Notes: generated by a model not told the origin, from the letters alone. Counted from the first letter of the stretch, positions 1 through 64,000 are shown. The stretch is 64,000 nt of DNA from Gammaproteobacteria bacterium (GCA_018262975.1 JADFDG010000004.1:169961-233960); one strand, 5' to 3'. Program-made: numbers and translations.

Positions 1-1
1 C

Positions 2-916
2 GCCCTGTGCAACCTCACCGGCATCAAGCCCACCTACGGGCGGGTGTCGCGCTGGGGGATGATTGCCTACGCCTCCTCGCTGGACCAGGGCGGCCCGATG
101 GCGCAGACCGCCGAGGACTGCGCCCTGCTGCTCAGCGCCATGAGCGGCCATGACCCGCGCGACTCCACCTCGCTGGCCGAGCCGGTGCCGGACTACACCG
201 CCACGCTCGGCGACGGCCTGCAGGGCCTGCGCATCGGTCTGCCGAAGCAGTTCTTCGGTGCCGGCCTCGACGCCGGCACCGAGCGCTGCGTGCGCGAGGC
301 GATCGCCGTGCTGGAGAAGCTCGGCGCCCGCGTGATCGACGTGGACCTGCCGAACCTCGACCTGTCGGTACCGGCCTACTACGTGATCGCGCCGGCGGAA
401 GCCTCGTCGAACCTGTCGCGCTACGACGGCGTGCGCTTCGGCCACCGCTGCGCCAACCCGCAGGATCTCACCGACCTGTACGAGCGCTCGCGCAGCGAGG
501 GCTTCGGCGCGGAAGTGAAGCGCCGCATCCTGGTCGGCACCTACGCGCTGTCAGCCGGCTACTACGACGCCTACTACCTGAAGGCGCAACAGGTGCGCCG
601 CCTGATCCGCGACGACTTCGTGCGCGCGTTCCGCGACGTGGACGTGATCGCCGGCCCGGTGTCGCCGACCACCGCCTTCCGCCTCGGCGAGAAAACGAGC
701 GACCCGCTGGCCATGTACCTCGCCGACATCTACACGCTGGCGGTGAACCTCGCCGGCGTGCCGGGCATGTCGGTACCGTGCGGCTTCGACGGCGGCCTGC
801 CGGTGGGCCTGCAACTGATCGGCAACTACTTCAGCGAAGGGAAACTGCTCAACGTGGCGCACCGCTACCAGCAGGAAACCGGTTGGCATACGCGCATTCC
901 GGAGGCTTACGCATGA
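2..916 (+). CDS. gatA: Asp/Glu-tRNA amidotransferase subunit A (5' truncated by window)
   Basis: GatA is the amidase subunit of the GatCAB complex. It releases ammonia from glutamine so that GatB can convert Glu-tRNA(Gln) or Asp-tRNA(Asn) to the amidated forms in the cytoplasm. The reading frame is open from base 2 and begins inside the conserved [14 protein letters not shown] block, so the upstream Ser-Ser-Lys catalytic region lies outside the window. The C-terminal part is intact, with [13 protein letters not shown] and the [11 protein letters not shown] and [10 protein letters not shown] blocks typical of GatA. The stop overlaps the gatB start by four bases (ATGA), so the two are translationally coupled. 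Identification is secure from family motifs and gatB adjacency. Confidence 0.97.
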
Positions 917-2379
917 GCTGGGCCAGTGACTGGGACGTGGTGATCGGCCTGGAAGTGCATGTCCAGCTCGCCACGCAATCGAAAATCTTCTCCGGCTCGC
1001 CGACGGCTTTCGGCGCCGAGCCGAACACGCAGGCGTCGCTGGTCGACCTCGGCATGCCCGGCGTACTGCCGGTGCTCAACGCCGAGGCGGTGAAGATGGC
1101 GGTGCGCTTCGGCCTCGGCATCGATGCCGAGATCGGCCGCAAGAGCGTGTTCGCGCGCAAGAACTACTTCTACCCGGACCTGCCCAAGGGCTACCAGATC
1201 TCGCAGTACGAGCTGCCGATCGTGGGCAAGGGCCACGTTGACATCACCCTCGACGACGGCACCGTCAAGCGCATCGGCGTGACGCGCGCGCACCTCGAGG
1301 AAGACGCCGGCAAGTCGCTGCACGAGGACTTCCAGGGCATGTCCGGCATCGACCTCAACCGCGCCGGCACGCCGCTGCTGGAAATCGTGTCCGAGCCGGA
1401 CATGCGCAACGCGAAGGAAGCGGTGGCCTACGCGCGCGCCATCCACGCGCTGATCCGCTACCTGGGCATTTCCGACGGCAACATGAACGAGGGCTCGATG
1501 CGCTGCGACTGCAACGTGTCGATCCGTCCGAAGGGCACCGAAGCATTCGGCACCCGCCGCGAGATCAAGAACGTCAACTCGTTCCGCTTCATCGAGAAGG
1601 CGATCAACGCCGAGGTGGAGTGGCAGGTCGAGCAACTGGAATCCGGCCGCAAGATCCAGCAGGCCACGGTGCTCTACGACCCGGCCACCAACACCACGCG
1701 CGCCATGCGCACCAAGGAAGAGGCCAACGACTACCGCTACTTCCCGGACCCGGACCTGCTGCCGGTAGTGGTCAGCGAGGCCTTCATCGAGGAGGTGCTC
1801 CGCGCCCTGCCGGAGCTGCCGGAGGCCAAGCGGGCCCGCTTCATTTCCGAGTTCGGCCTGGGCGACTACGACGCCGCCCGCCTGGTCGGCGACAAGGACC
1901 TGGCGCAGTTCTTCGAGACCGCCGTGCAGGCCGCCGGCAGCGCCAACGCCAAGCTGGTGGCCAACTGGACCATCTCCGAACTGCTTGGCCGCCTGAACGC
2001 CGATGAGAAGGAGATCACGGACAGCCCGGTGGCCGCCGGGCAGATTGGCGGACTGGTGGCGCGCATCGCCGACGGCACCCTGAGTTCGAAGCTGGCCAAG
2101 ACCGTGTTCGACGCCCTGTGGAACGGCGAAGGCCCGACGGCCGATGCCATCATCGAGGCGCGCGGCCTGAAGCAGGTGAGCGACTCTGGCGCCATCGAGG
2201 CGATCGTGGACAAGGTGCTGGCCGCCAGCGCGGCGCAAGTCGAGGACTACCGCGCCTCCGACGAGTCCAAGCGCAAGAAGAAGCTCGGCTTCTTCGTCGG
2301 CCAGATCATGAAGGAATCGCAGGGCAAGGCGAATCCGCAGCAGGTCAACGAGATCCTGCTGCGCAAACTGGGAGGTTGA
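913..2379 (+). CDS. gatB: Asp/Glu-tRNA amidotransferase subunit B
   Basis: GatB is the kinase/transamidase subunit of GatCAB; it phosphorylates the mischarged tRNA-bound Glu or Asp and amidates it. The protein is 488 residues, the usual length. It starts [19 protein letters not shown] and contains the signature blocks [15 protein letters not shown] and [15 protein letters not shown], the Zn-ligand-type RCDCNVS, and the [12 protein letters not shown] motif. A C-terminal YqeY-like helical domain ends in [17 protein letters not shown]. The ATG at 913 is preceded by GGAGG at 901-905 and overlaps the gatA stop, so it is preferred over longer upstream openings. This gene shows the bacterium uses indirect amidation for at least one of Gln- or Asn-tRNA. 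Confidence 0.98.
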
Positions 2380-2383
2380 AGGG

Positions 2384-3187
2384 ATGATTCCGCAGGCCGA
2401 GGTGGATGTCAGTTTCGCGGCGCTGTCGCGCCAGTTCCGCAAGCTTGCGCAGGACTTGCTCGAGCGCGCCAAGGTCGATGCGCAGCCCCTGCTGCTGGCC
2501 AACACGCGCGACGCCATCGCCGCCGGCCTGAACCCCAACCGCATCTACCGCGTCGACAGCGGCACCCTCACGGTCACCTACGACCGCAAGGCCCTGTACA
2601 CGCTGGAGGAAGGCGACCTCGTGCTGCCGGACGCCGGTCTGCAGGCGTCCGCCGCCAGCGCCGTGCTCAACTACCAGAGCGAGGACACCGTGAAGCTCAG
2701 CGGCTTCGACACCCTGCAGTTCATGCAGGGCGTGCTGGGCGACCGCGAGAACGCCCGCGCCTGGACCAAGCTGCTGCTCACCCAGCAGGCACTGATGGTG
2801 CGCTGCATCGCCTCGCTGTCCGACCGCGAGACCCAGGCCACGCCGGGCTTCCAGTACTTCAATCCCGGCGAGGTGATCATCCAGCAGGGCGATCGCGCCG
2901 ACTACGTGTTCAGCCTGTTCGAGGGCGAAGCGGAAGTGCTGGTGGACAACGTGGTGGTCGGGCAGATCAACGAGGGCGAGATCATCGGTGCGCTGGCGGT
3001 GCTGACCGAGCAGCCGCGCTCGGCCACCGTGCGGGCGAAGACGCGCTGCGCCGTGGTGAAGGTGCCGCGCGACCAGTTCGCGGTGCTGATCCGTTCCAAC
3101 CCGACCATGATCCAGTCGCTGCTGGTGGACATGGCGCGGCACATCATGCGCCTGAACAAGCAGGTGGTGGACCTGTCGGTGCGCTGA
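2384..3187 (+). CDS. Cyclic nucleotide-binding domain protein (no HTH)
   Basis: This 267-residue protein has no signal peptide or membrane segment. Its last ~110 residues form a cyclic nucleotide-binding (CAP-effector) domain. It reads FNPGEVIIQQGDRADYVFSL, followed by EGEAEVLVDNVVVGQINEGE, the phosphate-binding-cassette-like EIIGALAVLTEQPRSATVRA, and a terminal helix. No helix-turn-helix follows, so it is not a Crp-type regulator. The first ~140 residues are not recognised. The gene begins four bases after gatB and is probably co-transcribed with gatAB. The ligand and partner are unknown; a signalling or scaffold role is an inference. Confidence 0.8.
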   Translation: MIPQAEVDVSFAALSRQFRKLAQDLLERAKVDAQPLLLANTRDAIAAGLNPNRIYRVDSGTLTVTYDRKALYTLEEGDLVLPDAGLQASAASAVLNYQSEDTVKLSGFDTLQFMQGVLGDRENARAWTKLLLTQQALMVRCIASLSDRETQATPGFQYFNPGEVIIQQGDRADYVFSLFEGEAEVLVDNVVVGQINEGEIIGALAVLTEQPRSATVRAKTRCAVVKVPRDQFAVLIRSNPTMIQSLLVDMARHIMRLNKQVVDLSVR

Positions 3188-3294
3188 GCGCCGCTCAGCC
3201 TTTCGTCGCATTGCCCCGGTCGCGGCATACCGCCACCATCCGCCCCAAGGAATCGCGTTCCTCGCACGGGAACGCACGCCAACGGAGGATGGCC

Positions 3295-4101
3295 ATGTCG
3301 CGTTTGCTTCGCCTTTTGCTGGTGATGCCCGTACTGCTCGGGTCCACCTGCCTGCACGCCGCCACCGATAACTGGCTGGCCGGCCTCTACAACCAGCAAC
3401 TCGCGCTGTACCGCATGGCCGGTACTTTTTACCTCACCACCACCGAGGATGCCGACCGCGAGCACCTCGACACCTTGCCGGTGCGCATTGCCGACTACCG
3501 CAAGGCGCTGGCGGACACCCGTGCCGCCGCCGACGGCAACAACGCCCGCGCGCGACAGGTCACGGCCATCGATGCCGCCTGGAAACCCGTGGAAGCGCTG
3601 GTGACGCGCGATATCCAGCAACTGATCGGCACCGAACGCCGCAAGTACATCAACAACGGCGCCTTCAACGCCTTCCAGCGCGCCACCGACCTCAACAACG
3701 CCATGCCGGCACTGGAAGCAGCGCTGGCTGCCGCCATTGGCAAGGCCAACGGGGACCGCAAGGAGGCCATGCTGCGCGGCGCGGTCGGCGCCGAGTCGCT
3801 GGCCACCCATTACGCGCGGCTGTCCACCGGTTATTTCGACGAGCAACGCCCGCAGGCGGGGATGCCGTCGCTGACGCAGGCAGTGCAGGCATTCAACACC
3901 GCGCTGGCCGGCGGGCGGCAACAGGTCGACCGCACCAACCCGCTGCAGCGCATGGCCATCGACCGCATCGAGGCGCGCTGGCGCTTCGTGCAACCGGCAC
4001 TATCGGCGGATGCCGGCAAGCGGCCACGGGTGGTGTACCGCTACCTGGGCGAAATCAGCGAGAACTTCCTGAAGCTGGCCAACCCGGTCGGGCTGGACTG
4101 A
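3295..4101 (+). CDS. Secreted protein with PilJ/NarX-like sensor-domain resemblance
   Basis: The protein begins MSRLLRLLLVMPVLLGSTCLHA, a clear Sec signal peptide cleaved near AHA/CLHA-AT. The ATG at 3295 is chosen because GGAGG (3284-3288) sits six bases upstream; the ATG at 3289 abuts that RBS. The mature ~245 residues are all-helical in appearance, with two related segments: LYNQQLALYRMAGTFYL and a later ESLATHYARLSTGYF. This pattern resembles the periplasmic four-helix 'type IV pili methyl-accepting chemotaxis transducer N-terminal' domain. No transmembrane anchor or signalling domain is present. It lies between gatAB and a convergent moeB. The assignment is tentative; it may simply be a helical periplasmic protein. 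Confidence 0.55.
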   Translation: MSRLLRLLLVMPVLLGSTCLHAATDNWLAGLYNQQLALYRMAGTFYLTTTEDADREHLDTLPVRIADYRKALADTRAAADGNNARARQVTAIDAAWKPVEALVTRDIQQLIGTERRKYINNGAFNAFQRATDLNNAMPALEAALAAAIGKANGDRKEAMLRGAVGAESLATHYARLSTGYFDEQRPQAGMPSLTQAVQAFNTALAGGRQQVDRTNPLQRMAIDRIEARWRFVQPALSADAGKRPRVVYRYLGEISENFLKLANPVGLD

Positions 4102-4113
4102 CGCGCCCGCCGC

Positions 4114-4881
4114 TCAGGCGCGCGCCGCGCACACCGGGCAGGCCGGATCGGGCTTGATGCGCAGCGCGCGCCACTCGTTGCGCATGCCGTCGAACAGCGA
4201 CAGCCGCGCGTGGGCAGACTCGCCGTAACCGGCCAGCAGACGGATCGCCGCCAGCGCCTGCAGCGAACCCACCACGCCCACCAGCGGCGCCATCACGCCG
4301 TTGCGTACGCAGCCTTCGTCATCACCGCCCGTATCGCCGTAAAGGCAGGCGTAACACGGCGCCGCGTCATGACGGAAGTCGAATACCGCCAGCTGGCCTT
4401 CCATGCGAATCGCGGCGCCCGACACCAGCGGCACGCGCGCGGCGTGGCAGGCGCGGTTGATGGCGGCGCGTGTGGCAAAGTTGTCGCAGCAATCCACCAC
4501 GCAGGACATGCCCGGCACCAGCGCGGCCAGCAGCGCGTCGTCGGCTTGCGCCACGTGCGGCGTCAACGTCACGCGCGGGTTGATGGCCTGCCCGGCAGCG
4601 GCAGCGCTTTCTGCCTTGGCACGACCGATGTCCGCGGTGCGGTGGGCAACCTGGCGCTGCAGGTTGGAAAGATCGACGCTGTCATGGTCGACGATCACCA
4701 ACTCGCCCACGCCGGCGGCCGCCAGGTACAGGCACACCGGGCTGCCCAGCCCGCCGGCACCTACCACCAGCACGCGCGCCGCCAGCAGGCGCTCCTGGCC
4801 GGCGACATCGAAGCCCGGCAGCATGATCTGCCGGCTGTAGCGCAGCAGTTCGTCGTCGTCGAGGTCGCGCAGCTCAGGCAT
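4114..4881 (-). CDS. moeB: MoeB/ThiF-family sulfur-carrier adenylyltransferase
   Basis: E1-like enzymes of this family adenylate the C-terminal Gly-Gly of a small sulfur carrier (MoaD or ThiS) for molybdopterin or thiamine synthesis. The protein is 255 residues. It has LLRYSRQIMLPGFDVAGQE near the start, the nucleotide-binding GAGGLGSP loop, the VDCCDNFATR segment with conserved Asp, and two CxxC pairs (CYAC and the terminal CPVC) that bind structural zinc. The Met at 4881 is chosen because it matches the family N-terminus; the gene overlaps the end of prmC by eight bases. MoeB and ThiF cannot be separated from sequence alone; the hemA-prfA-prmC-moeB order is typical of gammaproteobacterial MoeB/HesA. 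Confidence 0.9.
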   Translation of the reverse strand: MPELRDLDDDELLRYSRQIMLPGFDVAGQERLLAARVLVVGAGGLGSPVCLYLAAAGVGELVIVDHDSVDLSNLQRQVAHRTADIGRAKAESAAAAGQAINPRVTLTPHVAQADDALLAALVPGMSCVVDCCDNFATRAAINRACHAARVPLVSGAAIRMEGQLAVFDFRHDAAPCYACLYGDTGGDDEGCVRNGVMAPLVGVVGSLQALAAIRLLAGYGESAHARLSLFDGMRNEWRALRIKPDPACPVCAARA

Positions 4882-5740
4882 GGTGGGCGTGCTCCGGGTC
4901 GTCAGGCTGCTGCCAGCCGGCCAGCAGCGCGCGCGGATTGCCGGCGAGGTCATCCAGCGTCTTGACCGGCGCGAAGCCGGCTTCCGCGGCGATGGCGCGC
5001 ACCGCCTCGCCCTGTTGCCAGCCGTGCTCGACGATCAGCCAGCCGCCGGGCAGCAGGCGCTCGCGCGCGCCGGCGACGATGCAGCGGATGTCGGCGAGGC
5101 CATCGTCGGCGGCCACCAGCGCGCGCCGCGGCTCGAAGCGCAGGTCGCCCTCGCCAAGGTGGGCGTCGTCGGGAGCGATGTAGGGCGGGTTGCTGATCAC
5201 CAGGTCGAAGCGCTCGTCGGCGCCCACCGCGGCGTACCAGTCGCCTGCGGCAAAGCGCACGCAGGCGCCCAGGCGCGCGGCGTTGTCGCGCGCCACCGCC
5301 AGTGCCGCTTCGCTGGCATCGGTGGCGGTGACGTCCCAGTCCGGGCACTCCAGCGCCAGGGTGATGGCGATGGCGCCGCTGCCGGTACCGAGGTCGAGCA
5401 CGCGCGCGCGCTCGGGCAATTTCATCTGCAACGTGGCGTCGATGAGCCGCTCGGTGTCCGGGCGAGGGATCAGGGTGTCCGGCGTGACGCGGAAGGCCCG
5501 CGCAAAGAACTCGCGCTCGCCGGTGAGATAGGCCACCGGCATGCCGCGCTGGCGTGCATCGACGAGGGTGTCATAGGCCGCGGCCGCTTTCGGTGCCAGC
5601 AACTGTTCCGGGTGCGCGTACAGCCAGGCGCGATTCACGCCCAGCAGGCGCATCATCAGCACTTCGGCGTCGAGCTTCGGCGACGGCGAGTGCGTCAACC
5701 GGCGGGCGGCCGACACCAGCAACTCGTGCACGCTGCTCAT
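4874..5740 (-). CDS. prmC: Release factor glutamine N5-methyltransferase
   Basis: PrmC methylates the glutamine of the GGQ motif in release factors 1 and 2, using S-adenosylmethionine. The 288-residue protein has an N-terminal helical domain with [21 protein letters not shown] Rossmann methyltransferase domain follows, with motif [14 protein letters not shown] and the catalytic NPPY tetrapeptide in [12 protein letters not shown]. The ATG at 5740 overlaps the prfA stop by four bases (ATGA on the minus strand), so the enzyme is coupled to its substrate RF1. Longer upstream openings would run through prfA and are rejected. Identification is secure. Confidence 0.97.
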
Positions 5741-6825
5741 GCGGACTCCGCCAGCGCGGCGAGCTGGTCGGCCTGGTATTCCTGCACCAGCGGATCGATC
5801 ACCGGGTCGAGATCGCCGGCCATGGTTTCGGCCAGGCGATAGAGCGTCAACTCGATGCGATGGTCGGTGATGCGCCCCTGCGGGAAGTTGTAGGTGCGGA
5901 TGCGCTCGGAGCGGTCGCCGGTGCCCACCTGCAGGCGCCGTTGCTGCGCGGTATCGCGCGCCTGCGCTTCCTGCGCGCTGGACAACAGTTTCGCGGCCAG
6001 CAACGCCATCGCCCGCGCGCGGTTCTTGTGCTGGCTGCGCTCGTCCTGGCATTCCACCACGATGCCGGTGGGCAGGTGGGTAATGCGGATCGCGCTCTCG
6101 GTCACGTTCACGTGCTGGCCGCCGGCGCCGGAGGAGCGGAAGGTATCGACCTTGAGGTCTTCCTTGCGGATGTCCACCGCCTCGACTTCCGGCGGTTCGG
6201 CCAGCACGGCTACCGTGCAGGTGGACGTGTGCACGCGCCCCTGCGCCTCGGTGGCCGGCACGCGCTGCACGCGGTGGGTGCCGGACTCGAACTTCAGCCG
6301 CGAGTAAACGTCGGCACCGGCGATGCGGGCGATGATCTCGCGGAAACCGCCGTATTCACCGCCGCTGCTGTTCACCACTTCCACCTGCCAGCCACGGTTG
6401 GCGGCGTAGCGCGAGTACATGCGGAACAGGTCGCCGGCGAAGATGGCCGCCTCGTCGCCGCCGGCGGCGGCGCGGATCTCCAGGAACACGTTGGCACCGT
6501 CGAGCGGATCCCTGGGCACCAGCAGGCGCTGCAATTCTTCCTCGAGTGCCGGCAGGCGCGCGCGCAGCGCGTCCGCTTCCTCGGCGGCCAGCGCGCGCAT
6601 TTCCGGGTCGCTTTCGCCGGCCATCTGCTCGGCGGCGGCCAGTTCGTCCTGGGCGCTGCGCCAGGCGCGGTAGCCGGCCACCACCGGTTCGAGCTCGGAA
6701 TACTCGACCGAGTAACGGCGGAACCTGTCGCCATCGGAGGCAATGGACGGTTCGGCCAGCAGTCCCGACAGTTCCTCGTGGCGTTCCACCAGCCGCTCCA
6801 GGCGGCGCGCGATCGACGGCTTCAC
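5737..6825 (-). CDS. prfA: Peptide chain release factor 1
   Basis: RF1 recognises UAA and UAG and triggers peptidyl-tRNA hydrolysis on the ribosome. The 362-residue protein matches family length. It has an N-terminal coiled segment, the [20 protein letters not shown] block and the [19 protein letters not shown] block, which precedes the codon-recognition region. The catalytic GGQ lies in [16 protein letters not shown], and its glutamine is the substrate of PrmC encoded next. The start is GTG at 6825, overlapping the hemA stop by four bases (GTGA), so translation is coupled along hemA-prfA-prmC-moeB. Confidence 0.98.
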
Positions 6826-8123
6826 GCGTCGCCCCCGGGCGGGCTGCTGCCGTCGTCGCCAACCGCGAACAACGCGCGGGCAAACTCCAGCAGGTCTTCG
6901 CGGCCATCGGCGGCGGCCTGGCGCAGCACCACGCTGGGGTCGTGCAGCAACTTGTTCACCAGCGCGCGCGACATGCGCTGCATGACCTCGGCCGGATCAC
7001 CGCCGCGGGCGATTTCCGCCTGCGCCTTTTCCAGTTCGGCGGCGCGCAGTGCCTCCACGCGCGCGCGCACCAGGCGCAGCGTCTCCGCCGCCCCCTGCTC
7101 GCGCTGCTGCACGCGGAACTGCGCGCTGCGCTCGGCGACGATGGCCTCGGCCTCGCGGGCAGCGGCCTCGCGCGCCTTGACGTTGCTGTCGATGACGCCC
7201 TGCAGGTCGTCCACGGTATACAGGTAGACGTCGTCGAGTTCGGCTACTTCCGGCTCGATATCGCGCGGCACGGCGAGGTCGACCAGGAACAGCGGCCGGT
7301 GGCGACGGCGTTTCAGCGCGCGCTCGACGGCTCCCTTGCCCAGCACCGGCACCTGTGCCGCGGTGCAGGAGATCACCATGTCGGCCTGCTCGAGCGCGTA
7401 GGGAATCTCGTCCATGGTGATGGCGCGACCGGCGTGGCGGTCGGCGAGCGCATGCGCGCGCTCCAGCGTGCGGTTGGCAACGGTCAGGCTGCGCACGCCG
7501 TTCTCGGCCAGGTGGCGCGCCACCAGCTCGATCATCTCGCCGGCACCGATCAACAGCGCGCGGGTGTCGCCGATGTCGCTGAACAGGTGCTTCGCCAGCG
7601 AAACGGCGGCAAACGCCACCGACACCGGGTTGGCGCCGATGGCGGTCTCGGTGCGCACCTTCTTGGCCACCGCGAACACCTGCTGGAAGCAGCGCTCGAG
7701 GCTCTTGCCGACCGTGCCGGCCTGGTGCGCCACCGCGTAGGCGTCCTTCATCTGGCCGAACACCTGCGGCTCGCCGAGCACCAGCGAATCGAGGCCGCTG
7801 GCGACGCGCATCATGTGGCGCACGGCCTCGTCGCCGTCGTGGGCATACAGCGCCGCCTGCAGGCGCTCGCCGGCCACCCGCTGCTGCACGGCGAGCCATT
7901 CGACCACCCGCCGGGCCTGCTCGCCGGGCGGAACGTCGCCGTCCGGCAGGCTCAGGTACACCTCGGTGCGGTTGCAGGTGGACAGCATGGCCACTTCATC
8001 AGCGCCGAGCTGCGCCCGCATCGCCGCCAGCAGGGCAGGCAGCCGTTCGCCGGGCACGGCGAGTTGCTCGCGCAACTCGACGGGTGCCGTGCGATGACTG
8101 ACGCCGACCGCTAGCAGGGCCAT
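6822..8123 (-). CDS. hemA: Glutamyl-tRNA reductase
   Basis: HemA reduces Glu-tRNA(Glu) to glutamate-1-semialdehyde with NADPH, the first committed step of C5-pathway heme synthesis. The 433-residue protein starts [16 protein letters not shown] and has the catalytic cysteine in STCNRTEVY at residue 50. It contains the [19 protein letters not shown] block, an NADPH-binding region ([16 protein letters not shown]) and a C-terminal dimerisation helix. The ATG at 8123 gives the canonical N-terminus; a longer opening upstream is not supported. It heads the operon with prfA, prmC and moeB and is divergent from the TPR-lolB-ispE operon across about 220 bp that must hold both promoters. Confidence 0.98.
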
Positions 8124-8347
8124 GATCCTTCCATCGAATGCGGGGAAAAGGCGGGAAAAATGCGCGGCGTCGCCACGGCGACGCAAATCGCCGCGGATTT
8201 TGCGGGATTGGCCCGCGGAAAACAAATCACGCGCCGCCCGTCGCGCTCCCGTGGCGCCAGCCGTGCACGGCATGTACGCGGCTTGCCCGCCTGACGAACG
8301 GCATGCTTGAATCGAAAGACCTCCCCTCCCCGCCCGTCACCCAGCGC

Positions 8348-10081
8348 ATGCAGCCAGCCGCCCGGCCGTCCGCCGGCTTACTCGTCGCCGCCTTCCTGGC
8401 CATGCCGGTCCTGGCGCTGCTTGCCGGCTGCCAGTCCCCGGGCACGCCGGCGGCCCCGCTCGCGGCTGCCGCCACGGCACCGCCGGCCGAGGCCGTGAGC
8501 ACCTGGTCGGCCGGGACGCTGGGAGACCTGCTGGTTGCCGAAGTGGCCGGCCAGCGCGGCCAACTCGACACTGCCTTTGCCGCCTACCTGCGGCAGGCGC
8601 GCGCCACCCGTGACCCTGCGCTGGCCGCGCGCGCCACGCGCATTGCCTGGTACGGGCGCCAGCCGGCGCAGATCCGCGACGCCGCCCTGCTGTGGTCGGA
8701 ACTGGCACCGCAGGACCCGGAGGCCAACGCCAACGCCGTGATGGGCCTGGTGCAGAACGGCGAGATCGAGGCGGCCTACCCGCTGCTGGACCGCCTGCTG
8801 GCCGACCAGCGCCAGCCGGTACGTTTCAATTTCATCGTGCAGTACGCACAGGAAGCCGACGCGCCCGGCCGCGCGCGCGTACGCGACCTGCTCGCCACGC
8901 TGTCCACCCGCCATCCCGGCCAGCCGCGCCTGTGGCTGGCGCGCAGCGCGCTCGCCGACATGGACGGCGATGCACCCGCCGCGCTGGAAATGGCCCGGCA
9001 CGCCCGCGAGCTGGAACCGGACAATCCGGCCGCCATCGAACTGGAGGGCCGCCTGCTGGCAGCCACCGGCGACACCGCCGCCGCGCGCCGGCTGCTGCGC
9101 CAGGGCACCCGCGAGTTCCCCCGCGAGCGCGACCTGCGCCTGTCCTACCTGCGGGTACTGCTGGAAGCCGGCCGCGGCAACGACGCACGCAGGGAACTCA
9201 ACGACATGCTGGCCATCTGGCCGGAAGACGGCGACCTCGCCATGTCGCTGGCGCTGGTCGAGTGGGAAATGGGCGAACCGGATGCCGCGCGCCGGCGCTT
9301 CGTGGCGCTGGCCGAGGCCGGCTACCGCGAGGACGAGACCTGGTTCTACGCCGGGCGCGTGGCCGCCGCGCAACGCCGCCACGAGGATGCGGCCAGTTAT
9401 TTCCAGAACGTGAGGGGCACCCGCTTCCTGGCCGCGCAGGTGCAGGTCGCGCACGCCTGGCAGCGCCTCGGGCGGCTGCCCGACGCCCGCGCGCTGATCG
9501 CCACGTTGCGCGCGCAGGCACCGGAGTCCGCCGCGCAGCTCTACGTGGCCGAGAGCGAACTGCTGTGGCGCGCCGGTGACGACGCCGGCGCCCTCGCCCT
9601 GCTGGAGCAGGCGCTCGCCAACACACCCGGCGACGTCGAACTGCGCTATGCGCGCGCGCTGGCCGCCGAGCGCGTCGATCGCCTGGATGTCACCGAGGCC
9701 GACCTGCGCGCGTTGCTGGCGGCATCACCGGACAATCCCACGCTGCTCAACGCGCTGGGCTACACGCTGGCCGATCGCACGGACCGCCACGAGGAAGCAC
9801 TCGCACTCATCGAGCGCGCGCTGGCGCTGGCGCCGAACGACCCGGCCATCATCGACAGCATGGGCTGGGTGCTGCACCGGCTCGGCCGCCACGACGAGGC
9901 GATCACCTGGCTGAAGCGCGCCTGGGCGCTGTCGCCCGACCCGGAAATCGGCGCCCACCTCGGCGAAGTCCTGTGGGCGGCCGGCAAGCACCGCGAAGCA
10001 CGCCGCGCCTGGGATCGCGCGCTGGCCGTCGACCCCGACAACACCGCGCTCAAGCGCACGCTGGAACGCCATCCCCGATGA
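8348..10081 (+). CDS. TPR-repeat outer-membrane-type lipoprotein
   Basis: From the ATG at 8348 the protein begins MQPAARPSAGLLVAAF and has a lipobox LLAG-C near residue 30, so it is predicted to be a lipoprotein. An in-frame ATG at 8303 would add 15 residues and cannot be excluded, since neither start has a strong RBS. The remaining ~545 residues are repeated helical pairs of tetratricopeptide type. The last three units are clearest, for example NPTLLNALGYTLADR, DPAIIDSMGWVLHRLGRHDE and GEVLWAAGKHREARRAWDRA. This protein sits before lolB in many gammaproteobacteria. Its stop overlaps the lolB start (ATGA). A scaffold role in the cell envelope is inferred; no direct function is known to me. 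Confidence 0.88.
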   Translation: MQPAARPSAGLLVAAFLAMPVLALLAGCQSPGTPAAPLAAAATAPPAEAVSTWSAGTLGDLLVAEVAGQRGQLDTAFAAYLRQARATRDPALAARATRIAWYGRQPAQIRDAALLWSELAPQDPEANANAVMGLVQNGEIEAAYPLLDRLLADQRQPVRFNFIVQYAQEADAPGRARVRDLLATLSTRHPGQPRLWLARSALADMDGDAPAALEMARHARELEPDNPAAIELEGRLLAATGDTAAARRLLRQGTREFPRERDLRLSYLRVLLEAGRGNDARRELNDMLAIWPEDGDLAMSLALVEWEMGEPDAARRRFVALAEAGYREDETWFYAGRVAAAQRRHEDAASYFQNVRGTRFLAAQVQVAHAWQRLGRLPDARALIATLRAQAPESAAQLYVAESELLWRAGDDAGALALLEQALANTPGDVELRYARALAAERVDRLDVTEADLRALLAASPDNPTLLNALGYTLADRTDRHEEALALIERALALAPNDPAIIDSMGWVLHRLGRHDEAITWLKRAWALSPDPEIGAHLGEVLWAAGKHREARRAWDRALAVDPDNTALKRTLERHPR

Positions 10082-10677
10082 TCACTCGCATCGCCGCCGC
10101 GCTGGCCGTTGCCCTGCTGCTGGGCGGCTGCGTGTTCAAGCCACAACCGCCGCCGGCCGACCTGCCGTGGTCCGCCGAATCCATGGCCGCCGCCAACCGC
10201 TTCGTCGTCAAGGGCAAGGTGGGCTTCCGCCGTGGCGAAACCGGCGGCAGCGCCGCACTCACCTGGCAACAGGACGGCGAACGCTATCGCCTGGCCGCCA
10301 GCGGTCCGCTGGGCCAGGGCGCCACCCGCATCAGCGGCAACAGCCGGCAGATCCGCATCGAGGACGGCAAGGGCATGCACGAGAGCGACGCGCCGGAAGC
10401 GCTGCTCGCCGAGGCGCTCGGCTGGCCGGTGTCGATCAACAGCCTGTCGTACTGGGTGCGCGGACTGGCCGCGCCGGGCTCGGCCGCCGAGGTGCAGAAC
10501 GACGAAGCCGGACGACCCGCGCGCATCCGCCAGCAGGACTGGGAAATCGCCCTGGACCGCTGGCGCGGGGACGACGGCCGCATCCTGCCGCACCGCGTCG
10601 TCGCCACCGGCGGCGACAGCCGCGTCACGCTGCTCATCGAGCGCTGGGATTTCGCCGACGGCAAGGCCAGCCAATGA
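10078..10677 (+). CDS. lolB: Outer-membrane lipoprotein LolB
   Basis: LolB accepts lipoproteins from the periplasmic carrier LolA and inserts them into the outer membrane. The 199-residue protein starts MITRIAAALAVALLLGG and has the lipobox LLGG-C at about residue 19, so LolB is itself a lipoprotein. The mature part carries the LolA/LolB half-barrel pattern, with FVVKGKVGFRRGETGGSAAL and WQQDGERYRLAASGPLGQG typical of LolB. It also has the WPVSINSLSYWVRGL block and a C-terminal RVTLLIERWDF strand. It overlaps the upstream TPR gene and the downstream ispE by four bases each, the usual gammaproteobacterial arrangement. Confidence 0.95.
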   Translation: MITRIAAALAVALLLGGCVFKPQPPPADLPWSAESMAAANRFVVKGKVGFRRGETGGSAALTWQQDGERYRLAASGPLGQGATRISGNSRQIRIEDGKGMHESDAPEALLAEALGWPVSINSLSYWVRGLAAPGSAAEVQNDEAGRPARIRQQDWEIALDRWRGDDGRILPHRVVATGGDSRVTLLIERWDFADGKASQ

Positions 10678-11519
10678 CCACACCCGACCGCATCAGCCTG
10701 GCGGCGCCGGCCAAGCTCAACCTGTTCCTGCACGTGGTCGGCCGCCGCGCCGATGGCTACCACCTGCTGCAGACGCTGTTCCAGTTGCTCGACCGCGGCG
10801 ACGTCATCACCGTGGAAACAGCCGCGGAACTGTCGCTCAACGACATCCCCGGCGTACCTCGCGAAGAGAACCTCGTGTGGCGTGCCGCACGCGCCCTGCA
10901 GCAACACACCGGCACCAGCCACGGCGCCCGCATCCACCTCGACAAGCGCCTGCCGGCCGGTGGCGGCCTCGGCGGCGGCTCGTCGGACGCCGCCTCCACG
11001 CTGCTGGCGCTCAACCGCCTGTGGCAACTGGGGCTGGACACCGACACCCTGGCCGCCATCGGGCTGTCGCTGGGCGCCGACGTGCCGGTGTTCGTGCGCG
11101 GGCGCACCGCCTTCGGCGAGGGCGTGGGCGAGCAACTGACCCCGGTCGATCTGCCCGAAAGCTGGTACCTGGTGGTCCATCCGGGCTGCCACGTGGCGAC
11201 CGCGGATGTTTTCCGCGATCCGGCGTTGACACGGGATACCCCCCTGACGACAATAGCGGCCCTCCGCGACCCGGGGTTCCAATCCCGGTCACGGAACGAC
11301 TGCGAAGCAGTGGTGAGGCGCCTGCATCCTCAGGTGGCCGATGCGCTCGACTGGCTCGGGCAATTCGGTACATCGAGGCTCACCGGTACCGGGGCCTGTG
11401 TTTTTCTGGCCTGCGCTACCGAGTCCGAAGCACGCCGCATCCTGCAGCTGGTTCCTCCCCGCTTTTCCGGGTTCGTTGCACGAGGCGTCAACCGCTCGCC
11501 GGCGACCCTCGCGGAGTGA
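10674..11519 (+). CDS. ispE: 4-diphosphocytidyl-2-C-methyl-D-erythritol kinase
   Basis: IspE phosphorylates CDP-methylerythritol with ATP in the non-mevalonate (MEP) isoprenoid pathway. The 281-residue protein has the GHMP-kinase substrate region SLAAPAKLNLFLHVVGRRAD followed by GYHLL. The glycine-rich ATP loop reads PAGGGLGGGSSDAA, and a C-terminal motif reads SRLTGTGACVF. The ATG at 10674 overlaps the lolB stop and matches the family N-terminus. It is the last protein-coding gene before tRNA-Gln, in the order lolB-ispE-tRNA-prs conserved among gammaproteobacteria. Confidence 0.97.
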   Translation: MTTPDRISLAAPAKLNLFLHVVGRRADGYHLLQTLFQLLDRGDVITVETAAELSLNDIPGVPREENLVWRAARALQQHTGTSHGARIHLDKRLPAGGGLGGGSSDAASTLLALNRLWQLGLDTDTLAAIGLSLGADVPVFVRGRTAFGEGVGEQLTPVDLPESWYLVVHPGCHVATADVFRDPALTRDTPLTTIAALRDPGFQSRSRNDCEAVVRRLHPQVADALDWLGQFGTSRLTGTGACVFLACATESEARRILQLVPPRFSGFVARGVNRSPATLAE

Positions 11520-11545
11520 GCAACGGCCCGCAGTCAAGGTTTTGC

Positions 11546-11620
11546 AGGGGTATCGCCAAGCGGTAAGGCAGCAGGTTTTGATCCTGCCATTCGGTGGTTC
11601 GAATCCATCTACCCCTGCCA
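11546..11620 (+). tRNA. tRNA-Gln (TTG)
   Basis: The acceptor arms AGGGGTA (11546-11552) and TACCCCT pair perfectly, followed by discriminator G and an encoded CCA ending at 11620. The anticodon stem GCAGG/CCTGC encloses the loop TTTTGAT, giving anticodon TTG for glutamine. The T-loop is GTTCGAATC. Its position between ispE and prs is the standard gammaproteobacterial location. The presence of tRNA-Gln together with gatAB means GlnRS use versus transamidation cannot be decided from this window. Confidence 0.97.
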
Positions 11621-11717
11621 TTTCTTCCCCCGGGTTCCCCCGGCGCAGCAGCAGTCCACGACTCGCACGGCAGTCGCGTAACGCGCCGGGATTCCCCAAC
11701 GTGCCGAGGTCGCTGAC

Positions 11718-12686
11718 GTGTCCAAGCTTGTCGTCTTCACCGGCAACGCCAACCCGGAACTCGCCCAGAAGATCTGCGCGGCCCTGCACATCCCGCTGGG
11801 CAACGCCGAGGTCGCGCGCTTCAGCGACGGCGAGACCCAGGTGGAAATCCACGAGAACGTGCGCGGCAAGGACGTGTTCATCGTCCAGTCCACCTGCGCG
11901 CCGACCAACGACAACCTGATGGAGCTGGTGGTGATGGCCGACGCCCTGCGTCGCTCCTCCGCCGGCCGCATCACCGCGGTGATCCCCTACTTCGGCTACG
12001 CCCGCCAGGACCGCCGCGTGCGCTCGGCGCGCGTGCCGATCACCGCGAAGGTCGTCGCCGACATGATCCAGACCGTCGGCGTCGACCGCGTGCTCACCGT
12101 CGACCTGCACGCCGACCAGATCCAGGGCTTCTTCGACATCCCGGTGGACAACGTCTACTCGACGCCGGTCCTGCAGGCGGACATCGAGCGCCAGAAGTAC
12201 GAGAACCTGATCGTGGTGTCGCCGGACGTGGGCGGCGTGCTGCGCGCACGCGCCATGGCCAAACAGCTCAACGACGCCGACCTCGCCATCATCGACAAGC
12301 GCCGCCCGAAGGCCAACGAAGCGCAGGTCATGCACATCATCGGCGACGTGAAGGACCGCACCTGCCTGGTGATCGACGACATGGTCGATACCGCCGGCAC
12401 GCTGTGCAAGGCCGCCGCCGCGCTCAAGGACAACGGCGCCAAGCGCGTCGTCGCCTACTGCACGCACCCGGTGCTGTCCGGCCCGGCGATCGACAACATC
12501 ATCAACTCCAGGCTCGACACGCTGGTGGTGACCGACACCATCCCGCTGTCCGAGCGCGCGATCGCCAGCGGCAAGATCCGCCAGGTGAGCATGGCCGGCA
12601 TGCTGGCCGAGGCCGTGCGTCGCACCAGCAACGAGGAGTCGCTCTCCGCGATGTTCGATCGCGTGGGGCCGCTTTCCGGGCACTGA
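11718..12686 (+). CDS. prs: Ribose-phosphate pyrophosphokinase
   Basis: Prs transfers pyrophosphate from ATP to ribose-5-phosphate to make PRPP for purine, pyrimidine, His, Trp and NAD synthesis. The 322-residue protein starts at GTG 11718 ([19 protein letters not shown]). It has [21 protein letters not shown] for ATP binding, the [20 protein letters not shown] block and the PRPP loop [12 protein letters not shown]. Length and N-terminus match the family. It follows tRNA-Gln and precedes rplY. Confidence 0.98.
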
Positions 12687-12788
12687 ATCCGCACAACGTT
12701 TTCTAACCGCCTGCCGGCAACGGCGGGCACACAGCAACCATCCGCCAACCCGGTCGCAGGGCGCGGATGACAAAAGAGGAAAGCCAAC

Positions 12789-13409
12789 ATGGCCAACCAG
12801 TTCGAACTCGCGGCTGAGACCCGCAAGGACCAGGGCAAGGCTGCGAGCCGCCGCCTGCGTCGCCTTGCGGAAAAAGTACCGGGCATCATGTACGGTGCCA
12901 ACAAGACCCCGACGCCGATCAGCGTCGGCCTGAAGGAGCTGTCGAAGGCCCTCGAAAACGAAGCCTTCTACTCCAAGATCCTCACCATCATCCTCGACGG
13001 CAAGGCGGAGAAGGCCATTCTCCGTGACCTGCAGCGTCACCCGGTGAAGAACATCCCGACCCACATCGACCTGCAGCGCATCGACGAGAATGCCAAGCTG
13101 ACGATGCGCGTCCCGCTGCACTTCATCAACGAGGACATCTGCCACGGCGTGAAGGAACAGGGCGGCGAGATCCACCACGGCCTGTCCGACGTGGAAGTCA
13201 GCTGCTTGCCGAAGCACCTGCCGGAATACCTGACCGTCGACATGGCGGCGGTTACCGTCGGCCACGCCGTGCACCTGTCCGACCTGAAACTGCCGGAAGG
13301 CGTTGCGCTGGTGCAGTTGACGCTGGGCCACGACCTGTCGGTCGCCAACGTGCGCGCGCTCAAGGCCGAGGAAACCCCGGCTGCCGCCGAAGGCGAGAAG
13401 AAGAAGTAA
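12789..13409 (+). CDS. rplY: 50S ribosomal protein L25/general stress protein Ctc
   Basis: L25 binds 5S rRNA on the large subunit. At 206 residues this is the long TL5/Ctc form. The N-terminal RNA-binding domain reads QGKAASRRLRRLAEKVPGIMYGANKTP, with ILDGKAEKAILRDLQRHPVK downstream. The C-terminal TL5 beta domain includes VPLHFINEDICHGVKEQGG. The C-terminus ends in a charged EGEKKK tail. A good RBS (AGAGGAAAG) precedes the ATG. The order prs-rplY-pth-ychF is conserved in gammaproteobacteria. Confidence 0.97.
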   Translation: MANQFELAAETRKDQGKAASRRLRRLAEKVPGIMYGANKTPTPISVGLKELSKALENEAFYSKILTIILDGKAEKAILRDLQRHPVKNIPTHIDLQRIDENAKLTMRVPLHFINEDICHGVKEQGGEIHHGLSDVEVSCLPKHLPEYLTVDMAAVTVGHAVHLSDLKLPEGVALVQLTLGHDLSVANVRALKAEETPAAAEGEKKK

Positions 13410-13415
13410 TCCCGC

Positions 13416-13433
13416 GGCCCGGCTTGCCGGGCC
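13416..13433 (+). terminator. GC hairpin after rplY (weak terminator)
   Basis: GGCCCGGC-TT-GCCGGGCC forms a perfect 8-bp stem with a two-base loop just after the rplY stop. No T-run follows, so intrinsic termination is uncertain; it may attenuate or stabilise the rplY mRNA before pth. Confidence 0.4.
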
Positions 13434-13522
13434 CGACGGGCAGACAGGCCGGGATGCGGCGTCCGTTGCACGGGCGAAGTATTCCGGCCTTTCTCTTTAT
13501 GGCATTGCACTGACCAACGTCC

Positions 13523-14116
13523 ATGAGCAACGGCAACCGCATCGCCCTCATCGTCGGCCTCGGCAACCCCGGGGCGGAATACGAGCGCACGCGCCACAAT
13601 GCCGGCCAGTGGTACGTGGAGCGGCTGGCGCGCTCGCTGGGCGCCACGCTGGCAGCAGACAGCAAGTATTCCGGGCTGACCGCGCGGGTGAGCATCGCCG
13701 GCCAGGACGTGCGCCTGCTGGTACCCACCACGTTCATGAACCGCAGCGGACAGTCCACCAGCGCGCTGGCGACGTTCTTCAAGATCACGCCCGAGCAGAT
13801 GCTGGTCGCACACGACGAACTCGACATGCCGCCCGGCGCCATCCGCATCAAGGTCGGTGGCGGCCATGGCGGCCACAACGGCCTGCGCGACATCGTCGCC
13901 TGCCACGCCAACAACGCCAATTTCCTGCGCCTGCGCATCGGCATCGGCCGCCCGGCACAGAAAGGCGACGTGACACCCTGGGTCCTTGGCAAGCCGCAGG
14001 CGGCCGACCAGGAGAAGATCGACGCGGCTATCGATGCGGCCATCGCCGAGACGGCGGTGATCGTCGCCGGTGACGCCGCGAAGGCAATGAACAGGCTCAA
14101 CAGCATCAACCCGTAA
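13523..14116 (+). CDS. pth: Peptidyl-tRNA hydrolase
   Basis: Pth cleaves peptidyl-tRNAs released from stalled ribosomes and recycles the tRNA. The 197-residue protein has the opening motif [19 protein letters not shown], containing the catalytic histidine in RHNAG, and [11 protein letters not shown] with the substrate-contact Asn. The [16 protein letters not shown] block carries the conserved Asp, and [13 protein letters not shown] follows. All catalytic residues of the family are present. It is followed 12 bases later by ychF and is probably co-transcribed with it. Confidence 0.97.
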
Positions 14117-14137
14117 AATGCAGACGGAGTGAGTGAC

Positions 14138-15229
14138 ATGGGTTTCAAATGCGGCATCGTCGGCCTGCCCAACGTCGGCAAGTCCACGCTCTTCAACGCG
14201 CTGACCAAGGCCGGCATCGCCGCCGAGAACTTCCCGTTCTGCACCATCGAGCCGCACACCGGCATCGTGCCGATGCCTGACCCGCGCCTCGACGTGCTCG
14301 CCGGCATCGTCAAGCCCGAGCGCGTGCTACCGACCACCATGGAATTCGTGGACATCGCCGGCATCGTTGCCGGCGCCTCCAAGGGTGAAGGCCTGGGCAA
14401 CAAGTTCCTCGCCAACATCCGCGAGACCGACGCCATCGCCCACGTGGTGCGCTGTTTCGATGACGAGAACGTCATCCACGTCGCCGGCCGGGTCGATCCG
14501 CTGGACGACATCGACACCATCAACACCGAACTGGCGCTGGCCGACCTCGACTCGGTGGACAAGGCACTGCACAAGGCCTCGAAGTCAGCCAAGGCCGGCG
14601 AGAAGGACGCCATCGCGCTGAAGGCGGTGCTCGACAAGGTGCAGCCGCACCTCGCCGAGGGCAAGCCGGTGCGCACGCTGAAACTGTCGCCGGAAGACCT
14701 GGCGCAACTGAAGCAACTGCACTTGCTGACCGTGAAGCCGACCATGTACGTGGCCAACGTGATCGAGGGTGGCTTCGACAACAACCCGCTGCTGGACAAG
14801 GTGCGGGCCTTTGCCGCCTCCGAGGGCGCCGGCCTGGTGGTGATCTGCGCGAAGATCGAGGCGGAGATCGCCGACCTCGACGACGCCGACAAGATCGACT
14901 TCCTCAAGGACATCGGCATGGACGAGCCGGGCCTGAACCGCGTGATCCGCGCCGGCTACGACCTGCTGGGCCTGCAGACCTATTTCACCGCCGGCGTGAA
15001 GGAAGTGCGCGCCTGGACCGTGAAGGTCGGCGCTACCGCGCCGCAGGCTGCCGGCGTGATCCACACCGACTTCGAGAAGGGCTTCATCCGCGCCGAGGTC
15101 ATCGCCTACAACGACTTCGTGCAGTACAAGGGCGAAGCCGGTGCCAAGGAAGCCGGCAAGCTGCGCCTGGAAGGCAAGGAATACATCGTCAAGGACGGCG
15201 ACGTGATGCACTTCCGCTTCAACGTCTGA
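14138..15229 (+). CDS. ychF: Redox-regulated ribosome-binding ATPase YchF
   Basis: YchF/OLA1 is a universally conserved P-loop protein that prefers ATP, binds the ribosome and affects stress responses. From the ATG at 14138 the protein is 363 residues and begins [20 protein letters not shown], the canonical start with the G1 loop. The ATG at 14138 is preferred because CGGAG (14125-14129) is correctly spaced; a GTG at 14129 lies inside that RBS. The G3 region reads [19 protein letters not shown] and the C-terminal TGS domain ends in [12 protein letters not shown]. It is adjacent to pth, as in most bacteria. Confidence 0.97.
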
Positions 15230-15242
15230 CGCCCGCCATCCC

Positions 15243-15316
15243 GTAGCGAGGGGGCCATGCCCCCGATTGCTCTTCCTGCAATGGAAAAGCGGTCGGGGGC
15301 ATGGCCCCCTCTCTAC
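15243..15316. repeat. REP-type inverted pair (BIME-like) between convergent genes
   Basis: Two 24-base arms (15243-15266 and 15293-15316) are inverted copies of each other with one mismatch. Each begins GTAG at its outer end and contains the imperfect palindrome GGGGGCCATGCCCCC. A GTAG head followed by a GC palindrome is the hallmark of REP sequences mobilised by RAYT transposases. The right arm covers the stop codon (15313-15315) of the convergent tetR gene. The pair would also form a strong hairpin in either transcript. No RAYT gene is visible in the window. Confidence 0.7.
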
Positions 15317-15948
15317 ATGGGATCGGAAACGGGTGCGGGCGTGCGCGCGCCGGGCGCGTCCAGCAGGCCCACGATCATGTCGGTCATCGCCCGGATGTAA
15401 TCCTTCTCGGTGATCGGCGCCGGTTCCTGCAGCAGGTAGCGGATGGTCGTGAAGATCGCCGCGTTCACCACCACGTACAGTTTCGCCTCCAGGTTCTTCA
15501 CCGGGTAATCCCGGTAGTTCTTCAGGAAGTACGGCTGCGCGATCACCAGGAACACCTGCTCGAGCTGGTCCAGCACGCGGTCGGTGGGCACGCGGTTCCA
15601 GTTGCGCACCAGCTCGCGCATCAGCGGGTCGTTGCGGATCATGTAAAGGCCGACCGTCACCGCCGTGCGCGCCACGTCGCGCAGCGGGTAGCGGTTGACG
15701 TCGAACTGCTCGGCCCAGGCGCGGAATTTCGTGCCGATGTCGCGCCCCATGCGCTCCAGCAGGGCTTCGAGCAGCGCCTCCTTGTCGGGAAAGTACTGGT
15801 ACAGCGAGCCGACGCTGACGCCCGCCTTCTCGGCGATGTGGTTGGTGGTGGTACCGTCGAGGCCACGCTCGGTGATCACCGCCGCGGTGGCATCGATCAG
15901 CCGGTTGACCAGTTCACGGGAACGTTGCTGGCGGGGCAGCCTGCGCAT
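15313..15948 (-). CDS. TetR-family transcriptional regulator
   Basis: This is a one-domain DNA-binding repressor with a ligand-binding C-terminal half. From the Met at 15948 the protein is 211 residues. The helix-turn-helix is NRLIDATAAVITERGLDGTT followed by IAEKAGVSVGSLYQYFPDKE, the standard TetR pattern. An alternative Met at 16002 (MSNDSRSTRV) would leave only 41 bp before the divergent DUF2236 gene and put the likely operator inside the coding region, so the shorter form is preferred with moderate confidence. It probably controls the divergent 16044 gene. The effector is unknown. Confidence 0.88.
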   Translation of the reverse strand: MRRLPRQQRSRELVNRLIDATAAVITERGLDGTTTNHIAEKAGVSVGSLYQYFPDKEALLEALLERMGRDIGTKFRAWAEQFDVNRYPLRDVARTAVTVGLYMIRNDPLMRELVRNWNRVPTDRVLDQLEQVFLVIAQPYFLKNYRDYPVKNLEAKLYVVVNAAIFTTIRYLLQEPAPITEKDYIRAMTDMIVGLLDAPGARTPAPVSDPM

Positions 15949-15988
15949 GGACGGATTCCGGGTCGGACTGAAAACGCGAGTTGAACGC

Positions 15989-16000
15989 GAGTCATTACTC
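15989..16000. promoter_or_regulatory. Candidate TetR operator (GAGT-N4-ACTC)
   Basis: The inverted repeat GAGT-CATT-ACTC lies in an unusually AT-rich stretch between the divergent TetR and DUF2236 genes. It is preceded by two direct copies of ACGCGAGT (about 15974-15992), the second overlapping the left arm. Position and symmetry fit an operator for the adjacent TetR, but the arms are short. Confidence 0.35.
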
Positions 16001-16043
16001 ATATTAGCCTGACCGCATTCCGCAATCCAGCCGAGGCCTGCTG

Positions 16044-17348
16044 ATGCCCGCCGCCAACCCGGAGCACCACCAGCCATCCACCCCTGCCCGCCAGCAGCAG
16101 CCGCGGCGGCTCAAGCCCTGGCGGCAGGCGCGCCGGCGCTGGCTGCCCGATGCGCTCACCCGTCTGGTATTCGGCAAGCCGCTGCCACCCTCCCGCGATG
16201 AGTGGCAGCGCATTGAGGCCGCCCTCTGGCAGGGCGACGAGCCGATGGACAAGGTGGTGGCCTGGATGTTCGCCGCCGGCCCGCGGCAGGCACGCGCACA
16301 GTTCGAGCAGGCGCTCACCCGCGGTATCGACAGCCTCGACAACCCGCCCGCCGAGCTCGTGGAATTCTTCCGCCTGGTGGACACCCCGCCGGCCTGGCTG
16401 CGCACCGGGCTGCTCGACGACGGCGCGCGCGCCGCGCAGATGAGCGGCCACGTGGGTTTCTTCGTGCTGCGCGACCTGGCGCTGATGGGCGGCTACGCTT
16501 ACTTCAACAGCTTCAACCAGGTGCTGGCGGCCACCGGCTCGCTGCACAAGGACGCCGGGCTGCGCCTGGGCGAAACCGGCAAGTGGCTGCAGGACGTGAC
16601 CGACACCGGCGGCATGACGCGCTTCGGCGCCGGCTTCCTCTCGACGATCCGCGTGCGCATGGTGCACGCCATGGTGCGGCGCCACCTGCAGTCGAAAGAC
16701 GACTGGGACGCCGACGCCTGGACCCTGCCCATCAACCAGATCGACATGCTGGCCACCTACCTGGCGTTCGGCCCGGTGACGCTGCTGGGCGCGCGTCTTT
16801 TCGGCGTGCCGGTGGGCCTGCGCGAGTCGCGCGCGGCGATGCACCTGTGGCGCTACATCGGCTGGCTGTCCGGCGTGCGAGAGGAATGGCTGGCCATCAC
16901 CGAGCGCGACGGCCTGCGCAAGCTGTACCACACGTTCCTGACGCATGACCTGCCCGACGACAAGATCGGCCTGATGGGGCGCGCGCTGCGCGACCAGCCG
17001 CTCACCCAGCACCTGCCGGAACTGGCCGGCCACCCGCGCCTCGCCGCTCTGAAGCGCCGCTGGCTGTATCAACGGCACATCAGCAATTCGTCGCTGATCC
17101 TGCTGCCGACGCAACGGCGCCAGCTGGGCATCCCCTTCTACGCCCTGCCCTGGTATCCGCTGGCCACCGCGCCGTTCCGCTTCGCCTGGCTGGGCCTGCT
17201 GAAACTGCGGGGCGAGCGCGCGCAGGAAGCCTGGCGCCGCCACAGTCGGGAAAAGCAGCGCCAACTGCTACAAAGCTACTTCGCCGACCGCGAGGTGGAC
17301 CTCATCCGCCCCGCGGCCGAACACCCGGCAAGCATCGACTACCGCTGA
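16044..17348 (+). CDS. DUF2236 (MpaB/latex-clearing-protein-like) oxygenase-domain protein
   Basis: The protein is 434 residues with no signal peptide. Residues ~70-370 match the DUF2236 family, the fold shared by rubber oxygenase Lcp and fungal MpaB, which are b-type heme proteins. Recognisable blocks are GHVGFFVLRDLALMGGYAYF, TIRVRMVHAMVRRHL with its conserved histidine, INQIDMLATYLAFGPV and MHLWRYIGWLSGV. It is divergent from a TetR gene and followed by a secreted protein and an FAD oxidoreductase on the same strand. The substrate is unknown; oxidative cleavage or hydroxylation of a lipid or terpenoid is an inference from the family. Confidence 0.8.
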   Translation: MPAANPEHHQPSTPARQQQPRRLKPWRQARRRWLPDALTRLVFGKPLPPSRDEWQRIEAALWQGDEPMDKVVAWMFAAGPRQARAQFEQALTRGIDSLDNPPAELVEFFRLVDTPPAWLRTGLLDDGARAAQMSGHVGFFVLRDLALMGGYAYFNSFNQVLAATGSLHKDAGLRLGETGKWLQDVTDTGGMTRFGAGFLSTIRVRMVHAMVRRHLQSKDDWDADAWTLPINQIDMLATYLAFGPVTLLGARLFGVPVGLRESRAAMHLWRYIGWLSGVREEWLAITERDGLRKLYHTFLTHDLPDDKIGLMGRALRDQPLTQHLPELAGHPRLAALKRRWLYQRHISNSSLILLPTQRRQLGIPFYALPWYPLATAPFRFAWLGLLKLRGERAQEAWRRHSREKQRQLLQSYFADREVDLIRPAAEHPASIDYR

Positions 17349-17392
17349 ATCACCGCTTCCGCAAACACAACAACACCACAGAACAGAACGCC

Positions 17393-17998
17393 ATGAAAAT
17401 CCGCCAACTCGCTTGCAGCCTGCTGGCCCTGTGCCTTGCGCCTGTCGCCGTCCTCGGTGCCGAAGCACCCCGCAGCTACCCGGACGACCCGTTCGCCGAC
17501 GACCGCCTGCTGCTGAAGCCCACCGAGATCGGCGCCACCCGCGGGCAGGTGCAGTTCTCCGCGCTGGGCGCGCTGGTGCAGGGTAGCAACAGCAAGGACA
17601 CGTACCTGGGCGGCAAGCTCGGCCTGGAGTTCATGGCCAACGAATTCGGCGCCATCCGTATCACCGGCTTCCAGGACCTGGTCGAGCAGGACGGCGAGCA
17701 ACTGGCGCACAAGTTCAGCTCGGCACGCGTAGGGCCGGCACTGCACCTGCGCCCGTGGAAGCGCGTTGACCTCGGCCCGTACCTGGAAGGCGGCATCGTC
17801 GTGGTCGATGCCGTGGACGGCCGCAGCAGCGCCAAGGAACCGGAGGTAGCGCTGGGCGGCTTCATCACCATCCACATCGACAGTTACGTGTTCATCCGCA
17901 TGGAGCTGGAGCGCGCCTGGACCAACGTCGAGGTCGATGGCGTGCTCGACAACCACCACCGCTCCGCGGCCATGTTCGGCCTCGGCTTCAACTTCTGA
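17393..17998 (+). CDS. Secreted beta-rich protein, unknown function
   Basis: The 201-residue protein has a clear Sec signal peptide ([20 protein letters not shown], then LGA-EA). The mature part alternates polar and apolar residues in about eight strands, ends in aromatic phenylalanine ([10 protein letters not shown]), and contains glycine-rich turns such as [19 protein letters not shown]. This pattern suits a small outer-membrane beta-barrel or a periplasmic beta-protein. The C-terminal Phe supports BAM-dependent insertion, but this is inference. It lies between the DUF2236 protein and an FAD oxidoreductase eight bases downstream, so the three are likely one operon. Confidence 0.7.
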
Positions 17999-18005
17999 GG
18001 TCGCC

Positions 18006-19523
18006 ATGCCGAACAAGCCCCGCGTCCTCGTCATCGGTGCCGGCCCCGCCGGCCTCGGCGCCGCCGCCCGCCTGCTGGAGGAGTCCGGCGGCGCGGTGGA
18101 CGTGCGCATCGTCCACATGGGTCACACGCTCGGCGGCAAGGCCGCCGGCTTCCGCCGCGCCGACGGCCGTGAATACGAACACGGCTGGCACATGATGGTC
18201 GGCTTCTACAAGAACATGCGCGCGCTGATGCAGCGCGCCGGCATCGACACCAGAAGCACGCTGCAGAGCATGCGCGGCGAAGCGCACATGCACGACCCGG
18301 TGAACAACACGCTGTTCACCGTGGGCGGCAACAGCGTGCTGGACGTGGTCCGCCAGTTCCTGTCCATGCCGATGCTCGACCCGGTGGAACGCCTGAACCT
18401 GGACCGCGTGATGGCGGAAGCCTTCCTGATCGCGCAGAGCGGCAATGACCTGACGCAATATGACGACCAGTGCTTCACCGCCTGGGCGATCGAGCGCGGC
18501 CTGCGCCCGCACCTGGCGCGCAGCGTCCCGTTGTTCCGCTTCTTCCGCGAGGCGTACTTCAACTACCCGGGCGAGATCAGCGCGTACCACTTCATGCAGA
18601 GCTTCAACCTGATGGGCACCATGCGCCAGGCGGAGCAGTTCGTGCTGCCCGGCGACTACACCACGGTGGTGTGGAACCCCATCGGCGAGTACATCAAGCG
18701 CATGGGCGGCGAGATCGTGCCGTACGTGAAGGCGCTCGACTGGCGCTACGAGGGCCGCCGCATCACCGGGGTGGATGTGGCGAAGCCCGACCCGGCCGGC
18801 CACGCGCATGGCCACGGCCACTGGGCCGCCGGCCCGTTGCCGGTGCAGGCGGACACGCGGCGCACGCTCGACGACTTCGACTACGTGATCTCCACCATTC
18901 CCAACGCGGTGTTCTGCAACATGAACAGCAGCGACGAACGCTGGTGGAGTTCGCCGTACTTCAGCCGGATGCGCAACCTGCGCAGCGCGTCCACCGTGTC
19001 GTTGACGGTGGTGACCCGCGACCCGGTGTGCCAGTACCCCGGCCCGGTGTTCGGCCTGCCGCCGCCGCTGGGCATCTGCACCAACATGAAGCCGTACTGG
19101 ACGCGCTACCGCAACGACCCGGGCGTGGGCGCGGTGCTGGCGTTCGTGGGCCAGGAGCGCGGCTTCGAGGACTGGACAGACCAGCAGATCATCGACTTCA
19201 CCTTCGACAACTTCTCGCAGGTGCAGGGCTTTGGCGACATCCGCGCCGCCGGCGTGCTGGACATCGAGTTCCACCGCAACGTGGCCGACCACTCGCGACT
19301 GTTCGACTGCGAGCCGGGCGTACAGCAGTTCCGCCCGGGGCCGCGCACGCCCTTCCACAACCTGTTCCTCGCCGGCGACTGGGTGCGCAACAAGGTGGAC
19401 GTGATCTGCATGGAAGGCGCCATCACCTCCGGCATCGAGGCCGCCGACCTGGTGCTGGAACAGTTGGCAACTGGCAAGAACGGCACCGCGCGTGCCGGCG
19501 CGACGAAAGGAGAGATGGCGTGA
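18006..19523 (+). CDS. FAD-dependent oxidoreductase, carotenoid-desaturase/amine-oxidase type
   Basis: The 505-residue protein begins with an FAD-binding Rossmann motif, [20 protein letters not shown], and then [21 protein letters not shown], the GG-doublet region typical of phytoene and zeta-carotene desaturases and amine oxidases. The C-terminal FAD motif is [18 protein letters not shown] followed by [14 protein letters not shown]. The middle region (about residues 100-400) is substrate-specific and not recognised. It overlaps a tiny twin-arginine gene at its 3' end. The operon partner with a DUF2236 domain suggests oxidation of a lipid or isoprenoid; the substrate is unknown. Confidence 0.85.
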
Positions 19524-19813
19524 ACGAACTGGACGATCCCTTCAGCGCGACCGCCGACCCCTATCCGGCAGCGCCGCGCATCCCGGTACAGGCCGTCGAC
19601 GCCACGCCACACGACTGCCAGTGTGGCAGCGGCCGCCTGTCACTCACGCGCCGCCAGGCCATGCTGGGGGTGGGCGCGCTGACCCTGCTGCCGGCGGTGG
19701 CGTCGGCCGGAGCGTTCCCGGTGCCGTGTGTGCAGGAAAAGCAGAAGATCACGCCCTGCCGCCACAAGTTCTGCCGGCACTACGCCGGCGAAGGCGACTA
19801 TCACGGGCGCTGA
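19520..19813 (+). CDS. Small twin-arginine-signal cysteine/histidine-rich protein
   Basis: This 97-residue ORF starts at GTG 19520, overlapping the oxidoreductase stop by four bases (GTGA), with AAGGAGAGATG upstream as RBS. An unusual ~45-residue N-terminal extension containing DCQCGSG precedes a twin-arginine signal ([20 protein letters not shown], then SA). The predicted mature part is only ~34 residues and is rich in Cys and His ([20 protein letters not shown]). Tat export implies folding or cofactor loading before export. It may be a small periplasmic metal-binding partner of the oxidoreductase; no family was recognised. Coupling to the upstream gene supports that it is real. Confidence 0.65.
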
Positions 19814-19859
19814 GCGGCTCGGCTGGCCGTACGGGGGATCGCGACAAGGGCGGCGGGGC

Positions 19860-19881
19860 AACCGGCCGGATCCGGCCGGTT
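19860..19881. repeat. Perfect 22-bp GC palindrome
   Basis: AACCGGCCGGA is followed directly by its exact reverse complement, and another CCGG block follows at 19884. It lies in the 144-bp gap between the small Tat gene and tRNA-Met. It could be a hairpin terminator without a T-run or a protein-binding site; no other copy was noticed. Confidence 0.5.
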
Positions 19882-19957
19882 TACCGGCCAGCCCGCCGCG
19901 ACCTTGACACCCCGCCGGTGCCAGCCGACAATGCGCGCCCCCGATTTACCGGTTTCT

Positions 19958-20034
19958 GGCTAGGTAGCTCAGCCGGTTAGAGCACGGCACTCATAATGCC
20001 GGGGTCCCCGGTTCGATTCCGGGCCTAGCCACCA
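19958..20034 (+). tRNA. tRNA-Met (CAT), elongator type
   Basis: Acceptor arms GGCTAGG and CCTAGCC pair, followed by discriminator A and an encoded CCA ending at 20034. The anticodon loop CTCATAA gives anticodon CAT. The body (GGTAGCTCAGCCGGTTAGAG and the GGGGTC variable region) matches elongator tRNA-Met rather than the initiator, whose acceptor begins with a mismatch. Ile-tRNA2 (lysidine) is less likely given the close match to Met. Its 3' 14 bases, GGGCCTAGCCACCA, recur at four positions between 35.8 and 57.4 kb, which makes this gene the likely integration target of the cassette array. Confidence 0.93.
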
Positions 20035-20038
20035 GTAC
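20021..20038 (+). other. Candidate attachment site at tRNA-Met 3' end (attL of array)
   Basis: The 18 bases GGGCCTAGCCACCAGTAC span the tRNA 3' end and four flanking bases. The identical 18-mer occurs at 57425-57442, and its first 14 bases occur also at 35838, 48476 and 53709. Integration at a tRNA 3' end regenerates an intact gene on one side, as here. The att role is inferred; no integrase gene is present in the window. Confidence 0.6.
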
Positions 20039-20074
20039 CAACAGGGCACCCCGTGTGCCCGCGCGTGAAACAAG

Positions 20075-20099
20075 AAGGCGGCTGCGGCCGCCTTTTTTG
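20075..20099 (+). terminator. Intrinsic terminator after tRNA-Met
   Basis: AAGGCGGC-TGCG-GCCGCCTT followed by TTTT forms a classic Rho-independent terminator about 40 bases downstream of the tRNA. A smaller stem, GGGCAC/GTGCCC, sits just before it at about 20044-20060. Confidence 0.85.
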
Positions 20100-20219
20100 T
20101 TTGTGCTGAAAGCCCCGCGCAAGAGCTGCTGCGCGTGCGGCGCGGACAGCCTCGCGTCCTTGCATCCCCCCGGGCCGCGTTGCTAGCGTCAGCGCTCCAC
20201 GCACCACCTGCCCGCCCCC

Positions 20220-21275
20220 ATGAAGCACTTGCCCACCTGCCTTGCCATCCTGTCGCTGCTCGCGCCCGTGGGTGCGCTGGCGGATACCTTCAACGGCTAC
20301 ATGAACTCGATCACCCGCCAGCAGATCGAGCGCATGCACGACAACGCCCGCGCCAACGCGCCGGATGGCACGCTACGCATCTCGCCCACCCGCATCCCGC
20401 CGGGCTGGTTTCCCCGGGAAGACCAGTCTGTCGTGGAGCAGCGTACCCGGGAGGAGTCCGTCGAGGAGATCGATCGCCGCTGGCGCGCGGATCTCGCGGC
20501 GCGCGAGCAGCAATACGCGCGCTTCGCCGCGAAGGCACAGGCCGAGCGCGATGCGGTGGCAGAACGCGTGGTTGCCTATGCGCAGGAGCGGGCGGCCAAC
20601 GGCGGCCTGCTCACCGTCGCCGACTATGACCACCTGCTGGCGCTGGCCATGCCCTGGGGCGACCTGATGCAGACGGTCACCGAGAGTGCAGCCTTGGTGT
20701 ACCCGGACGCTTTCCTGATGCCCGCCGGTTTCCTTGCGCTCACGTCCTGCCCTAACCAGTACTGGCAAGGCGAACCGATCGACGGACGCGTGCCTGATGC
20801 CCGCCAGCGCATCGCGGAGTGCCAGCTGCAACAACCGGTGAATGCCCGCCCGCTGCTGCTCGGTGCGATCGCCAACGGCGACACGCTCGATCGCGCCTTG
20901 TCCTGCGCGCTGCTCTACGCCGCCTGGGCCAAGCCACATCATTTCGCGCCCGATTTCTCCACCGGCTTTTTCCGCGACCCCGCTTTCGATGCGGGCGTGA
21001 CCTGGCCGGCCACGCTGGAACCCGCGCTGTCCCAGGTGTGCGACAGCCAGGTGCCGACCGGCTTCGCCCGCGGATTCATCGCGCCCTGGATCGATCATCT
21101 CGAGTCCGGCAACCGCGACGTCAAGCGACTGAACACCACCGCCTGGTGGGGACTGTTTTCCCGCGAGCGCTGGCGCAGCGTGAATCTCGACGACGAGCAA
21201 GCCGTGAACGCCGCGTACCGCGCCGGACTGGAGGCCAGCGTATCCCTCTTCTTCAAGGGAACAACCGGGAGGTGA
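20220..21275 (+). CDS. Secreted protein of unknown function (351 aa)
   Basis: The protein starts MKHLPTCLAILSLLAPVGAL, then ADTF, a Sec signal peptide. The mature part has a charged helical segment (residues ~70-130, RTREESVEEIDRRWRADL and onward). A C-terminal region is rich in Trp, Pro and Cys, for example TSCPNQYWQGEPIDGR and FIAPWIDHLESGNRDV. Four or more cysteines suggest periplasmic disulfides. I do not recognise a family. It overlaps or abuts the downstream BamE-like gene, so the two are likely co-transcribed and may act together in the envelope. Confidence 0.7.
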   Translation: MKHLPTCLAILSLLAPVGALADTFNGYMNSITRQQIERMHDNARANAPDGTLRISPTRIPPGWFPREDQSVVEQRTREESVEEIDRRWRADLAAREQQYARFAAKAQAERDAVAERVVAYAQERAANGGLLTVADYDHLLALAMPWGDLMQTVTESAALVYPDAFLMPAGFLALTSCPNQYWQGEPIDGRVPDARQRIAECQLQQPVNARPLLLGAIANGDTLDRALSCALLYAAWAKPHHFAPDFSTGFFRDPAFDAGVTWPATLEPALSQVCDSQVPTGFARGFIAPWIDHLESGNRDVKRLNTTAWWGLFSRERWRSVNLDDEQAVNAAYRAGLEASVSLFFKGTTGR

Positions 21276-21280
21276 TGCCC

Positions 21281-21835
21281 ATGTCCATGCACGCCCGCAA
21301 CCTGCTGCGTCATGCTGCCCGTGCCGCCTGGCTCGCGCTGCTGCTCGGCGGATTTTCCGTATCAGCCATGGCCAGCCAGTCGTCGTTCCTGGAATGGCCG
21401 GAAGGCTTCCCGCAGGCGGCGGTCACCGGCTTCCAGCCCGGCGTCACCACCCGCGAACAGGTGCTGGCCGCCCTTGGCAAACCGCTGGAGACGCTGTCTG
21501 CACCGCGCAACAAGTTGCGCTACCGCGTCAAGGCGGCCTGCCTGCCGGATTACCGCCAGCGCAAGATAGAAAACGTGCTGCACTACCAGGACCGCATGCG
21601 CTTTCCGCTCAAGCTATACGGCAAGAAGCACAAGATGCAGCAGGACGTGCACGTCTATTTCGACGCCAACGGCCGCTACTGCGCCGCCACGGTGCTGCGC
21701 ACGCTGCTCGAACAGGACGAAGCCGGCTTCCCCGGTCGCTATCACCTGAAGATCCTGTCCAAGGTCGGCGCCAACGACCCCCGGGAGTCCGCGCTGCAGC
21801 GGCTGGACTGGGACGAATACAATTGGGGGGACTGA
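21281..21835 (+). CDS. Secreted BamE/SmpA-like domain protein
   Basis: From ATG 21281 the protein has 184 residues and a signal peptide (NLLRHAARAAWLALLLGGFS, then VSAMA-SQ). GGGAGG at 21267-21272 is well spaced for 21281; an ATG at 21275 overlaps the preceding stop but is too close to that RBS. The segment GFQPGVTTREQVLAALGKPL matches the 'G-x-T-x-x-x-V-x-x-x-L-G-x-P' pattern of the SmpA/OmlA (BamE) fold. The rest (RYRVKAACLPDYRQRKIENV) is not standard BamE, and no lipobox is seen. An accessory envelope role is inferred. Confidence 0.6.
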   Translation: MSMHARNLLRHAARAAWLALLLGGFSVSAMASQSSFLEWPEGFPQAAVTGFQPGVTTREQVLAALGKPLETLSAPRNKLRYRVKAACLPDYRQRKIENVLHYQDRMRFPLKLYGKKHKMQQDVHVYFDANGRYCAATVLRTLLEQDEAGFPGRYHLKILSKVGANDPRESALQRLDWDEYNWGD

Positions 21836-21893
21836 AGGGCCGGCAGCAGCGCGCGCGACGCGCGCGCTCTGCCAGGAAGGCGCCCGACCAACC

Positions 21894-22709
21894 TCAGCGC
21901 CCGGCTCGCTCCTGGTATGCCTTCGCCTTCGCGTTGTCCGGCGCGATACGCTTCTGCGCACCGGCAACGCGCTTCACGAAGTCACCGAGGCCCTCGGGTA
22001 GCCCCTGCTCCAGCGCGCCGATCAGGCCCAGGCCCTTCGGCAACGTCACTTCTGGCCGCCCGTGGCGGCACGAGGCCACGATCTCGCGCGCCACGTCCGC
22101 GGGCTCGGACTGCGGCACGCCGCTGATGCCCAGGCCACCGGTGAGCTCCGTGCGCACCGCCGCCGGCAGGATGGTGGTGATGGTGACCTTCGATTTCGCG
22201 ATCTCCGCGCGCACCGCGCGCGACAGGCTGGCCACGCCGAACTTCGTTGCCGTGTAGACCGCCGCGCCCGGCACGCTCATCTTGCCGGCCATGGAGGCCA
22301 CGTTGACGATGTGGCCGCGGTTACGCGCCAGCATGCCCGGCAGCACCAGGCGCATGCCGGTGACCACGCCGCCGAGGTTGATGGCGATCTCGCGGTGCTG
22401 GGTTTCCAGCGTCTGGGTGGCGAAGTCGCCAGTGCGCATGATGCCGGCGTTGTTCACCAGCAGGTCCACCGGGCCGAGGCGCTCGGCCGCGGCGATGAAC
22501 GCGGCGAAGGACGCCGGGTCGGCCACGTCCAGTTTCACGGCAATGGCGTTGGCACCGATGCCGCGCGCCACTTCCTCGGCATGGTGCATGTCGAGGTCGC
22601 CGATCACCACGCGCGCGCCGCGCGCCGCCAGCGCCTCGGCGGTGGCGCGGCCGATGCCCCGGCCGCCGCCCGTCACGCAGGCCACGCTGCCCTTGAGGTC
22701 GATGGCCAT
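21894..22709 (-). CDS. SDR-family oxidoreductase
   Basis: The 271-residue protein is a classical short-chain dehydrogenase/reductase, an NAD(P)-dependent oxidoreductase. It has the cofactor motif TGGGRGIG near residue 12, NNAG, the catalytic serine in SMAGKMS and the YTATK tetrad (Tyr-x-x-x-Lys). The Met at 22709 matches the family start, MAIDLKGSVACVTGG. It lies one base after a 226-residue unknown gene on the same strand, so they are co-transcribed. A near-identical paralogue is cut by the window end at 63283. The substrate is unknown; a C-terminal extension (LIGALEQGLPEGLGDFVKRV) is shared by both copies. Confidence 0.92.
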   Translation of the reverse strand: MAIDLKGSVACVTGGGRGIGRATAEALAARGARVVIGDLDMHHAEEVARGIGANAIAVKLDVADPASFAAFIAAAERLGPVDLLVNNAGIMRTGDFATQTLETQHREIAINLGGVVTGMRLVLPGMLARNRGHIVNVASMAGKMSVPGAAVYTATKFGVASLSRAVRAEIAKSKVTITTILPAAVRTELTGGLGISGVPQSEPADVAREIVASCRHGRPEVTLPKGLGLIGALEQGLPEGLGDFVKRVAGAQKRIAPDNAKAKAYQERAGR

Positions 22710-22710
22710 G

Positions 22711-23391
22711 TCAGCCACCCACCGGCTGGCGCAGGCCGAAGTAACCAATGACCTTCCACGAGGAAATATTCTTGTCCCACAGCAGCGCGCGGCCGAGGTG
22801 CACGTCGGGCACGATTTCCACCAGCTCGTCGCGCGTGCGCGGCAGCATCAGCGGGTTGGCGTGCTCCGGCGCGTTGTACTTGATCGCGCGCACCTGGCCG
22901 TAGGGCGGCAGCGGCGATTTTTCCAGCGCGTGGTAGAAGTGGAAGCCGATCAGTTCGCCGTTGACCTTCTCGAACTTGTAGCGCGGCATGACCAGCAGGG
23001 CCGACGGGCGCGTGCTCAGGGTCAGCCGGTTGTAGCCGGTGCCGGCCTTGCGGTCGAACGACTTGCCGGTCCAGCCGATGCCGCCCAGCAACTGGCCGAG
23101 GCGAACCATGCGGTCCACCAGCGTGAGCCAGGCTTCGCCGTACAGGTTCATCACCACGCCCTCGCAATCGCCGTCGGGCGATTCGCCGGCCGTGCCCTGC
23201 TCGAACAGCCAGTGCAGGCGGTGGTGTTCGGACGGTTCGACCAGTTCGTTGAGCCATTCCCACGCGTCGGCTTTCGCCTGCCGCGGACTTTTCGCGGCCA
23301 GTTCGCGGATCTTCTTCAGGCGGATGGCATCCGGCGTGGACGTGTCGCTTGCGGCGCCGGCGTGGCGGCGCGTGGCATGGGCAGTGGTCAT
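22711..23391 (-). CDS. Conserved hypothetical protein upstream of SDR
   Basis: The 226-residue protein has no signal peptide or membrane segment. It starts MTTAHATRRHAGAASDTSTP, with a disordered N-terminus and GGAGATC about eight bases upstream as RBS. The centre contains LNELVEPSEHHRLHWLFEQG, PDGDCEGVVMNLYGEAWL and a beta-rich C-terminal half with RYKFEKVNGELIGFHFYHAL. I do not recognise the family. It is translationally adjacent to the SDR (one-base gap). Being on the same strand as two SDR genes, it may belong to a lipid or steroid catabolism set; this is inference. Confidence 0.65.
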   Translation of the reverse strand: MTTAHATRRHAGAASDTSTPDAIRLKKIRELAAKSPRQAKADAWEWLNELVEPSEHHRLHWLFEQGTAGESPDGDCEGVVMNLYGEAWLTLVDRMVRLGQLLGGIGWTGKSFDRKAGTGYNRLTLSTRPSALLVMPRYKFEKVNGELIGFHFYHALEKSPLPPYGQVRAIKYNAPEHANPLMLPRTRDELVEIVPDVHLGRALLWDKNISSWKVIGYFGLRQPVGG

Positions 23392-23446
23392 GGTGATCTC
23401 CTCCAGATGTGCGGTTGTCGTGGTGAATGAAGCAGTCGGTAACAAT

Positions 23447-24316
23447 TCAGGACGCGCGTCGCTTGAGGTCCGCGGTGAGCTTGCGGAAAGTCGCCACCTG
23501 GCGGCGCCCGAACACGGTGTTCATCAACGTGCGGTACATGCCGTCGCTGAGCACCTTGCGGGACAGCAGCGTCAGGTGGGCATCCAGGCCGATCACGTAG
23601 CGCTGGCGCGACGAGGTGTCGTTGGTCGCACGCCAGATGGCATCGGCCACGTCGGCCGGCAGCGTCGCGATGATCCCGGCGGCCTCGTCGATCAGGTCCA
23701 GCACCGGCCGGCCCTCGTCGTAGGCGGTGATGCCGGTGTTGTTGGCGCGGTCGGTCGAGCGCCCCCAGAACTCGGTCTTCACGATGCCAGGCTCGATGAT
23801 CTTCACGCGGATGCCGTACGGCTTCACTTCGTACTGCAGCGAGTCACTGAAACCTTCCACCGCCCATTTGCTCGCGTGGTAGACGCTGTAGTACGGGAAG
23901 ATGGAGCGTCCGGCGAAACTCGCCACGTTGACGATCACGCCATCGCGCTGCGCGCGCAGGTGCGGCAACACGGCCCGCGTCACCGCCATCAGGCCGAAGA
24001 CGTTGGTCTGGAACTGGCGCTCGATCTGTTCCTCGCTGAAGGTCTCGAACGGGCCGATCAGGCCGTAGCCGGCGTTGTTCACCACTGCGTCGATGCGGCC
24101 GAACCGCGCCAGCGTCTCGTCGATCGCCGCCCTGATGGTTTCCGGGCGCGTGACGTCCAGCGCCGGGCAGATCACGCCGGGCAGGCGGTCCAGTTCAGTT
24201 TCCTTCTCCGGCGAGCGCATGGTCGCCGCCACGTTCCAGCCTTCGCGCTGGAAGCGCAGTGCGGTTTCGCGGCCGATGCCGCTGGAGGCGCCGGTGATCA
24301 GTACGGTCTTGGCCAA
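23447..24316 (-). CDS. SDR-family oxidoreductase
   Basis: This is a short-chain dehydrogenase with TVLITGASSGIGRE at the N-terminus, NNAGYG, and a catalytic YHASK (Tyr-x-x-x-Lys). The start is best placed at TTG 24316, giving LAKTVLITG, because CCGGAG sits about seven bases upstream and the cofactor motif then begins at residue 7. Longer openings to 24445 would run across the operator described below. The length is then 289 residues. It is divergent from a TetR gene and is probably its target. The substrate is unknown; the C-terminal region matches no specific subfamily that I recognise. Confidence 0.88.
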   Translation of the reverse strand: MAKTVLITGASSGIGRETALRFQREGWNVAATMRSPEKETELDRLPGVICPALDVTRPETIRAAIDETLARFGRIDAVVNNAGYGLIGPFETFSEEQIERQFQTNVFGLMAVTRAVLPHLRAQRDGVIVNVASFAGRSIFPYYSVYHASKWAVEGFSDSLQYEVKPYGIRVKIIEPGIVKTEFWGRSTDRANNTGITAYDEGRPVLDLIDEAAGIIATLPADVADAIWRATNDTSSRQRYVIGLDAHLTLLSRKVLSDGMYRTLMNTVFGRRQVATFRKLTADLKRRAS

Positions 24317-24364
24317 GGTCGGGCTCCGGGGGACGGCGGACCGCAAGCAAGCGGCCGGAATTAT

Positions 24365-24384
24365 CTGGTACGATTGTGTACCAG
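24365..24384. promoter_or_regulatory. 20-bp inverted-repeat operator between SDR and TetR
   Basis: CTGGTAC-GATTGT-GTACCAG is a perfect 7-bp inverted repeat with a six-base centre. It lies in an AT-rich island 49 bp upstream of the SDR start and 100 bp upstream of the divergent TetR start. Size and location match a TetR-family dimer operator controlling the SDR, and possibly tetR itself. Confidence 0.7.
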
Positions 24385-24483
24385 TATTAGCCGTGAACGC
24401 GGCGCCGGTCAACCCGGGGCGCTTGCCCCCGGTCGCCACCCCCACTAAAAGGGGAACCGCCCATCCGCACAGGACCCCGCCCC

Positions 24484-25137
24484 ATGGCCTCCACCGCCCG
24501 CCCCTACCAGGGTGAATCCGCGGAAAACCGCATCAAGGCCCGCCGGCGCCAGCTGCTGGAGACGGCCTATGCGCTGATGGGCATGGACGGCTGGCGCCAG
24601 GTGACCATCGACAACCTGTGCCGCGAGGCGAAGCTCAACAAGCGCTATTTCTACGAGAGCTTTCCCGACCTCGACGCGCTGGCCGGCGCGCTGGTGGACG
24701 ACCTCGCCACGCAACTGATCGAGATCGGCATGCGCACCGTGGCGGAAGCGACCGCCGCCGGACTACCCACCGATGCGCTGGCGCGGAAGGTGCTGGGCGC
24801 GGTGATCGGCTTCCTCATCGACGAGCCGCAGCGCGCGCGCGTGCTGTTCACCGAGGTCGCGAGCAGTCCGCGCGCGGTCGCGCACCGGCAGGCAGCCGTG
24901 CACGCCTTCGCACAGACGCTGTCTGCTTACGGTCACCTGCACCACGATGCACAGGGCGCCACCGACGCGATCGCGCCGCTGGCGGCGTCGCTGTTGATCG
25001 GCGGCACCATCGATGCGGTGCTCAACTGGCTGGACGGCAAGATCCCGATGCCGCGCGAGCAGTTCATTGATGATCTGGCGGCGCTGTGGGTGGTGACCGG
25101 TGATGGCGCCGCGGCCCGGGCCAAGGCGCGGCGCTGA
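24484..25137 (+). CDS. TetR-family transcriptional regulator
   Basis: The 217-residue protein has an N-terminal helix-turn-helix: RRRQLLETAYALMGMDGWRQ then TIDNLCREAKLNKRYFYESF, a TetR pattern with the 'KRYFYESF' variant. The C-terminal half (about residues 60-215) is a helical ligand-binding domain with LLIGGTIDAVLNWLDGKIPM, typical of the family. It is divergent from the SDR gene, with a 20-bp inverted repeat in between. It probably represses the SDR; the ligand is unknown. Confidence 0.9.
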   Translation: MASTARPYQGESAENRIKARRRQLLETAYALMGMDGWRQVTIDNLCREAKLNKRYFYESFPDLDALAGALVDDLATQLIEIGMRTVAEATAAGLPTDALARKVLGAVIGFLIDEPQRARVLFTEVASSPRAVAHRQAAVHAFAQTLSAYGHLHHDAQGATDAIAPLAASLLIGGTIDAVLNWLDGKIPMPREQFIDDLAALWVVTGDGAAARAKARR

Positions 25138-25158
25138 GCGCGGCCCCGCGCGAGCGGT

Positions 25159-26040
25159 CTACAGCACGCTGCCCCGCGCCAGCAGGGCGCGCAGCGCCGC
25201 CGGCTGGTAGCTGCGCTTCACGGTCACCGCGTAGAAGTTCTCGGCCACGTCCGGCAGCGCGAGGTATTCGCGAAGCTCGCCGCGGCGCAACTCGTCGCGC
25301 ACCACCACCGGCGGCAGGATGGCGAAGGCGCCGCTGTCGCGCGCCAGCAGGCGCAGCATCGCCATGTCCTCCACCTCGGCGAGGATGTCCGGCTCGTACT
25401 GCCACAAGCTGCAGAACGCATCGAACGCCGAGCGCGTCTCCGACGGCATGCTCGGCAGCACCCAGCGCGCCGTTTCGAAACCCTTGGGGAAGCGCCCGCG
25501 CGGCTTGCGTCCCGGCGGACCGATCACCGAGACCGGCTGCCGCGCCAGCAGGCGTGCCTGCCAGGGCCGCGACGGGTTCACCGCGACGTTGATGTTGGAC
25601 AGCACCACGTCCAGCGTGTGCGCCGCCAGCGCATCCAGCAACTCTGCAATGCCGCGCGACTGCACGACCAGGCGCACGTTGCGATCCGGCAACAGCGGCG
25701 CGAGGAAGCTGTCGGCGAAGTTCCGCGACATGGTGGACACCACGCCCACCCGCACCACCTGCAGCGCCGGGCCTTCGCCCTGCCGCGCCAGCGACGACAG
25801 TTCCTCGCCGCGCGTGAAGATCTCGTCCGCGTAGGCCAGCGCCCGCTGCCCCCACTCGGTGAGCTGCAGCCGCCCGCCCTCGCGGGCGAACAGGTCGTGG
25901 CCGAGGCTGTGCTCGAGCTGCTTGATCTGCGACGACAACGCCGACTGCGCGACGTGCAATTCGCGCGCCGCCTGCGACAGGTTGCCCGCGCGCGCCACGC
26001 GCCAGAAGTAGTACAGATGGTGGTAGTTGAGGCGGCTCAC
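25159..26040 (-). CDS. LysR-family regulator of the dabBA operon
   Basis: The 293-residue protein has the LysR helix-turn-helix at residues 5-60 (LNYHHLYYFWRVARAGNLSQ, then ELHVAQSALSSQIKQLEHSL) and a periplasmic-binding-protein-like effector domain. The N-terminus (SRLNYHHLYYFW) resembles NhaR/CbbR-like LysR proteins. It is divergent from dabB across 110 bp. Regulation of the inorganic-carbon pump by a LysR regulator, in the manner of CbbR-type control, is inferred from position. It starts at ATG 26040. Confidence 0.9.
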   Translation of the reverse strand: MSRLNYHHLYYFWRVARAGNLSQAARELHVAQSALSSQIKQLEHSLGHDLFAREGGRLQLTEWGQRALAYADEIFTRGEELSSLARQGEGPALQVVRVGVVSTMSRNFADSFLAPLLPDRNVRLVVQSRGIAELLDALAAHTLDVVLSNINVAVNPSRPWQARLLARQPVSVIGPPGRKPRGRFPKGFETARWVLPSMPSETRSAFDAFCSLWQYEPDILAEVEDMAMLRLLARDSGAFAILPPVVVRDELRRGELREYLALPDVAENFYAVTVKRSYQPAALRALLARGSVL

Positions 26041-26150
26041 GCGGTGTGCCTGTTCTGTTTTATGGAACGTGCTGTTCTTTTATATCTATTTTACGTATCC
26101 CGGCAAGATCCCTAGGCTGGCGCCATCCTGTCCACCGGACCGCACCCGCC
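26041..26150. promoter_or_regulatory. AT-rich divergent promoter region, lysR/dabB
   Basis: The segment around 26070-26100 (TTCTTTTATATCTATTTTAC) is markedly AT-rich compared with both flanks and contains -10-like TATATCT. It probably holds both divergent promoters and the LysR binding site, but I could not define a clear T-N11-A palindrome. Confidence 0.5.
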
Positions 26151-27689
26151 ATGGCATACCCTCTGCTCCTGCTGCTCCCCGGCCTGCTGCATGCCGCCGC
26201 CGCCCTCGGCGGCGGGCCGGGCAAGGCACCGCTGCACCGCGGCCTGGCCGCGGCCGCCCTCGCGGCGGCGACGGTGGCCGTGGCGGCCAGCGCCGCCACC
26301 GGTGTGCCCGGCGACTGGCTGGCCGCCGGCCCCCTGCACCTGGTCATGGCGGTGCTGGTGAACGTGGTCGGCCTGGTGGTGATCCGCTACGCGTCGGTGA
26401 GCCTGCAGGGTGACGTCGCGGAGCAGCGCTGCCTCGCCGGGCTGCACGCCTGCCTCGCCGCGGTGAACCTGCTGGTGGTCACCAACCACCTGCTGGTGCT
26501 GTGGATGGCGTGGACGGCGATCAGCATCGCGCTGCACCAGTTGCTGGTGTGTTATCCGGAGCGCTTCCGCGCCGTGCTGGCCGCGCACAAGAAGTTCCTG
26601 TTCGCGCGCGTCGCCGAGGCGGCGGTGCTCGGCGCCGTGCTACTGCTGTGGCATGAGCATGGCACGTTCCGCATCGACCAGGTGCTCGCCGCGTATGCCG
26701 GCGGCAGCGCACTCAGCCTCGCTTCACAGGTTGCCGCGGTGCTGCTCGCCGCCGCCGCGCTCATCAAGTGCGCGCAGCTGCCGGTGCATGGCTGGCTGAT
26801 CCAGGTCGTCGAGGCACCCACGCCGGTCTCCGCGCTACTGCATGCCGGCGTGATCAACCTCGGTGGTTACCTGATGATCCTGATGGCGCCGCTGGTCACG
26901 CAATCGGCGCCCGCGCGCTGGTTGCTGCTGGTGGTGGCCGGACTTACCGCGGTGCTCGCCGCGCTGGTGATGATGACGCGCATCAGCGTGAAGGTGCGGC
27001 TGGCCTGGTCCACCAGCGCGCAGATGGGACTGATGCTGGTCGAATGCGCGCTGGGACTGCACGCGCTGGCCTTGCTGCACCTGGTCGGCCACGCCTGCTA
27101 CAAGGCCGGTGCCTTCCTCGGCGCCGGCAACGCGGTGAACGACTGGCTGGCCGCGCGCGTCGCCGGCGAAGCGCGGCCCGCGCCGAGCCGCCTCCTCGCC
27201 GGCGGCGTGCTGGCCGTCACGCTGGTGCTCGCGGCGGCGGCGCTGTTCCCGCAGGCCATGCACTGGCCGGAAGTCGCCTCCTGGTCGCTGGTCGCCGCCG
27301 CGTCCGGCACCTGGCTGGCGGGCAGCACGGGCTCGCTGGCGGCGCGCGCCATACTGCCCGGCGCCTTGCTGCTCGCCTATGTCACGCAAAAGATGCTGTT
27401 CGGCGCACTGCTGCCGCCAGCCACCGACCCCGGCCTGCCGGCCGCGCTGTGGGTGATCGCGCTGGCGTTCGCGCTGGTGGCCGGCCAGGCGGCATTGCTC
27501 GCCGCGACCGCCGCGACCGCCTCGGCCGCCCGTGACAGCACCTGGCGCCGCTGGCTGTTCGCCGGCCTGTACCTCGACGAGGCCGTGACACGCGCCACGC
27601 TGCGCCTCTGGCCCGTGCCGCTGCCGCGCCCGGCCAAACAACTTCCCGCCCACGCAGACGACGAGGTGACGCATGTCCGCCCTGCCTGA
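26151..27689 (+). CDS. dabB: DabB, membrane subunit of DAB inorganic-carbon pump
   Basis: DabB is the NuoL/NdhF-like proton-conducting membrane subunit that pairs with DabA to drive CO2 uptake and hydration using an ion gradient. From ATG 26151 the protein is 512 residues, almost entirely hydrophobic, with about 13 membrane segments. The proton_antipo_M region includes LVVTNHLLVLWMAWTAISIA, IKCAQLPVHGWLIQVVEAPT and PVSALLHAGVINLGGYL, with the conserved Lys and His of complex I antiporters. The ATG at 26151 replaces a longer opening that would run into the promoter. It overlaps dabA by 17 bases. Confidence 0.92.
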   Translation: MAYPLLLLLPGLLHAAAALGGGPGKAPLHRGLAAAALAAATVAVAASAATGVPGDWLAAGPLHLVMAVLVNVVGLVVIRYASVSLQGDVAEQRCLAGLHACLAAVNLLVVTNHLLVLWMAWTAISIALHQLLVCYPERFRAVLAAHKKFLFARVAEAAVLGAVLLLWHEHGTFRIDQVLAAYAGGSALSLASQVAAVLLAAAALIKCAQLPVHGWLIQVVEAPTPVSALLHAGVINLGGYLMILMAPLVTQSAPARWLLLVVAGLTAVLAALVMMTRISVKVRLAWSTSAQMGLMLVECALGLHALALLHLVGHACYKAGAFLGAGNAVNDWLAARVAGEARPAPSRLLAGGVLAVTLVLAAAALFPQAMHWPEVASWSLVAAASGTWLAGSTGSLAARAILPGALLLAYVTQKMLFGALLPPATDPGLPAALWVIALAFALVAGQAALLAATAATASAARDSTWRRWLFAGLYLDEAVTRATLRLWPVPLPRPAKQLPAHADDEVTHVRPA

Positions 27690-29970
27690 AACGCGCGCCG
27701 CGAACAGCGCCGCACGCACCCGCGATTTCCTCGCCGCCGGCCGGCGCATCGCACCCGCCTGGCCGCTGGACCAGCTGATCGCGGTGAATCCCTGGTGGGA
27801 ATGGCGCGACCAGCCGTTCACCTCGGTGGCGGCCACGCTGGCGACCCTGGGCAACGTGCAATGCCTGCCCGGCGCCGGCACCAACACGCCACGCTGGCTC
27901 AACGTCAGTGACTGGATCGACCTGCCGGAGGCCAATCGCACGCGGCAACGGCGCGTCAGCTGGCACGAGGAAATCGTGCACCAGCTCAGCCAGTTCTGCG
28001 GTGATTTCCTGCAACGCACGCCGGCCGCCGGCGTGAATGCCGACACGCTGTACCGCGGCTGGCGCGACGTGGCGCGCCGCGATCGCGGGCTGCCGCTGCT
28101 GATGGGCGAACCCGGCTTGCCCAGCGTCCTCGCCGCACTGCCGGAAGACCGGCACGCGCTGGTCGAACTGGCGCTGTCGACACTCTCGGTGCGTGACGAA
28201 CGCGTGCAGGACTATGGCGTGGCGCTGCTGCTGGACATCAACGGCTGGGCGTCGACGCTCGCCTGGCTACGCTGGCAGGCGCGCCTGGCGGGACGCGACA
28301 ACGACGCCATCGAGGGTTTGCTGGCCGCGCGCCTGGCCTGGGACTACGCGCTCTGGCAACTGCATCACCCGCACGCCGCAGGGGAGTTGCCCGCGCGCTG
28401 GCAGGCGCAGTGGCACGCGCTGCCGGCGATGGTCGCCGATGCGTCGGTGAAGCAGCAGCCCGCCGTTGCTGCGCTGTGCGCGTCGGAGCGGCGATGGCAA
28501 CAGTCGCTGCAGGCACGCCTGGCCGCGCCGCGTCCCGCCGTTGTCGAACGGGCGCAGGTACTGCAGGCGGCGTTCTGCATAGACGTGCGCTCGGAGCCCA
28601 TGCGGCGCGCCCTCGAGGCCCAGGACCCGGGCATCCGCACGCTGGGTTTCGCGGGTTTTTTCGGTCTGCCGGTGGAATACCAGCCCGCCGGGTCCGGCTA
28701 CGCGCGTCCGCAGTTGCCCGGCTTGCTGGCGCCGCGACTGCGCGTGGTCGATGCCGGCGACGCGCCGGACGGGCGCCGCCCGAGCGCGGCGTGCACGCTC
28801 GCCTGGAACCGCTTCAGCGGCGAAGCCACCACCGCCTTCACCGCCGTCGAAGGCGGCGGCCTGCTGCACCTGTTCAACCTGCTGCGCCGCGCCTTCACCA
28901 CCGGCGCGCCCGCGCACCCGGTCAACGGCTTGCCCGCCGGCGGCCGGCTGCGCGTCGAGCGCGACGGCGTACCGCTGACGGCCACGGAACTCGCGGCGCT
29001 GGCCAACGGCGTGCTCGGCGCCATGGGCCTGCACGGCGAACTCGCGCCGCGCGTGCTGCTGGTGGGCCACGGCAGCACCACCTGCAACAACCCGCACGCC
29101 GCCGGCCTGGACTGCGGCGCCTGCGGCGGCCAGACCGGCGAGGTCAACGTGCGCCTGCTCGCGCAGATCCTCAACGACGACGAGGTACGCGCGGCGATGG
29201 CGGCGCCAGGCCGCACCATCGCGCCGGGTACGCGCTTCGTCGCCGCGCTGCACGACACCACCACCGACGCGATCCGCTGCTTCGCGCAGGCACCGGGCGA
29301 CGTCGATGCCACGCTGCAAGGCTGGCTGGCCGCCGCCGGCGAAGCCGCACGCAGCCGGCGCGCACCGTCGCTCGGCATCGCCGCGCACGAGGACCCGCTG
29401 CGCGCCGTCACCGCGCGCAGCCGCGACTGGGCGCAGGTGCGCCCGGAGTGGGGCCTGGCCGGCAACGCGGGCTTCATTGTCGCGCCACGGGCGTTCACAC
29501 GGCATCTCGACCTGCAGGGACGCTGCTTCCTGCACGACTACGACTGGCGCACCGACCGCGAATTCGCGCTCCTCGAGTTGATCATGACCGCGCCGATGGT
29601 GGTCACCCACTGGATCAACATGCAGTACAACGCGTCGGTCACCGACAACACGAAATACGGCAGCGGCAACAAGCTGCTGCACAACGTGGTGGGCGGCCAC
29701 CTGGGCGTGTTCGAGGGCAACGGCGGCGACCTGCGCATCGGCCTGCCTCTGCAGTCTGTGCACGACGGCACGCGCTGGATGCACGAGCCGTTGCGCCTGG
29801 GCGTGTTCATCGCAGCGCCGGCGGCGGCGATCGATGCCGTCATCGCCCGCCATGAAACGGTGCGGCAGCTGGTGGAGAACGCCTGGTTGCACCTGTTCCG
29901 GCTGGATGACAACGGCGTCGCCACGCAACGGACCGCAGCCGGCTGGGAGCCGGCGGGACCGCCAGGGTGA
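27673..29970 (+). CDS. dabA: DabA, carbonic-anhydrase-like subunit of DAB pump (UPF0753/DUF2309)
   Basis: DabA is a cytoplasmic-face zinc protein related to beta-carbonic anhydrases. With DabB it hydrates CO2 unidirectionally to accumulate bicarbonate. The 765-residue protein has all four predicted active-site residues: Cys302 and Asp304 in AFCIDVRSE, His466 in LLVGHGSTT and Cys481 in LDCGACGG. The spacings (2 and 15 residues) equal those known for characterised DabA. The N-terminal AWPLDQLIAVNPWWEWRDQP and the C-terminal VTHWINMQYNASVTDN blocks are family signatures. It overlaps dabB, forming one transcript under the divergent LysR regulator. Confidence 0.95.
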   Translation: MSALPETRAANSAARTRDFLAAGRRIAPAWPLDQLIAVNPWWEWRDQPFTSVAATLATLGNVQCLPGAGTNTPRWLNVSDWIDLPEANRTRQRRVSWHEEIVHQLSQFCGDFLQRTPAAGVNADTLYRGWRDVARRDRGLPLLMGEPGLPSVLAALPEDRHALVELALSTLSVRDERVQDYGVALLLDINGWASTLAWLRWQARLAGRDNDAIEGLLAARLAWDYALWQLHHPHAAGELPARWQAQWHALPAMVADASVKQQPAVAALCASERRWQQSLQARLAAPRPAVVERAQVLQAAFCIDVRSEPMRRALEAQDPGIRTLGFAGFFGLPVEYQPAGSGYARPQLPGLLAPRLRVVDAGDAPDGRRPSAACTLAWNRFSGEATTAFTAVEGGGLLHLFNLLRRAFTTGAPAHPVNGLPAGGRLRVERDGVPLTATELAALANGVLGAMGLHGELAPRVLLVGHGSTTCNNPHAAGLDCGACGGQTGEVNVRLLAQILNDDEVRAAMAAPGRTIAPGTRFVAALHDTTTDAIRCFAQAPGDVDATLQGWLAAAGEAARSRRAPSLGIAAHEDPLRAVTARSRDWAQVRPEWGLAGNAGFIVAPRAFTRHLDLQGRCFLHDYDWRTDREFALLELIMTAPMVVTHWINMQYNASVTDNTKYGSGNKLLHNVVGGHLGVFEGNGGDLRIGLPLQSVHDGTRWMHEPLRLGVFIAAPAAAIDAVIARHETVRQLVENAWLHLFRLDDNGVATQRTAAGWEPAGPPG

Positions 29971-29988
29971 TGAGGTCGCGACGCGCGG

Positions 29989-31179
29989 CTAGGCGCGCGT
30001 GGAACCGGCGGTTGGCGGCCAGGCGAAGCGTGCCAGCGCGACCAGCGCCAGGACGCAGAACACCGCGCCGGCAAGGAACGTGGATTCGGCACCCATGCTG
30101 TCCCAGAGCAGCCCCGCCACCACGCTGGCCACCAGCATGGCGATGCCGCTGACCAGGTTGAAGAAGCCGAACGCCGTGCCGCGCAGGTCCGCCGGTGCGG
30201 TGTCGGCCACCATGGTCGCCAGCAGTCCCTGCGTCATGCCCATGTGCACGCCCCACAGCGCCACGCCGCCGAGTAGCGCCAGCCAGTGCGTGCTGCTCGC
30301 CAGCACAAGGTCCGCGGCGATGAGCACCACCAGGCCGGCGGCCAGCAACCCATGGTGGCTCACGCGATCGGACAACTTGCCGAACGGATAGGCCGACGCC
30401 GAGTACACGAGGTTCATCGCCACCATCACCAGCGGCACCAGTGCCAGTGCGATGCCCGATTGTTCGGCGCGCAGCACGAGGAAGGCCTCGCTGAAACGCG
30501 CCAGCGTGAAGACCGCGCCCACGCCCACCACCCACCAGTACGCATCGCCCAGCCGCCGCAGGTTCTCGCGGCGGATCGGGTTGCGTCCCTTGCCGGTCGC
30601 GGCATGTGCAGGCTCGCGCACGCCGAACAGCAGCAGGGCCACGGCCAGCAGGCCGGGGATGACCGCCACCCAGAACACCGCGCGGAGGTCGTTCGCCCAC
30701 AGCAGCATCAGGCCCACCGCCAGCAACGGCCCGAGGAACGCGCCGACGGTATCGAGCGATTGCCGCAGCCCGAAGGCCGCACCGCGCATCTGCGGCGGCG
30801 CGATGTCGGCGACCAGCGCATCGCGCGGCGCGCCACGAATGCCCTTGCCCACGCGGTCGAGCAGGCGCGCGCCCAGCACCACGCCGGCCACCGGCGCAAT
30901 GGCAAACAGCGGCTTGGAGAAGGCACCCAGCGCGTAGCCGAGCACGGCCAGCGGCTTGCGCCGGCCGAGGTAGTCACTGAGCGCCCCGGAGAACACTTTG
31001 GTGATAAGCGCGGTGGATTCCCCGAGACCCTCGATCAGGCCCACCATCAGCGCGCTGGCGCCGAGGGTCCCCACCAGGAACAGCGGCAGCAGGCTGTGGA
31101 TCATTTCCGAGGAAACGTCCATCAGCAGACTGACGAAGCCCAGTACCCAGATGCTGGCTGGCAAGCGGTTCGCGTGCAT
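29989..31179 (-). CDS. MFS transporter
   Basis: The 396-residue protein has about 12 membrane helices and begins MHANRLPASIWVLGFVSLLM. It carries the major-facilitator loop signature in SGALSDYLGRRKPLAVLGYA (between helices 2 and 3), LLDRVGKGIRGAPRDALVAD and GAAFGLRQSLDTVGAFLGP. This subgroup resembles proteins found beside metal or drug resistance genes, but the substrate is not predictable. The Met at 31179 gives a normal N-terminal helix. It ends 18 bp after dabA in convergent orientation, with a small GC hairpin (CGCGC/GCGCG) at the junction. Confidence 0.85.
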   Translation of the reverse strand: MHANRLPASIWVLGFVSLLMDVSSEMIHSLLPLFLVGTLGASALMVGLIEGLGESTALITKVFSGALSDYLGRRKPLAVLGYALGAFSKPLFAIAPVAGVVLGARLLDRVGKGIRGAPRDALVADIAPPQMRGAAFGLRQSLDTVGAFLGPLLAVGLMLLWANDLRAVFWVAVIPGLLAVALLLFGVREPAHAATGKGRNPIRRENLRRLGDAYWWVVGVGAVFTLARFSEAFLVLRAEQSGIALALVPLVMVAMNLVYSASAYPFGKLSDRVSHHGLLAAGLVVLIAADLVLASSTHWLALLGGVALWGVHMGMTQGLLATMVADTAPADLRGTAFGFFNLVSGIAMLVASVVAGLLWDSMGAESTFLAGAVFCVLALVALARFAWPPTAGSTRA

Positions 31180-31321
31180 GTACGTTCTCTCCCCGGAAGC
31201 CTGCAGTATTGGCGAGATAGCGCGACGTGCGCTACCGTCAGGCACCAGGGCAAAGCGCTTACGGCTCGCTTACACTGCCCGGGGTAGTTTGCGCCATGCC
31301 CGATCCACAGGTGCCCCGATC

Positions 31322-31999
31322 ATGTACGTGCTGCTCGTTGAAGACCACGCCGACCTTGCGGCCAACCTCGGCGAATTCCTTGAGGCGCGCGGTGAGGTGG
31401 TGGACTACGCCGCGGACGGGCTCACCGGCCTGCATCTGGCCTCGACGCAGGCCTACGACGCCATCGTGCTGGACCTCGGCCTGCCCGGGATTGACGGGCT
31501 CGCGCTTTGCCAGCGCCTGCGCGAGTCAGCCACCGGCGACGTCCCCGTGCTGATGCTCACGGCGCGCGACACCGAGCAACACAAGCTGGCAGGCTTCGAG
31601 GCGGGCGCCGACGATTACCTCACCAAGCCATTTTCGCTGCCGGAACTGCACGTCCGCCTGCAGGCACTGGTGCGCCGCGCGCGCGGCAGGCCCCAACTGC
31701 TGAGGGTGGAGGATCTGGTGCTGGACCTGCGCACGCACAGCGTACGCCGCGGTGATCGCCGCCTCGCCCTGCGCCCGGCAGAACTGCGCTTGCTCGAGAT
31801 CCTGATGCGCGCTGCACCGGGCGTCGTCACTCGGCGAGATGTCGAACGACAACTGTGGGGAGACGAGCCACCGGAGAGCGACGCGGCGCTGCGAGGCCAC
31901 GTGCACGCGCTGCGCCAGGCCATCGAGGCGCCGGGCCTGCCCCGCCTGCTGCACACCCTCCATAGTGTCGGCTATCGGTTGGGGCGCGAGGATGCCTAG
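31322..31999 (+). CDS. OmpR-family response regulator (PmrA-like)
   Basis: The 225-residue protein has an N-terminal receiver domain (VLLVEDHADLAANLGE; phospho-acceptor Asp in IVLDLGLPGIDG; Lys in DDYLTKPFSLPEL) and a C-terminal winged-helix DNA-binding domain (RPAELRLLEILMRAAPGVVT, then LHTLHSVGYRLGR). It starts at ATG 31322. It overlaps the histidine kinase gene by eight bases. With an ICMT-like protein and EptA downstream, it is likely the regulator of a polymyxin-type envelope response, like PmrA with PmrC/EptA. That role is inferred from context. Confidence 0.92.
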   Translation: MYVLLVEDHADLAANLGEFLEARGEVVDYAADGLTGLHLASTQAYDAIVLDLGLPGIDGLALCQRLRESATGDVPVLMLTARDTEQHKLAGFEAGADDYLTKPFSLPELHVRLQALVRRARGRPQLLRVEDLVLDLRTHSVRRGDRRLALRPAELRLLEILMRAAPGVVTRRDVERQLWGDEPPESDAALRGHVHALRQAIEAPGLPRLLHTLHSVGYRLGREDA

Positions 32000-33260
32000 G
32001 CTCAGGTTACGCAGCAAACTGCTGCTGACCAACCTCGTTGCCGTATTCGTGCTGACCACCATCCTCGCGGCAGTGGCCTCGACCCTGTTCGAAACCTACG
32101 AAACACACACCCTCAAGGGGCAGGTCGCGGTGGACCTGGACCGCCTCGAAGCTCTTGTCGAGCGCAACCCCGCGGTCAACGGCATCGATTTCGGCAACAG
32201 CAGCGGCATCGTGGTGTCCGGAAGCACACTGGCAACCCTCGATCCGGTGCTGCGCGCCCTGCCCCTGGGCATCCACGAGGACGTCTTCATCGACGGCAAC
32301 GAGTACTTTGCCGGCCACCGACAGGTCGCCGATAACGAACTTTTCGTCCTCATCGATGCGGGACCGTTCGAATCGCTGGAAGAACGACTGGCCCTGTATG
32401 CCCTCATCGGCCTGGTAGCCGGCGCCTTGGTCGCCATCCTCGCATCCACGTGGATATCAGCTCAGGTTTTGCGCCCGTTCACCGCCCTCACGTCCTGGCT
32501 GCACTCACTAAGACCTGGCAATGAGAGCAATTCATTTCCCCATCGCTTCGAAGACCCGGACATCGATGCACTGGCAAACACCCTGGAGTCCTACGTAGCG
32601 CGCATCGAGGATTTCATCCATCGCGAACAGCAATTGACTGAAGATGTCAGTCATGAATTGCGTACACCGCTAGCGGTTGTGCAAGGCGCTGTGACTTTGC
32701 TGCTGGATGACACGACGCTGGCACCTGCACAGCGCCACCGCGTAGAACGCATCGCGCGCGCCACCCGGCAGATGGGCGACCTGATCGAAGCCATTCTCTT
32801 TCTCGCGCGCGAGGACGGAGGCATCCGGGCAACGCCCATTGCGCTCGATGCACTGCTTGCCGATGTCGTCGAGACACGGCAGGATGCCGCCCGCCGCGCG
32901 GGCGCCCACCTCCTGCTTGATGTCGCAGCGCCTGTTTCTATCATCGCCCACCCCGGCATGGCGGCATCGATCATCGGCAACCTGCTGGATAACGCCATAC
33001 GCCACGGCGGATCAGGCACGGTTCGCGTTGAGCTCACGCCCAATCGCCTCGCCATTACCGACCAGGGCCCGGGAATCGCACCGGCCCAGATCGAGGCGGT
33101 ATTCAGTCGGCGCACGCGCGGAGAGGGCAGCCGCGGGCTGGGCCTTGGCCTGCACATCGTGCAGAGCCTGTGCCACCGCCTGGGTTGGCAGATCACCGTG
33201 GAGCCAGTCACGACCGGCGGCACACGGGTTGCGCTGACGTTTGCCGCACCGCCCGTCTAA
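31992..33260 (+). CDS. Sensor histidine kinase (PmrB-like context)
   Basis: The 422-residue membrane kinase begins with RLRSKLLLTNLVAVFVLTTI (first membrane helix). A periplasmic loop of ~120 residues follows (ENPAVNG.. to ..FESLEERL), then a second helix (YALIGLVAGALVAILASTWI), HAMP-like linker and kinase core. The phospho-acceptor His is in EDVSHELRTPL. The ATPase core has N-box NLLDNAIRHGG, G1 TDQGPGIAP and G2 RGLGLGLHIV. It overlaps the response regulator gene. The periplasmic loop is not recognised as a specific sensor; regulation of the downstream eptA is inferred. Confidence 0.92.
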   Translation: MPRLRLRSKLLLTNLVAVFVLTTILAAVASTLFETYETHTLKGQVAVDLDRLEALVERNPAVNGIDFGNSSGIVVSGSTLATLDPVLRALPLGIHEDVFIDGNEYFAGHRQVADNELFVLIDAGPFESLEERLALYALIGLVAGALVAILASTWISAQVLRPFTALTSWLHSLRPGNESNSFPHRFEDPDIDALANTLESYVARIEDFIHREQQLTEDVSHELRTPLAVVQGAVTLLLDDTTLAPAQRHRVERIARATRQMGDLIEAILFLAREDGGIRATPIALDALLADVVETRQDAARRAGAHLLLDVAAPVSIIAHPGMAASIIGNLLDNAIRHGGSGTVRVELTPNRLAITDQGPGIAPAQIEAVFSRRTRGEGSRGLGLGLHIVQSLCHRLGWQITVEPVTTGGTRVALTFAAPPV

Positions 33261-33361
33261 CGCTTCGCTAACGAATGCCAAACGCTGCCACAACGGCGCC
33301 ACCGACAGCATCCCGGTACGCACCGTGGCCGCACCGGCCCTGACGGTGCCGGAGCGTCGGC

Positions 33362-34057
33362 ATGCTGGTCCGGATTGGCAATACCCTTTTTCGATGGCGG
33401 AACGCGCTGTTCCCGGTGATTTTCGTCCTGCTGTTTGCCGGGGTACAACCGATACCGGCGGGCACCTTGCGCACGGCACTGGAGTTCGCCGGCCTCCTGC
33501 TGGTCCTTGGCGGCACAGGGGTGCGTGTCGCGGTCGCCGGCGTCCACTACATCAAGCGTGCGGGCGCGGCAAATCACATCCACGCCGGCGCCCTGCACAC
33601 CGATGGCCTGTTCAGTGCTCTGCGTAACCCGCTGTACGTAGGTAACATCCTGCTGGGCGCAGGCTTCCTATCTCTGCTGGGAAGCCCGGGGACATGGCTT
33701 CCAGGCCTACTCGTGGTGTTCCTGGCATACCGCGCAATCGTCGCCGCCGAGGAAGACTACCTGGCCCGCACGTTTGGCGACACCTACGCCCGGTATTGCG
33801 CCACGGTGCCCCGGTGGCTGCCACGCCCTGGCGCATTACGCGTCGCGTTGGAGGGCACCGCGTTTTCCTGGCGACGTGCCGTGGCGATGGAGTATTCGAC
33901 CCTCGGCGCAACACTGCTTGCCCTGATTGCACTGCACGTGCGCAATGGCCACGGTAATGCGGATCCCATCCCATTCATTGACGCGATCTGCGCCACGCTT
34001 GTGGTCGCATTTGTCGCCATGCTGCGCACGGCAAAAAAGGCCGGGGCTTTCCACTGA
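33362..34057 (+). CDS. Isoprenylcysteine carboxyl methyltransferase-like (ICMT/PEMT) membrane protein
   Basis: The 231-residue protein has about four to five membrane helices and starts MLVRIGNTLFRWRNALFPVI. It carries the phospholipid-methyltransferase/ICMT-type motif, TDGLFSALRNPLYVGNILLG, and a downstream AEEDYLARTFGDTYARYCAT, which together form the SAM-binding region. The substrate is unknown. It sits between a two-component system and eptA, so it may modify an envelope lipid. It is not clearly ICMT itself; 'methyltransferase family protein' is the safest name. Confidence 0.75.
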   Translation: MLVRIGNTLFRWRNALFPVIFVLLFAGVQPIPAGTLRTALEFAGLLLVLGGTGVRVAVAGVHYIKRAGAANHIHAGALHTDGLFSALRNPLYVGNILLGAGFLSLLGSPGTWLPGLLVVFLAYRAIVAAEEDYLARTFGDTYARYCATVPRWLPRPGALRVALEGTAFSWRRAVAMEYSTLGATLLALIALHVRNGHGNADPIPFIDAICATLVVAFVAMLRTAKKAGAFH

Positions 34058-34058
34058 C

Positions 34059-35714
34059 ATGCACTCGACGGAATCCCCCAAAGCGGCCATCCTGCTGCGC
34101 CGCCGGTATGAACTGTCTCCGGTTCAATTGACGGCAGCTTCAGCCGTCGTATTTGCGCTGTTCTACAACACTGCATTCTGGGAGCACATCCTCGGCAACG
34201 GCCGGCTTTCGGGGGCCAGCGGCGTGGCCAGCGCTGCCGGAACATTCCTGCTCCTGGCGAGCCTGAACTTCCTGTTGCTTTCCCCACTGCTCACCCGCTG
34301 GACAGCGAAACCGGTGCTTGCCGTACTCGTGGTACTCACCGCCGCAGCCACCTACTTCATGGACCGCTACGGCGCCTACATGGACCGCGCCATGATGCGC
34401 AACGTGATGGCGACGGACTGGCGAGAGGCGCGCGACCTTCTGCGGCCGGACATGCTGCCTTGGCTGGTAGCCTACGGCGCCCTGCCCCTTTGGCTGCTGT
34501 CCCGAACGGACATCCGCACACTGCCGCTGCGACAGTCCTGGTGGCACGGGCCCGCCGGCATGGCCGCCGCCGTGCTGATGGCTGGCGCCGGCCTCTGGAT
34601 GGCTTCGTCGCAGCTTGTCCCGCAATTGCGGGAGCACAAGGAAATCCGCTATCTGGCCACGCCGGGCAATTACCTCGTATCGCTCGCCAGCGCCCTAGGA
34701 AGCCGCGCCAGCGCACACAAGACAGAAAGAATCCCGGTCGGCACGGACGCGCGACGGGCCCCTGCCGCTCAACGACCGCGTGTGCTTGTCATCGTCGTCG
34801 GGGAAACCGTCCGCGCCGCCAATTGGGGGCTTAACGGCTATGCGCGCCAGACCACGCCGCAGCTCGCCAGCCTCGATGTATTCAACTTCAGCGACGTCAC
34901 CGCCTGCGGCACCAACACGGAAGTCAGTCTGCCCTGCATGTTCTCGCCACAAGGGCGACGGAACTACGATGAAGAAGCCATCCTGGGCAGCGAATCCCTA
35001 CTGCATGTCGCGCAGCGCGCCGGCATTGCCGTAACGTGGATCGACAACCAGTCCGGCTGCAAGGGGGTCTGCGCCGGACTGCGCCAGGTAGATCCCCGCG
35101 TTCAGGCACCGCCTTCGCTCTGTACCGACGGGGAGTGCCTGGACGGCGTGCTTTTCGACGCATTGCAGCGGGAACTTTCTGCCAATCCGGGCGACCAGTT
35201 GGTGATCCTGCACCAGATGGGAAATCACGGACCTGCCTATTTCAAGCGCTATCCAGCGGAGTTCGCCCGCTTTCAGCCCGCCTGCGAAACGGCAGACCTA
35301 TGGCAGTGCACGCCGGAAGCTGTCGCAAATGCCTACGACAACGCAATCCTGTACACGGACGACCTGCTCGGGCGGATCATTGACCTGCTGGAAAACCAGC
35401 CTGCGGACCGGGACACGGCGCTGATATACGTGTCCGACCACGGCGAGTCATTGGGCGAGAACGGCTTGTACCTGCACAGCCTGCCACGCGCCATCGCGCC
35501 TTCCACCCAGACGCACGTGCCCATGCTGATGTGGTTGTCCGACCGCATGCAGGAATCCCTTGGGTTGGATGCACCCTGCATGAGCGCACGAGGAAAACAG
35601 CCACTGACCCACGACAACCTCTTCCACACGGTGCTGGGGCTTCTGGCTGTAGAAACGCGCGTCCGGGAGCCGGCTCTGGATCTCATCGGAAATTGCAGCA
35701 GGCGCGGGCTCTGA
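34059..35714 (+). CDS. eptA: Lipid A phosphoethanolamine transferase EptA/MCR family
   Basis: EptA adds phosphoethanolamine to lipid A phosphates at the periplasmic face of the inner membrane; the charge change lowers polymyxin binding. The 551-residue protein has five N-terminal membrane helices (to about residue 185) and a periplasmic alkaline-phosphatase-like domain. Metal and catalytic residues are present: Glu249 (VVGETVRAANWG), the nucleophile Thr287 (TNTEVSLPCMFS) and Asp460/His461 (VSDHGESLGENG), with spacing close to that of MCR-1. Cysteines in LPCMF, SGCKGVCAG and LCTDGECLD fit the family's disulfides. The gene ends 124 bases before the first cassette core at 35838. Confidence 0.93.
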   Translation: MHSTESPKAAILLRRRYELSPVQLTAASAVVFALFYNTAFWEHILGNGRLSGASGVASAAGTFLLLASLNFLLLSPLLTRWTAKPVLAVLVVLTAAATYFMDRYGAYMDRAMMRNVMATDWREARDLLRPDMLPWLVAYGALPLWLLSRTDIRTLPLRQSWWHGPAGMAAAVLMAGAGLWMASSQLVPQLREHKEIRYLATPGNYLVSLASALGSRASAHKTERIPVGTDARRAPAAQRPRVLVIVVGETVRAANWGLNGYARQTTPQLASLDVFNFSDVTACGTNTEVSLPCMFSPQGRRNYDEEAILGSESLLHVAQRAGIAVTWIDNQSGCKGVCAGLRQVDPRVQAPPSLCTDGECLDGVLFDALQRELSANPGDQLVILHQMGNHGPAYFKRYPAEFARFQPACETADLWQCTPEAVANAYDNAILYTDDLLGRIIDLLENQPADRDTALIYVSDHGESLGENGLYLHSLPRAIAPSTQTHVPMLMWLSDRMQESLGLDAPCMSARGKQPLTHDNLFHTVLGLLAVETRVREPALDLIGNCSRRGL

Positions 35715-35748
35715 ATTCCGCTACACCGCCGCCCCCAGGTTGTAGCCC

Positions 35749-35934
35749 GCAAAACCGGGGACGAAATCGGGGGTAACTGGTCATTTTCCGCTGCAGAACC
35801 CCTTAAATATCAATAGGTTGGAATTCCGGAAGGGAGAGGGCCTAGCCACCACGCAAAAAGACGTCGCAAGGCGTTGATTCTAAAGACAAAAGCGGCTTCG
35901 GCCGCTTTTGTCTTTTATGGGCAATTGACGTGCG
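35749..35934 (+). repeat. Cassette boundary module R1
   Basis: The module has three parts: a conserved right end (35749-35837, with GCAAAACCGGGGACGA and a TATCAATAGGTTGGAATTCC box); the core GGGCCTAGCCACCA at 35838-35851; and a conserved left end (35852-35934) with GCAAAAAGACGTCGCAAGGC, a hairpin terminator and GCAATTGACGT. It is the first of four copies (others at 48387, 53620 and 57336). By eye it is roughly 80% identical to R3. Confidence 0.85.
35882..35915. terminator. Hairpin terminator in R1 (15-bp arms, TTCG loop)
   Basis: AAAGACAAAAGCGGC-TTCG-GCCGCTTTTGTCTTT is perfectly paired and has A and T tracts on both sides, so it should terminate in both directions. Its relatives in R2 and R3 keep the stem core GCGGC-TTCG-GCCGC. 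Confidence 0.85.
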
Positions 35935-36065
35935 GCTTTTTGAAAAAAGCTGCGAGTATCGTGCTTCAGTTCGAGTGCCGATTGTTCATTTATTGATCGC
36001 ATCGAGACGCGGTCGTTCGCACCAAACGACACGCACTGCACCAATCCACGTCCTAACAGGCCTGG

Positions 36066-38285
36066 TCACTGATGTGACGAATCAGTACGCAGCAGACGCA
36101 ACCCATTGAACACCACGATCAGGCTGGCGCCCATGTCGGCAAAAACCGCCATCCACATGGTGGCGCTGCCGAAGATGGCCAGGATCAGAAAGACCGCCTT
36201 GATGCCGAGCGCCAGCGCAATGTTCTGCCACAGCACAGCACGGGTCTGGCGGGATATCCGGATCAACTCCGGAATACGGCGCAGGTCGTCGTTCATGATG
36301 ACGACATCCGCCGCCTCCATCGCGATATCGGTACCGGCGGCGCCCATTGCGATGCCAATGTCTGCACGCGCGAGTGCCGGTGCGTCGTTGATGCCGTCGC
36401 CGGTCATGGCGGTGTAGCCGTAGCGCGCCCGCAGATCCTCGATGGCGGCCAGTTTGTCCGCAGGTAGCAGGTTGCCGCGCGCATCATCGATGCCGGCCTG
36501 AGTCGCAATGGTCTTTGCGGTCGTGACGTTGTCGCCGGTCAGCATCGCTGACGTGACGCCGGCAGCATGCAATTGAACAAGGGCATCGCGCGAACTTTGC
36601 TTGATGGTGTCGGCGACAGCAAAGATGGCGAGCACCTGACGCTCCGACGCGAGAATCGTGACCGTACGCCCCTGCACTTCCTGCCGGGCAAGCCGCTCCT
36701 CGATATCGGCGCTGCACAGGCCACGCTCCTCGATCAGGCGATGATTGCCGAGGATCAGGGTCTGTCCGTCGATTCTCGCCTGGATGCCACGCCCGGCGAG
36801 CGCCATGAATTCTGTCAGGCCGCCATTCCGCTGGGTTACGCCTTCGGCAATGGCGCGCGAAACCGGGTGATCCGAATGCGCCGCCAGTTCTGCGCCCCAA
36901 CGCAGCACATGCTCCCGGTCGCCTGCAGTTGGCAACAGGTCGATGTCGACAAGTCGGGGCTTGCCTTCAGTGATCGTCCCGGTCTTGTCCAGCGCAATTG
37001 CCTTGATGCGGTGCGCGTTCTCCAGGTACACCCCGCCCTTGATCAGGATGCCGCGACGTGCGGCGGCTGCCAGCCCGCTGACCACGGTGACAGGCGTTGC
37101 CAAGACCAGCGCACACGGGCAGCCAATGACCAACAACACCAGCGCCTTGTAGATCGCCTGCAGCCAGGTCCAGTCCGCCAGTAACGGTCCGAGAATGGCG
37201 ACTGCGATTGCCAGCGCAAAAATCACCGGTGTATAGATCGCGGCGAACCGGTCGACGAATTGCTGCGTCGGCGCACGCTCGGATTGCGCCTGCTCGACAG
37301 CATGAATGATGCGCGCCAGGGTCGTGTTGCCGGCTGCCGCAGTCACCCGGAATTCAAGCATCCCGGTTTCGTTGATCGTGCCGGCAAACAGGTTGTCACC
37401 GACCACTTTGTCCACCGGCAGGCTCTCGCCGGTCACCGGGGCCTGATTCACGGCACTGCTGCCTGCCGTGACAATCCCGTCCAGCGGAATGCGTGCCCCG
37501 GGCTTCACCCGCACGGTGGCATCCATCGGGATTTCGCTGGCAGGAACCGTCCGCCAACTGCCGTCCGCTTCCCGGATCTCTGCGGTGTCCGGCGCCAGAT
37601 CGAGCAACTTCTTGATGGCGTTGCGCGCACGGTCAACTGACCGCGCCTCGATCAGTTCGGCGATGGCATAGAGCGCCATCACCATCGCCGCTTCCGGCCA
37701 CTGACCAATCAGGAATGCGCCGGTCACGGCAACGGCCATGAGCGCATTCATGTTCAGACGGCCTTGCCGCACCGCAGAAATTCCCTTGCGATAGGTCGAT
37801 ACACCGGCTAGCGCAATGGCACCGGCAGCGAGGCCCATGCCAGACAATTCGAAGACCAGAGTGGACGGAGCGAAGTACGACACCGACTCGGCGGCAATCG
37901 CGAGCAGCAACGCGGCTACCGGGCGGCGGAATCCAGCATTCTCATCAGCAACAACGACTGCTGCGGAAGAGTTCGGTGGCGAGACAGGCTGCGGATCGAA
38001 GCCCGCCTTGCGTATCGCAGCCAACGCTTTTGGCAGCACATCCGCCGTTGCGTCGATGGCGAGCGTTCGTGCGGACAACTGGAAATTCAATCGCCGTATG
38101 CCGGGAACAGCCGACAGCGCCTGCCGGATTTCGCCCTCTTCGGTGGGGCAATCCATGGTCGGGATGCGAAAGGTCGTCTCCCCTGCAGATCCTGAACCGG
38201 ATGCCGCTGTCGACACCGTTGCGGACGCACACACAGTGCCACAACCGCACGCGCCATCATCTTTCGCGCTTTGTTCCGAGGTCAT
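36066..38285 (-). CDS. Heavy-metal P1B-type ATPase (Cd/Pb/Zn exporter, CadA/PbrA/ZntA type)
   Basis: This inner-membrane pump uses ATP to expel divalent soft metals to the periplasm. The 739-residue protein has a Cys-rich N-terminal tail (CGCGTVCAS) and one HMA-like domain with TMDCPTEEGEIR. The TGE motif lies in APVTGESLPVDK, the metal-site CPC in GCPCALVLATPVTV, the phosphorylation site in ALDKTGTITEGKP, and the hinge in MTGDGINDAPALA. CPC without a His-rich region fits the Zn/Cd/Pb group. It lies 100 bp after the Met-rich gene on the same strand as pbrT, so it is likely transcribed from the MerR-controlled promoter. Confidence 0.94.
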   Translation of the reverse strand: MTSEQSAKDDGACGCGTVCASATVSTAASGSGSAGETTFRIPTMDCPTEEGEIRQALSAVPGIRRLNFQLSARTLAIDATADVLPKALAAIRKAGFDPQPVSPPNSSAAVVVADENAGFRRPVAALLLAIAAESVSYFAPSTLVFELSGMGLAAGAIALAGVSTYRKGISAVRQGRLNMNALMAVAVTGAFLIGQWPEAAMVMALYAIAELIEARSVDRARNAIKKLLDLAPDTAEIREADGSWRTVPASEIPMDATVRVKPGARIPLDGIVTAGSSAVNQAPVTGESLPVDKVVGDNLFAGTINETGMLEFRVTAAAGNTTLARIIHAVEQAQSERAPTQQFVDRFAAIYTPVIFALAIAVAILGPLLADWTWLQAIYKALVLLVIGCPCALVLATPVTVVSGLAAAARRGILIKGGVYLENAHRIKAIALDKTGTITEGKPRLVDIDLLPTAGDREHVLRWGAELAAHSDHPVSRAIAEGVTQRNGGLTEFMALAGRGIQARIDGQTLILGNHRLIEERGLCSADIEERLARQEVQGRTVTILASERQVLAIFAVADTIKQSSRDALVQLHAAGVTSAMLTGDNVTTAKTIATQAGIDDARGNLLPADKLAAIEDLRARYGYTAMTGDGINDAPALARADIGIAMGAAGTDIAMEAADVVIMNDDLRRIPELIRISRQTRAVLWQNIALALGIKAVFLILAIFGSATMWMAVFADMGASLIVVFNGLRLLRTDSSHQ

Positions 38286-38385
38286 CTGCCATCCCGGTCA
38301 ACGTATTGGAGCCCGCAGGAACAACGGGCGGCGACCCGATCTGGACAGCCGCCCGCTCGCCCACATCTGAATGACGCAAGCCGGA

Positions 38386-38898
38386 TTATTTGGCGGCCGG
38401 CGCCGGCGCATTCATCCAGTGCTGATGCTGCATCATGTTGTCCATCATCATTTGCTGCATGCCCATGTACTGGTCGGACATGTACTGGCGCTGCTTCTGC
38501 TGTTCGGGCGTCAGCTTGTTGTAGTAACCATGCATGCCATCCCAACCCATCATGTGGTCACCCATCATGTTGCTACCCATGCAGCAACCCATGCCGCCGG
38601 CAGTCCACATGTTCTGCATCATGTCCATGGAACCGCGCATGGTGTTCCAGTGCTCCTGCAGGAGCTTCTGACGCTCTTGCGGGTCCTGCGTCTGGCTGAT
38701 CTTCGCCATCTGGTCATGCATCAACTGCATGTTCTGCTGCATTTGCGCGAGTTGCTTGTCGAACTCCGCCGGGTTCGGTGCAGCCGGTTGCGTCACAGCC
38801 TCCTTCTTGGGCGCATCTTTCGGTTTTTCTGCGGCCAGTACCGGTTGCGCTGCCAGTACGGCGAACGCCAGACCGATCGTTACGATTGCCTTTTTCAT
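38386..38898 (-). CDS. Methionine-rich periplasmic protein
   Basis: From the Met at 38898 the protein is 170 residues with a Sec signal peptide (MKKAIVTIGLAFAVLAAQPV, then LA-AE). The mature protein has a Lys/Pro linker and a helical segment with many Gln and Met (QLAQMQQNMQLMHDQMAKIS). The C-terminal half is extraordinarily Met/His/Trp-rich: GGMGCCMGSNMMGDHMMG, then MMMDNMMQHQHWMN. Such Met clusters bind soft metals such as Cu(I), Ag(I) or possibly Pb(II). It is encoded between the PbrT-like permease and the P1B ATPase, so it is probably a periplasmic metal buffer; this is inference. Confidence 0.75.
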   Translation of the reverse strand: MKKAIVTIGLAFAVLAAQPVLAAEKPKDAPKKEAVTQPAAPNPAEFDKQLAQMQQNMQLMHDQMAKISQTQDPQERQKLLQEHWNTMRGSMDMMQNMWTAGGMGCCMGSNMMGDHMMGWDGMHGYYNKLTPEQQKQRQYMSDQYMGMQQMMMDNMMQHQHWMNAPAPAAK

Positions 38899-39074
38899 TG
38901 TCGACACCTCATGGATTGAAGAGACCACTGCCTTTCCTTGCGCGGCTTCAACAAAGCCGTACCACTTCATACCGCTACAACAACCGATTGCGCAGTCCCT
39001 GCGAAGAAATATGCTGCAATCCTTCTCTCAGAACGCCACCGCCACGCCCTCGATCGGTGCATTGGGTGACGCCA

Positions 39075-41006
39075 TCAAGACTGCTTCCCATCCGCGGGGA
39101 TGCCGGCACGTTGGGCAGCACGCCGGTTCATCACGAATGCTGTAATCAGCACGACAAGGCAAAGGACCTGTGCCAGGACGCCCTGCAGCGTCGGGTAGAG
39201 GCCTATCCACTCGATGCGCGGCAGCGAAACCAGTTCAGCAGGCAGCCACCCTGCCTCCTGCACGGCCGCAATACCCTTGCCAGTGAGTACCACGGCGAGG
39301 ATGGCCATCAGGATGGCACTGAACGAGAAGAACTGCGCGATGGGCAGACGCGCCGACAGTCGCAGCATGCTCCAGGCAATACCTGCCAGGACAACGACCG
39401 CAAACAGGCTGCCGGCAACGATCGCGTGGCCGCCACCCTGGCTCCACATCGCCACGTAGAACAGGATCGTCTCGAACACCTCGCGGTACACCACCACGAA
39501 AGCAAGCAGGAACAGGAACCAACCGGAACTACGCGACGCTGCGGAGAGGACTTTCGCCTGGACGTATTGCTGCCAGGCGCCTGCCTGACTCTTGTTGTGC
39601 ATCCAGATACCGACAAAAACGAGTACGGCTGCCGCGAATAACGAGGCAATACCTTCCGTCATCTCGCGGCTGGCGCCACTGATGGCGATCACGTTGGTCG
39701 CCAGCCACCAGGTAGCGACGCCGCCCGCCAGTGCCGCGAACGTTCCGCCATGAACGTACGCGACCTGCGTGCCGCGATCCGTCCGGCGCAGGAACGCGAT
39801 GATCCCGACGACAATCAGCAATGCCTCAAGACCTTCGCGCAGAAGGATCGTGAATGCACCGAGGAATGCAGAGCTGGCATCGGTGACCGTCGACGAGAGG
39901 GTCGACTCCACGCGCGGCAGCAATGCCGTCACTGCATCAATGCGATCCTCAACCTGGGCGGCCGGTACTTTGTTGGTGATATCCGTACGCAAGGCGAGCA
40001 TCGCCACTTCGACGGAGCGCATCAGCTCCTCGTCCTTCGCCTTGAGCGATGGCTCCAGCGGCTCGAAGCCATCGAGATAGGCAGCTACCGCCAGACGTGT
40101 GGCCTGCGCGTGGTCTCCCTTCCGGTAGGCATCAAGGCTCTGCGCGAGATTGTCGCGAACGACAGCGAGACTTTGTGATGCGTGCGGCTGGATCGCGTTC
40201 GGGTTGTGCCGCAAGTAAGCGGCAATGGCAGGGCCGGCATCACCGGGAACCGCTTCGACCATCGCTGCCGGTGTCAGCGTCGTCAATTGCTCAAGCGTGC
40301 CGAATTTTTCCCGCAGTTGCGCGTCGTCCTGCCAGCGCTTTTCACCGGTTTGCGCGAGCGCCGGATCGAAGGCGAACTGGCCGACGTAGAAGGCCAGCGC
40401 CCAGCGGTCCTCCTCGGGCGTATTCGCGAAACTCGACATGGACGTTCCATCCAGTCCCTGCGTGATCACCTGAAACAGGCCAAAGAGACTGCGTTGATCG
40501 GCGCGCTCCTTGTCGGTGAACGCGATCGGCGGGGGCGTCAGGCTGGCTGCCAGCGGGCCATCGCCCGCGCCCGTCACCCCGTGACAGGAAGCACAGTTCT
40601 CTGCGTATAGCGCTTTGCCGCGGGAGACATCCGGTACGCGGGCCGGCGCTTGTGGAACCGGGTAGGCCGCCAGCAATTGGCCGCCGAGATCTCGCGCCAG
40701 GCGCGCAACGGTATCTGGGTCCTGCCGCGCCTCGATTGCCTGGACCAGGCCCTGCGCCTGCCTTGCCAGTACCGCGCGGGCCTCTGATGGCGGGAGGGAG
40801 CCGATCTCCCGCGAAACGGTTCCGGCGAAGTCCTTCATCTCGGCGTATTCGCTGTCGCTGAGGACCTGCCCGTGGCCGACAGCGCCCCGGTAGTCGACGG
40901 CGACATAGTCCAGCATGCGCCAGAGGGTACGGACATCCGGGCTGGCGGCCAGCACGTTGGACGACAAAAGAACCAGTGCCAGGGGCAACGCGAACCGAAG
41001 TTTCAC
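39075..41006 (-). CDS. PbrT-like FTR1-family permease with cytochrome c domain
   Basis: FTR1-family permeases take up Fe or, in lead operons, Pb(II). The 643-residue protein has a signal peptide (KLRFALPLALVLLSSNVLAA) and a c-type heme domain with CASCH (ENCASCHGVTGAGDG) near residue 155. A helical periplasmic linker follows, then seven membrane helices with two REXXE metal motifs (REGLE and REVFE). Fusion of cytochrome c to FTR1 is the PbrT architecture. The start is GTG 41006 with GAGAGG upstream; the ATG at 41057 lies within the -10 of its own promoter and cannot be used. It is divergent from merR. Confidence 0.85.
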   Translation of the reverse strand: MKLRFALPLALVLLSSNVLAASPDVRTLWRMLDYVAVDYRGAVGHGQVLSDSEYAEMKDFAGTVSREIGSLPPSEARAVLARQAQGLVQAIEARQDPDTVARLARDLGGQLLAAYPVPQAPARVPDVSRGKALYAENCASCHGVTGAGDGPLAASLTPPPIAFTDKERADQRSLFGLFQVITQGLDGTSMSSFANTPEEDRWALAFYVGQFAFDPALAQTGEKRWQDDAQLREKFGTLEQLTTLTPAAMVEAVPGDAGPAIAAYLRHNPNAIQPHASQSLAVVRDNLAQSLDAYRKGDHAQATRLAVAAYLDGFEPLEPSLKAKDEELMRSVEVAMLALRTDITNKVPAAQVEDRIDAVTALLPRVESTLSSTVTDASSAFLGAFTILLREGLEALLIVVGIIAFLRRTDRGTQVAYVHGGTFAALAGGVATWWLATNVIAISGASREMTEGIASLFAAAVLVFVGIWMHNKSQAGAWQQYVQAKVLSAASRSSGWFLFLLAFVVVYREVFETILFYVAMWSQGGGHAIVAGSLFAVVVLAGIAWSMLRLSARLPIAQFFSFSAILMAILAVVLTGKGIAAVQEAGWLPAELVSLPRIEWIGLYPTLQGVLAQVLCLVVLITAFVMNRRAAQRAGIPADGKQS

Positions 41007-41055
41007 AACCAACCTCTCGAAAGCAGATATCCGGACGTTAATGCGACTGGATCTC

Positions 41056-41086
41056 ATCTAACACCCTGTAGTAACTTCAGGGTCAA
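41056..41086 (-). promoter_or_regulatory. MerR-type promoter with 19-bp spacer for pbrT
   Basis: On the minus strand, -35 TTGACC (41086-41081) and -10 TTAGAT (41061-41056) are separated by exactly 19 bp. Within it lies the inverted repeat ACCCT...AGGGT (41063-41083, ACCCTGTAGTAACTTCAGG and onward). An over-long spacer with the dyad inside is the known architecture of MerR-family activation by DNA unwinding. It drives the pbrT-Met-rich-ATPase genes and is bound by the regulator encoded at 41105. Confidence 0.88.
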
Positions 41087-41104
41087 GCATTCTGGAGCCT
41101 GATC

Positions 41105-41530
41105 ATGAGCGAAGCCCTGAAAATCGGCGAATTGGCCGGCCGGTTGAGCGTTCCGGTTGAAACGATCCGCTACTACGAGAAAGAGGGCCTGCTGCCCTCC
41201 CCGGCGCGAACCGCCGGCAACTATCGGCTGTACGACCAGAATGCCGTGGAACGCCTGACCTTCATCCGGAATTGCCGCACGCTGGGCATCACACTGGACG
41301 AAGTGCGCACGCTATTACGCGCCAAGGACAACCCCGACGCGGAATGTGGCTCAGTCAATCGTCTGGTCGACGCGCATATTGACCAGATCAACGTACACAT
41401 TGCCGAACTGGAGCGTTTGAAGGGTAGCCTCCTGACGCTCCGAACTCGCTGCGGTCCCGCACGTCACGCGCGCGACTGCGGCATCCTCAACGAACTTGTC
41501 CATGAGCACGACCCGCGCTCACCGTGTTGA
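41105..41530 (+). CDS. MerR-family Pb/Cd-responsive regulator (PbrR/CadR type)
   Basis: The 141-residue protein has an N-terminal winged helix (ALKIGELAGRLSVPVETIRY, then YEKEGLLPSPARTAGNYRLY) and a dimerisation helix. Candidate metal ligands are Cys81 (ECGSVN), Cys116 (RCGPARH) and Cys125 (DCGIL), the three-cysteine pattern of PbrR/CadR. It is divergent from the pbrT promoter and activates it on metal binding. Its 3' end overlaps the convergent DUF3703 gene by 12 bp. Confidence 0.92.
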   Translation: MSEALKIGELAGRLSVPVETIRYYEKEGLLPSPARTAGNYRLYDQNAVERLTFIRNCRTLGITLDEVRTLLRAKDNPDAECGSVNRLVDAHIDQINVHIAELERLKGSLLTLRTRCGPARHARDCGILNELVHEHDPRSPC

Positions 41531-41890
41531 GTCGTCGCCGGCATCCGATTTTCCTTCGATCAGCTTTTGCAACTGCGGATCAATCGGCATCCGCCTGAAC
41601 ATGTTGACGTTGCTGCCGCCGGTATTGCCCGTCGGCACCACGCCGACCGCCGATCCCAGCGCACCAAATACGATCCGTACCGCCTGGCCGATCACGGCCA
41701 CCGGCCTGCGGCGCTTCACCTCAACCCGCAACATGTGCCAATGCGTCTGCGCGTGCGGAACGACGTACGCCTGGCCCAGCACATGCGCACGCTCAAGGTG
41801 GGCGAACCCACCGTCGATGTCACCGGCCTCGATCAACGCCAATGCCTGGGCCATTTCACTGTTGAATGCCTGTCGCTGAACCGGATTCAT
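41519..41890 (-). CDS. DUF3703 family protein
   Basis: The 123-residue protein starts at Met 41890 (MNPVQRQAFNSEMAQALALI). It has the family pattern AGDIDGGFAHLERAHVLGQA, then HAQTHWHMLRVEVKRRRPVA, with conserved His and Trp. A membrane-proximal helix follows (IGQAVRIVFGALGSAVGVVP), then GNTGGSNVNMFRRMPIDPQL. The family accompanies metal-resistance operons; its function is unknown. It is the last gene of the six-gene czc-ynfA operon, tail-to-tail with merR. Confidence 0.8.
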   Translation of the reverse strand: MNPVQRQAFNSEMAQALALIEAGDIDGGFAHLERAHVLGQAYVVPHAQTHWHMLRVEVKRRRPVAVIGQAVRIVFGALGSAVGVVPTGNTGGSNVNMFRRMPIDPQLQKLIEGKSDAGDDSTR

Positions 41891-41977
41891 CTGCGTCTCC
41901 CGATCACCGTTGATTCGCCACACACCACAGAGGCTAAAACCCTTGGCCTACCCAAGGGTCAAGCAAAGATCCGTCCC

Positions 41978-42310
41978 TCATGCGTTTTTAGGCGCGAACA
42001 TGATGATGGCCATGCCAAGCATCGCGACCGCCGACCCCACCAGGTCCCACGTCGTTGGCCGGATGCCTTCGACAGACCACAGCCAGAGTATCGCCACGAA
42101 AATATAGACACCGCCGTAGGCCGCATACGTTCGTCCTGCGGCAGTCGGGTGCCATGAGAGCAGCCAGGCGAACAGCGCCAGGCTCAACGCTGCCGGCACC
42201 AGCAGCCAGATGCTCTTGTCTTGCTTGAGCCACAGCCACGGCAGATAGCAGCCAACGATTTCTGCAACCGCCGTGACCAGGAACAGTGCCAATGTCTTCA
42301 GTTCGAACAT
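41978..42310 (-). CDS. ynfA: YnfA family (UPF0060) membrane protein
   Basis: The 110-residue protein has four membrane helices and begins [20 protein letters not shown]. Family signatures are [33 protein letters not shown] and [20 protein letters not shown]. YnfA is related to small multidrug resistance pumps and is common next to czc and other metal genes; the substrate is debated. It lies 22 bp downstream of czcA in the same operon. Confidence 0.9.
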
Positions 42311-42332
42311 GCGACATCTCCAGCTTCCAGCC

Positions 42333-45300
42333 TTACGCCGACTTCCGGTAGGCCCAGCGGTACAGTGCCGGCAGCACGAACAAGCTCAACAGTGTGGCGG
42401 AAATGATTCCGCCGATGACCACCGTTGCCAGCGGACGCTGTACTTCCGCGCCGGTGCCGGTGTTGAGCGCCATCGGCAGGAAGCCGAGCGCGGCAACCAG
42501 CGCCACCATGATGATCGGACGCAGCCGCATCAGCGCGCCCTCAATGACCGCATCGACAACGTTTCGCCCTTGATCGCGCAGATCACGGATAGCCGACACC
42601 ATCACGACGCCGGTCAGTACGGCTACGCCAGACAGTGTGATGAAACCGACGCCGGCGGTAATCGAGAGCGGAATGCCCCGCAGCCAAAGGGCAAGTACAC
42701 CACCGGTTAGCGCCAGCGGCACGCCGCTGAATACCAGCAGCGCATCGATACCGGAACGGAAAGTCATCACCAGCAGGCCGAAGATCATCAGCAGCGTGAC
42801 CGGCACCAGCAATTGCAGACGACCAACGGCAGACTCAAGTTGCTCGAAGGTTCCGCCGTAGGTGATCCATATCCCCGGTGGTAGTTTGACCTTCTCGTCA
42901 ACGGCAATTTTCACGTCGGCAACGAAAGATCCCAGGTCACGATCACGCACGTTGGCGGTCACGGCGATTCGCCGCTTTCCGTTCTCGCGGTTGATCTGGT
43001 TCGGGCCTGGCGCCAGTTCCAGCTTCGCCACTTCCGCCAGCGGCACATAGTCTCCATCCGGCAACGCGATGGGCAACCGCCCCAGCGTGCGCAGGTCGTT
43101 GCGCAGGGATTCCGGCAAACGCACCACCAGTGCAAAACGACGGTCACCCTCCGACACCGTTCCCGCCTCGCGGCCACCGATGGCGGTTGCAACCGTGTCC
43201 TGCACATCGGCGATATTCAACCCGTAGCGCGCCAGCTTCGCGCGATCCGGTGTCACCGTGAGTACCGGCAGGCCGCTGACTTGCTCGACCTTCACATCTC
43301 CCGCACCCGGCACCTTGCGCAGCGCTTCGGCCACATCGTTGCCAAGAGCCAGTAGCTGGTCGAGATCGTCACCGTAGAGCTTGACGGCAAGGTCCGATCG
43401 CACGCCGGAGATCAGTTCGTTGAAGCGCAACTGGATCGGTTGCGACATCTCGAAATTGCTGCCGACCGTGCGATTGGCAGCCTCGTTGATGGCCTCGACA
43501 ACTTCTGCCTTGGGTCTATCCGGATCAGGCCACTGATCGTGCGGCTTGAGAATCACATAACCGTCGGCAATGCTCGGAGGCATCGGGTCGGTCGCCACTT
43601 CCGCCGTGCCTACGCGGGCAAAGACGGTCTGCACTTCCGGCACGGTCAGCAGCTCCTTCTCAAGCGCCTTCTGCATTTCCAGCGACTGGGCGAGGCTGGT
43701 GCCGGGAATGCGCAACGCCTGCAGCGCGACGTCGCCTTCGTCCAGGCTCGGGATGAACTCCGCACCCAGGCGCGTGGCCAGCAGCAGGCTGCCGATCACC
43801 AGCAGCACCGCACCCGCAAACCACGGCATGGAGCGTGCCAGCACCTTGCGTAGCAAGGCTTCGTAGCGCGCGGACAACGCGTCGAAGTAGCGGCTGTCGT
43901 GCTCTTTCACCGGCTTGGTCATGAAGGCAGCCACTGCCGCCGGCACAAACGTCACCGACAGGAACAGCGCCGCGATCATGGCAATGATCACCGTCAGCGC
44001 CATCGGCTGGAACATCTTTCCTTCGACGCCGGTGAGGGCCAGGATCGGCAAGTTGACGAGTATCACCACCAGCACACTGACAATGCCGGGCACCGCCACT
44101 TCGCGCGTCGCTTCGAAGGTAACGTGCAGGCGCTCCCATGGCTCGAGTGGTCGCCCGTGATGTCGCTGGGCCAATGCGAGGCGCCGCATGCAGTTCTCCA
44201 GGATGATCACCGCCGCATCGACGATCAGGCCGAAGTCCAGTGCGCCCAGACTCATCAGGTTGGCGCTGACCTGGTTCTGAATCATGCCGGTGATGGTCAG
44301 CAGCATCGCCAGCGGGATCACCGCAGCGGCGATCAGCGTGGCACGCAGGTTGCCAATAAAGGCCAGCAGGACGATCACCACCAGCAGCGCGCCTTCGATC
44401 AGGTTTTTCTGCACCGTCCAGATGGTGCGTTCAACCAGTGACGTGCGGTTGTAAACCGTTTCAGCGCGTACGCCGGGCGGCAGCGTCTTGTTGATCTCCG
44501 CCAGCTTGGTCGCCACCCGCTCACTGACCGTCCGGCTGTTCTCGCCGATCAGCATGACGGCTGTGCCAAGCACGGTTTCGTGGCCATCACGGGTCGCGGA
44601 GCCGGTGCGCAGTTCACGGCCGACACCGACTTCCGCTACGTCGCGCACGCGCACCGGAATACCGCCACGCAAGGCGACAACGGTATTGCTGATATCGGCA
44701 TCACCGGTTACCCGGCCGGTAACCCGCACCAGGTACTGCTCGCCGTTGCGCTCGATGTATCCGGCGCCGCGATTGGCGTTGTTGTTCTCCAGCGCCTCTG
44801 CCAGTTCGTTGAGCGAGACGCGGTAGGCCAGCAGCTTCGCCGGGGCCGGCGTGACATGGATCTGCTTGTCGTAGCCGCCGATACTGTTCACCTCGGTGAC
44901 GCCGGGCACCTGGCGCAATTGCGGACGGATCACCCAGTCCTGCAGTTCGCGCAGCGCCATCGCATCCCAGGGCTGACCGTTGGGCTGGCGGGCGTCGGGA
45001 TCGGCTTCAACGGTGTACTGGAAGATCTCGCCGAGTCCGGTCGCAATCGGCCCCATCATCGGCTCGATGCCTTCCGGCAATTGCCCGCTGGCTTCGCGCA
45101 GCCGTTCACCGACCAGTTGCCGCGCAAAGTAGAGATCCACGCCGTCATGGAAAACCACCGTGACCTGCGCGAGCCCGTAGCGCGACAGCGAGCGCGTGTA
45201 GGCAAGGTCCGGAATACCCGCCATCGCGGTTTCGATGGCGTAGGTGATGCGCTGCTCAACTTCCAGCGGCGAATAGCCTTCTGCCTCGACGTTGATCTGC

Positions 45301-45440
45301 ACCTGGACGTTGGTGATGTCCGGTACGGCATCAATGGGCAGCTTCTGGTAATTCCAGATACCCAGCGCGCCCAATGTCGCGACGAAGATCAGGACGAGCC
45401 AGCGGCGTTCGATGGATTGCTTGAGGATGATGTCGATCAT
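42333..45440 (-). CDS. czcA: CzcA-type RND heavy-metal efflux transporter
   Basis: This is an HME-RND inner-membrane proton/metal antiporter, the pump of the tripartite CzcCBA system for Co, Zn and Cd export. The 1035-residue protein has two halves of six helices and large periplasmic domains. The N-terminus ([20 protein letters not shown]) and [20 protein letters not shown] are typical. The helix-4 metal/proton signature [20 protein letters not shown] carries the conserved Asp (DFG..D) of the HME1 Zn/Co/Cd group, and [20 protein letters not shown] lies in the second half. It follows czcB by 33 bp. Confidence 0.94.
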
Positions 45441-45473
45441 GACGACACCTCCGCTGTATGCGCGCGATTGTGA

Positions 45474-46451
45474 TCAGTGCTCATGTTCGGCCTCGCCCTT
45501 GCCCTGCTCCGCCTTCAGCGCAAAGCTGTTGGCGGTCGCAATCACGTCACCGGCAGCAAGCCCTTCCTGCACTTCAACCCGGACACCATCGTTACGGCCG
45601 ATCTTCACCGGCTGCGTGCGGAAACCGTGCTCAGTCTTCACGAACACCGACGGCTTTCCTTCGATGTCCTGCAGGGCCGATTGCGGAATCGTCAGCGCGG
45701 CCTTCGACGTGGCAACGGCTACCTCACCCGTCACGAACAGGCCGGTGGCCCAACGGCCATCACGATTGGCCAGCGGCACACGCACGGCAACGCTTTGGTT
45801 ATCGCTGCTGCCGACCGGCGCAATCTGGTTGATCTTGCCTTCGGCCGTCAGCTCGCCTTCGCTGGTGAGAATGCGCACGATCTGGCCGGAACGCAGTTTC
45901 ACGCGATCCGCCGGGAATGCGCTGAGTTCGGCGGTAACGCTGGACAGGTCAGTGATGGTGAATATCGGTGTGTCACCGGCGGTTTCGCCCGGATTGGTGT
46001 TGCGCGCAGTGACGGTGCCGGCAATCGGTGCCGTGACGGCGTAGACCTGCAGACTGTCGTTGCTTTCGACGGTGGCCAGCGTGGCGCCGGCCGCGACGCG
46101 ATCACCGAGGTTCACGCGCACGGATTTCACGAGGCCGGGAAAGCGTGCGGCTACGTCACGGGTACGTGCGGGATCTACCGTTATCGTGCCAAAGAGCGAC
46201 AACGTCTGGCGGATTTCTGCCGGGCCGGCTGCCTCGGTCTGGATACCGGCACGGGAGATGCGCTCGGCGTCGATGTCGAGCTCACCAGGGGCTTCTTCTT
46301 CGTGGCCCGCTTCGCCTTCGGCGTGGCCGGCCTCCCCTTCGTGGCCTGCTTCAGCCGCTTGGGTCTTGTCAGCCGTTTCGGCGGCCTGATCCGGGGCACC
46401 GCAGCCGGTGACAGCGACTGCCACGATCAGGGCAATAAAAATGCGATTCAT
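45474..46451 (-). CDS. czcB: CzcB-type periplasmic adaptor (membrane fusion) lipoprotein
   Basis: The adaptor links CzcA to the outer-membrane CzcC. The 325-residue protein begins MNRIFIALIVAVAVTG-C with a lipobox, so it is a predicted lipoprotein. An acidic and His-rich N-terminal stretch (AGHEGEAGHAEGEAGHEEEA) may bind metal. The biotinyl-lipoyl-like region (LFGTITVDPARTRDVAARFP) is followed by the barrel domains. The C-terminus ends in a His/Glu tail (GKGEAEHEH). The Met at 46451 overlaps the end of czcC by four bases. Confidence 0.92.
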   Translation of the reverse strand: MNRIFIALIVAVAVTGCGAPDQAAETADKTQAAEAGHEGEAGHAEGEAGHEEEAPGELDIDAERISRAGIQTEAAGPAEIRQTLSLFGTITVDPARTRDVAARFPGLVKSVRVNLGDRVAAGATLATVESNDSLQVYAVTAPIAGTVTARNTNPGETAGDTPIFTITDLSSVTAELSAFPADRVKLRSGQIVRILTSEGELTAEGKINQIAPVGSSDNQSVAVRVPLANRDGRWATGLFVTGEVAVATSKAALTIPQSALQDIEGKPSVFVKTEHGFRTQPVKIGRNDGVRVEVQEGLAAGDVIATANSFALKAEQGKGEAEHEH

Positions 46452-47749
46452 GGTTTTACTCCTGCGTTCTGTTCCGGGCGCGCAATGGCCAGCCCGGTCA
46501 ATGCCTCGATGTCGGCGAGCAACGTGTGATACGTCGCGGCGGCATCGATGGCAGCGGTTTCGGTGTCGATCAGTTCCTGTTGTGCGGAAGCCAGTTCCAG
46601 CCACGAGAATCGCCCGCGCTCAAAGCCGTAGCGGGTCTGCTCCAGTGCCTCATTGGCCAGCGGCAGCGCATCGTCATGCAGGGTCCGCGCTTCTTCGCGC
46701 GCCTGTTGCAGGCTGGCGAGCAATGCCATCAGGCGCAGTTCCGCATCACGTTGCGCGATGACGTTGTCAGCGCGCTGCGCTTCCAGACGCGCTTCGGCAG
46801 CGGCGACACCGCCACGGTTGCGATCAAACAGCGGGATAGGCAGGGAAACACCGAACAGCAACGCGCTGTCACTGGTGTCGGCGAAGTTGCGCATGCCGAC
46901 GCTGGCCGTGATCGGCGGACGGCCCACGGCCTTCGCATGTGCCACCTCCGCCTCGCGCAGGCGCTCGCTGTTGCGCAAGGCCGCATGTACCGGGCTACGC
47001 GCGAGGGCAGTACGCAGTTCGGCTTCATTGAGGGTTGGCGGCAAGGTGAACAACGAGCCCTCGGCACGCGCGAAATCCGCGTCTTCCACACCCCACAGGC
47101 TGGCCAGTTGGCGGCGTGCCAAGGCGAGATCCTGCTCCGCACGCCGGCGCTCGATCTGCGCGCGCTGGTAGGCCATGCGGGCGCGATTACGCTCGGCAAT
47201 CGGGGCACGGGCCGCCGCCGCCAAACGTTCGAGATCCGCACGGGTATTTTCCGCGAGGGTCTCCGCGCGCTGCGCCAGCGCGAGTTTTTCCTGCGCGGTG
47301 ACCACGGCGATGAAACGCCGGGCCGTATCGGCCGCCAGATCCAGCTTCGCCAGCGACTGCGCATCCTGCGTCAGCGACAGGTTGGCCTCGGCCACGGCAA
47401 CCCCGGCACGGCGCGTGCCGCCACCGAAGGTCTGGCTGATGGCGAGCGTGGTTTCAGCGCTGTCGGCACCCGCGTAGGCCCCGGAACCGGCGATGTTCTC
47501 CAGTTCCAGCGACAACTCGGGGTTGGGCATCACACCCGCTTGGTCGCGCTCGGCCATGGCAGCGGACACATACGCGGCCCCGGCCTTGAGGCGCGGGTTG
47601 GCGGCTTCGACGCGGCGCACCGCGTCCATCAGGGTCAGCGACGGCTCGGTCGCCGCCCCCGCTGGCCCGGCAGGGGATTCCGCCAGGGCTTCAACACAAA
47701 CGAACAGGGCGATGGCCAAGGGCCACCGACCGAATGGGGATCGGGACAT
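46448..47749 (-). CDS. czcC: CzcC-type outer-membrane efflux protein
   Basis: This is the outer-membrane channel of the Czc tripartite pump (TolC superfamily). The 433-residue protein has a signal peptide (RWPLAIALFVCVEALA-ES) and two OEP repeats of long helices with beta strands. Features include LTLMDAVRRVEAANPRLKAG, GVMPNPELSLELENIAGSGA and TTLAISQTFGGGTRRAG. The second half has the related NVIAQRDAELRLMALLASLQ. It is translationally coupled to czcB. The order C-B-A is typical of czc operons. Confidence 0.92.
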   Translation of the reverse strand: MSRSPFGRWPLAIALFVCVEALAESPAGPAGAATEPSLTLMDAVRRVEAANPRLKAGAAYVSAAMAERDQAGVMPNPELSLELENIAGSGAYAGADSAETTLAISQTFGGGTRRAGVAVAEANLSLTQDAQSLAKLDLAADTARRFIAVVTAQEKLALAQRAETLAENTRADLERLAAAARAPIAERNRARMAYQRAQIERRRAEQDLALARRQLASLWGVEDADFARAEGSLFTLPPTLNEAELRTALARSPVHAALRNSERLREAEVAHAKAVGRPPITASVGMRNFADTSDSALLFGVSLPIPLFDRNRGGVAAAEARLEAQRADNVIAQRDAELRLMALLASLQQAREEARTLHDDALPLANEALEQTRYGFERGRFSWLELASAQQELIDTETAAIDAAATYHTLLADIEALTGLAIARPEQNAGVKP

Positions 47750-47805
47750 GCTTCCTCCGGAATGACGGCACGCTCCCGTTCAGGGCGCGCAATACCAGGC
47801 GTCGT

Positions 47806-48189
47806 TCAGGAGTGGGCTGGCGGGGCGTGCGCGGGAGGAAGGAGGCGCCAGGCGCGGGATGGCCGGGCGATGGCATGGGCAGGCGCCGGAACAATCTGCG
47901 GGGCCAGAGGCAGGAGCAGCAGGACGACGAATGCCGCCAGCAGGGCCGGCAGCGGGTTGTCGAAATGGGTAGCCGGACGGGTATCGTCCTGGGTCTTGAG
48001 TTCGATCTCGGCATCGCCGGCGACGTGGTGCCCACCGAGGTCAGCATGGTCAACGCTAGCGAGGTGAAAGGCCGACTCCCGCTCACCCGGGTCCAGACAC
48101 AGGTGCATGTGCAACTGGGTCTGCAGGAACTGCACTGCAAGGAAAGTGCAGATCAGCAACAGGATAGGGAGACGGGCATTGGGTCGCAT
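47806..48189 (-). CDS. CzcI-like small membrane-associated protein
   Basis: The 127-residue protein starts with a hydrophobic helix (NARLPILLLICTFLAVQFLQ) that may be a signal or anchor. It continues with a His/Asp-rich stretch (LHMHLCLDPGERESAFHLAS, then VDHADLGGHHVAGDAEIELK) suited to binding metal. A second hydrophobic helix (LPALLAAFVVLLLLPLAPQI) precedes a His/Pro-rich tail. Small proteins of this kind lie before czcC in many czc operons (called czcI), with an ill-defined regulatory role. It is 56 bp before czcC, so it heads the operon. Confidence 0.7.
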   Translation of the reverse strand: MRPNARLPILLLICTFLAVQFLQTQLHMHLCLDPGERESAFHLASVDHADLGGHHVAGDAEIELKTQDDTRPATHFDNPLPALLAAFVVLLLLPLAPQIVPAPAHAIARPSRAWRLLPPAHAPPAHS

Positions 48190-48318
48190 GGGCGCCGTTA
48201 TACCGGAGGCGTCTACAGAGATTCAATGCGCATTAGGTTGCTGCTAGAGCCCGTGGCCGGGTCGAAGAACTGCATGACAGCACGATTATTCAGGGTGGCG
48301 CCCGCCGGCGTTATGTAT

Positions 48319-48346
48319 CGAAAGGTGTGCTCGCAGGCACCTTTCG
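48319..48346. repeat. Inverted repeat near right end of cassette A
   Basis: CGAAAGGTG and CACCTTTCG are perfect 9-bp arms around a 10-base centre. It lies 130 bp before the R2 core and was not noticed at the other boundaries. Confidence 0.5.
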
Positions 48347-48386
48347 GTGGACGCCGCTCTCGAACCCCAGACCTCATTCGCAGCGC

Positions 48387-48555
48387 GCAAAATCGGGGCC
48401 AAATCCGGGGGTAACACGCCATTTCCCGAAACGAAACTCCTTATAAATCAACCGGTTGGAATTCCGACAGGGAGAGGGCCTAGCCACCATGCAAAAAGAC
48501 GCCGCAAGGCGTTGATTCCAAAGACAAAAGCGGCTTCGGCCGCTTTTTGTTTTTC
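48387..48555 (+). repeat. Cassette boundary module R2
   Basis: The right end reads GCAAAATCGGGGCCAAATCC with the AATCAACCGGTTGGAATTCC box. The core GGGCCTAGCCACCA is at 48476-48489. The left end has GCAAAAAGACGCCGCAAGGC and a TTCG hairpin at 48520-48550. It is more diverged from R3/R4 than those are from each other, suggesting an older junction. Confidence 0.85.
48520..48550. terminator. Hairpin terminator in R2
   Basis: AAAGACAAAAGCGGC-TTCG-GCCGCTTTTTGTTTTT retains the R1 stem core with a T-run in the plus direction. Confidence 0.8.
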
Positions 48556-48675
48556 TGCACCATGCAGGCGCAGGTATTTCAGCATCTTCCGGGCAGTCGC
48601 CCGCCCCTTGCGGTAATTGCGGATCTCGGGAATACCCGCCCCCCCCTTGAGCCGGGCGCGCCCCGGGCAGAAGAT

Positions 48676-48689
48676 AGTATTCAATTACT
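48676..48689. promoter_or_regulatory. Possible TetR operator/promoter before cassette B
   Basis: AGTA-TTCAAT-TACT is a short inverted repeat in an AT-rich stretch 19 bp before the tetR start. It may overlap the promoter and bind the TetR protein encoded next. The arms are only 4 bp. Confidence 0.35.
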
Positions 48690-48707
48690 TTCTTTTCGGG
48701 GCTTGCC

Positions 48708-49316
48708 ATGACCTCCCCCTCCAGATACCTCCCCGCCGAGGAACGCCGCACTGCCACGGTCGAGGCCGTGGTGGAACTCGCAGCAACCGGCAACCCCGGC
48801 GACATCACCACGGCAGCCATTGCCCACCATATGAACCTGACCCAGGGGGCGATCTTCCGTCACTTCCCTACCAAGGAAGCCATCTGGCAGGCGGTGATGG
48901 CATGGGTCGCGGAGCGCCTGCTGGAGCGGCTCGACCGAGGAGCGCAGGGCATCGATTCTCCGCTCGCCGCGATGGAGGCGATGTTCATGAGCCACATCGC
49001 GTTCGTCGCCGAGCACCCTGGCGTGCCGCGCATGATGTTCGGCGAGTTGCAGCGCGCTGAGCCCACCCCCGCCAAGCGGATGGTGCAGACGCTCATCCAG
49101 CGCTATGGCGAACGCCTGCAGGCACTGATCGAACGCGGCAAGGTTGCCGGGGAAATCGACGGTACTGTGGATGGTGATGCCGCCGCCATCCTGTTCATCG
49201 GCACGATCCAGGGCCTGGTAATGCAGTCGATGCTGGCCGGCGACGTGGAACGCATCCGGCGCGATGCACCCCGGGCATTCGCCATCTATCGGCGCGGCAT
49301 CGGGAGTTCGCGATGA
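48708..49316 (+). CDS. TetR-family regulator of the cassette B exporter
   Basis: The 202-residue protein has a TetR helix-turn-helix (TAAIAHHMNLTQGAIFRHFP, then TKEAIWQAVMAWVAERLLER) and a helical ligand domain with PKRMVQTLIQRYGERLQALI-type sequence. It is the first gene of cassette B, and its stop overlaps the adaptor gene (ATGA), so it is in the same operon. This layout is typical of autoregulated efflux operons. The inducer is unknown. Confidence 0.9.
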   Translation: MTSPSRYLPAEERRTATVEAVVELAATGNPGDITTAAIAHHMNLTQGAIFRHFPTKEAIWQAVMAWVAERLLERLDRGAQGIDSPLAAMEAMFMSHIAFVAEHPGVPRMMFGELQRAEPTPAKRMVQTLIQRYGERLQALIERGKVAGEIDGTVDGDAAAILFIGTIQGLVMQSMLAGDVERIRRDAPRAFAIYRRGIGSSR

Positions 49317-50464
49317 AGACCCTGCCGCTGCAACGCCGCACCCTCGCGCTACTCGCCTTCCTGGTGCCGCTGTTCGCACTGTTTGTCTATGTCGCACTGC
49401 GCTCCGGACCACTGGCACCGGTGGCCGTCACCACGCAAACCGTGGAAGCGAAGGCACTCACGCCGTCGTTGTTCGGCATCGGCACCGTCGAGGCGCGCTA
49501 CACCCACAAAGTCGGACCGACCTCCGCCGGGCGCTTGAAATCACTCATGGTGCAGGTTGGCGAACGGGTGAAAGCCGGGCAAGTACTCGGTGTGATGGAA
49601 CCCATCGACCTGAACGCCAGGGTCAACAGCCAGCAGGCAGCCCTGCAACGCGCCGAAGCCGCGCTGAAGGAAGTCGATGCGCGGGCCCAGTTCGCACGCA
49701 CACAGGCGACACGTTACGAACAGCTCGCCGCCGCGAAACTCGTCAGTGACGAACTGGCCAGCACAAAGCGCCAGGAACGGCAGATTGCCGACGCGGCGCT
49801 GGACGGTGCCCGCGAAGAATTGCGGCGCGTGAAGTCTGAGCTCACGGCCACCGTCGCGCAACAACGTAACCTCACGCTGGTCGCACCAGTGAACGCCCTG
49901 GTGACTGTGCGTCATGTCGATCCCGGGACGACGGTAGTCGCCGGACAAGCGGTCATCGAACTGATCGACCCCGGAAGCCTCTGGATCAACGCCCGCCTCG
50001 ATCAGGCCAGTGCCACCGGTCTCGCCGCAGGGCTGCCGGCACGCATCGTGCTGCGCTCACGCACTGGCAGCACGTTTGCCGGCCACGTGTTGCGCATCGA
50101 GCCGATGGCGGACGCGGTCACCGAGGAAATCCTCGCCAAGGTTGTCTTCGACACGCTGCCGGACCCGCTGCCACCCGTGGGCGAACTCGCGGAAGTCACG
50201 ATGGACCTGCCCGCCGTTGCTGCCGCCCCCGTGATCCGCAACGCCGCCATCCATCGCGTGGGCGACAAGACCGGCGTGTGGAAACTCGTGGATGCGCTCG
50301 CCGTGTTCACGCCGGTGAAGACTGGCGCCGCGGATCTCGACGGCAACGTGCAGGTAACACAGGGCCTCGCACCCGGCGACGTCATCGTCCTCTACAGCGA
50401 AAAGCCGCTGTCCGCGGCTCACCGCATTCGCATCGTCGATCGCATTCCCGGCACAGCGCCATGA
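49313..50464 (+). CDS. HlyD/DevB-type periplasmic adaptor subunit
   Basis: The 383-residue membrane fusion protein begins with one membrane helix (RTLALLAFLVPLFALFVYVA). A lipoyl domain follows (RYTHKVGPTSAGRLKSLMVQ, then VGERVKAGQVLGVMEPIDLN) and a long coiled-coil hairpin with AQFARTQATRYEQLAAAKLV. The beta-barrel part includes GTTVVAGQAVIELIDPGSLW. With the next two genes it matches the DevB-DevC-DevA arrangement, an ABC exporter with adaptor. An outer-membrane channel is not encoded nearby. Confidence 0.88.
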   Translation: MKTLPLQRRTLALLAFLVPLFALFVYVALRSGPLAPVAVTTQTVEAKALTPSLFGIGTVEARYTHKVGPTSAGRLKSLMVQVGERVKAGQVLGVMEPIDLNARVNSQQAALQRAEAALKEVDARAQFARTQATRYEQLAAAKLVSDELASTKRQERQIADAALDGAREELRRVKSELTATVAQQRNLTLVAPVNALVTVRHVDPGTTVVAGQAVIELIDPGSLWINARLDQASATGLAAGLPARIVLRSRTGSTFAGHVLRIEPMADAVTEEILAKVVFDTLPDPLPPVGELAEVTMDLPAVAAAPVIRNAAIHRVGDKTGVWKLVDALAVFTPVKTGAADLDGNVQVTQGLAPGDVIVLYSEKPLSAAHRIRIVDRIPGTAP

Positions 50465-51663
50465 TCAGCCTCGCCGGCCGCGACATCCTCCATGCCTGGG
50501 GAAAATTCGTCTTCACGGGCATCGGCCTGGGCCTGCTGATCGGCGTGACGCTGATCATGGCCGGTGTCTACCGCGGCATGGTCGACGACGGCAAGGCACT
50601 GCTCGACAACAGCGGCGCAGACCTGTGGGTCGTGCAACAGGATACGCTCGGCCCCTACGCCGAATCCTCCAGCCTCTACGACGATGTCTACCGCAGCCTT
50701 CTCGCAATGCCCGGCATCGCGCAGGCCGCCAACGTCACCTACCTCACCATGCAGGTGCGCCGCGGCGACACCGACGTACGCGCGATGGTGGTCGGCATCG
50801 TGGCCGGCCCCCCGGGCACGCTGGGCTGGCCACCGCACCTCGTCGCCGGGCGGCAGATCACGCGGGGTCACTACGAGGCGGTGGCGGACATCGCCACCGG
50901 CGCGCACCTCGGCGACCGGTTGACCATCCGGCGCAATCAATACACGGTGGTCGGACTCACACGGCGGATGGTGTCCTCCGGTGGCGATCCGATGATTTTC
51001 GTGCCACTGCGCGACGCGCAGGACGCGCAGTTCCTGAAGGACAACGACGCCATCCTGCAGGGCCGGCGACGCACCGAAGCCAACCCCGCGTTCAACCGGC
51101 CGGGCGTGCCGGACCTGGTCGATGCGACTATCCGTGCGCAGGGCAGCAACCGGTTCGTCAACGCAGTGCTCGTCCGTCTGGAACCCGGCAGCGATCCCGA
51201 CGCGGTCGCCACCGACATCCGCCGCTGGAAAAAACTCACCGCCTACACGCGTCCGGCCATGGAGCGCATCCTCGTCGGCAAGCTGATCGCCACGTCGGCA
51301 AAGCAGATCGGCATGTTCCTCGCCATCCTTTCACTGGTCAGTGCGGCCATCGTCGCATTCATCATCTACACCCTGACCATGGACAGGATCCGCGAAATCG
51401 CCGTGCTCAAGCTGATCGGCACGCGCAACACCACCATCGCCGGAATGATCCTGCAGCAGGCGCTGGCGCTGGGTGCAATCGGCTTCGTGGTCGGCAAGAT
51501 CAGCGCGACGTTCTCCGCGCCGCTGTTCCCGAAATACGTGCTGCTCATGCCGCAGGACTCGATCGCCGGCTTCGGCGCGGTGATGGTGATCTGCGTGCTG
51601 GCCAGCCTGGTGGCAATCCGCGTCGCACTGAAGGTCGACCCGGCCGAAGCGATCGGGGGCTGA
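50461..51663 (+). CDS. ABC transporter permease, FtsX/MacB/DevC type
   Basis: The 400-residue protein begins MISLAGRDILHAWGKFVFTG, with one N-terminal membrane helix (GIGLGLLIGVTLIMAGVYRG). A large periplasmic domain of about 220 residues follows (LLDNSGADLWVVQQDTLGPY onward), then three C-terminal helices. The FtsX-domain signature is TLTMDRIREIAVLKLIGTRN with the coupling region. This is the FtsX/MacB topology, used for mechanotransmission rather than classical transport. It overlaps the adaptor stop by four bases. Confidence 0.9.
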   Translation: MISLAGRDILHAWGKFVFTGIGLGLLIGVTLIMAGVYRGMVDDGKALLDNSGADLWVVQQDTLGPYAESSSLYDDVYRSLLAMPGIAQAANVTYLTMQVRRGDTDVRAMVVGIVAGPPGTLGWPPHLVAGRQITRGHYEAVADIATGAHLGDRLTIRRNQYTVVGLTRRMVSSGGDPMIFVPLRDAQDAQFLKDNDAILQGRRRTEANPAFNRPGVPDLVDATIRAQGSNRFVNAVLVRLEPGSDPDAVATDIRRWKKLTAYTRPAMERILVGKLIATSAKQIGMFLAILSLVSAAIVAFIIYTLTMDRIREIAVLKLIGTRNTTIAGMILQQALALGAIGFVVGKISATFSAPLFPKYVLLMPQDSIAGFGAVMVICVLASLVAIRVALKVDPAEAIGG

Positions 51664-51664
51664 G

Positions 51665-52375
51665 ATGGCAGGCAATGGCATCCGCATCGAGGGCCTGAAG
51701 AAGCGCTATGGCGCGGGCGACACCGCCGTCGATGCACTGAAAGGCGTGGACATGCAGGTGGCGCCGGGCGAGGTGGTCGGTCTGATCGGTCCTTCCGGCT
51801 CCGGCAAGAGCACGCTGCTCAAATGCCTGGGCGCGGTGATCGACCCGACCGCGGGCCGCATGCAGCTTGGCGACGATCTGATCTACGACAACGACTGGAA
51901 AGTGCGCGACCTGCGGGCGCTGCGCCGCGACAAGATCGGTTTCGTGTTCCAGGCGCCCTACCTGATCCCGTTTCTTGACGTGACCGACAACGTCGCATTG
52001 CTGCCGATGCTGGCAGGCGTACCCAATCGCGAGGCGCGGGCACGTGCGCTGGATCTGCTAACCGCGCTCGACGTGCAGCACCGCGCCCGCGCCATGCCTT
52101 CGCAACTGTCGGGTGGCGAGCAGCAGCGCGTCGCGATCGCGCGCGGCCTCGTCAACAGGCCACCGGTGATCCTCGCCGACGAGCCGACCGCGCCGCTCGA
52201 CAGTGAACGCGCGCTATCGGTGATACGCATCCTGAACGACATGGCCAGACGGTACGACACGGCGATCATCGTCGTCACCCACGACGAGAAGATCATTCCG
52301 ACGTTCAGGCGCATCTACCACATCCGGGACGGGTTGACTCATGAGGAACAAGGTGAAGGCCGTGAGATTGGCTGA
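51665..52375 (+). CDS. ABC transporter ATP-binding protein, DevA/LolD type
   Basis: The 236-residue ATPase has Walker A GPSGSGKST, the Q-loop region KIGFVFQAPYLIPFL, signature LSGGEQQRVAIARGL, and Walker B VILADEPTAPLDSE followed by the H-loop VVTHDEK. In this family the D-loop segment is often PTGNLD; here PTAPLDSE is a variant. It starts one base after the permease stop and shares 35 bases with the following cytochrome gene. The exported substrate is unknown. Confidence 0.93.
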   Translation: MAGNGIRIEGLKKRYGAGDTAVDALKGVDMQVAPGEVVGLIGPSGSGKSTLLKCLGAVIDPTAGRMQLGDDLIYDNDWKVRDLRALRRDKIGFVFQAPYLIPFLDVTDNVALLPMLAGVPNREARARALDLLTALDVQHRARAMPSQLSGGEQQRVAIARGLVNRPPVILADEPTAPLDSERALSVIRILNDMARRYDTAIIVVTHDEKIIPTFRRIYHIRDGLTHEEQGEGREIG

Positions 52376-52868
52376 TGGTGCTGAACGCTATCAACAACAC
52401 GCTGGCGGGCAGTGCAAGACGCGCGGCAATGCATGGGCTTGGGCCATCCTGATCATGCTACTCAGCAACATCAGCATCGACGCATACGCCGCCCCCGCAA
52501 CAGACAAGGAACCATTGCAACTCCGACAGATCATGCGCGACCTTGGCAAGAACATGCAGGCCGCCACGGACTCAATATCGCACGAGGACTGGGCCCGCGT
52601 GGCGGCCATCGCACGCGCCATCGCGGATCATCCGCAACCCCCGATAAGCGAAAAACTGCGTATCCTCGCGTATATCGGTAGCAACGTGCCGCGCTTCCGC
52701 GCATTCGACGGACAGACACACGATGCGGCTAACAGCATGGCGAATGCCGCCGCGCGGAAGGATGGTGCTGGCGTGATCGCCGCATTTGCGGATATCCAGT
52801 CAGGTTGCCTGGCGTGCCACCAGACATTCCGGAAAGCGTTCGTCGAGCACTTCTACGGTTCGCCGTGA
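52341..52868 (+). CDS. Small exported c-type cytochrome (cytochrome c'-like)
   Basis: The 175-residue protein has an N-terminal membrane/signal region (GNAWAWAILIMLLSNISIDA, then YA-AP) and a four-helix-bundle-like body with LRQIMRDLGKNMQAATDSIS. A single heme motif lies near the C-terminus: SGCLACHQTFRKAFVEHF. A C-terminal CXXCH with helical fold is the cytochrome c' / c556 pattern. It overlaps the ATPase gene by 35 bases, an unusual long overlap, so it is co-translated with the exporter. Whether it acts with the exporter is unknown. Confidence 0.75.
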   Translation: MRNKVKAVRLADGAERYQQHAGGQCKTRGNAWAWAILIMLLSNISIDAYAAPATDKEPLQLRQIMRDLGKNMQAATDSISHEDWARVAAIARAIADHPQPPISEKLRILAYIGSNVPRFRAFDGQTHDAANSMANAAARKDGAGVIAAFADIQSGCLACHQTFRKAFVEHFYGSP

Positions 52869-52962
52869 CGACGTCCCGAAGCAGGCAGGACGCCCCCACA
52901 CACCCCGCCGCCAGCTGCCCGGCCGCCTTGCCAATTTTTGCCATCCCCGGCAGACTCACTCC

Positions 52963-53208
52963 ATGAGCACCATGAACATCTCCCTCCCCGACAGCCTGAA
53001 GTCCTTCGTGGACGACCAGGTCCGGTCCGGCGGCTACGGCACCAGCAGCGAGTACGTTCGCGAACTGATCCGCAAGGACCAGGACCGCCTGAAGCTGCGC
53101 GAGTTGCTGCTCGCGGGCGCCGCCTCCGCTCCTGCCGCTGCGGCTGACGGGGCTTACTTCCAGAAGTTGCGCGACCGGGTCCGCCCGCCCGCGAAGAAGC
53201 GTCGGTGA
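52963..53208 (+). CDS. parD: ParD-family antitoxin (copy 1)
   Basis: The 81-residue protein has an N-terminal ribbon-helix-helix (MNISLPDSLKSFVDDQVRSG, then GYGTSSEYVRELIRKDQDRL), the classical type II ParD/CopG fold, and a disordered C-terminus that binds the toxin (PAAAADGAYFQKLRDRVRPP). The ATG at 52963 is chosen because it matches copy 2 and the family. It overlaps parE by four bases (GTGA). ParD neutralises ParE and represses the operon. It sits at the right end of cassette B. Confidence 0.93.
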   Translation: MSTMNISLPDSLKSFVDDQVRSGGYGTSSEYVRELIRKDQDRLKLRELLLAGAASAPAAAADGAYFQKLRDRVRPPAKKRR

Positions 53209-53534
53209 CCCACAAACCGGTCATCCCCCGGGAACTTGCCAACCGGGAGGTGGATGACGCCATCGCGTGGTACCTGAACGAGGGGGCCGACCAGGCCGCC
53301 CTCGACTTCATCGCGGCGCTGGAAAAGGCCTACGGGCATATCAGCCGCCACCCTGCGAGCGGCTCGAGCCGTTATGCGCACGAATTGAACCTGCCGGGCC
53401 TGCGCAGTTGGCCGTTGGCGAAGTTTCCCTACCTGGTTTTCTACGTCGAGCACACCGACCACGTTGATGTGTGGCGCGTGCTGCATGCCGAGCGAGACAT
53501 TCCGGCGTGGATGAAGGAATCCGGCGTCGAGTGA
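53205..53534 (+). CDS. parE: ParE-family toxin (copy 1)
   Basis: The 109-residue protein starts at GTG 53205. It has the RelE/ParE fold: VIPRELANREVDDAIAWYLN, ALDFIAALEKAYGHISRHPA, LRSWPLAKFPYLVFYVEHTD, then HVDVWRVLHAERDIPAWM. ParE toxins typically inhibit gyrase. It ends 175 bases before the R3 core, with only the conserved right end between. The last ~80 residues are identical to copy 2 (56921), while the first ~27 differ at several positions. Confidence 0.93.
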   Translation: MTHKPVIPRELANREVDDAIAWYLNEGADQAALDFIAALEKAYGHISRHPASGSSRYAHELNLPGLRSWPLAKFPYLVFYVEHTDHVDVWRVLHAERDIPAWMKESGVE

Positions 53535-53619
53535 CGCGCGACGCCGCGATTTGAGCTGCAACAAGTTGTGAGCAAAACAGGGGCTGCCCCACTCACACCC
53601 AGGACCCGTTTTGCAGCGA

Positions 53620-53803
53620 GCAAAACCGGGGACGAATCCGGGGGTAACTGGTCACTTTCCGCAGTGGAAATCCTTATATTTCAATAGGTTGGAACTCTGA
53701 CAGGGAGAGGGCCTAGCCACCATGCAAAAAGACGTCGCAAGGCGTTGTTTTTAAAGACAAAAGCGGCTTCGGCCGCTTTTTGTTTTTCTGCGCAATTGAC
53801 GTT
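53620..53803 (+). repeat. Cassette boundary module R3
   Basis: The right end (53620-53708, GCAAAACCGGGGACGAATCC onward) is identical by eye to R4. The core is at 53709-53722. The left end (53723-53803) has GCAAAAAGACGTCGCAAGGC, a TTCG hairpin and GCAATTGACGT, matching R1. It therefore joins the R4-type right end to the R1-type left end, as expected of a cassette junction. Confidence 0.88.
53753..53786. terminator. Hairpin terminator in R3
   Basis: AAAGACAAAAGCGGC-TTCG-GCCGCTTTTTGTTTTT, with the same stem core as in R1 and R2. Confidence 0.8.
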
Positions 53804-53946
53804 CATTTTTCGTCGGTTTTCTGACGTCGCGAGGGCTGAATTTTCAGCACTCACAATGGCCCCAAACGACCGGCGCCACTGACACCGCCCGTGACGCCAA
53901 GGCAGCCGCGCGCTGCGCTCGCCAATTCACCGATCCCGCGTCGCCT

Positions 53947-54297
53947 TCAAAGCAGCTCGACACCAAACGGCCTGACCGCCAGCGCAAACAGCCAGAAGCA
54001 AAGCACCGTGATCAGCGCGCTGGCCAGCAACGCCGGCCAGAAACCAAAGCGGGCGAGCAGCCACGGAAATGCCAGGAACATCGACAGGGTCGGCAACACG
54101 TACCAGAACGTGTACCAGGCGTGGTTGGCGAGCTTCTCGGTTGGCTGCTTCTCGACGTACAGCCATATCAGCGTCAGAACAGTCACCAACGGCAGCGCGG
54201 CGACCAGCGCGCCCAACTTGTCGTGGCGCTTTGCGAACTCCGAGACCAGCACGACTACGCCGGCAGTCACCAGGTATTTCGTCAGCAGCCACGCCAT
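53947..54297 (-). CDS. DUF3147 family membrane protein
   Basis: The 116-residue protein has about four membrane helices (MAWLLTKYLVTAGVVVLVSE; LGALVAALPLVTVLTLIWLY; FWYVLPTLSMFLAFPWLLAR; LLASALITVLCFWLFALAVR). The EFAKRHDKLGALVAALP segment is typical of DUF3147. Its function is unknown. It is the last gene of the minus-strand hupE operon, four bases from the anchor gene's stop. Confidence 0.8.
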   Translation of the reverse strand: MAWLLTKYLVTAGVVVLVSEFAKRHDKLGALVAALPLVTVLTLIWLYVEKQPTEKLANHAWYTFWYVLPTLSMFLAFPWLLARFGFWPALLASALITVLCFWLFALAVRPFGVELL

Positions 54298-54301
54298 GGC
54301 T

Positions 54302-54940
54302 TCAGATTACCCGCTTGATATCGATGTAATCGCCGTTCACCCGGAGCGTCACCGTCACCGGCGCGTCGCCACGGTTGCGCCAGAACCAGCCGTGCTTGCC
54401 GTCGAAGGCGGCCGTGAGCACGCCCTCGTCCTTCTCCGTCTGCTTGCCCTTGCCATAGCCGTGGTAGAAATCACGCGGCGCGCCGTAGGGATCGCCGTGG
54501 GTGTCGTAGTTGACCTTGCCACCGTTGGCCGTCCACAGGTACTGCACCAGGGCACCCTGCCTCATCTCAAGTTTCACTTCCGCGCCCTGGCCGGGCTGCA
54601 GGGTGATCGACATTTCGTCCTGTCGCGCTGCGGACGACGGCGCATCCGCCGGAGCCTGCGCTGCCGCGCTTGCGCTTGATTGCGCCGGCATTTCCGGCAC
54701 GGCAGGTTGCGGCGAAACAGCGTCAGTCGCCGCGTTCTCCTGCGCGATCGCCTGCTTGACCTCACCCATCTGCGTCAGCCCCAGCAGGCGGCCCATGCCC
54801 GTAGGGTCGACGGCGTACTCGGCAGGCATCACCACTGTCACGAGCAACAGCAACGCAACACCGAGCGCAATCACGGTGGAGTGCAGCAACTGGCGGGAGG
54901 TCGGCAAGTCGTCGGCAGAAGGCATCTGGTTGTTGAACAC
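54302..54940 (-). CDS. Transmembrane anchor protein with periplasmic beta domain
   Basis: The 212-residue protein has one N-terminal membrane helix (STVIALGVALLLLVTVVMPA), an Ala/Pro/Ser-rich linker (about residues 85-108), and a periplasmic beta domain with ITLQPGQGAEVKLEMRQGAL, TANGGKVNYDTHGDPYGAP and GKHGWFWRNRGDAPVTVTLR. Such proteins accompany HupE-like permeases on metal islands. It probably acts with the HupE-like protein; the function is unknown. It overlaps neither neighbour (13 bp to hupE). Confidence 0.75.
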   Translation of the reverse strand: MFNNQMPSADDLPTSRQLLHSTVIALGVALLLLVTVVMPAEYAVDPTGMGRLLGLTQMGEVKQAIAQENAATDAVSPQPAVPEMPAQSSASAAAQAPADAPSSAARQDEMSITLQPGQGAEVKLEMRQGALVQYLWTANGGKVNYDTHGDPYGAPRDFYHGYGKGKQTEKDEGVLTAAFDGKHGWFWRNRGDAPVTVTLRVNGDYIDIKRVI

Positions 54941-54953
54941 GGCAATGACTCCG

Positions 54954-55646
54954 TCAGGAAAGGTAATAGCCGGTGAGCTGGTAGCCCATCAGCAGGAATC
55001 CGGCGCTCATCATGGCGACGTTGGTCGCGTAGGCGTGACGGGCGAAGCCGTCAGTGCGTCGCCACCAGCCCATCGCGATAAGGATCGCAGCGAGCGCGAG
55101 CAACTGGCCGAGTTCGACACCGACGTTGAATGCAATCAGGTTTGGCACCAGGCCGTCCGGAGAAAAGTCGTACTCAAGAATCTTGGTGGCCAGGCCGAAA
55201 CCGTGGATCAGGCCGAACAGCAGGGTCGCGCCGCGCGTGTCCGGCTGGAAACCGAACCACCGCCGGAATGCGCCGAGGTTGTCGAGGGCCTTGTAGACCA
55301 CCGAGAAACCGATGATGGCGTCGATCAGGTAGGCGCTGACGCTGACCTGCATGAGCACGCCGGCCAGCAGCGTGATGGTGTGGCCAACGGCAAACAGCGT
55401 GACGTAGAGCGCGACATCCTTCAGCCGGTACAGGAAGAAGATCACGCCGAACAGGAACAGCAGGTGGTCGTAGCCGGTCATCATGTGCTTGGCGCCCATG
55501 TAGACGAAGGGCAGCAGCATCACGCCGGAACTTTCCTGGATAAATCCCTTGTCCCCGGAGGCAACGCCGTGCGCAAAGGCATCGACGGCAAACAGCGCGG
55601 CAAAAGCGGCCAACACGTAGAGCAGCGGCTTGGCGATGGCAGTCAT
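54954..55646 (-). CDS. HupE/UreJ-family membrane protein
   Basis: The 230-residue protein has six or seven membrane helices. It starts at Met 55646 (MTAIAKPLLYVLAAFAALFA) with a signal-like first helix ending DAFAHG. It carries the HupE_UreJ_2 features GAKHMMTGYDHLLFLFGVIF, VGHTITLLAGVLM and LFGLIHGFGLATKILEYDF, with conserved His and Asp that may bind Ni or another metal. The longer opening to 55718 would cover the CsoR-type operator and is rejected. The metal is unknown. Confidence 0.82.
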   Translation of the reverse strand: MTAIAKPLLYVLAAFAALFAVDAFAHGVASGDKGFIQESSGVMLLPFVYMGAKHMMTGYDHLLFLFGVIFFLYRLKDVALYVTLFAVGHTITLLAGVLMQVSVSAYLIDAIIGFSVVYKALDNLGAFRRWFGFQPDTRGATLLFGLIHGFGLATKILEYDFSPDGLVPNLIAFNVGVELGQLLALAAILIAMGWWRRTDGFARHAYATNVAMMSAGFLLMGYQLTGYYLS

Positions 55647-55686
55647 GAATACAACCGTGGACGTGGCCGGAAGGCGGATTGACCGC

Positions 55687-55703
55687 ATCCCCCCGGGGGG
55701 GAT
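55687..55703. promoter_or_regulatory. CsoR/RcnR-type operator (ATCCCCCC-GGGGGGGAT)
   Basis: ATCCCCCCGGGGGGGAT is a near-perfect palindrome of a C-tract followed by a G-tract. It is centred between the hupE start (55646) and the yqaA start (55758), which are divergent. Operators of CsoR/RcnR-family repressors are C/G-tract dyads with AT ends. The regulator is encoded two genes away at 56231, so it should control both operons. Confidence 0.75.
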
Positions 55704-55757
55704 AGGCTGCGGCAGCATAACCGTCCCGCTCCGCGGGCATCAAGACCCCGGTGCAGC

Positions 55758-56204
55758 ATGTGGGACTTGTCCATTTACGCCGGCCTGTTCGCCATTGCCT
55801 TTGGCGCAGCGACGCTGCTCCCCCTGCAATCGGAAGCCATGCTCACGGGCCTGCTGCTGGCCGGGCAACAGCCTGTGGGGTCGCTGTTGTTGATAGCGAC
55901 TGCCGGCAACGTACTTGGCGCCGTCGTGAACTGGTGGTTGGGACGATACGTTGAGCAGTACAAGGACCGGCGCTGGTTCCCCGCCTCGCCGGCGCAACTG
56001 GCACGAGGTCAGGCCGCCTACGCGCGCTGGGGATACTGGTCGCTGCTGCTGAGCTGGATGCCGTTGGGCGGCGATGCGCTGACCGTCATCGCCGGCGTCA
56101 TGCGCGAGCCGCCGTGGCGGTTCCTGCTCGTGGTCACGTTGGCCAAGGGTGGGCGCTACCTGTTCCTGGCCGGGGCCGTGCTGTGGTTTGCTGCACCCGC
56201 CTGA
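55758..56204 (+). CDS. YqaA-type DedA/SNARE-associated membrane protein
   Basis: The 148-residue protein has four membrane helices and begins MWDLSIYAGLFAIAFGAATL. Family features are LLPLQSEAMLTGLLLAGQ, GNVLGAVVNWWLGRYVEQYK, GYWSLLLSWMPLGGDALTVI and AKGGRYLFLAGAVLWF. YqaA proteins belong to the DedA superfamily of lipid/ion-related membrane proteins. It is co-directional with the csoR gene 26 bp downstream and sits on the other side of the CsoR operator from hupE. Confidence 0.85.
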   Translation: MWDLSIYAGLFAIAFGAATLLPLQSEAMLTGLLLAGQQPVGSLLLIATAGNVLGAVVNWWLGRYVEQYKDRRWFPASPAQLARGQAAYARWGYWSLLLSWMPLGGDALTVIAGVMREPPWRFLLVVTLAKGGRYLFLAGAVLWFAAPA

Positions 56205-56230
56205 TCAATATGCCGCGCAAGAGGAAAGTC

Positions 56231-56512
56231 ATGACCGATCACCCGCACCTGCATGAGAGCCATGCCGACATCGCCAAGCGGCTGAAGCGCGCCCGCGGTC
56301 ATCTCGACAGCATCGTCACCATGATCGAGGCAGGACGCGCCTGTACGGATATCGCGCAGCAGCTGCATGCTGTCGAAAAGGCGGTGTGCCAGGCCAAGCG
56401 GACGCTGATCCAGGACCACATCGATCACTGCCTGGAGCACAGCCTTGATGCCGCCCGCAAAGGCAGCCGGGATTCGCTTGAGGAATTCAGGCAGATCACG
56501 AAGTACCTCTGA
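56231..56512 (+). CDS. Metal-sensing CsoR/RcnR-family repressor
   Basis: From ATG 56231 (GAGGAAAG upstream) the protein is 93 residues and all-helical: HADIAKRLKRARGHLDSIVT, then MIEAGRACTDIAQQLHAVEK. Candidate ligands are Cys38, His63 and Cys67 (the C-H-C set of CsoR, Cu(I)), with a His-rich N-terminus (TDHPHLHESH) reminiscent of RcnR and InrS (Ni/Co). The family forms tetramers that release DNA on metal binding. The HupE-like partner suggests Ni or Co; the C-H-C set suggests Cu; this is undecided. Confidence 0.9.
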   Translation: MTDHPHLHESHADIAKRLKRARGHLDSIVTMIEAGRACTDIAQQLHAVEKAVCQAKRTLIQDHIDHCLEHSLDAARKGSRDSLEEFRQITKYL

Positions 56513-56678
56513 GCGTTCATGGGATCTTTGCCGGCGCCCGTTGCCCGGCGAGTAGCCGGGGCCGTGGTGCGGCCAGGGTTTCACAGACACCGACGTGCCA
56601 CTTGATGCGCTCCCCGGGCCCATGTGGCCAGCCGCGGCAGTCCTTGCCAATTTTTGCCATCCCCGGCAGACTTGCCCC

Positions 56679-56924
56679 ATGAGCACCATGAACATCTCCC
56701 TCCCCGACACCCTGAAGTCCTTCGTGGATGACCAGGTCAAGTCCGGTGGCTACGGCACCAGCAGCGAGTACGTGCGCGAACTGATCCGCAAGGATCAGGA
56801 CCGCCTCAAGCTGCGCGAACTGCTGCTGGCCGGGGCTACGTCAGCGCCAGCCGCTCCGGCTGACGGGGCTTACTTCCAGAAACTGCGCGACCGGGTCCGC
56901 CCGCCCGCTAACAAGCGTCGGTGA
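56679..56924 (+). CDS. parD: ParD-family antitoxin (copy 2)
   Basis: The 81-residue protein has the same ribbon-helix-helix as copy 1 with a few substitutions (DTLKSFVDDQVKSG; AGATSAPAAPADG; PANKRR). Upstream, GCCAATTTTTGCCATCCCCG is shared with copy 1. It overlaps parE by four bases (GTGA). Located at the right end of cassette C. Confidence 0.93.
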   Translation: MSTMNISLPDTLKSFVDDQVKSGGYGTSSEYVRELIRKDQDRLKLRELLLAGATSAPAAPADGAYFQKLRDRVRPPANKRR

Positions 56925-57250
56925 CCCACAAGCCCGTCATCCCCCGGGAGCAGGCCAACCGGGACGTAGACGACGCCATCGCGTGGTACCTGAACGAGGG
57001 GGCCGAGCAGGCCGCCCTCGACTTCATCGCGGCGCTGGAAAAGGCCTACGGGCATATCAGCCGCCACCCTGCGAGCGGCTCGAGCCGTTATGCGCACGAA
57101 TTGAACCTGCCGGGCCTGCGCAGTTGGCCGTTGGCGAAGTTTCCCTACCTGGTTTTCTACGTCGAGCACACCGACCACGTTGATGTGTGGCGCGTGCTGC
57201 ATGCCGAGCGAGACATTCCGGCGTGGATGAAGGAATCCGGCGTCGAGTGA
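56921..57250 (+). CDS. parE: ParE-family toxin (copy 2)
   Basis: The 109-residue protein starts at GTG 56921 and is identical to copy 1 from about residue 30 onward; the first part differs (REQANRDVDDA versus RELANREVDDA; GAEQ versus GADQ). From about 57007 to the core at 57438 the DNA is identical to copy 1 by eye. The family fold and likely gyrase-inhibiting function are as for copy 1. Confidence 0.93.
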   Translation: MTHKPVIPREQANRDVDDAIAWYLNEGAEQAALDFIAALEKAYGHISRHPASGSSRYAHELNLPGLRSWPLAKFPYLVFYVEHTDHVDVWRVLHAERDIPAWMKESGVE

Positions 57251-57335
57251 CGCGCGACGCCGCGATTTGAGCTGCAACAAGTTGTGAGCAAAACAGGGGC
57301 TGCCCCACTCACACCCAGGACCCGTTTTGCAGCGA

Positions 57336-57442
57336 GCAAAACCGGGGACGAATCCGGGGGTAACTGGTCACTTTCCGCAGTGGAAATCCTTATATTTCAA
57401 TAGGTTGGAACTCTGACAGGGAGAGGGCCTAGCCACCAGTAC
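57336..57442 (+). repeat. Cassette boundary R4 (terminal, attR-like)
   Basis: The conserved right end (57336-57424) and core (57425-57438) are as in R3, but the sequence that follows is GTACACCTTCCTGACGC instead of the GCAAAAAGACG left end. The core plus GTAC (57425-57442) is identical to 18 bases at the 3' end of tRNA-Met (20021-20038). This is what the outer end of the array should look like. Confidence 0.8.
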
Positions 57443-57480
57443 ACCTTCCTGACGCTTTCACATCGGTCCGGAATCTCCAG

Positions 57481-57510
57481 CAAAAAACGCGGCCCTGGCC
57501 GCGTTTTTTG
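57481..57510. terminator. Intrinsic terminator after R4
   Basis: CAAAAAACGCGGCC-CT-GGCCGCGTTTTTTG is perfectly paired over 14 bp with T- and A-tracts, bidirectional. If R4 is the original tRNA flank, this would be the displaced tRNA terminator; it also serves the convergent lipoprotein gene. Confidence 0.85.
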
Positions 57511-57531
57511 TTTTCCGGGCTGCGCCGCGAT

Positions 57532-58839
57532 TCAGCGGTAGCTGATCAGGTACGTGCTGTACTCCCACACACTGACGTCCTCACCGGCCAGAACGGCCAA
57601 CACGCGCCCGTCGTCGAGCAGCACGGCATCGTCCACGTCATAGAGGATGCCGGGCGTCCAGGGGACGGCCTGCTCCACCGTTGACCAGCCGCTGACCGGG
57701 TCGTAACGGCGCGCCCAGACCGCCGAGCCATCGGCGTCGTCGAGGGCGAGACGGGTCCACATCACGATGACGCGCCCGTTCGTGCGGTCCATGGCGGTGA
57801 CCCACGTGCGCAGCCTCACCGTTTCGGCGTCGTCGCTCACCACGGTTTCGGTGGCGCCCCAGGCACCATCCACCCGGATGCGGGCATAGACGTTCTGCTG
57901 GTCCGCCCAGGTCGCCAGGATCCGGCCATCCGGCGCGATGCTGACCTCGGCCCTGTAGATGTCCGTACCGGTGGCTACGGTCTCGGCGGCCTGCCAGACT
58001 CCGTCCACGAGGCGCCGCGCCATGACGCCGGTGCGATCAGACAACGTCCAGTAGGCAAGTCCGTCGCCGTCGGCACCCATGGCGATGCGTATGCGGTCGA
58101 TGCCCGGGTCACCGGATCCATCGAGTTCGGTGGGTGCGGCATCCCAGCCAACACCGGCGATATAGCGGCGTGCCAGCGCCTGGTTGCGCACCCCGTCCCA
58201 CTGCTCCCAGACGACGGTGGCATTCCCACTGTCATCCAGTGCCACATCGGGGTAATTCGAGTAGCCGGACAGCGTGTCCAGTCGTTCGGCGGCTGCGCTC
58301 CAACCCGCCCCCTCGGAATACGAACGGGCCCACACATGACCGCTGGCGTCGTACCTTGCAAAGACCGTCATGACATCGCCGACAGCATTCACGGCCACGG
58401 AACCGCCCGTGCCGTCGCTCGCAAGGGCGTCCAGCGATTGGGCCGAGGCGTTCCAGCCCGTCAGCGGCGAATAGAGCCGCGCCTTGAAGTAGTCGGCTGG
58501 GGTGGTTTCCTCAGCATGCCACACCACGGCCGCCTGGCCGGACGCGTTCATGGCCACCCCGGTCAGCCCAGCGCGCAGCACGGCGTCATCGACCTGCACG
58601 GGACTCTCCCAACTCACGGCGTCGTCGGAAGTTGATGCATACACGTGCGAGTCCTTCGACCAGACGAGCAAAGCACGTTCGTCCGCGTCGACGACGAGCC
58701 TGGCTCCCTGGAATCCCTGGTGGAGTTCCGAGAACAGCACCGGAGACTTCCAGTCCGGCTCTGCAGGCCGGCTTGCGTTCGAGTCACCGCAACCAGCCTG
58801 GGTAAGGATCACTAGACCGAGTGCAACGAAACGCAACAT
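57532..58839 (-). CDS. Secreted lipoprotein with repeated beta-propeller-like units
   Basis: The 435-residue protein begins MLRFVALGLVILTQAG-C with a lipobox. The mature part has about seven repeats of a ~55-residue unit with 'W..P..ld......v.va.n..G.a.vvW' pattern. Examples are ALLVWSKDSHVYASTSDDAV, AAVVWHAEETTPADYFKARL and ATVVWEQWDGVRNQALARRY. This matches BNR/sialidase-like propeller proteins of unknown function. It lies just outside the array, reading towards it. Confidence 0.75.
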   Translation of the reverse strand: MLRFVALGLVILTQAGCGDSNASRPAEPDWKSPVLFSELHQGFQGARLVVDADERALLVWSKDSHVYASTSDDAVSWESPVQVDDAVLRAGLTGVAMNASGQAAVVWHAEETTPADYFKARLYSPLTGWNASAQSLDALASDGTGGSVAVNAVGDVMTVFARYDASGHVWARSYSEGAGWSAAAERLDTLSGYSNYPDVALDDSGNATVVWEQWDGVRNQALARRYIAGVGWDAAPTELDGSGDPGIDRIRIAMGADGDGLAYWTLSDRTGVMARRLVDGVWQAAETVATGTDIYRAEVSIAPDGRILATWADQQNVYARIRVDGAWGATETVVSDDAETVRLRTWVTAMDRTNGRVIVMWTRLALDDADGSAVWARRYDPVSGWSTVEQAVPWTPGILYDVDDAVLLDDGRVLAVLAGEDVSVWEYSTYLISYR

Positions 58840-58971
58840 CCAGACACCCCCCGGAAGCCTGAAAAATACGACTTGCAGGAAAGCCTAATTCACCCCGCAA
58901 ATCCGTCGTTGACCTGAAGCAGGTTTACTGCGGTCTTGTTGTCGGCCAGGTACATGACGCTCCCGGCGACC

Positions 58972-60348
58972 TCAGGCCGCCGCGGGCAATGCCAGTTGCA
59001 CGCGCAAGCCGCCGCCGGCGCTTTCCTCCAGCGCAAGCTCTCCACCGTACAGCTGCGCGAGGTCCAGCACGATCGCCAGTCCCAGGCCACTGCCGGGCGT
59101 CGACTCGTCCAGCCTCACGCCACGCTGGAGCACCGCCGCGCGCGCCTCCGGCGCGATGCCGGGTCCATCGTCCTCGACGACGATGTGCAACAGGCGCCCG
59201 TCGCGACGGGCCTGCACACGCACCGCCGTGCGCGCGCTGCGGCAGGCGTTGTCCAGCAGGTTGCCCAGCATCTCCTGCAGGTCCTGCTCCTCGCCGGCAA
59301 AGGCACAGCCTTCCGGCAACGCATCCGCCGTGAGCGTCAATTCACGCGCCGCGTACAACTTGCCCATCACCCTCAACAACTGGTCCACCAGCGGTTGCAG
59401 CGGCGTGCGCTGCCCGGGCAGTTGCCGGGTGGCCGCCACGCGCGCGCGCGCCAGGTGCCAGTCGATGTGTCGCTGCGCGACCTGTACCTGTTCACCGACC
59501 AGCGTGCGCAACTCCTGCTCGGAAGACTGGCGGGCGGCGTTGTCCAGCACCGCCAGCGGCGTCTTGAGCGCGTGCGCGAGGTTGCCGGCCTGCGTACGCG
59601 CCCGCGCCACCACCTCGGCATTGCGATCAAGTACGCCGTTGAAATCGTCGACCAGGGGTTGCAGTTCCGCGGGAAATTCGCCTTCCAGTCGTTGCGCCTG
59701 CCCGGCGCGCACCCGCTGCAGGGCGCGCTGCAGATTTGTCAGCGGCGACAGGCCCACGCCAACCTGCGCGAGCGCCGCCAGCACCAGCAGCACGCCGAGC
59801 GCCGCCAGCGACATCGCCAGCACGCCGCTGAATTCCGCTACCGCGGCGGTGACCGCGCTGCTGTCGGCCGCCACCGCGAGGCGCCAGCGGACCTGCGGTG
59901 CTTCATCGAAGCGCAGGGCCCGCTCGACCACGCGCAGGGTTTCACCGCGCGGCCCGGCGTGCTCGTGCGTGTGCAGGGCGCCATCCACCAGCGCATCGTC
60001 ATGCAATGCCAGCTGCGTATCCCACAACGAACGCGAACGCAGCACGGCGACTTTCGCCTGCCCGTCACTCGCCAGGCGATCCACCTGCCAGTAAAGCCCC
60101 GAATAGGGCTTCTCCCAGCGCGGATCGGATAATGTGCGCGGATCGATGCGTGGCTCGCCCTGCGCATCCGGCTCAAGGCGCGCGGCGAGCTGGTCGAGTT
60201 GCTGAACCAACGCGGCGTCGAACTGGCGCAGCACGTGGTCGCGGAACAGGCCGGACAGCAATACATGGCTGCCGGCCAGCGCGATCACCAGTGTCACCAG
60301 CGTGGCCGCCAGCAGGCGCAGACGCAGCGAACTGGCCAGGCGCTTCAC
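58972..60348 (-). CDS. Sensor histidine kinase (QseC/PhoQ-like)
   Basis: The 458-residue membrane kinase has a first helix (RLRLLAATLVTLVIALAGSH), a ~130-residue periplasmic domain, a second helix (LAMSLAALGVLLVLAALAQV), a HAMP linker and the kinase core. The H-box region is LAHALKTPLAVLDN with the phospho-acceptor His, a PhoQ-type 'HALKTPL'. The N-box is NLLDNACRSA, G1 is VEDDGPGIAPE and G2 is GSGLGLAIVLDLAQ. It overlaps the response regulator stop by four bases. The PepSY-regulator-kinase set is divergent from cytochrome genes that it probably controls. Confidence 0.92.
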   Translation of the reverse strand: MKRLASSLRLRLLAATLVTLVIALAGSHVLLSGLFRDHVLRQFDAALVQQLDQLAARLEPDAQGEPRIDPRTLSDPRWEKPYSGLYWQVDRLASDGQAKVAVLRSRSLWDTQLALHDDALVDGALHTHEHAGPRGETLRVVERALRFDEAPQVRWRLAVAADSSAVTAAVAEFSGVLAMSLAALGVLLVLAALAQVGVGLSPLTNLQRALQRVRAGQAQRLEGEFPAELQPLVDDFNGVLDRNAEVVARARTQAGNLAHALKTPLAVLDNAARQSSEQELRTLVGEQVQVAQRHIDWHLARARVAATRQLPGQRTPLQPLVDQLLRVMGKLYAARELTLTADALPEGCAFAGEEQDLQEMLGNLLDNACRSARTAVRVQARRDGRLLHIVVEDDGPGIAPEARAAVLQRGVRLDESTPGSGLGLAIVLDLAQLYGGELALEESAGGGLRVQLALPAAA

Positions 60349-61004
60349 GGCGTCACCAGGCGGTAGCCCAGGCCACGCACGGTCTCGATCATCCCCGCCG
60401 GCAATTTCTTGCGCAGCCGGGCCACGAACACCTCGATGGTGTTGGAATCGCGTTCGAAGTCCTGCGCATAGATGTGCTCGGTGAGCTCGCCGCGCGATAC
60501 CACCACGCCCGGGCGGTGCATGAGGTAGGCCAGTACACGGTATTCGTGGCTGGTCAGCGCGAGTGCCTGGCCGGCGAGCATGGCGCGGCCGGCGCGCGTG
60601 TCGAGCGTCACGTCGCCACAGCGCAGCACCGGCGACGCCTGGCCGCTGGCGCGGCGGATCAGCGCGCGCAGGCGGGCCAGCAGTTCTTCCATGTGGAATG
60701 GCTTGGTGAGGTAGTCGTCGGCACCGGCGTCGATGCCGGCCACCTTCTCGCTCCAGTTGTCGCGCGCGGTAAGGATCAGCACCGGCATCGTGCGCCCGGC
60801 GTCACGCCAGCGGCGCAACACGGTCAGGCCGTCCAGCACCGGCAGGCCGAGGTCGAGGATCACCGCGTCGAAGGCGCCGGTATCGCCAAGGAAATGCGCG
60901 TCCCGGCCGTTGTCGGCCTCGTCCACCGCGTAACCGGCAGCCTCGAGTCCGGCGCGCAACTGGGCGCGCAGCACGGGTTCGTCTTCGACCAGGAGGATAT
61001 GCAT
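60345..61004 (-). CDS. OmpR-family response regulator
   Basis: The 219-residue protein starts at Met 61004 (MHILLVEDEPVLRAQLRAGL). Its receiver domain has the phospho-acceptor Asp in AVILDLGLPVLDG and Lys in DDYLTKPFHMEEL; the winged-helix DNA-binding domain includes LTSHEYRVLAYLMHRPGVVV and IETVRGLGYRL. It lies 13 bases after the PepSY gene and overlaps the kinase gene by four (ATGA). Confidence 0.93.
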   Translation of the reverse strand: MHILLVEDEPVLRAQLRAGLEAAGYAVDEADNGRDAHFLGDTGAFDAVILDLGLPVLDGLTVLRRWRDAGRTMPVLILTARDNWSEKVAGIDAGADDYLTKPFHMEELLARLRALIRRASGQASPVLRCGDVTLDTRAGRAMLAGQALALTSHEYRVLAYLMHRPGVVVSRGELTEHIYAQDFERDSNTIEVFVARLRKKLPAGMIETVRGLGYRLVTP

Positions 61005-61017
61005 GCCGTTGATCGTA

Positions 61018-61344
61018 TCAGGGGGCGCGCTCGCGATCACCGGCGCGCACACGCTGGCGCAGCACTTCTCCTGAGGCGGCGTCGACCTTCAGCTTCACCA
61101 GCCGGCCATCCGCCTGCAGCAACTTGACCTCGTAGATCAGCAGTCCGTCGTCGTCCTCGAGCTCCACCTCCAGCAACTGGCCCGGATGGTCGCGCTCGAG
61201 GCGCTCGAGCAAGGTCTTCAGCGGCAACACCTGGCCGGCCCGCACGGCGGCCAGCGCCCGGTCCTGGTCGCTGTCGGCAGCCGCCATGGCGGAAAACAGG
61301 GCCAGGCCGAGGGCCATGGGAATGATGAGCAGTCGGGTTTTCAT
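61018..61344 (-). CDS. PepSY-domain periplasmic protein
   Basis: The 108-residue protein has a signal peptide (MKTRLLIIPMALGLALFSAM, then AAA-DS) and a single PepSY domain (LKTLLERLERDHPGQLLEVE, then GLLIYEVKLLQADGRLVKLK and VDAASGEVLRQRV). Small PepSY proteins are often encoded with two-component systems and may act as periplasmic modulators. The Met at 61344 is chosen over 61359 because it gives a clean signal peptide. It is the first gene of the minus-strand operon. Confidence 0.88.
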   Translation of the reverse strand: MKTRLLIIPMALGLALFSAMAAADSDQDRALAAVRAGQVLPLKTLLERLERDHPGQLLEVELEDDDGLLIYEVKLLQADGRLVKLKVDAASGEVLRQRVRAGDRERAP

Positions 61345-61457
61345 GGCTGCCATGGTCATGGGGTGAACCTGAACCGGGGATGAACGGCGACTTCAGGGTT
61401 GGTTCAACAGGGAGTGCGCAGACTGCCTGCCATCGAGCCAACCGGGAGATACCTGCC

Positions 61458-61865
61458 ATGAAAGCCGCATTGAAGACCAGCATCATGCTCGCCGCCCTGC
61501 TGGCCACCGCCACTGCCAGCGACGCCCGGGCCGCCGACACCACACCGGCCCAGCAACTGCAGCGGTTCAGCAGCGAAGCCGGCGCGCCCGGCAACGCCAC
61601 GCGCGGCAAGGCGTTCTTCAACAGCAAGCACGGCGACGAGTGGTCCTGCTCGTCCTGTCACGGCGCGCCCCCGACCGCTACCGGCAAGCATGCCTCCACC
61701 GGCAAGTCCATACCGCCGCTGGCGCCCGCGTTCAACGCCAAGGCCTTCACCGATTCGGCGAAGGTCGACAAATGGTTCCGCCGCAACTGCAAGGACGTGC
61801 TCTCGCGCGAATGCAGCGCCGCGGAAAAGGCCGACGTGATGGCCTACCTCAACAGCCTGCGCTGA
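61458..61865 (+). CDS. DUF1924 / SHP-type monoheme c-type cytochrome
   Basis: The 135-residue protein starts at Met 61458 with a signal peptide (KAALKTSIMLAALLATATAS, then DARA-AD). The single heme motif is SCSSCHGAPPTATGKHAST. A second cysteine pair (RRNCKDVLSRECSAAEKADV) near the C-terminus fits the DUF1924/sphaeroides-heme-protein family. SHP-type proteins bind small ligands at an open heme site. It heads the SHP-DHC-cytochrome b561 operon. Confidence 0.85.
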   Translation: MKAALKTSIMLAALLATATASDARAADTTPAQQLQRFSSEAGAPGNATRGKAFFNSKHGDEWSCSSCHGAPPTATGKHASTGKSIPPLAPAFNAKAFTDSAKVDKWFRRNCKDVLSRECSAAEKADVMAYLNSLR

Positions 61866-61901
61866 TCACACGTCAGCGCGCATACCCGGCGGAGCGATCG
61901 C

Positions 61902-62414
61902 ATGAAACATCACAAACCGTTCCTTCACGCGTGCCTGCTGGCGGGCTTGGCCGCCACGCCGTTCACGTGGGCCGACAGCGGTCGCGCCATGCCGCGCATC
62001 GTACCGCCGGCCTACACCGGAGAATGCGGCGCCTGCCACATCGCCTATCCACCGAGCCTGCTGCCGGCGCGTTCCTGGCAGCGGATCATGACCGGCCTCG
62101 ACAACCACTACGGCACCGACGCCACCCTCGATGACGCGACATTCAGGCAACTCGACACCTGGCTGCAGGCACACGCCGGCACCTACAAGCGCGTGACCAG
62201 CGAGCCGCCCGAGGACCGCATCACGCGATCGGCCTGGTTCGATCGCAAGCACCGCGACATCGACGCCACGGTCTGGAAACTGCCCGACGTGAAGAGCCCC
62301 GCCAACTGCGCGGCCTGCCACCGCGGCGCGGAACAAGGCCAGTTCGACGACGACAACCTGCGCCAGCCGGCCGGCCTCACGCCGCGCCAACGCCAGGCGT
62401 GGATCGACGATTGA
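61902..62414 (+). CDS. Diheme c-type cytochrome (DHC-type)
   Basis: The 170-residue protein has a signal peptide (LHACLLAGLAATPFTWA-DS) and two heme motifs, ECGACHIAYPP and NCAACHRGAEQG. The segment LLPARSWQRIMTGLDNHYGT, then DATLDDATFRQLDTWLQAHA, is characteristic of the DHC family that partners SHP. It probably passes electrons from the membrane b561 protein to the SHP-type protein. Confidence 0.9.
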   Translation: MKHHKPFLHACLLAGLAATPFTWADSGRAMPRIVPPAYTGECGACHIAYPPSLLPARSWQRIMTGLDNHYGTDATLDDATFRQLDTWLQAHAGTYKRVTSEPPEDRITRSAWFDRKHRDIDATVWKLPDVKSPANCAACHRGAEQGQFDDDNLRQPAGLTPRQRQAWIDD

Positions 62415-62434
62415 AGCGCCACCAGGAGAATGCC

Positions 62435-63208
62435 ATGCATACCTCGGAACCGATCGACAGCAGCACACACGGTGAAGTCGTCACCGAGCGGCCGACCCGG
62501 CTCGTGACCGACGCGCCGACACGCATGTTCCACGCCTTGTTCGCCGGCAGCTTCATCGGCGCCTTTGTCACCGCCGACAGCGAACACTGGCGGCTCGTGC
62601 ACGTCACGCTGGGCTACCTGTTCGCCGGCCTGCTCGGATTCCGGGTGCTGTACGGTCTGTTCGGCCCACGTCACGCCCGGCTGAGCCTGCTGGTACGCCG
62701 GCTGGCATCGGCGCCCGCGTGGCTACGCTCGCTGAAGCAGACAGGCTCGTGGCGGGACATCAAGTGGCGCCAGGGCCAGAACCTCGCCGTCGCGGCCGCC
62801 ATCCTCCTCATGTTGCTGCTGGTCATCCCCTTGACCCTGAGCGGCTACGCCACATGGAACGAATGGGGCGACGTGCTCGGCGGTGACTGGCCGGAAGAAC
62901 TCCACGAGTTCCTCGCCAATGCCTTCCTGGCCATCGTGCTGGTGCACGTCGCGCTGATCGCGGTGCTGAGCGTGATGCGTCACCAGAACCAGGCCCTGCC
63001 CATGCTGACCGGGCGCGTTGCCGGCGAGGGCTCAAGCCCGGTGAAGGACAACAAGGCGTGGCTGGCCGTGGTCTTGCTGCTGGCCGCCGTCGGCTTCAGT
63101 GCCTGGCAAATGCAGAGTGCACCGGACGGTGCCGCGGCGGGCGCGGGCGACAATCCGGAAGTGCAGTACGACTCCGATCGCTTCGACCGCGACAGGGATG
63201 ACGACTGA
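62435..63208 (+). CDS. Cytochrome b561-family membrane protein
   Basis: The 257-residue protein starts at ATG 62435 with GGAGA upstream. Four membrane helices carry heme-ligating histidines: RMFHALFAGSFIGAFVTADS, WRLVHVTLGYLFAGLLGFRV, a third helix (LAVAAAILLMLLLVIPLTLS), then ELHEFLANAFLAIVLVHVAL. It is followed by an extra C-terminal helix and an acidic tail. It is the presumed quinol-oxidising membrane anchor of the SHP-DHC electron path. Confidence 0.9.
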   Translation: MHTSEPIDSSTHGEVVTERPTRLVTDAPTRMFHALFAGSFIGAFVTADSEHWRLVHVTLGYLFAGLLGFRVLYGLFGPRHARLSLLVRRLASAPAWLRSLKQTGSWRDIKWRQGQNLAVAAAILLMLLLVIPLTLSGYATWNEWGDVLGGDWPEELHEFLANAFLAIVLVHVALIAVLSVMRHQNQALPMLTGRVAGEGSSPVKDNKAWLAVVLLLAAVGFSAWQMQSAPDGAAAGAGDNPEVQYDSDRFDRDRDDD

Positions 63209-63228
63209 CCACGCCACTGTGCGGACCC

Positions 63229-63255
63229 AAGCCCGGCGTCATGCCGGGCTTTTTC
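63229..63255 (+). terminator. Intrinsic terminator after cytochrome operon
   Basis: AAGCCCGGC-GTCAT-GCCGGGCTT followed by TTT forms a clear Rho-independent terminator 20 bases after the b561 stop. Confidence 0.85.
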
Positions 63256-63282
63256 ATTTCCAGCCGCGGCGGCTCGTTCAGA

Positions 63283-64000
63283 TCAACGCGCCGTCCGGTC
63301 CTGGTAGGCCTTCGCCTGCGCGTTGTCCGGCGCGATGCGCTTCTGCGCGCCCACCGCCCGCTTCACGAAATCGCCGACTCCCTCCGGCAAGCCCTGTTCG
63401 AGCACGCCGAACAGGCCCAGGCCTTTCGGCAGCGTGACCTCCGGCCGCCCGTGCCGGCACGAGGCGACGATCTCGCGTGCGACATCCTCGGGCGCGGATT
63501 TCGGCACGCCGCTGATGCCCAGGCCACTGGTGAGTTCCGTGCGCACCGCCGCCGGCAGGACGGTGGTGATGGTGACCTTCGACTTTGCGATCTCCGCGCG
63601 CACCGCGCGCGAGAGGCTCGCCACGCCGAATTTCGTCGCCGTGTAGACCGCCGCGCCCGGCACGCTCATCTTGCCGGCCATGGAGGCCACGTTGACGATG
63701 TGGCCGCGGTTGCGTTCCAGCATGCCGGGCAACACCAGGCGCATGCCGGTCACCACGCCGCCGAGGTTGATGGCGATCTCGCGGTGCTGGGTGTGCAGTG
63801 TCTGCTCCGCGAACTCGCCGGTGCGCATGATGCCGGCGTTGTTGACCAGCAGGTCCACCGGGCCGAGGCGCTCGGCCTCGGCGATGAATGCGGCGAACGA
63901 CTCGGGATCCGCCACGTCCAGCTTGAGCGCGACCGCACTGGCACCGATGGCGCGCGCCACTTCCTCGGCATGGTGCACGTCGAGGTCGCCGATCACCACG
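63283..64000 (-). CDS. SDR-family oxidoreductase (5' truncated by window), paralogue of 21.9-kb SDR
   Basis: The reading frame is open to the window edge; the N-terminal TGxxxGIG motif lies outside. The visible 238 residues contain NNAGIM, SMAGKMS and YTATK and a C-terminal LFGVLEQGLPEGVGDFVKRA. It is almost identical to the SDR at 21894-22709, with about 90% of residues matching by eye. Two copies on opposite flanks of the cassette array point to a duplication. The substrate is unknown. Confidence 0.93.
   Translation of the reverse strand, partial: VVIGDLDVHHAEEVARAIGASAVALKLDVADPESFAAFIAEAERLGPVDLLVNNAGIMRTGEFAEQTLHTQHREIAINLGGVVTGMRLVLPGMLERNRGHIVNVASMAGKMSVPGAAVYTATKFGVASLSRAVRAEIAKSKVTITTVLPAAVRTELTSGLGISGVPKSAPEDVAREIVASCRHGRPEVTLPKGLGLFGVLEQGLPEGVGDFVKRAVGAQKRIAPDNAQAKAYQDRTAR

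Follow-up and report, generated by a model that had tools for sequence, protein, structure and literature searches.

A pump-less variant of the MreA/NcrB-regulated nickel-responsive resistance module with a HupE-anchor core pair in a gammaproteobacterial genome

The window, by which we mean the whole 64,000-nt stretch of DNA that was analysed (Gammaproteobacteria bacterium, GCA_018262975.1 JADFDG010000004.1:169961-233960), belongs to a 3.3-Mb genome that is 99.95% complete. An ORF check of the window identified a five-gene cassette at 53947-56512 in which every reading frame is present and intact. The genes are arranged as two divergent operons, HupE-anchor-DUF3147 on the minus strand and YqaA-CsoR on the plus strand, separated by a predicted repressor operator (Table 1). 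All five genes of a preliminary description of this DNA are real, and their families were confirmed by Pfam and NCBIfam. The exception is the anchor, for which neither database had a model above cut-off.

Table 1. Features of the cassette and its flanks (window coordinates).
Feature	Position	Strand	Basis
parDE toxin-antitoxin plus repeat R, left cassette flank	52926..53722	+	797-bp direct repeat; ParE PF05016
DUF3147/PRK09272 small four-helix inner-membrane protein (P0001)	53947..54297	-	NCBIfam NF006751
'Transmembrane anchor protein' (P0002)	54302..54940	-	AlphaFold, Foldseek, HupE adjacency
HupE_UreJ_2 permease	54954..55646 (probable ATG start at 55646; preliminary ORF to 55718)	-	PF13795
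Predicted repressor operator GCATCCCCCCGGGGGGGATAG, other strand CTATCCCCCCCGGGGGGATGC	55685..55705	.	between divergent operons
YqaA-type small DedA/VTT membrane protein (P0004)	55758..56204	+	PF09335
CsoR/RcnR-superfamily repressor, MreA/NcrB kind (P0005)	56210..56512 (likely start 56231)	+	PF02583
parDE toxin-antitoxin plus repeat R, right cassette flank	56642..57438	+	direct repeat partner

The permease was assigned to the HupE_UreJ_2 family by its Pfam profile (E=1.7e-55, 187 bits against a gathering score of 24.5). Its start is probably M25: a longer reading frame would run into the operator, and the alignment with relatives sets in at about residue 24-46. The protein has a signal sequence ending in AFA, with the cut before HG judged by eye, followed by six further helices and an H-x5-D-H motif. 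This motif (H54-x5-D60-H61) lies in the first permease membrane helix and is invariant in 35-37 sequences; the other invariant residues are H26, which is the first after the presumed cut, H89 and H148. The AlphaFold model is only moderate (pLDDT 79) and contains the signal helix plus about six further membrane helices. It would place the C-terminus in the periplasm, provided that the mature N-terminus is periplasmic. A PDB fold search with the model returned no significant match. Kinship of HupE to MrdH/RcnA was also considered and was dropped when profile comparison gave no signal.

The preliminary description depicted the anchor as a single-helix protein with a periplasmic beta domain, and AlphaFold agrees. 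It predicts one long helix (residues 15-42) that leads through a coiled segment and a disordered linker to a beta domain modelled with confidence. The domain is modelled as a GOLD-like beta-sandwich on the periplasmic side (residues 106-211, pLDDT about 98). Its best PDB matches in Foldseek are GOLD domains (7rrm, 5azw and 5gu5, E about 1e-5, target TM-score 0.73-0.81). Residues E121, W136, H148, H183, W185 and W187 are invariant, and 35 aligned anchor relatives have no consistent Pfam family match. The idea that the anchor is a split anglerase with homology to Ang domains was ruled out by fold and profile. No anglerase occurs among the domain's top Foldseek matches, and comparison with four Ang-like N-terminal domains gave an hhalign probability of 0.1. 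The functional analogy stands.

Co-occurrence was surveyed in 80 loci, which are the best 80 matches by HupE similarity (65-86% identical) and come mostly from Pseudomonas, so that the fractions hold for close relatives. The anchor gene directly follows HupE in 79/80 genome loci and in 30/30 loci of the same order, the window's own included. A repressor is found in 51/80 loci, YqaA in 33/80, and DUF3147 adjoins the module in 10/80. All five families are together in two loci (L008 and L017). Thus the recurrence proposed for the five-gene set is real, but its members are unequal: HupE and the anchor are the obligatory core, while repressor, YqaA and DUF3147 are optional. In two genomes of the order the outer domain of the anchor is fused in frame to the C-terminus of HupE (L126:1956-3215 and L127:1512-2819, profile E about 1e-30), which agrees with a periplasmic HupE C-terminus. 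Our literature search found no experiment on the HupE-anchor pair itself.

More distant HupE_UreJ_2 proteins have other accessories, either a long N-terminal domain without an anchor gene or His-rich C-terminal tails. If we may generalise from these cases, members of the family seem to be accompanied by a periplasmic metal-handling element of one sort or another. Several shorter, anchor-less members (L122-L125, L135 and L136) have His-containing tails such as DDHSHVHEDM and HSHDGGPAHRH, and DUF3147 adjoins one of them (L124).

The small four-helix protein belongs to the PRK09272 subfamily (NF006751; score 195 bits, cut-off 154). Its plasmid homologues are 60-73% identical, are annotated DUF3147 and often reside in metal islands. 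YqaA has a VTT domain (E=1.3e-12), and in kin loci YqaA proteins 53-64% identical are encoded next to MrdH/RcnA and the repressor. A YqaA-type DedA protein of Rhodanobacter reduces indium accumulation (PMC8679861). This shows that metal efflux has been seen before in the wider family, but the protein has 202 aa, lies in a different locus and acted on indium only. A small His-rich, DUF2946-like secreted protein is encoded between operator and HupE in 56/80 loci (e.g. L004:5487-5843) and is absent from the window.

The repressor (E=2.2e-21, 76.5 bits against 22.8) probably starts at M8. A P. aeruginosa plasmid protein classed as MreA by AMRFinder shares 76% identity with it and a plasmid protein named NcrB shares 64%; identity to FrmR-type repressors is only about 20%. 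The MreA and NcrB namesakes both come from nickel-resistance loci. Of 33 relatives, 95% or more keep H13, H15, H18, C45, H70 and C74. The two plasmid proteins have these His/Cys residues as well, which sets the group apart from FrmR types. One of the PDB matches is the nickel sensor InrS (5fmn); C45, H70 and C74 align with its C53, H78 and C82. The genome's only other CsoR-superfamily gene (L002, G000:C13:6073-6306) adjoins a methyltransferase-like ORF; its product shares only 34% identity with the repressor, confined to a short stretch, and lacks the later His ligand.

A G/C-tract palindromic operator near the regulated genes is expected of MreA/NcrB-type repressors and is present here. The palindrome is the sole site of its type in the window and, allowing up to 2 mismatches, in the 3.3-Mb genome, where a control pattern gave 0 sites. 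Over 19 bases it is exactly the site of a related locus (L013). The same motif lies between repressor and HupE in 41/48 relatives with the repressor, versus 1/32 loci without it; outside this interval the related loci contain 19 motif sites in 531 kb. These results support the earlier proposal that one metal-sensing repressor is shared by both operons. No sigma-70 promoters were found around the operator by consensus.

Direct repeats of 797 bp (95% identical), each consisting of parDE and repeat R, flank the cassette on both sides. The duplicated, near-identical parDE modules may stabilise the cassette. Repeat R (110-190 bp) occurs in four copies of the same orientation, at 35740-35931, 48353-48563, 53611-53802 and 57327-57438. 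These delimit three modules in 22 kb, namely a Cd/Zn-RND block, an ABC-exporter block and the HupE cassette, and we regard R as a boundary element. Among 295 genomes of the order, near full-length copies occur in this genome only, and R was not found on plasmids. The lack of an Rfam match over threshold ruled it out as a known RNA element. Elsewhere in the window are two copies of about 720 bp (21894-22611 and 63283-64000, 88% identical), the second inside an SDR-like reading frame.

The module itself was found on 477 plasmid records by HupE match and 400 by anchor match. Many of the roughly 400 sequenced plasmids that carry the pair are conjugative, and many are from clinical Klebsiella and Enterobacter. 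Movement of the module among bacteria, as the preliminary description supposed, is thus well supported.

Plasmid neighbours of the pair include ncrABC (about 2.5 kb away on an IncR plasmid), RcnA with the repressor, nccB/nccN with repressor and MFS, RND genes with or without MFS, and an NreB-like MFS. The commonest genome layout is repressor-MrdH/RcnA-YqaA-TraX divergent from small His-rich protein-HupE-anchor. Kin loci beside MrdH/RcnA, NreB-like and Ncc/RND nickel pumps bear out the metal-handling setting that had been suggested for the genes. In Sphingobium ba1 a HupE/UreJ-like gene was the most nickel-induced gene by RNA-seq; its cluster also includes nreB and a cnr/ncc-like RND, with the NreA repressor in divergent orientation (PMC5557971). 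A Novosphingobium cluster encodes a HupE that is 76% identical to ours, and it is the similar content of this cluster that links ba1 to the module. The operon of NcrB is induced by nickel (PMC3046157), and deletion of ncrB gave higher nickel resistance and lower cell nickel (PMC8545094). Induction of mreA by Cd, Ni, Zn and Co is reported as cited in PMC11978298. With kin in the mreA/mrdH, ncrABC and nreB/ncc loci, and with the HupE/UreJ-like gene of one such cluster already reported as the top nickel-induced gene, the system as a whole cannot be called undescribed, as had been suggested. The metal is most likely nickel or cobalt, with copper as the rival.

Here the module lacks the pump with which it is usually found. 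MrdH/RcnA was not found in the window, nor NcrC. The NicO family (PF03824) is absent from the whole genome in a search with positive controls, and a search for an NreB-like protein, run without a positive control, gave no match in the genome. Neither urease nor NiFe hydrogenase is encoded in the genome, so the two main nickel consumers are missing. A heavy-metal RND (42333-45440) lies 8.5 kb from the cassette, and the genome encodes two CDF proteins. The RND is of the HME type, with a TM4 motif, and is part of a heavy-metal block (36066-47749) with an adaptor, an outer-membrane partner resembling IhpA, a CadR/PbrR regulator, a Zn/Cd-type P-ATPase and a protein with an FTR1/EfeU-like C-terminal part. 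Among the sampled loci a known pump occurs in the same stretch in 37/55 full-length and 13/20 further ones. The rest, about a third of the sampled loci, have none of the four pump types tested. The statement that none of the five genes is a standard efflux pump is therefore correct, but self-sufficiency does not follow from it, given the pumps in most related stretches and the nearby RND; the loci with no recognised pump leave it a possibility.

We propose that this is a metal-responsive detoxification cassette, most likely for nickel or cobalt, with a repressor on the palindrome and HupE and the anchor acting to give a net drop in cytoplasmic nickel. We put the probability of this reading at roughly 0.62. 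It is built on the genes, the operator, the co-occurrence, the natural fusion and the nickel-pump surroundings of relatives, all of which were seen directly. In the proposed scheme the MreA/NcrB-type repressor would bind the single palindrome and keep both operons silent. Metal entering its His/Cys site would release it from the DNA, allowing HupE, anchor and DUF3147, as well as YqaA and repressor, to be made. HupE would be the inner-membrane carrier that moves the ion. The GOLD-like domain of the anchor, presumably in a physical complex, may sit at the carrier's periplasmic mouth and catch or hand over metal. Cytoplasmic nickel would be lowered, by export or by periplasmic sequestration, with YqaA and DUF3147 as possible helpers. 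Counting against the detoxification reading are the nickel import by those HupE/UreJ permeases that have been characterised, the capture-and-uptake view of the closest structural study (PMC12537917), the missing pump and the in vitro preference of P. putida MreA for Cu.

Transport in the opposite direction is the alternative that deserves most attention, although we consider it unlikely. The cassette would then provide controlled import of nickel (or cobalt/copper), with the anchor domain capturing periplasmic metal for HupE, as proposed for anglerase-HupE fusions. Characterised HupE/UreJ permeases are nickel importers, and the N-terminal His and the H-x5-D-H motif are invariant. The closest structural study also interprets HupE_UreJ_2 proteins with attached metal-binding domains in terms of metal capture and uptake (PMC12537917). 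Export is favoured because the repressor is of the metal-derepressed kind that controls efflux, the genes travel with efflux pumps, toxic nickel induces the Sphingobium gene (PMC5557971), and there is no hydrogenase or urease to feed. The anchor domain, moreover, is not an anglerase by profile, nor is one among its top fold matches. Less probable again is a cassette for copper, or for a broad Cu/Zn/Cd range, instead of nickel. In vitro, P. putida MreA has a much higher affinity for Cu than for Ni (Kd 5.5 versus 125 uM), and Cu is the metal that most disrupts its DNA binding (PMC11978298). The Cu-type RicR is the best NCBIfam model for our repressor, albeit below cut-off, and cop genes are near some HupE-anchor loci. 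Nickel is indicated instead by NcrB genetics and the Sphingobium RNA-seq, by neighbours that are mostly nickel/cobalt pumps, and by HupE itself, a nickel-type permease.

A decaying mrd/ncr-type locus, left with little function after pump loss, would explain why MrdH/RcnA is absent from its usual place in relatives, between the repressor and YqaA genes, and why NicO is lacking throughout the genome. We find this quite improbable, as all five genes have intact frames, the operator and the invariant residues are preserved, many other loci also have no recognised pump nearby, and the RND may serve in its place. It is harder still to believe that unrelated genes are neighbours here by chance. DUF3147 and YqaA are optional, and DUF3147 also occurs elsewhere; but the near-constant anchor-HupE adjacency, the fusions, the shared operator and the two loci with all five families speak against chance, which is already refuted for HupE, anchor and repressor.

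A more tentative idea, which we think possible but would not bet on, is that HupE_UreJ_2 and the GOLD-domain anchor make up a two-part metal exporter, a carrier and its periplasmic handing-over partner, that works without NicO, NreB or RND pumps. If true, this would be a previously undescribed type of efflux system. Should the pair export nickel, the annotation of this family as uptake permeases has the direction backwards in resistance loci. The anchor occurs on about 400 sequenced plasmids, yet has no Pfam family or assigned role. For this question the pump-less cassette is a clean natural construct, free of the confounding pump.

HupE of Rhizobium leguminosarum imports nickel for hydrogenase and has the H-x5-D-H permease signature. 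The HupE of the window differs from it in being a HupE_UreJ_2 protein with a CsoR-type repressor, in its occurrence in resistance loci and in a genome without hydrogenase. The anglerase permeases Ang-1 and Ang-2 (PMC12537917) share the Pfam permease and the conserved His after the presumed signal sequence. Unlike them, our HupE has no fused N-terminal domain: only about 30 residues separate the presumed cut from the H-x5-D-H motif, with no Ang domain inserted, and the accessory is a separate anchored GOLD-like protein. HupE_UreJ_2 proteins with a long N-terminus form a separate set without an anchor gene. The ncrABC(Y)/nreAB loci of Leptospirillum, Klebsiella and Sphingobium ba1 resemble the cassette in their NcrB-type repressor (64%) and in a nearby HupE-anchor pair or HupE/UreJ-like gene, but the window is without the NcrA/NreB MFS and NcrC. 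The mreA-mrdH locus of Pseudomonas putida KT2440 (PP_2969-PP_2968), for Ni/Cd/Zn resistance, and its relatives on plasmids have the same repressor kind (76% to plasmid MreA). In its relatives the operator is shared too, and HupE-anchor and YqaA are again neighbours; the MrdH/RcnA efflux gene is what window and genome do not have. Membership of the mrd, ncr or nre groups goes with a NicO/RcnA- or NreB/NcrA-type pump under the repressor, which was not found here. In sum, the cassette is a variant, without the pump, of the known nickel-responsive resistance module regulated by MreA/NcrB. 'Undescribed' applies only to its HupE-anchor core, a common and conserved pair with no assigned function.
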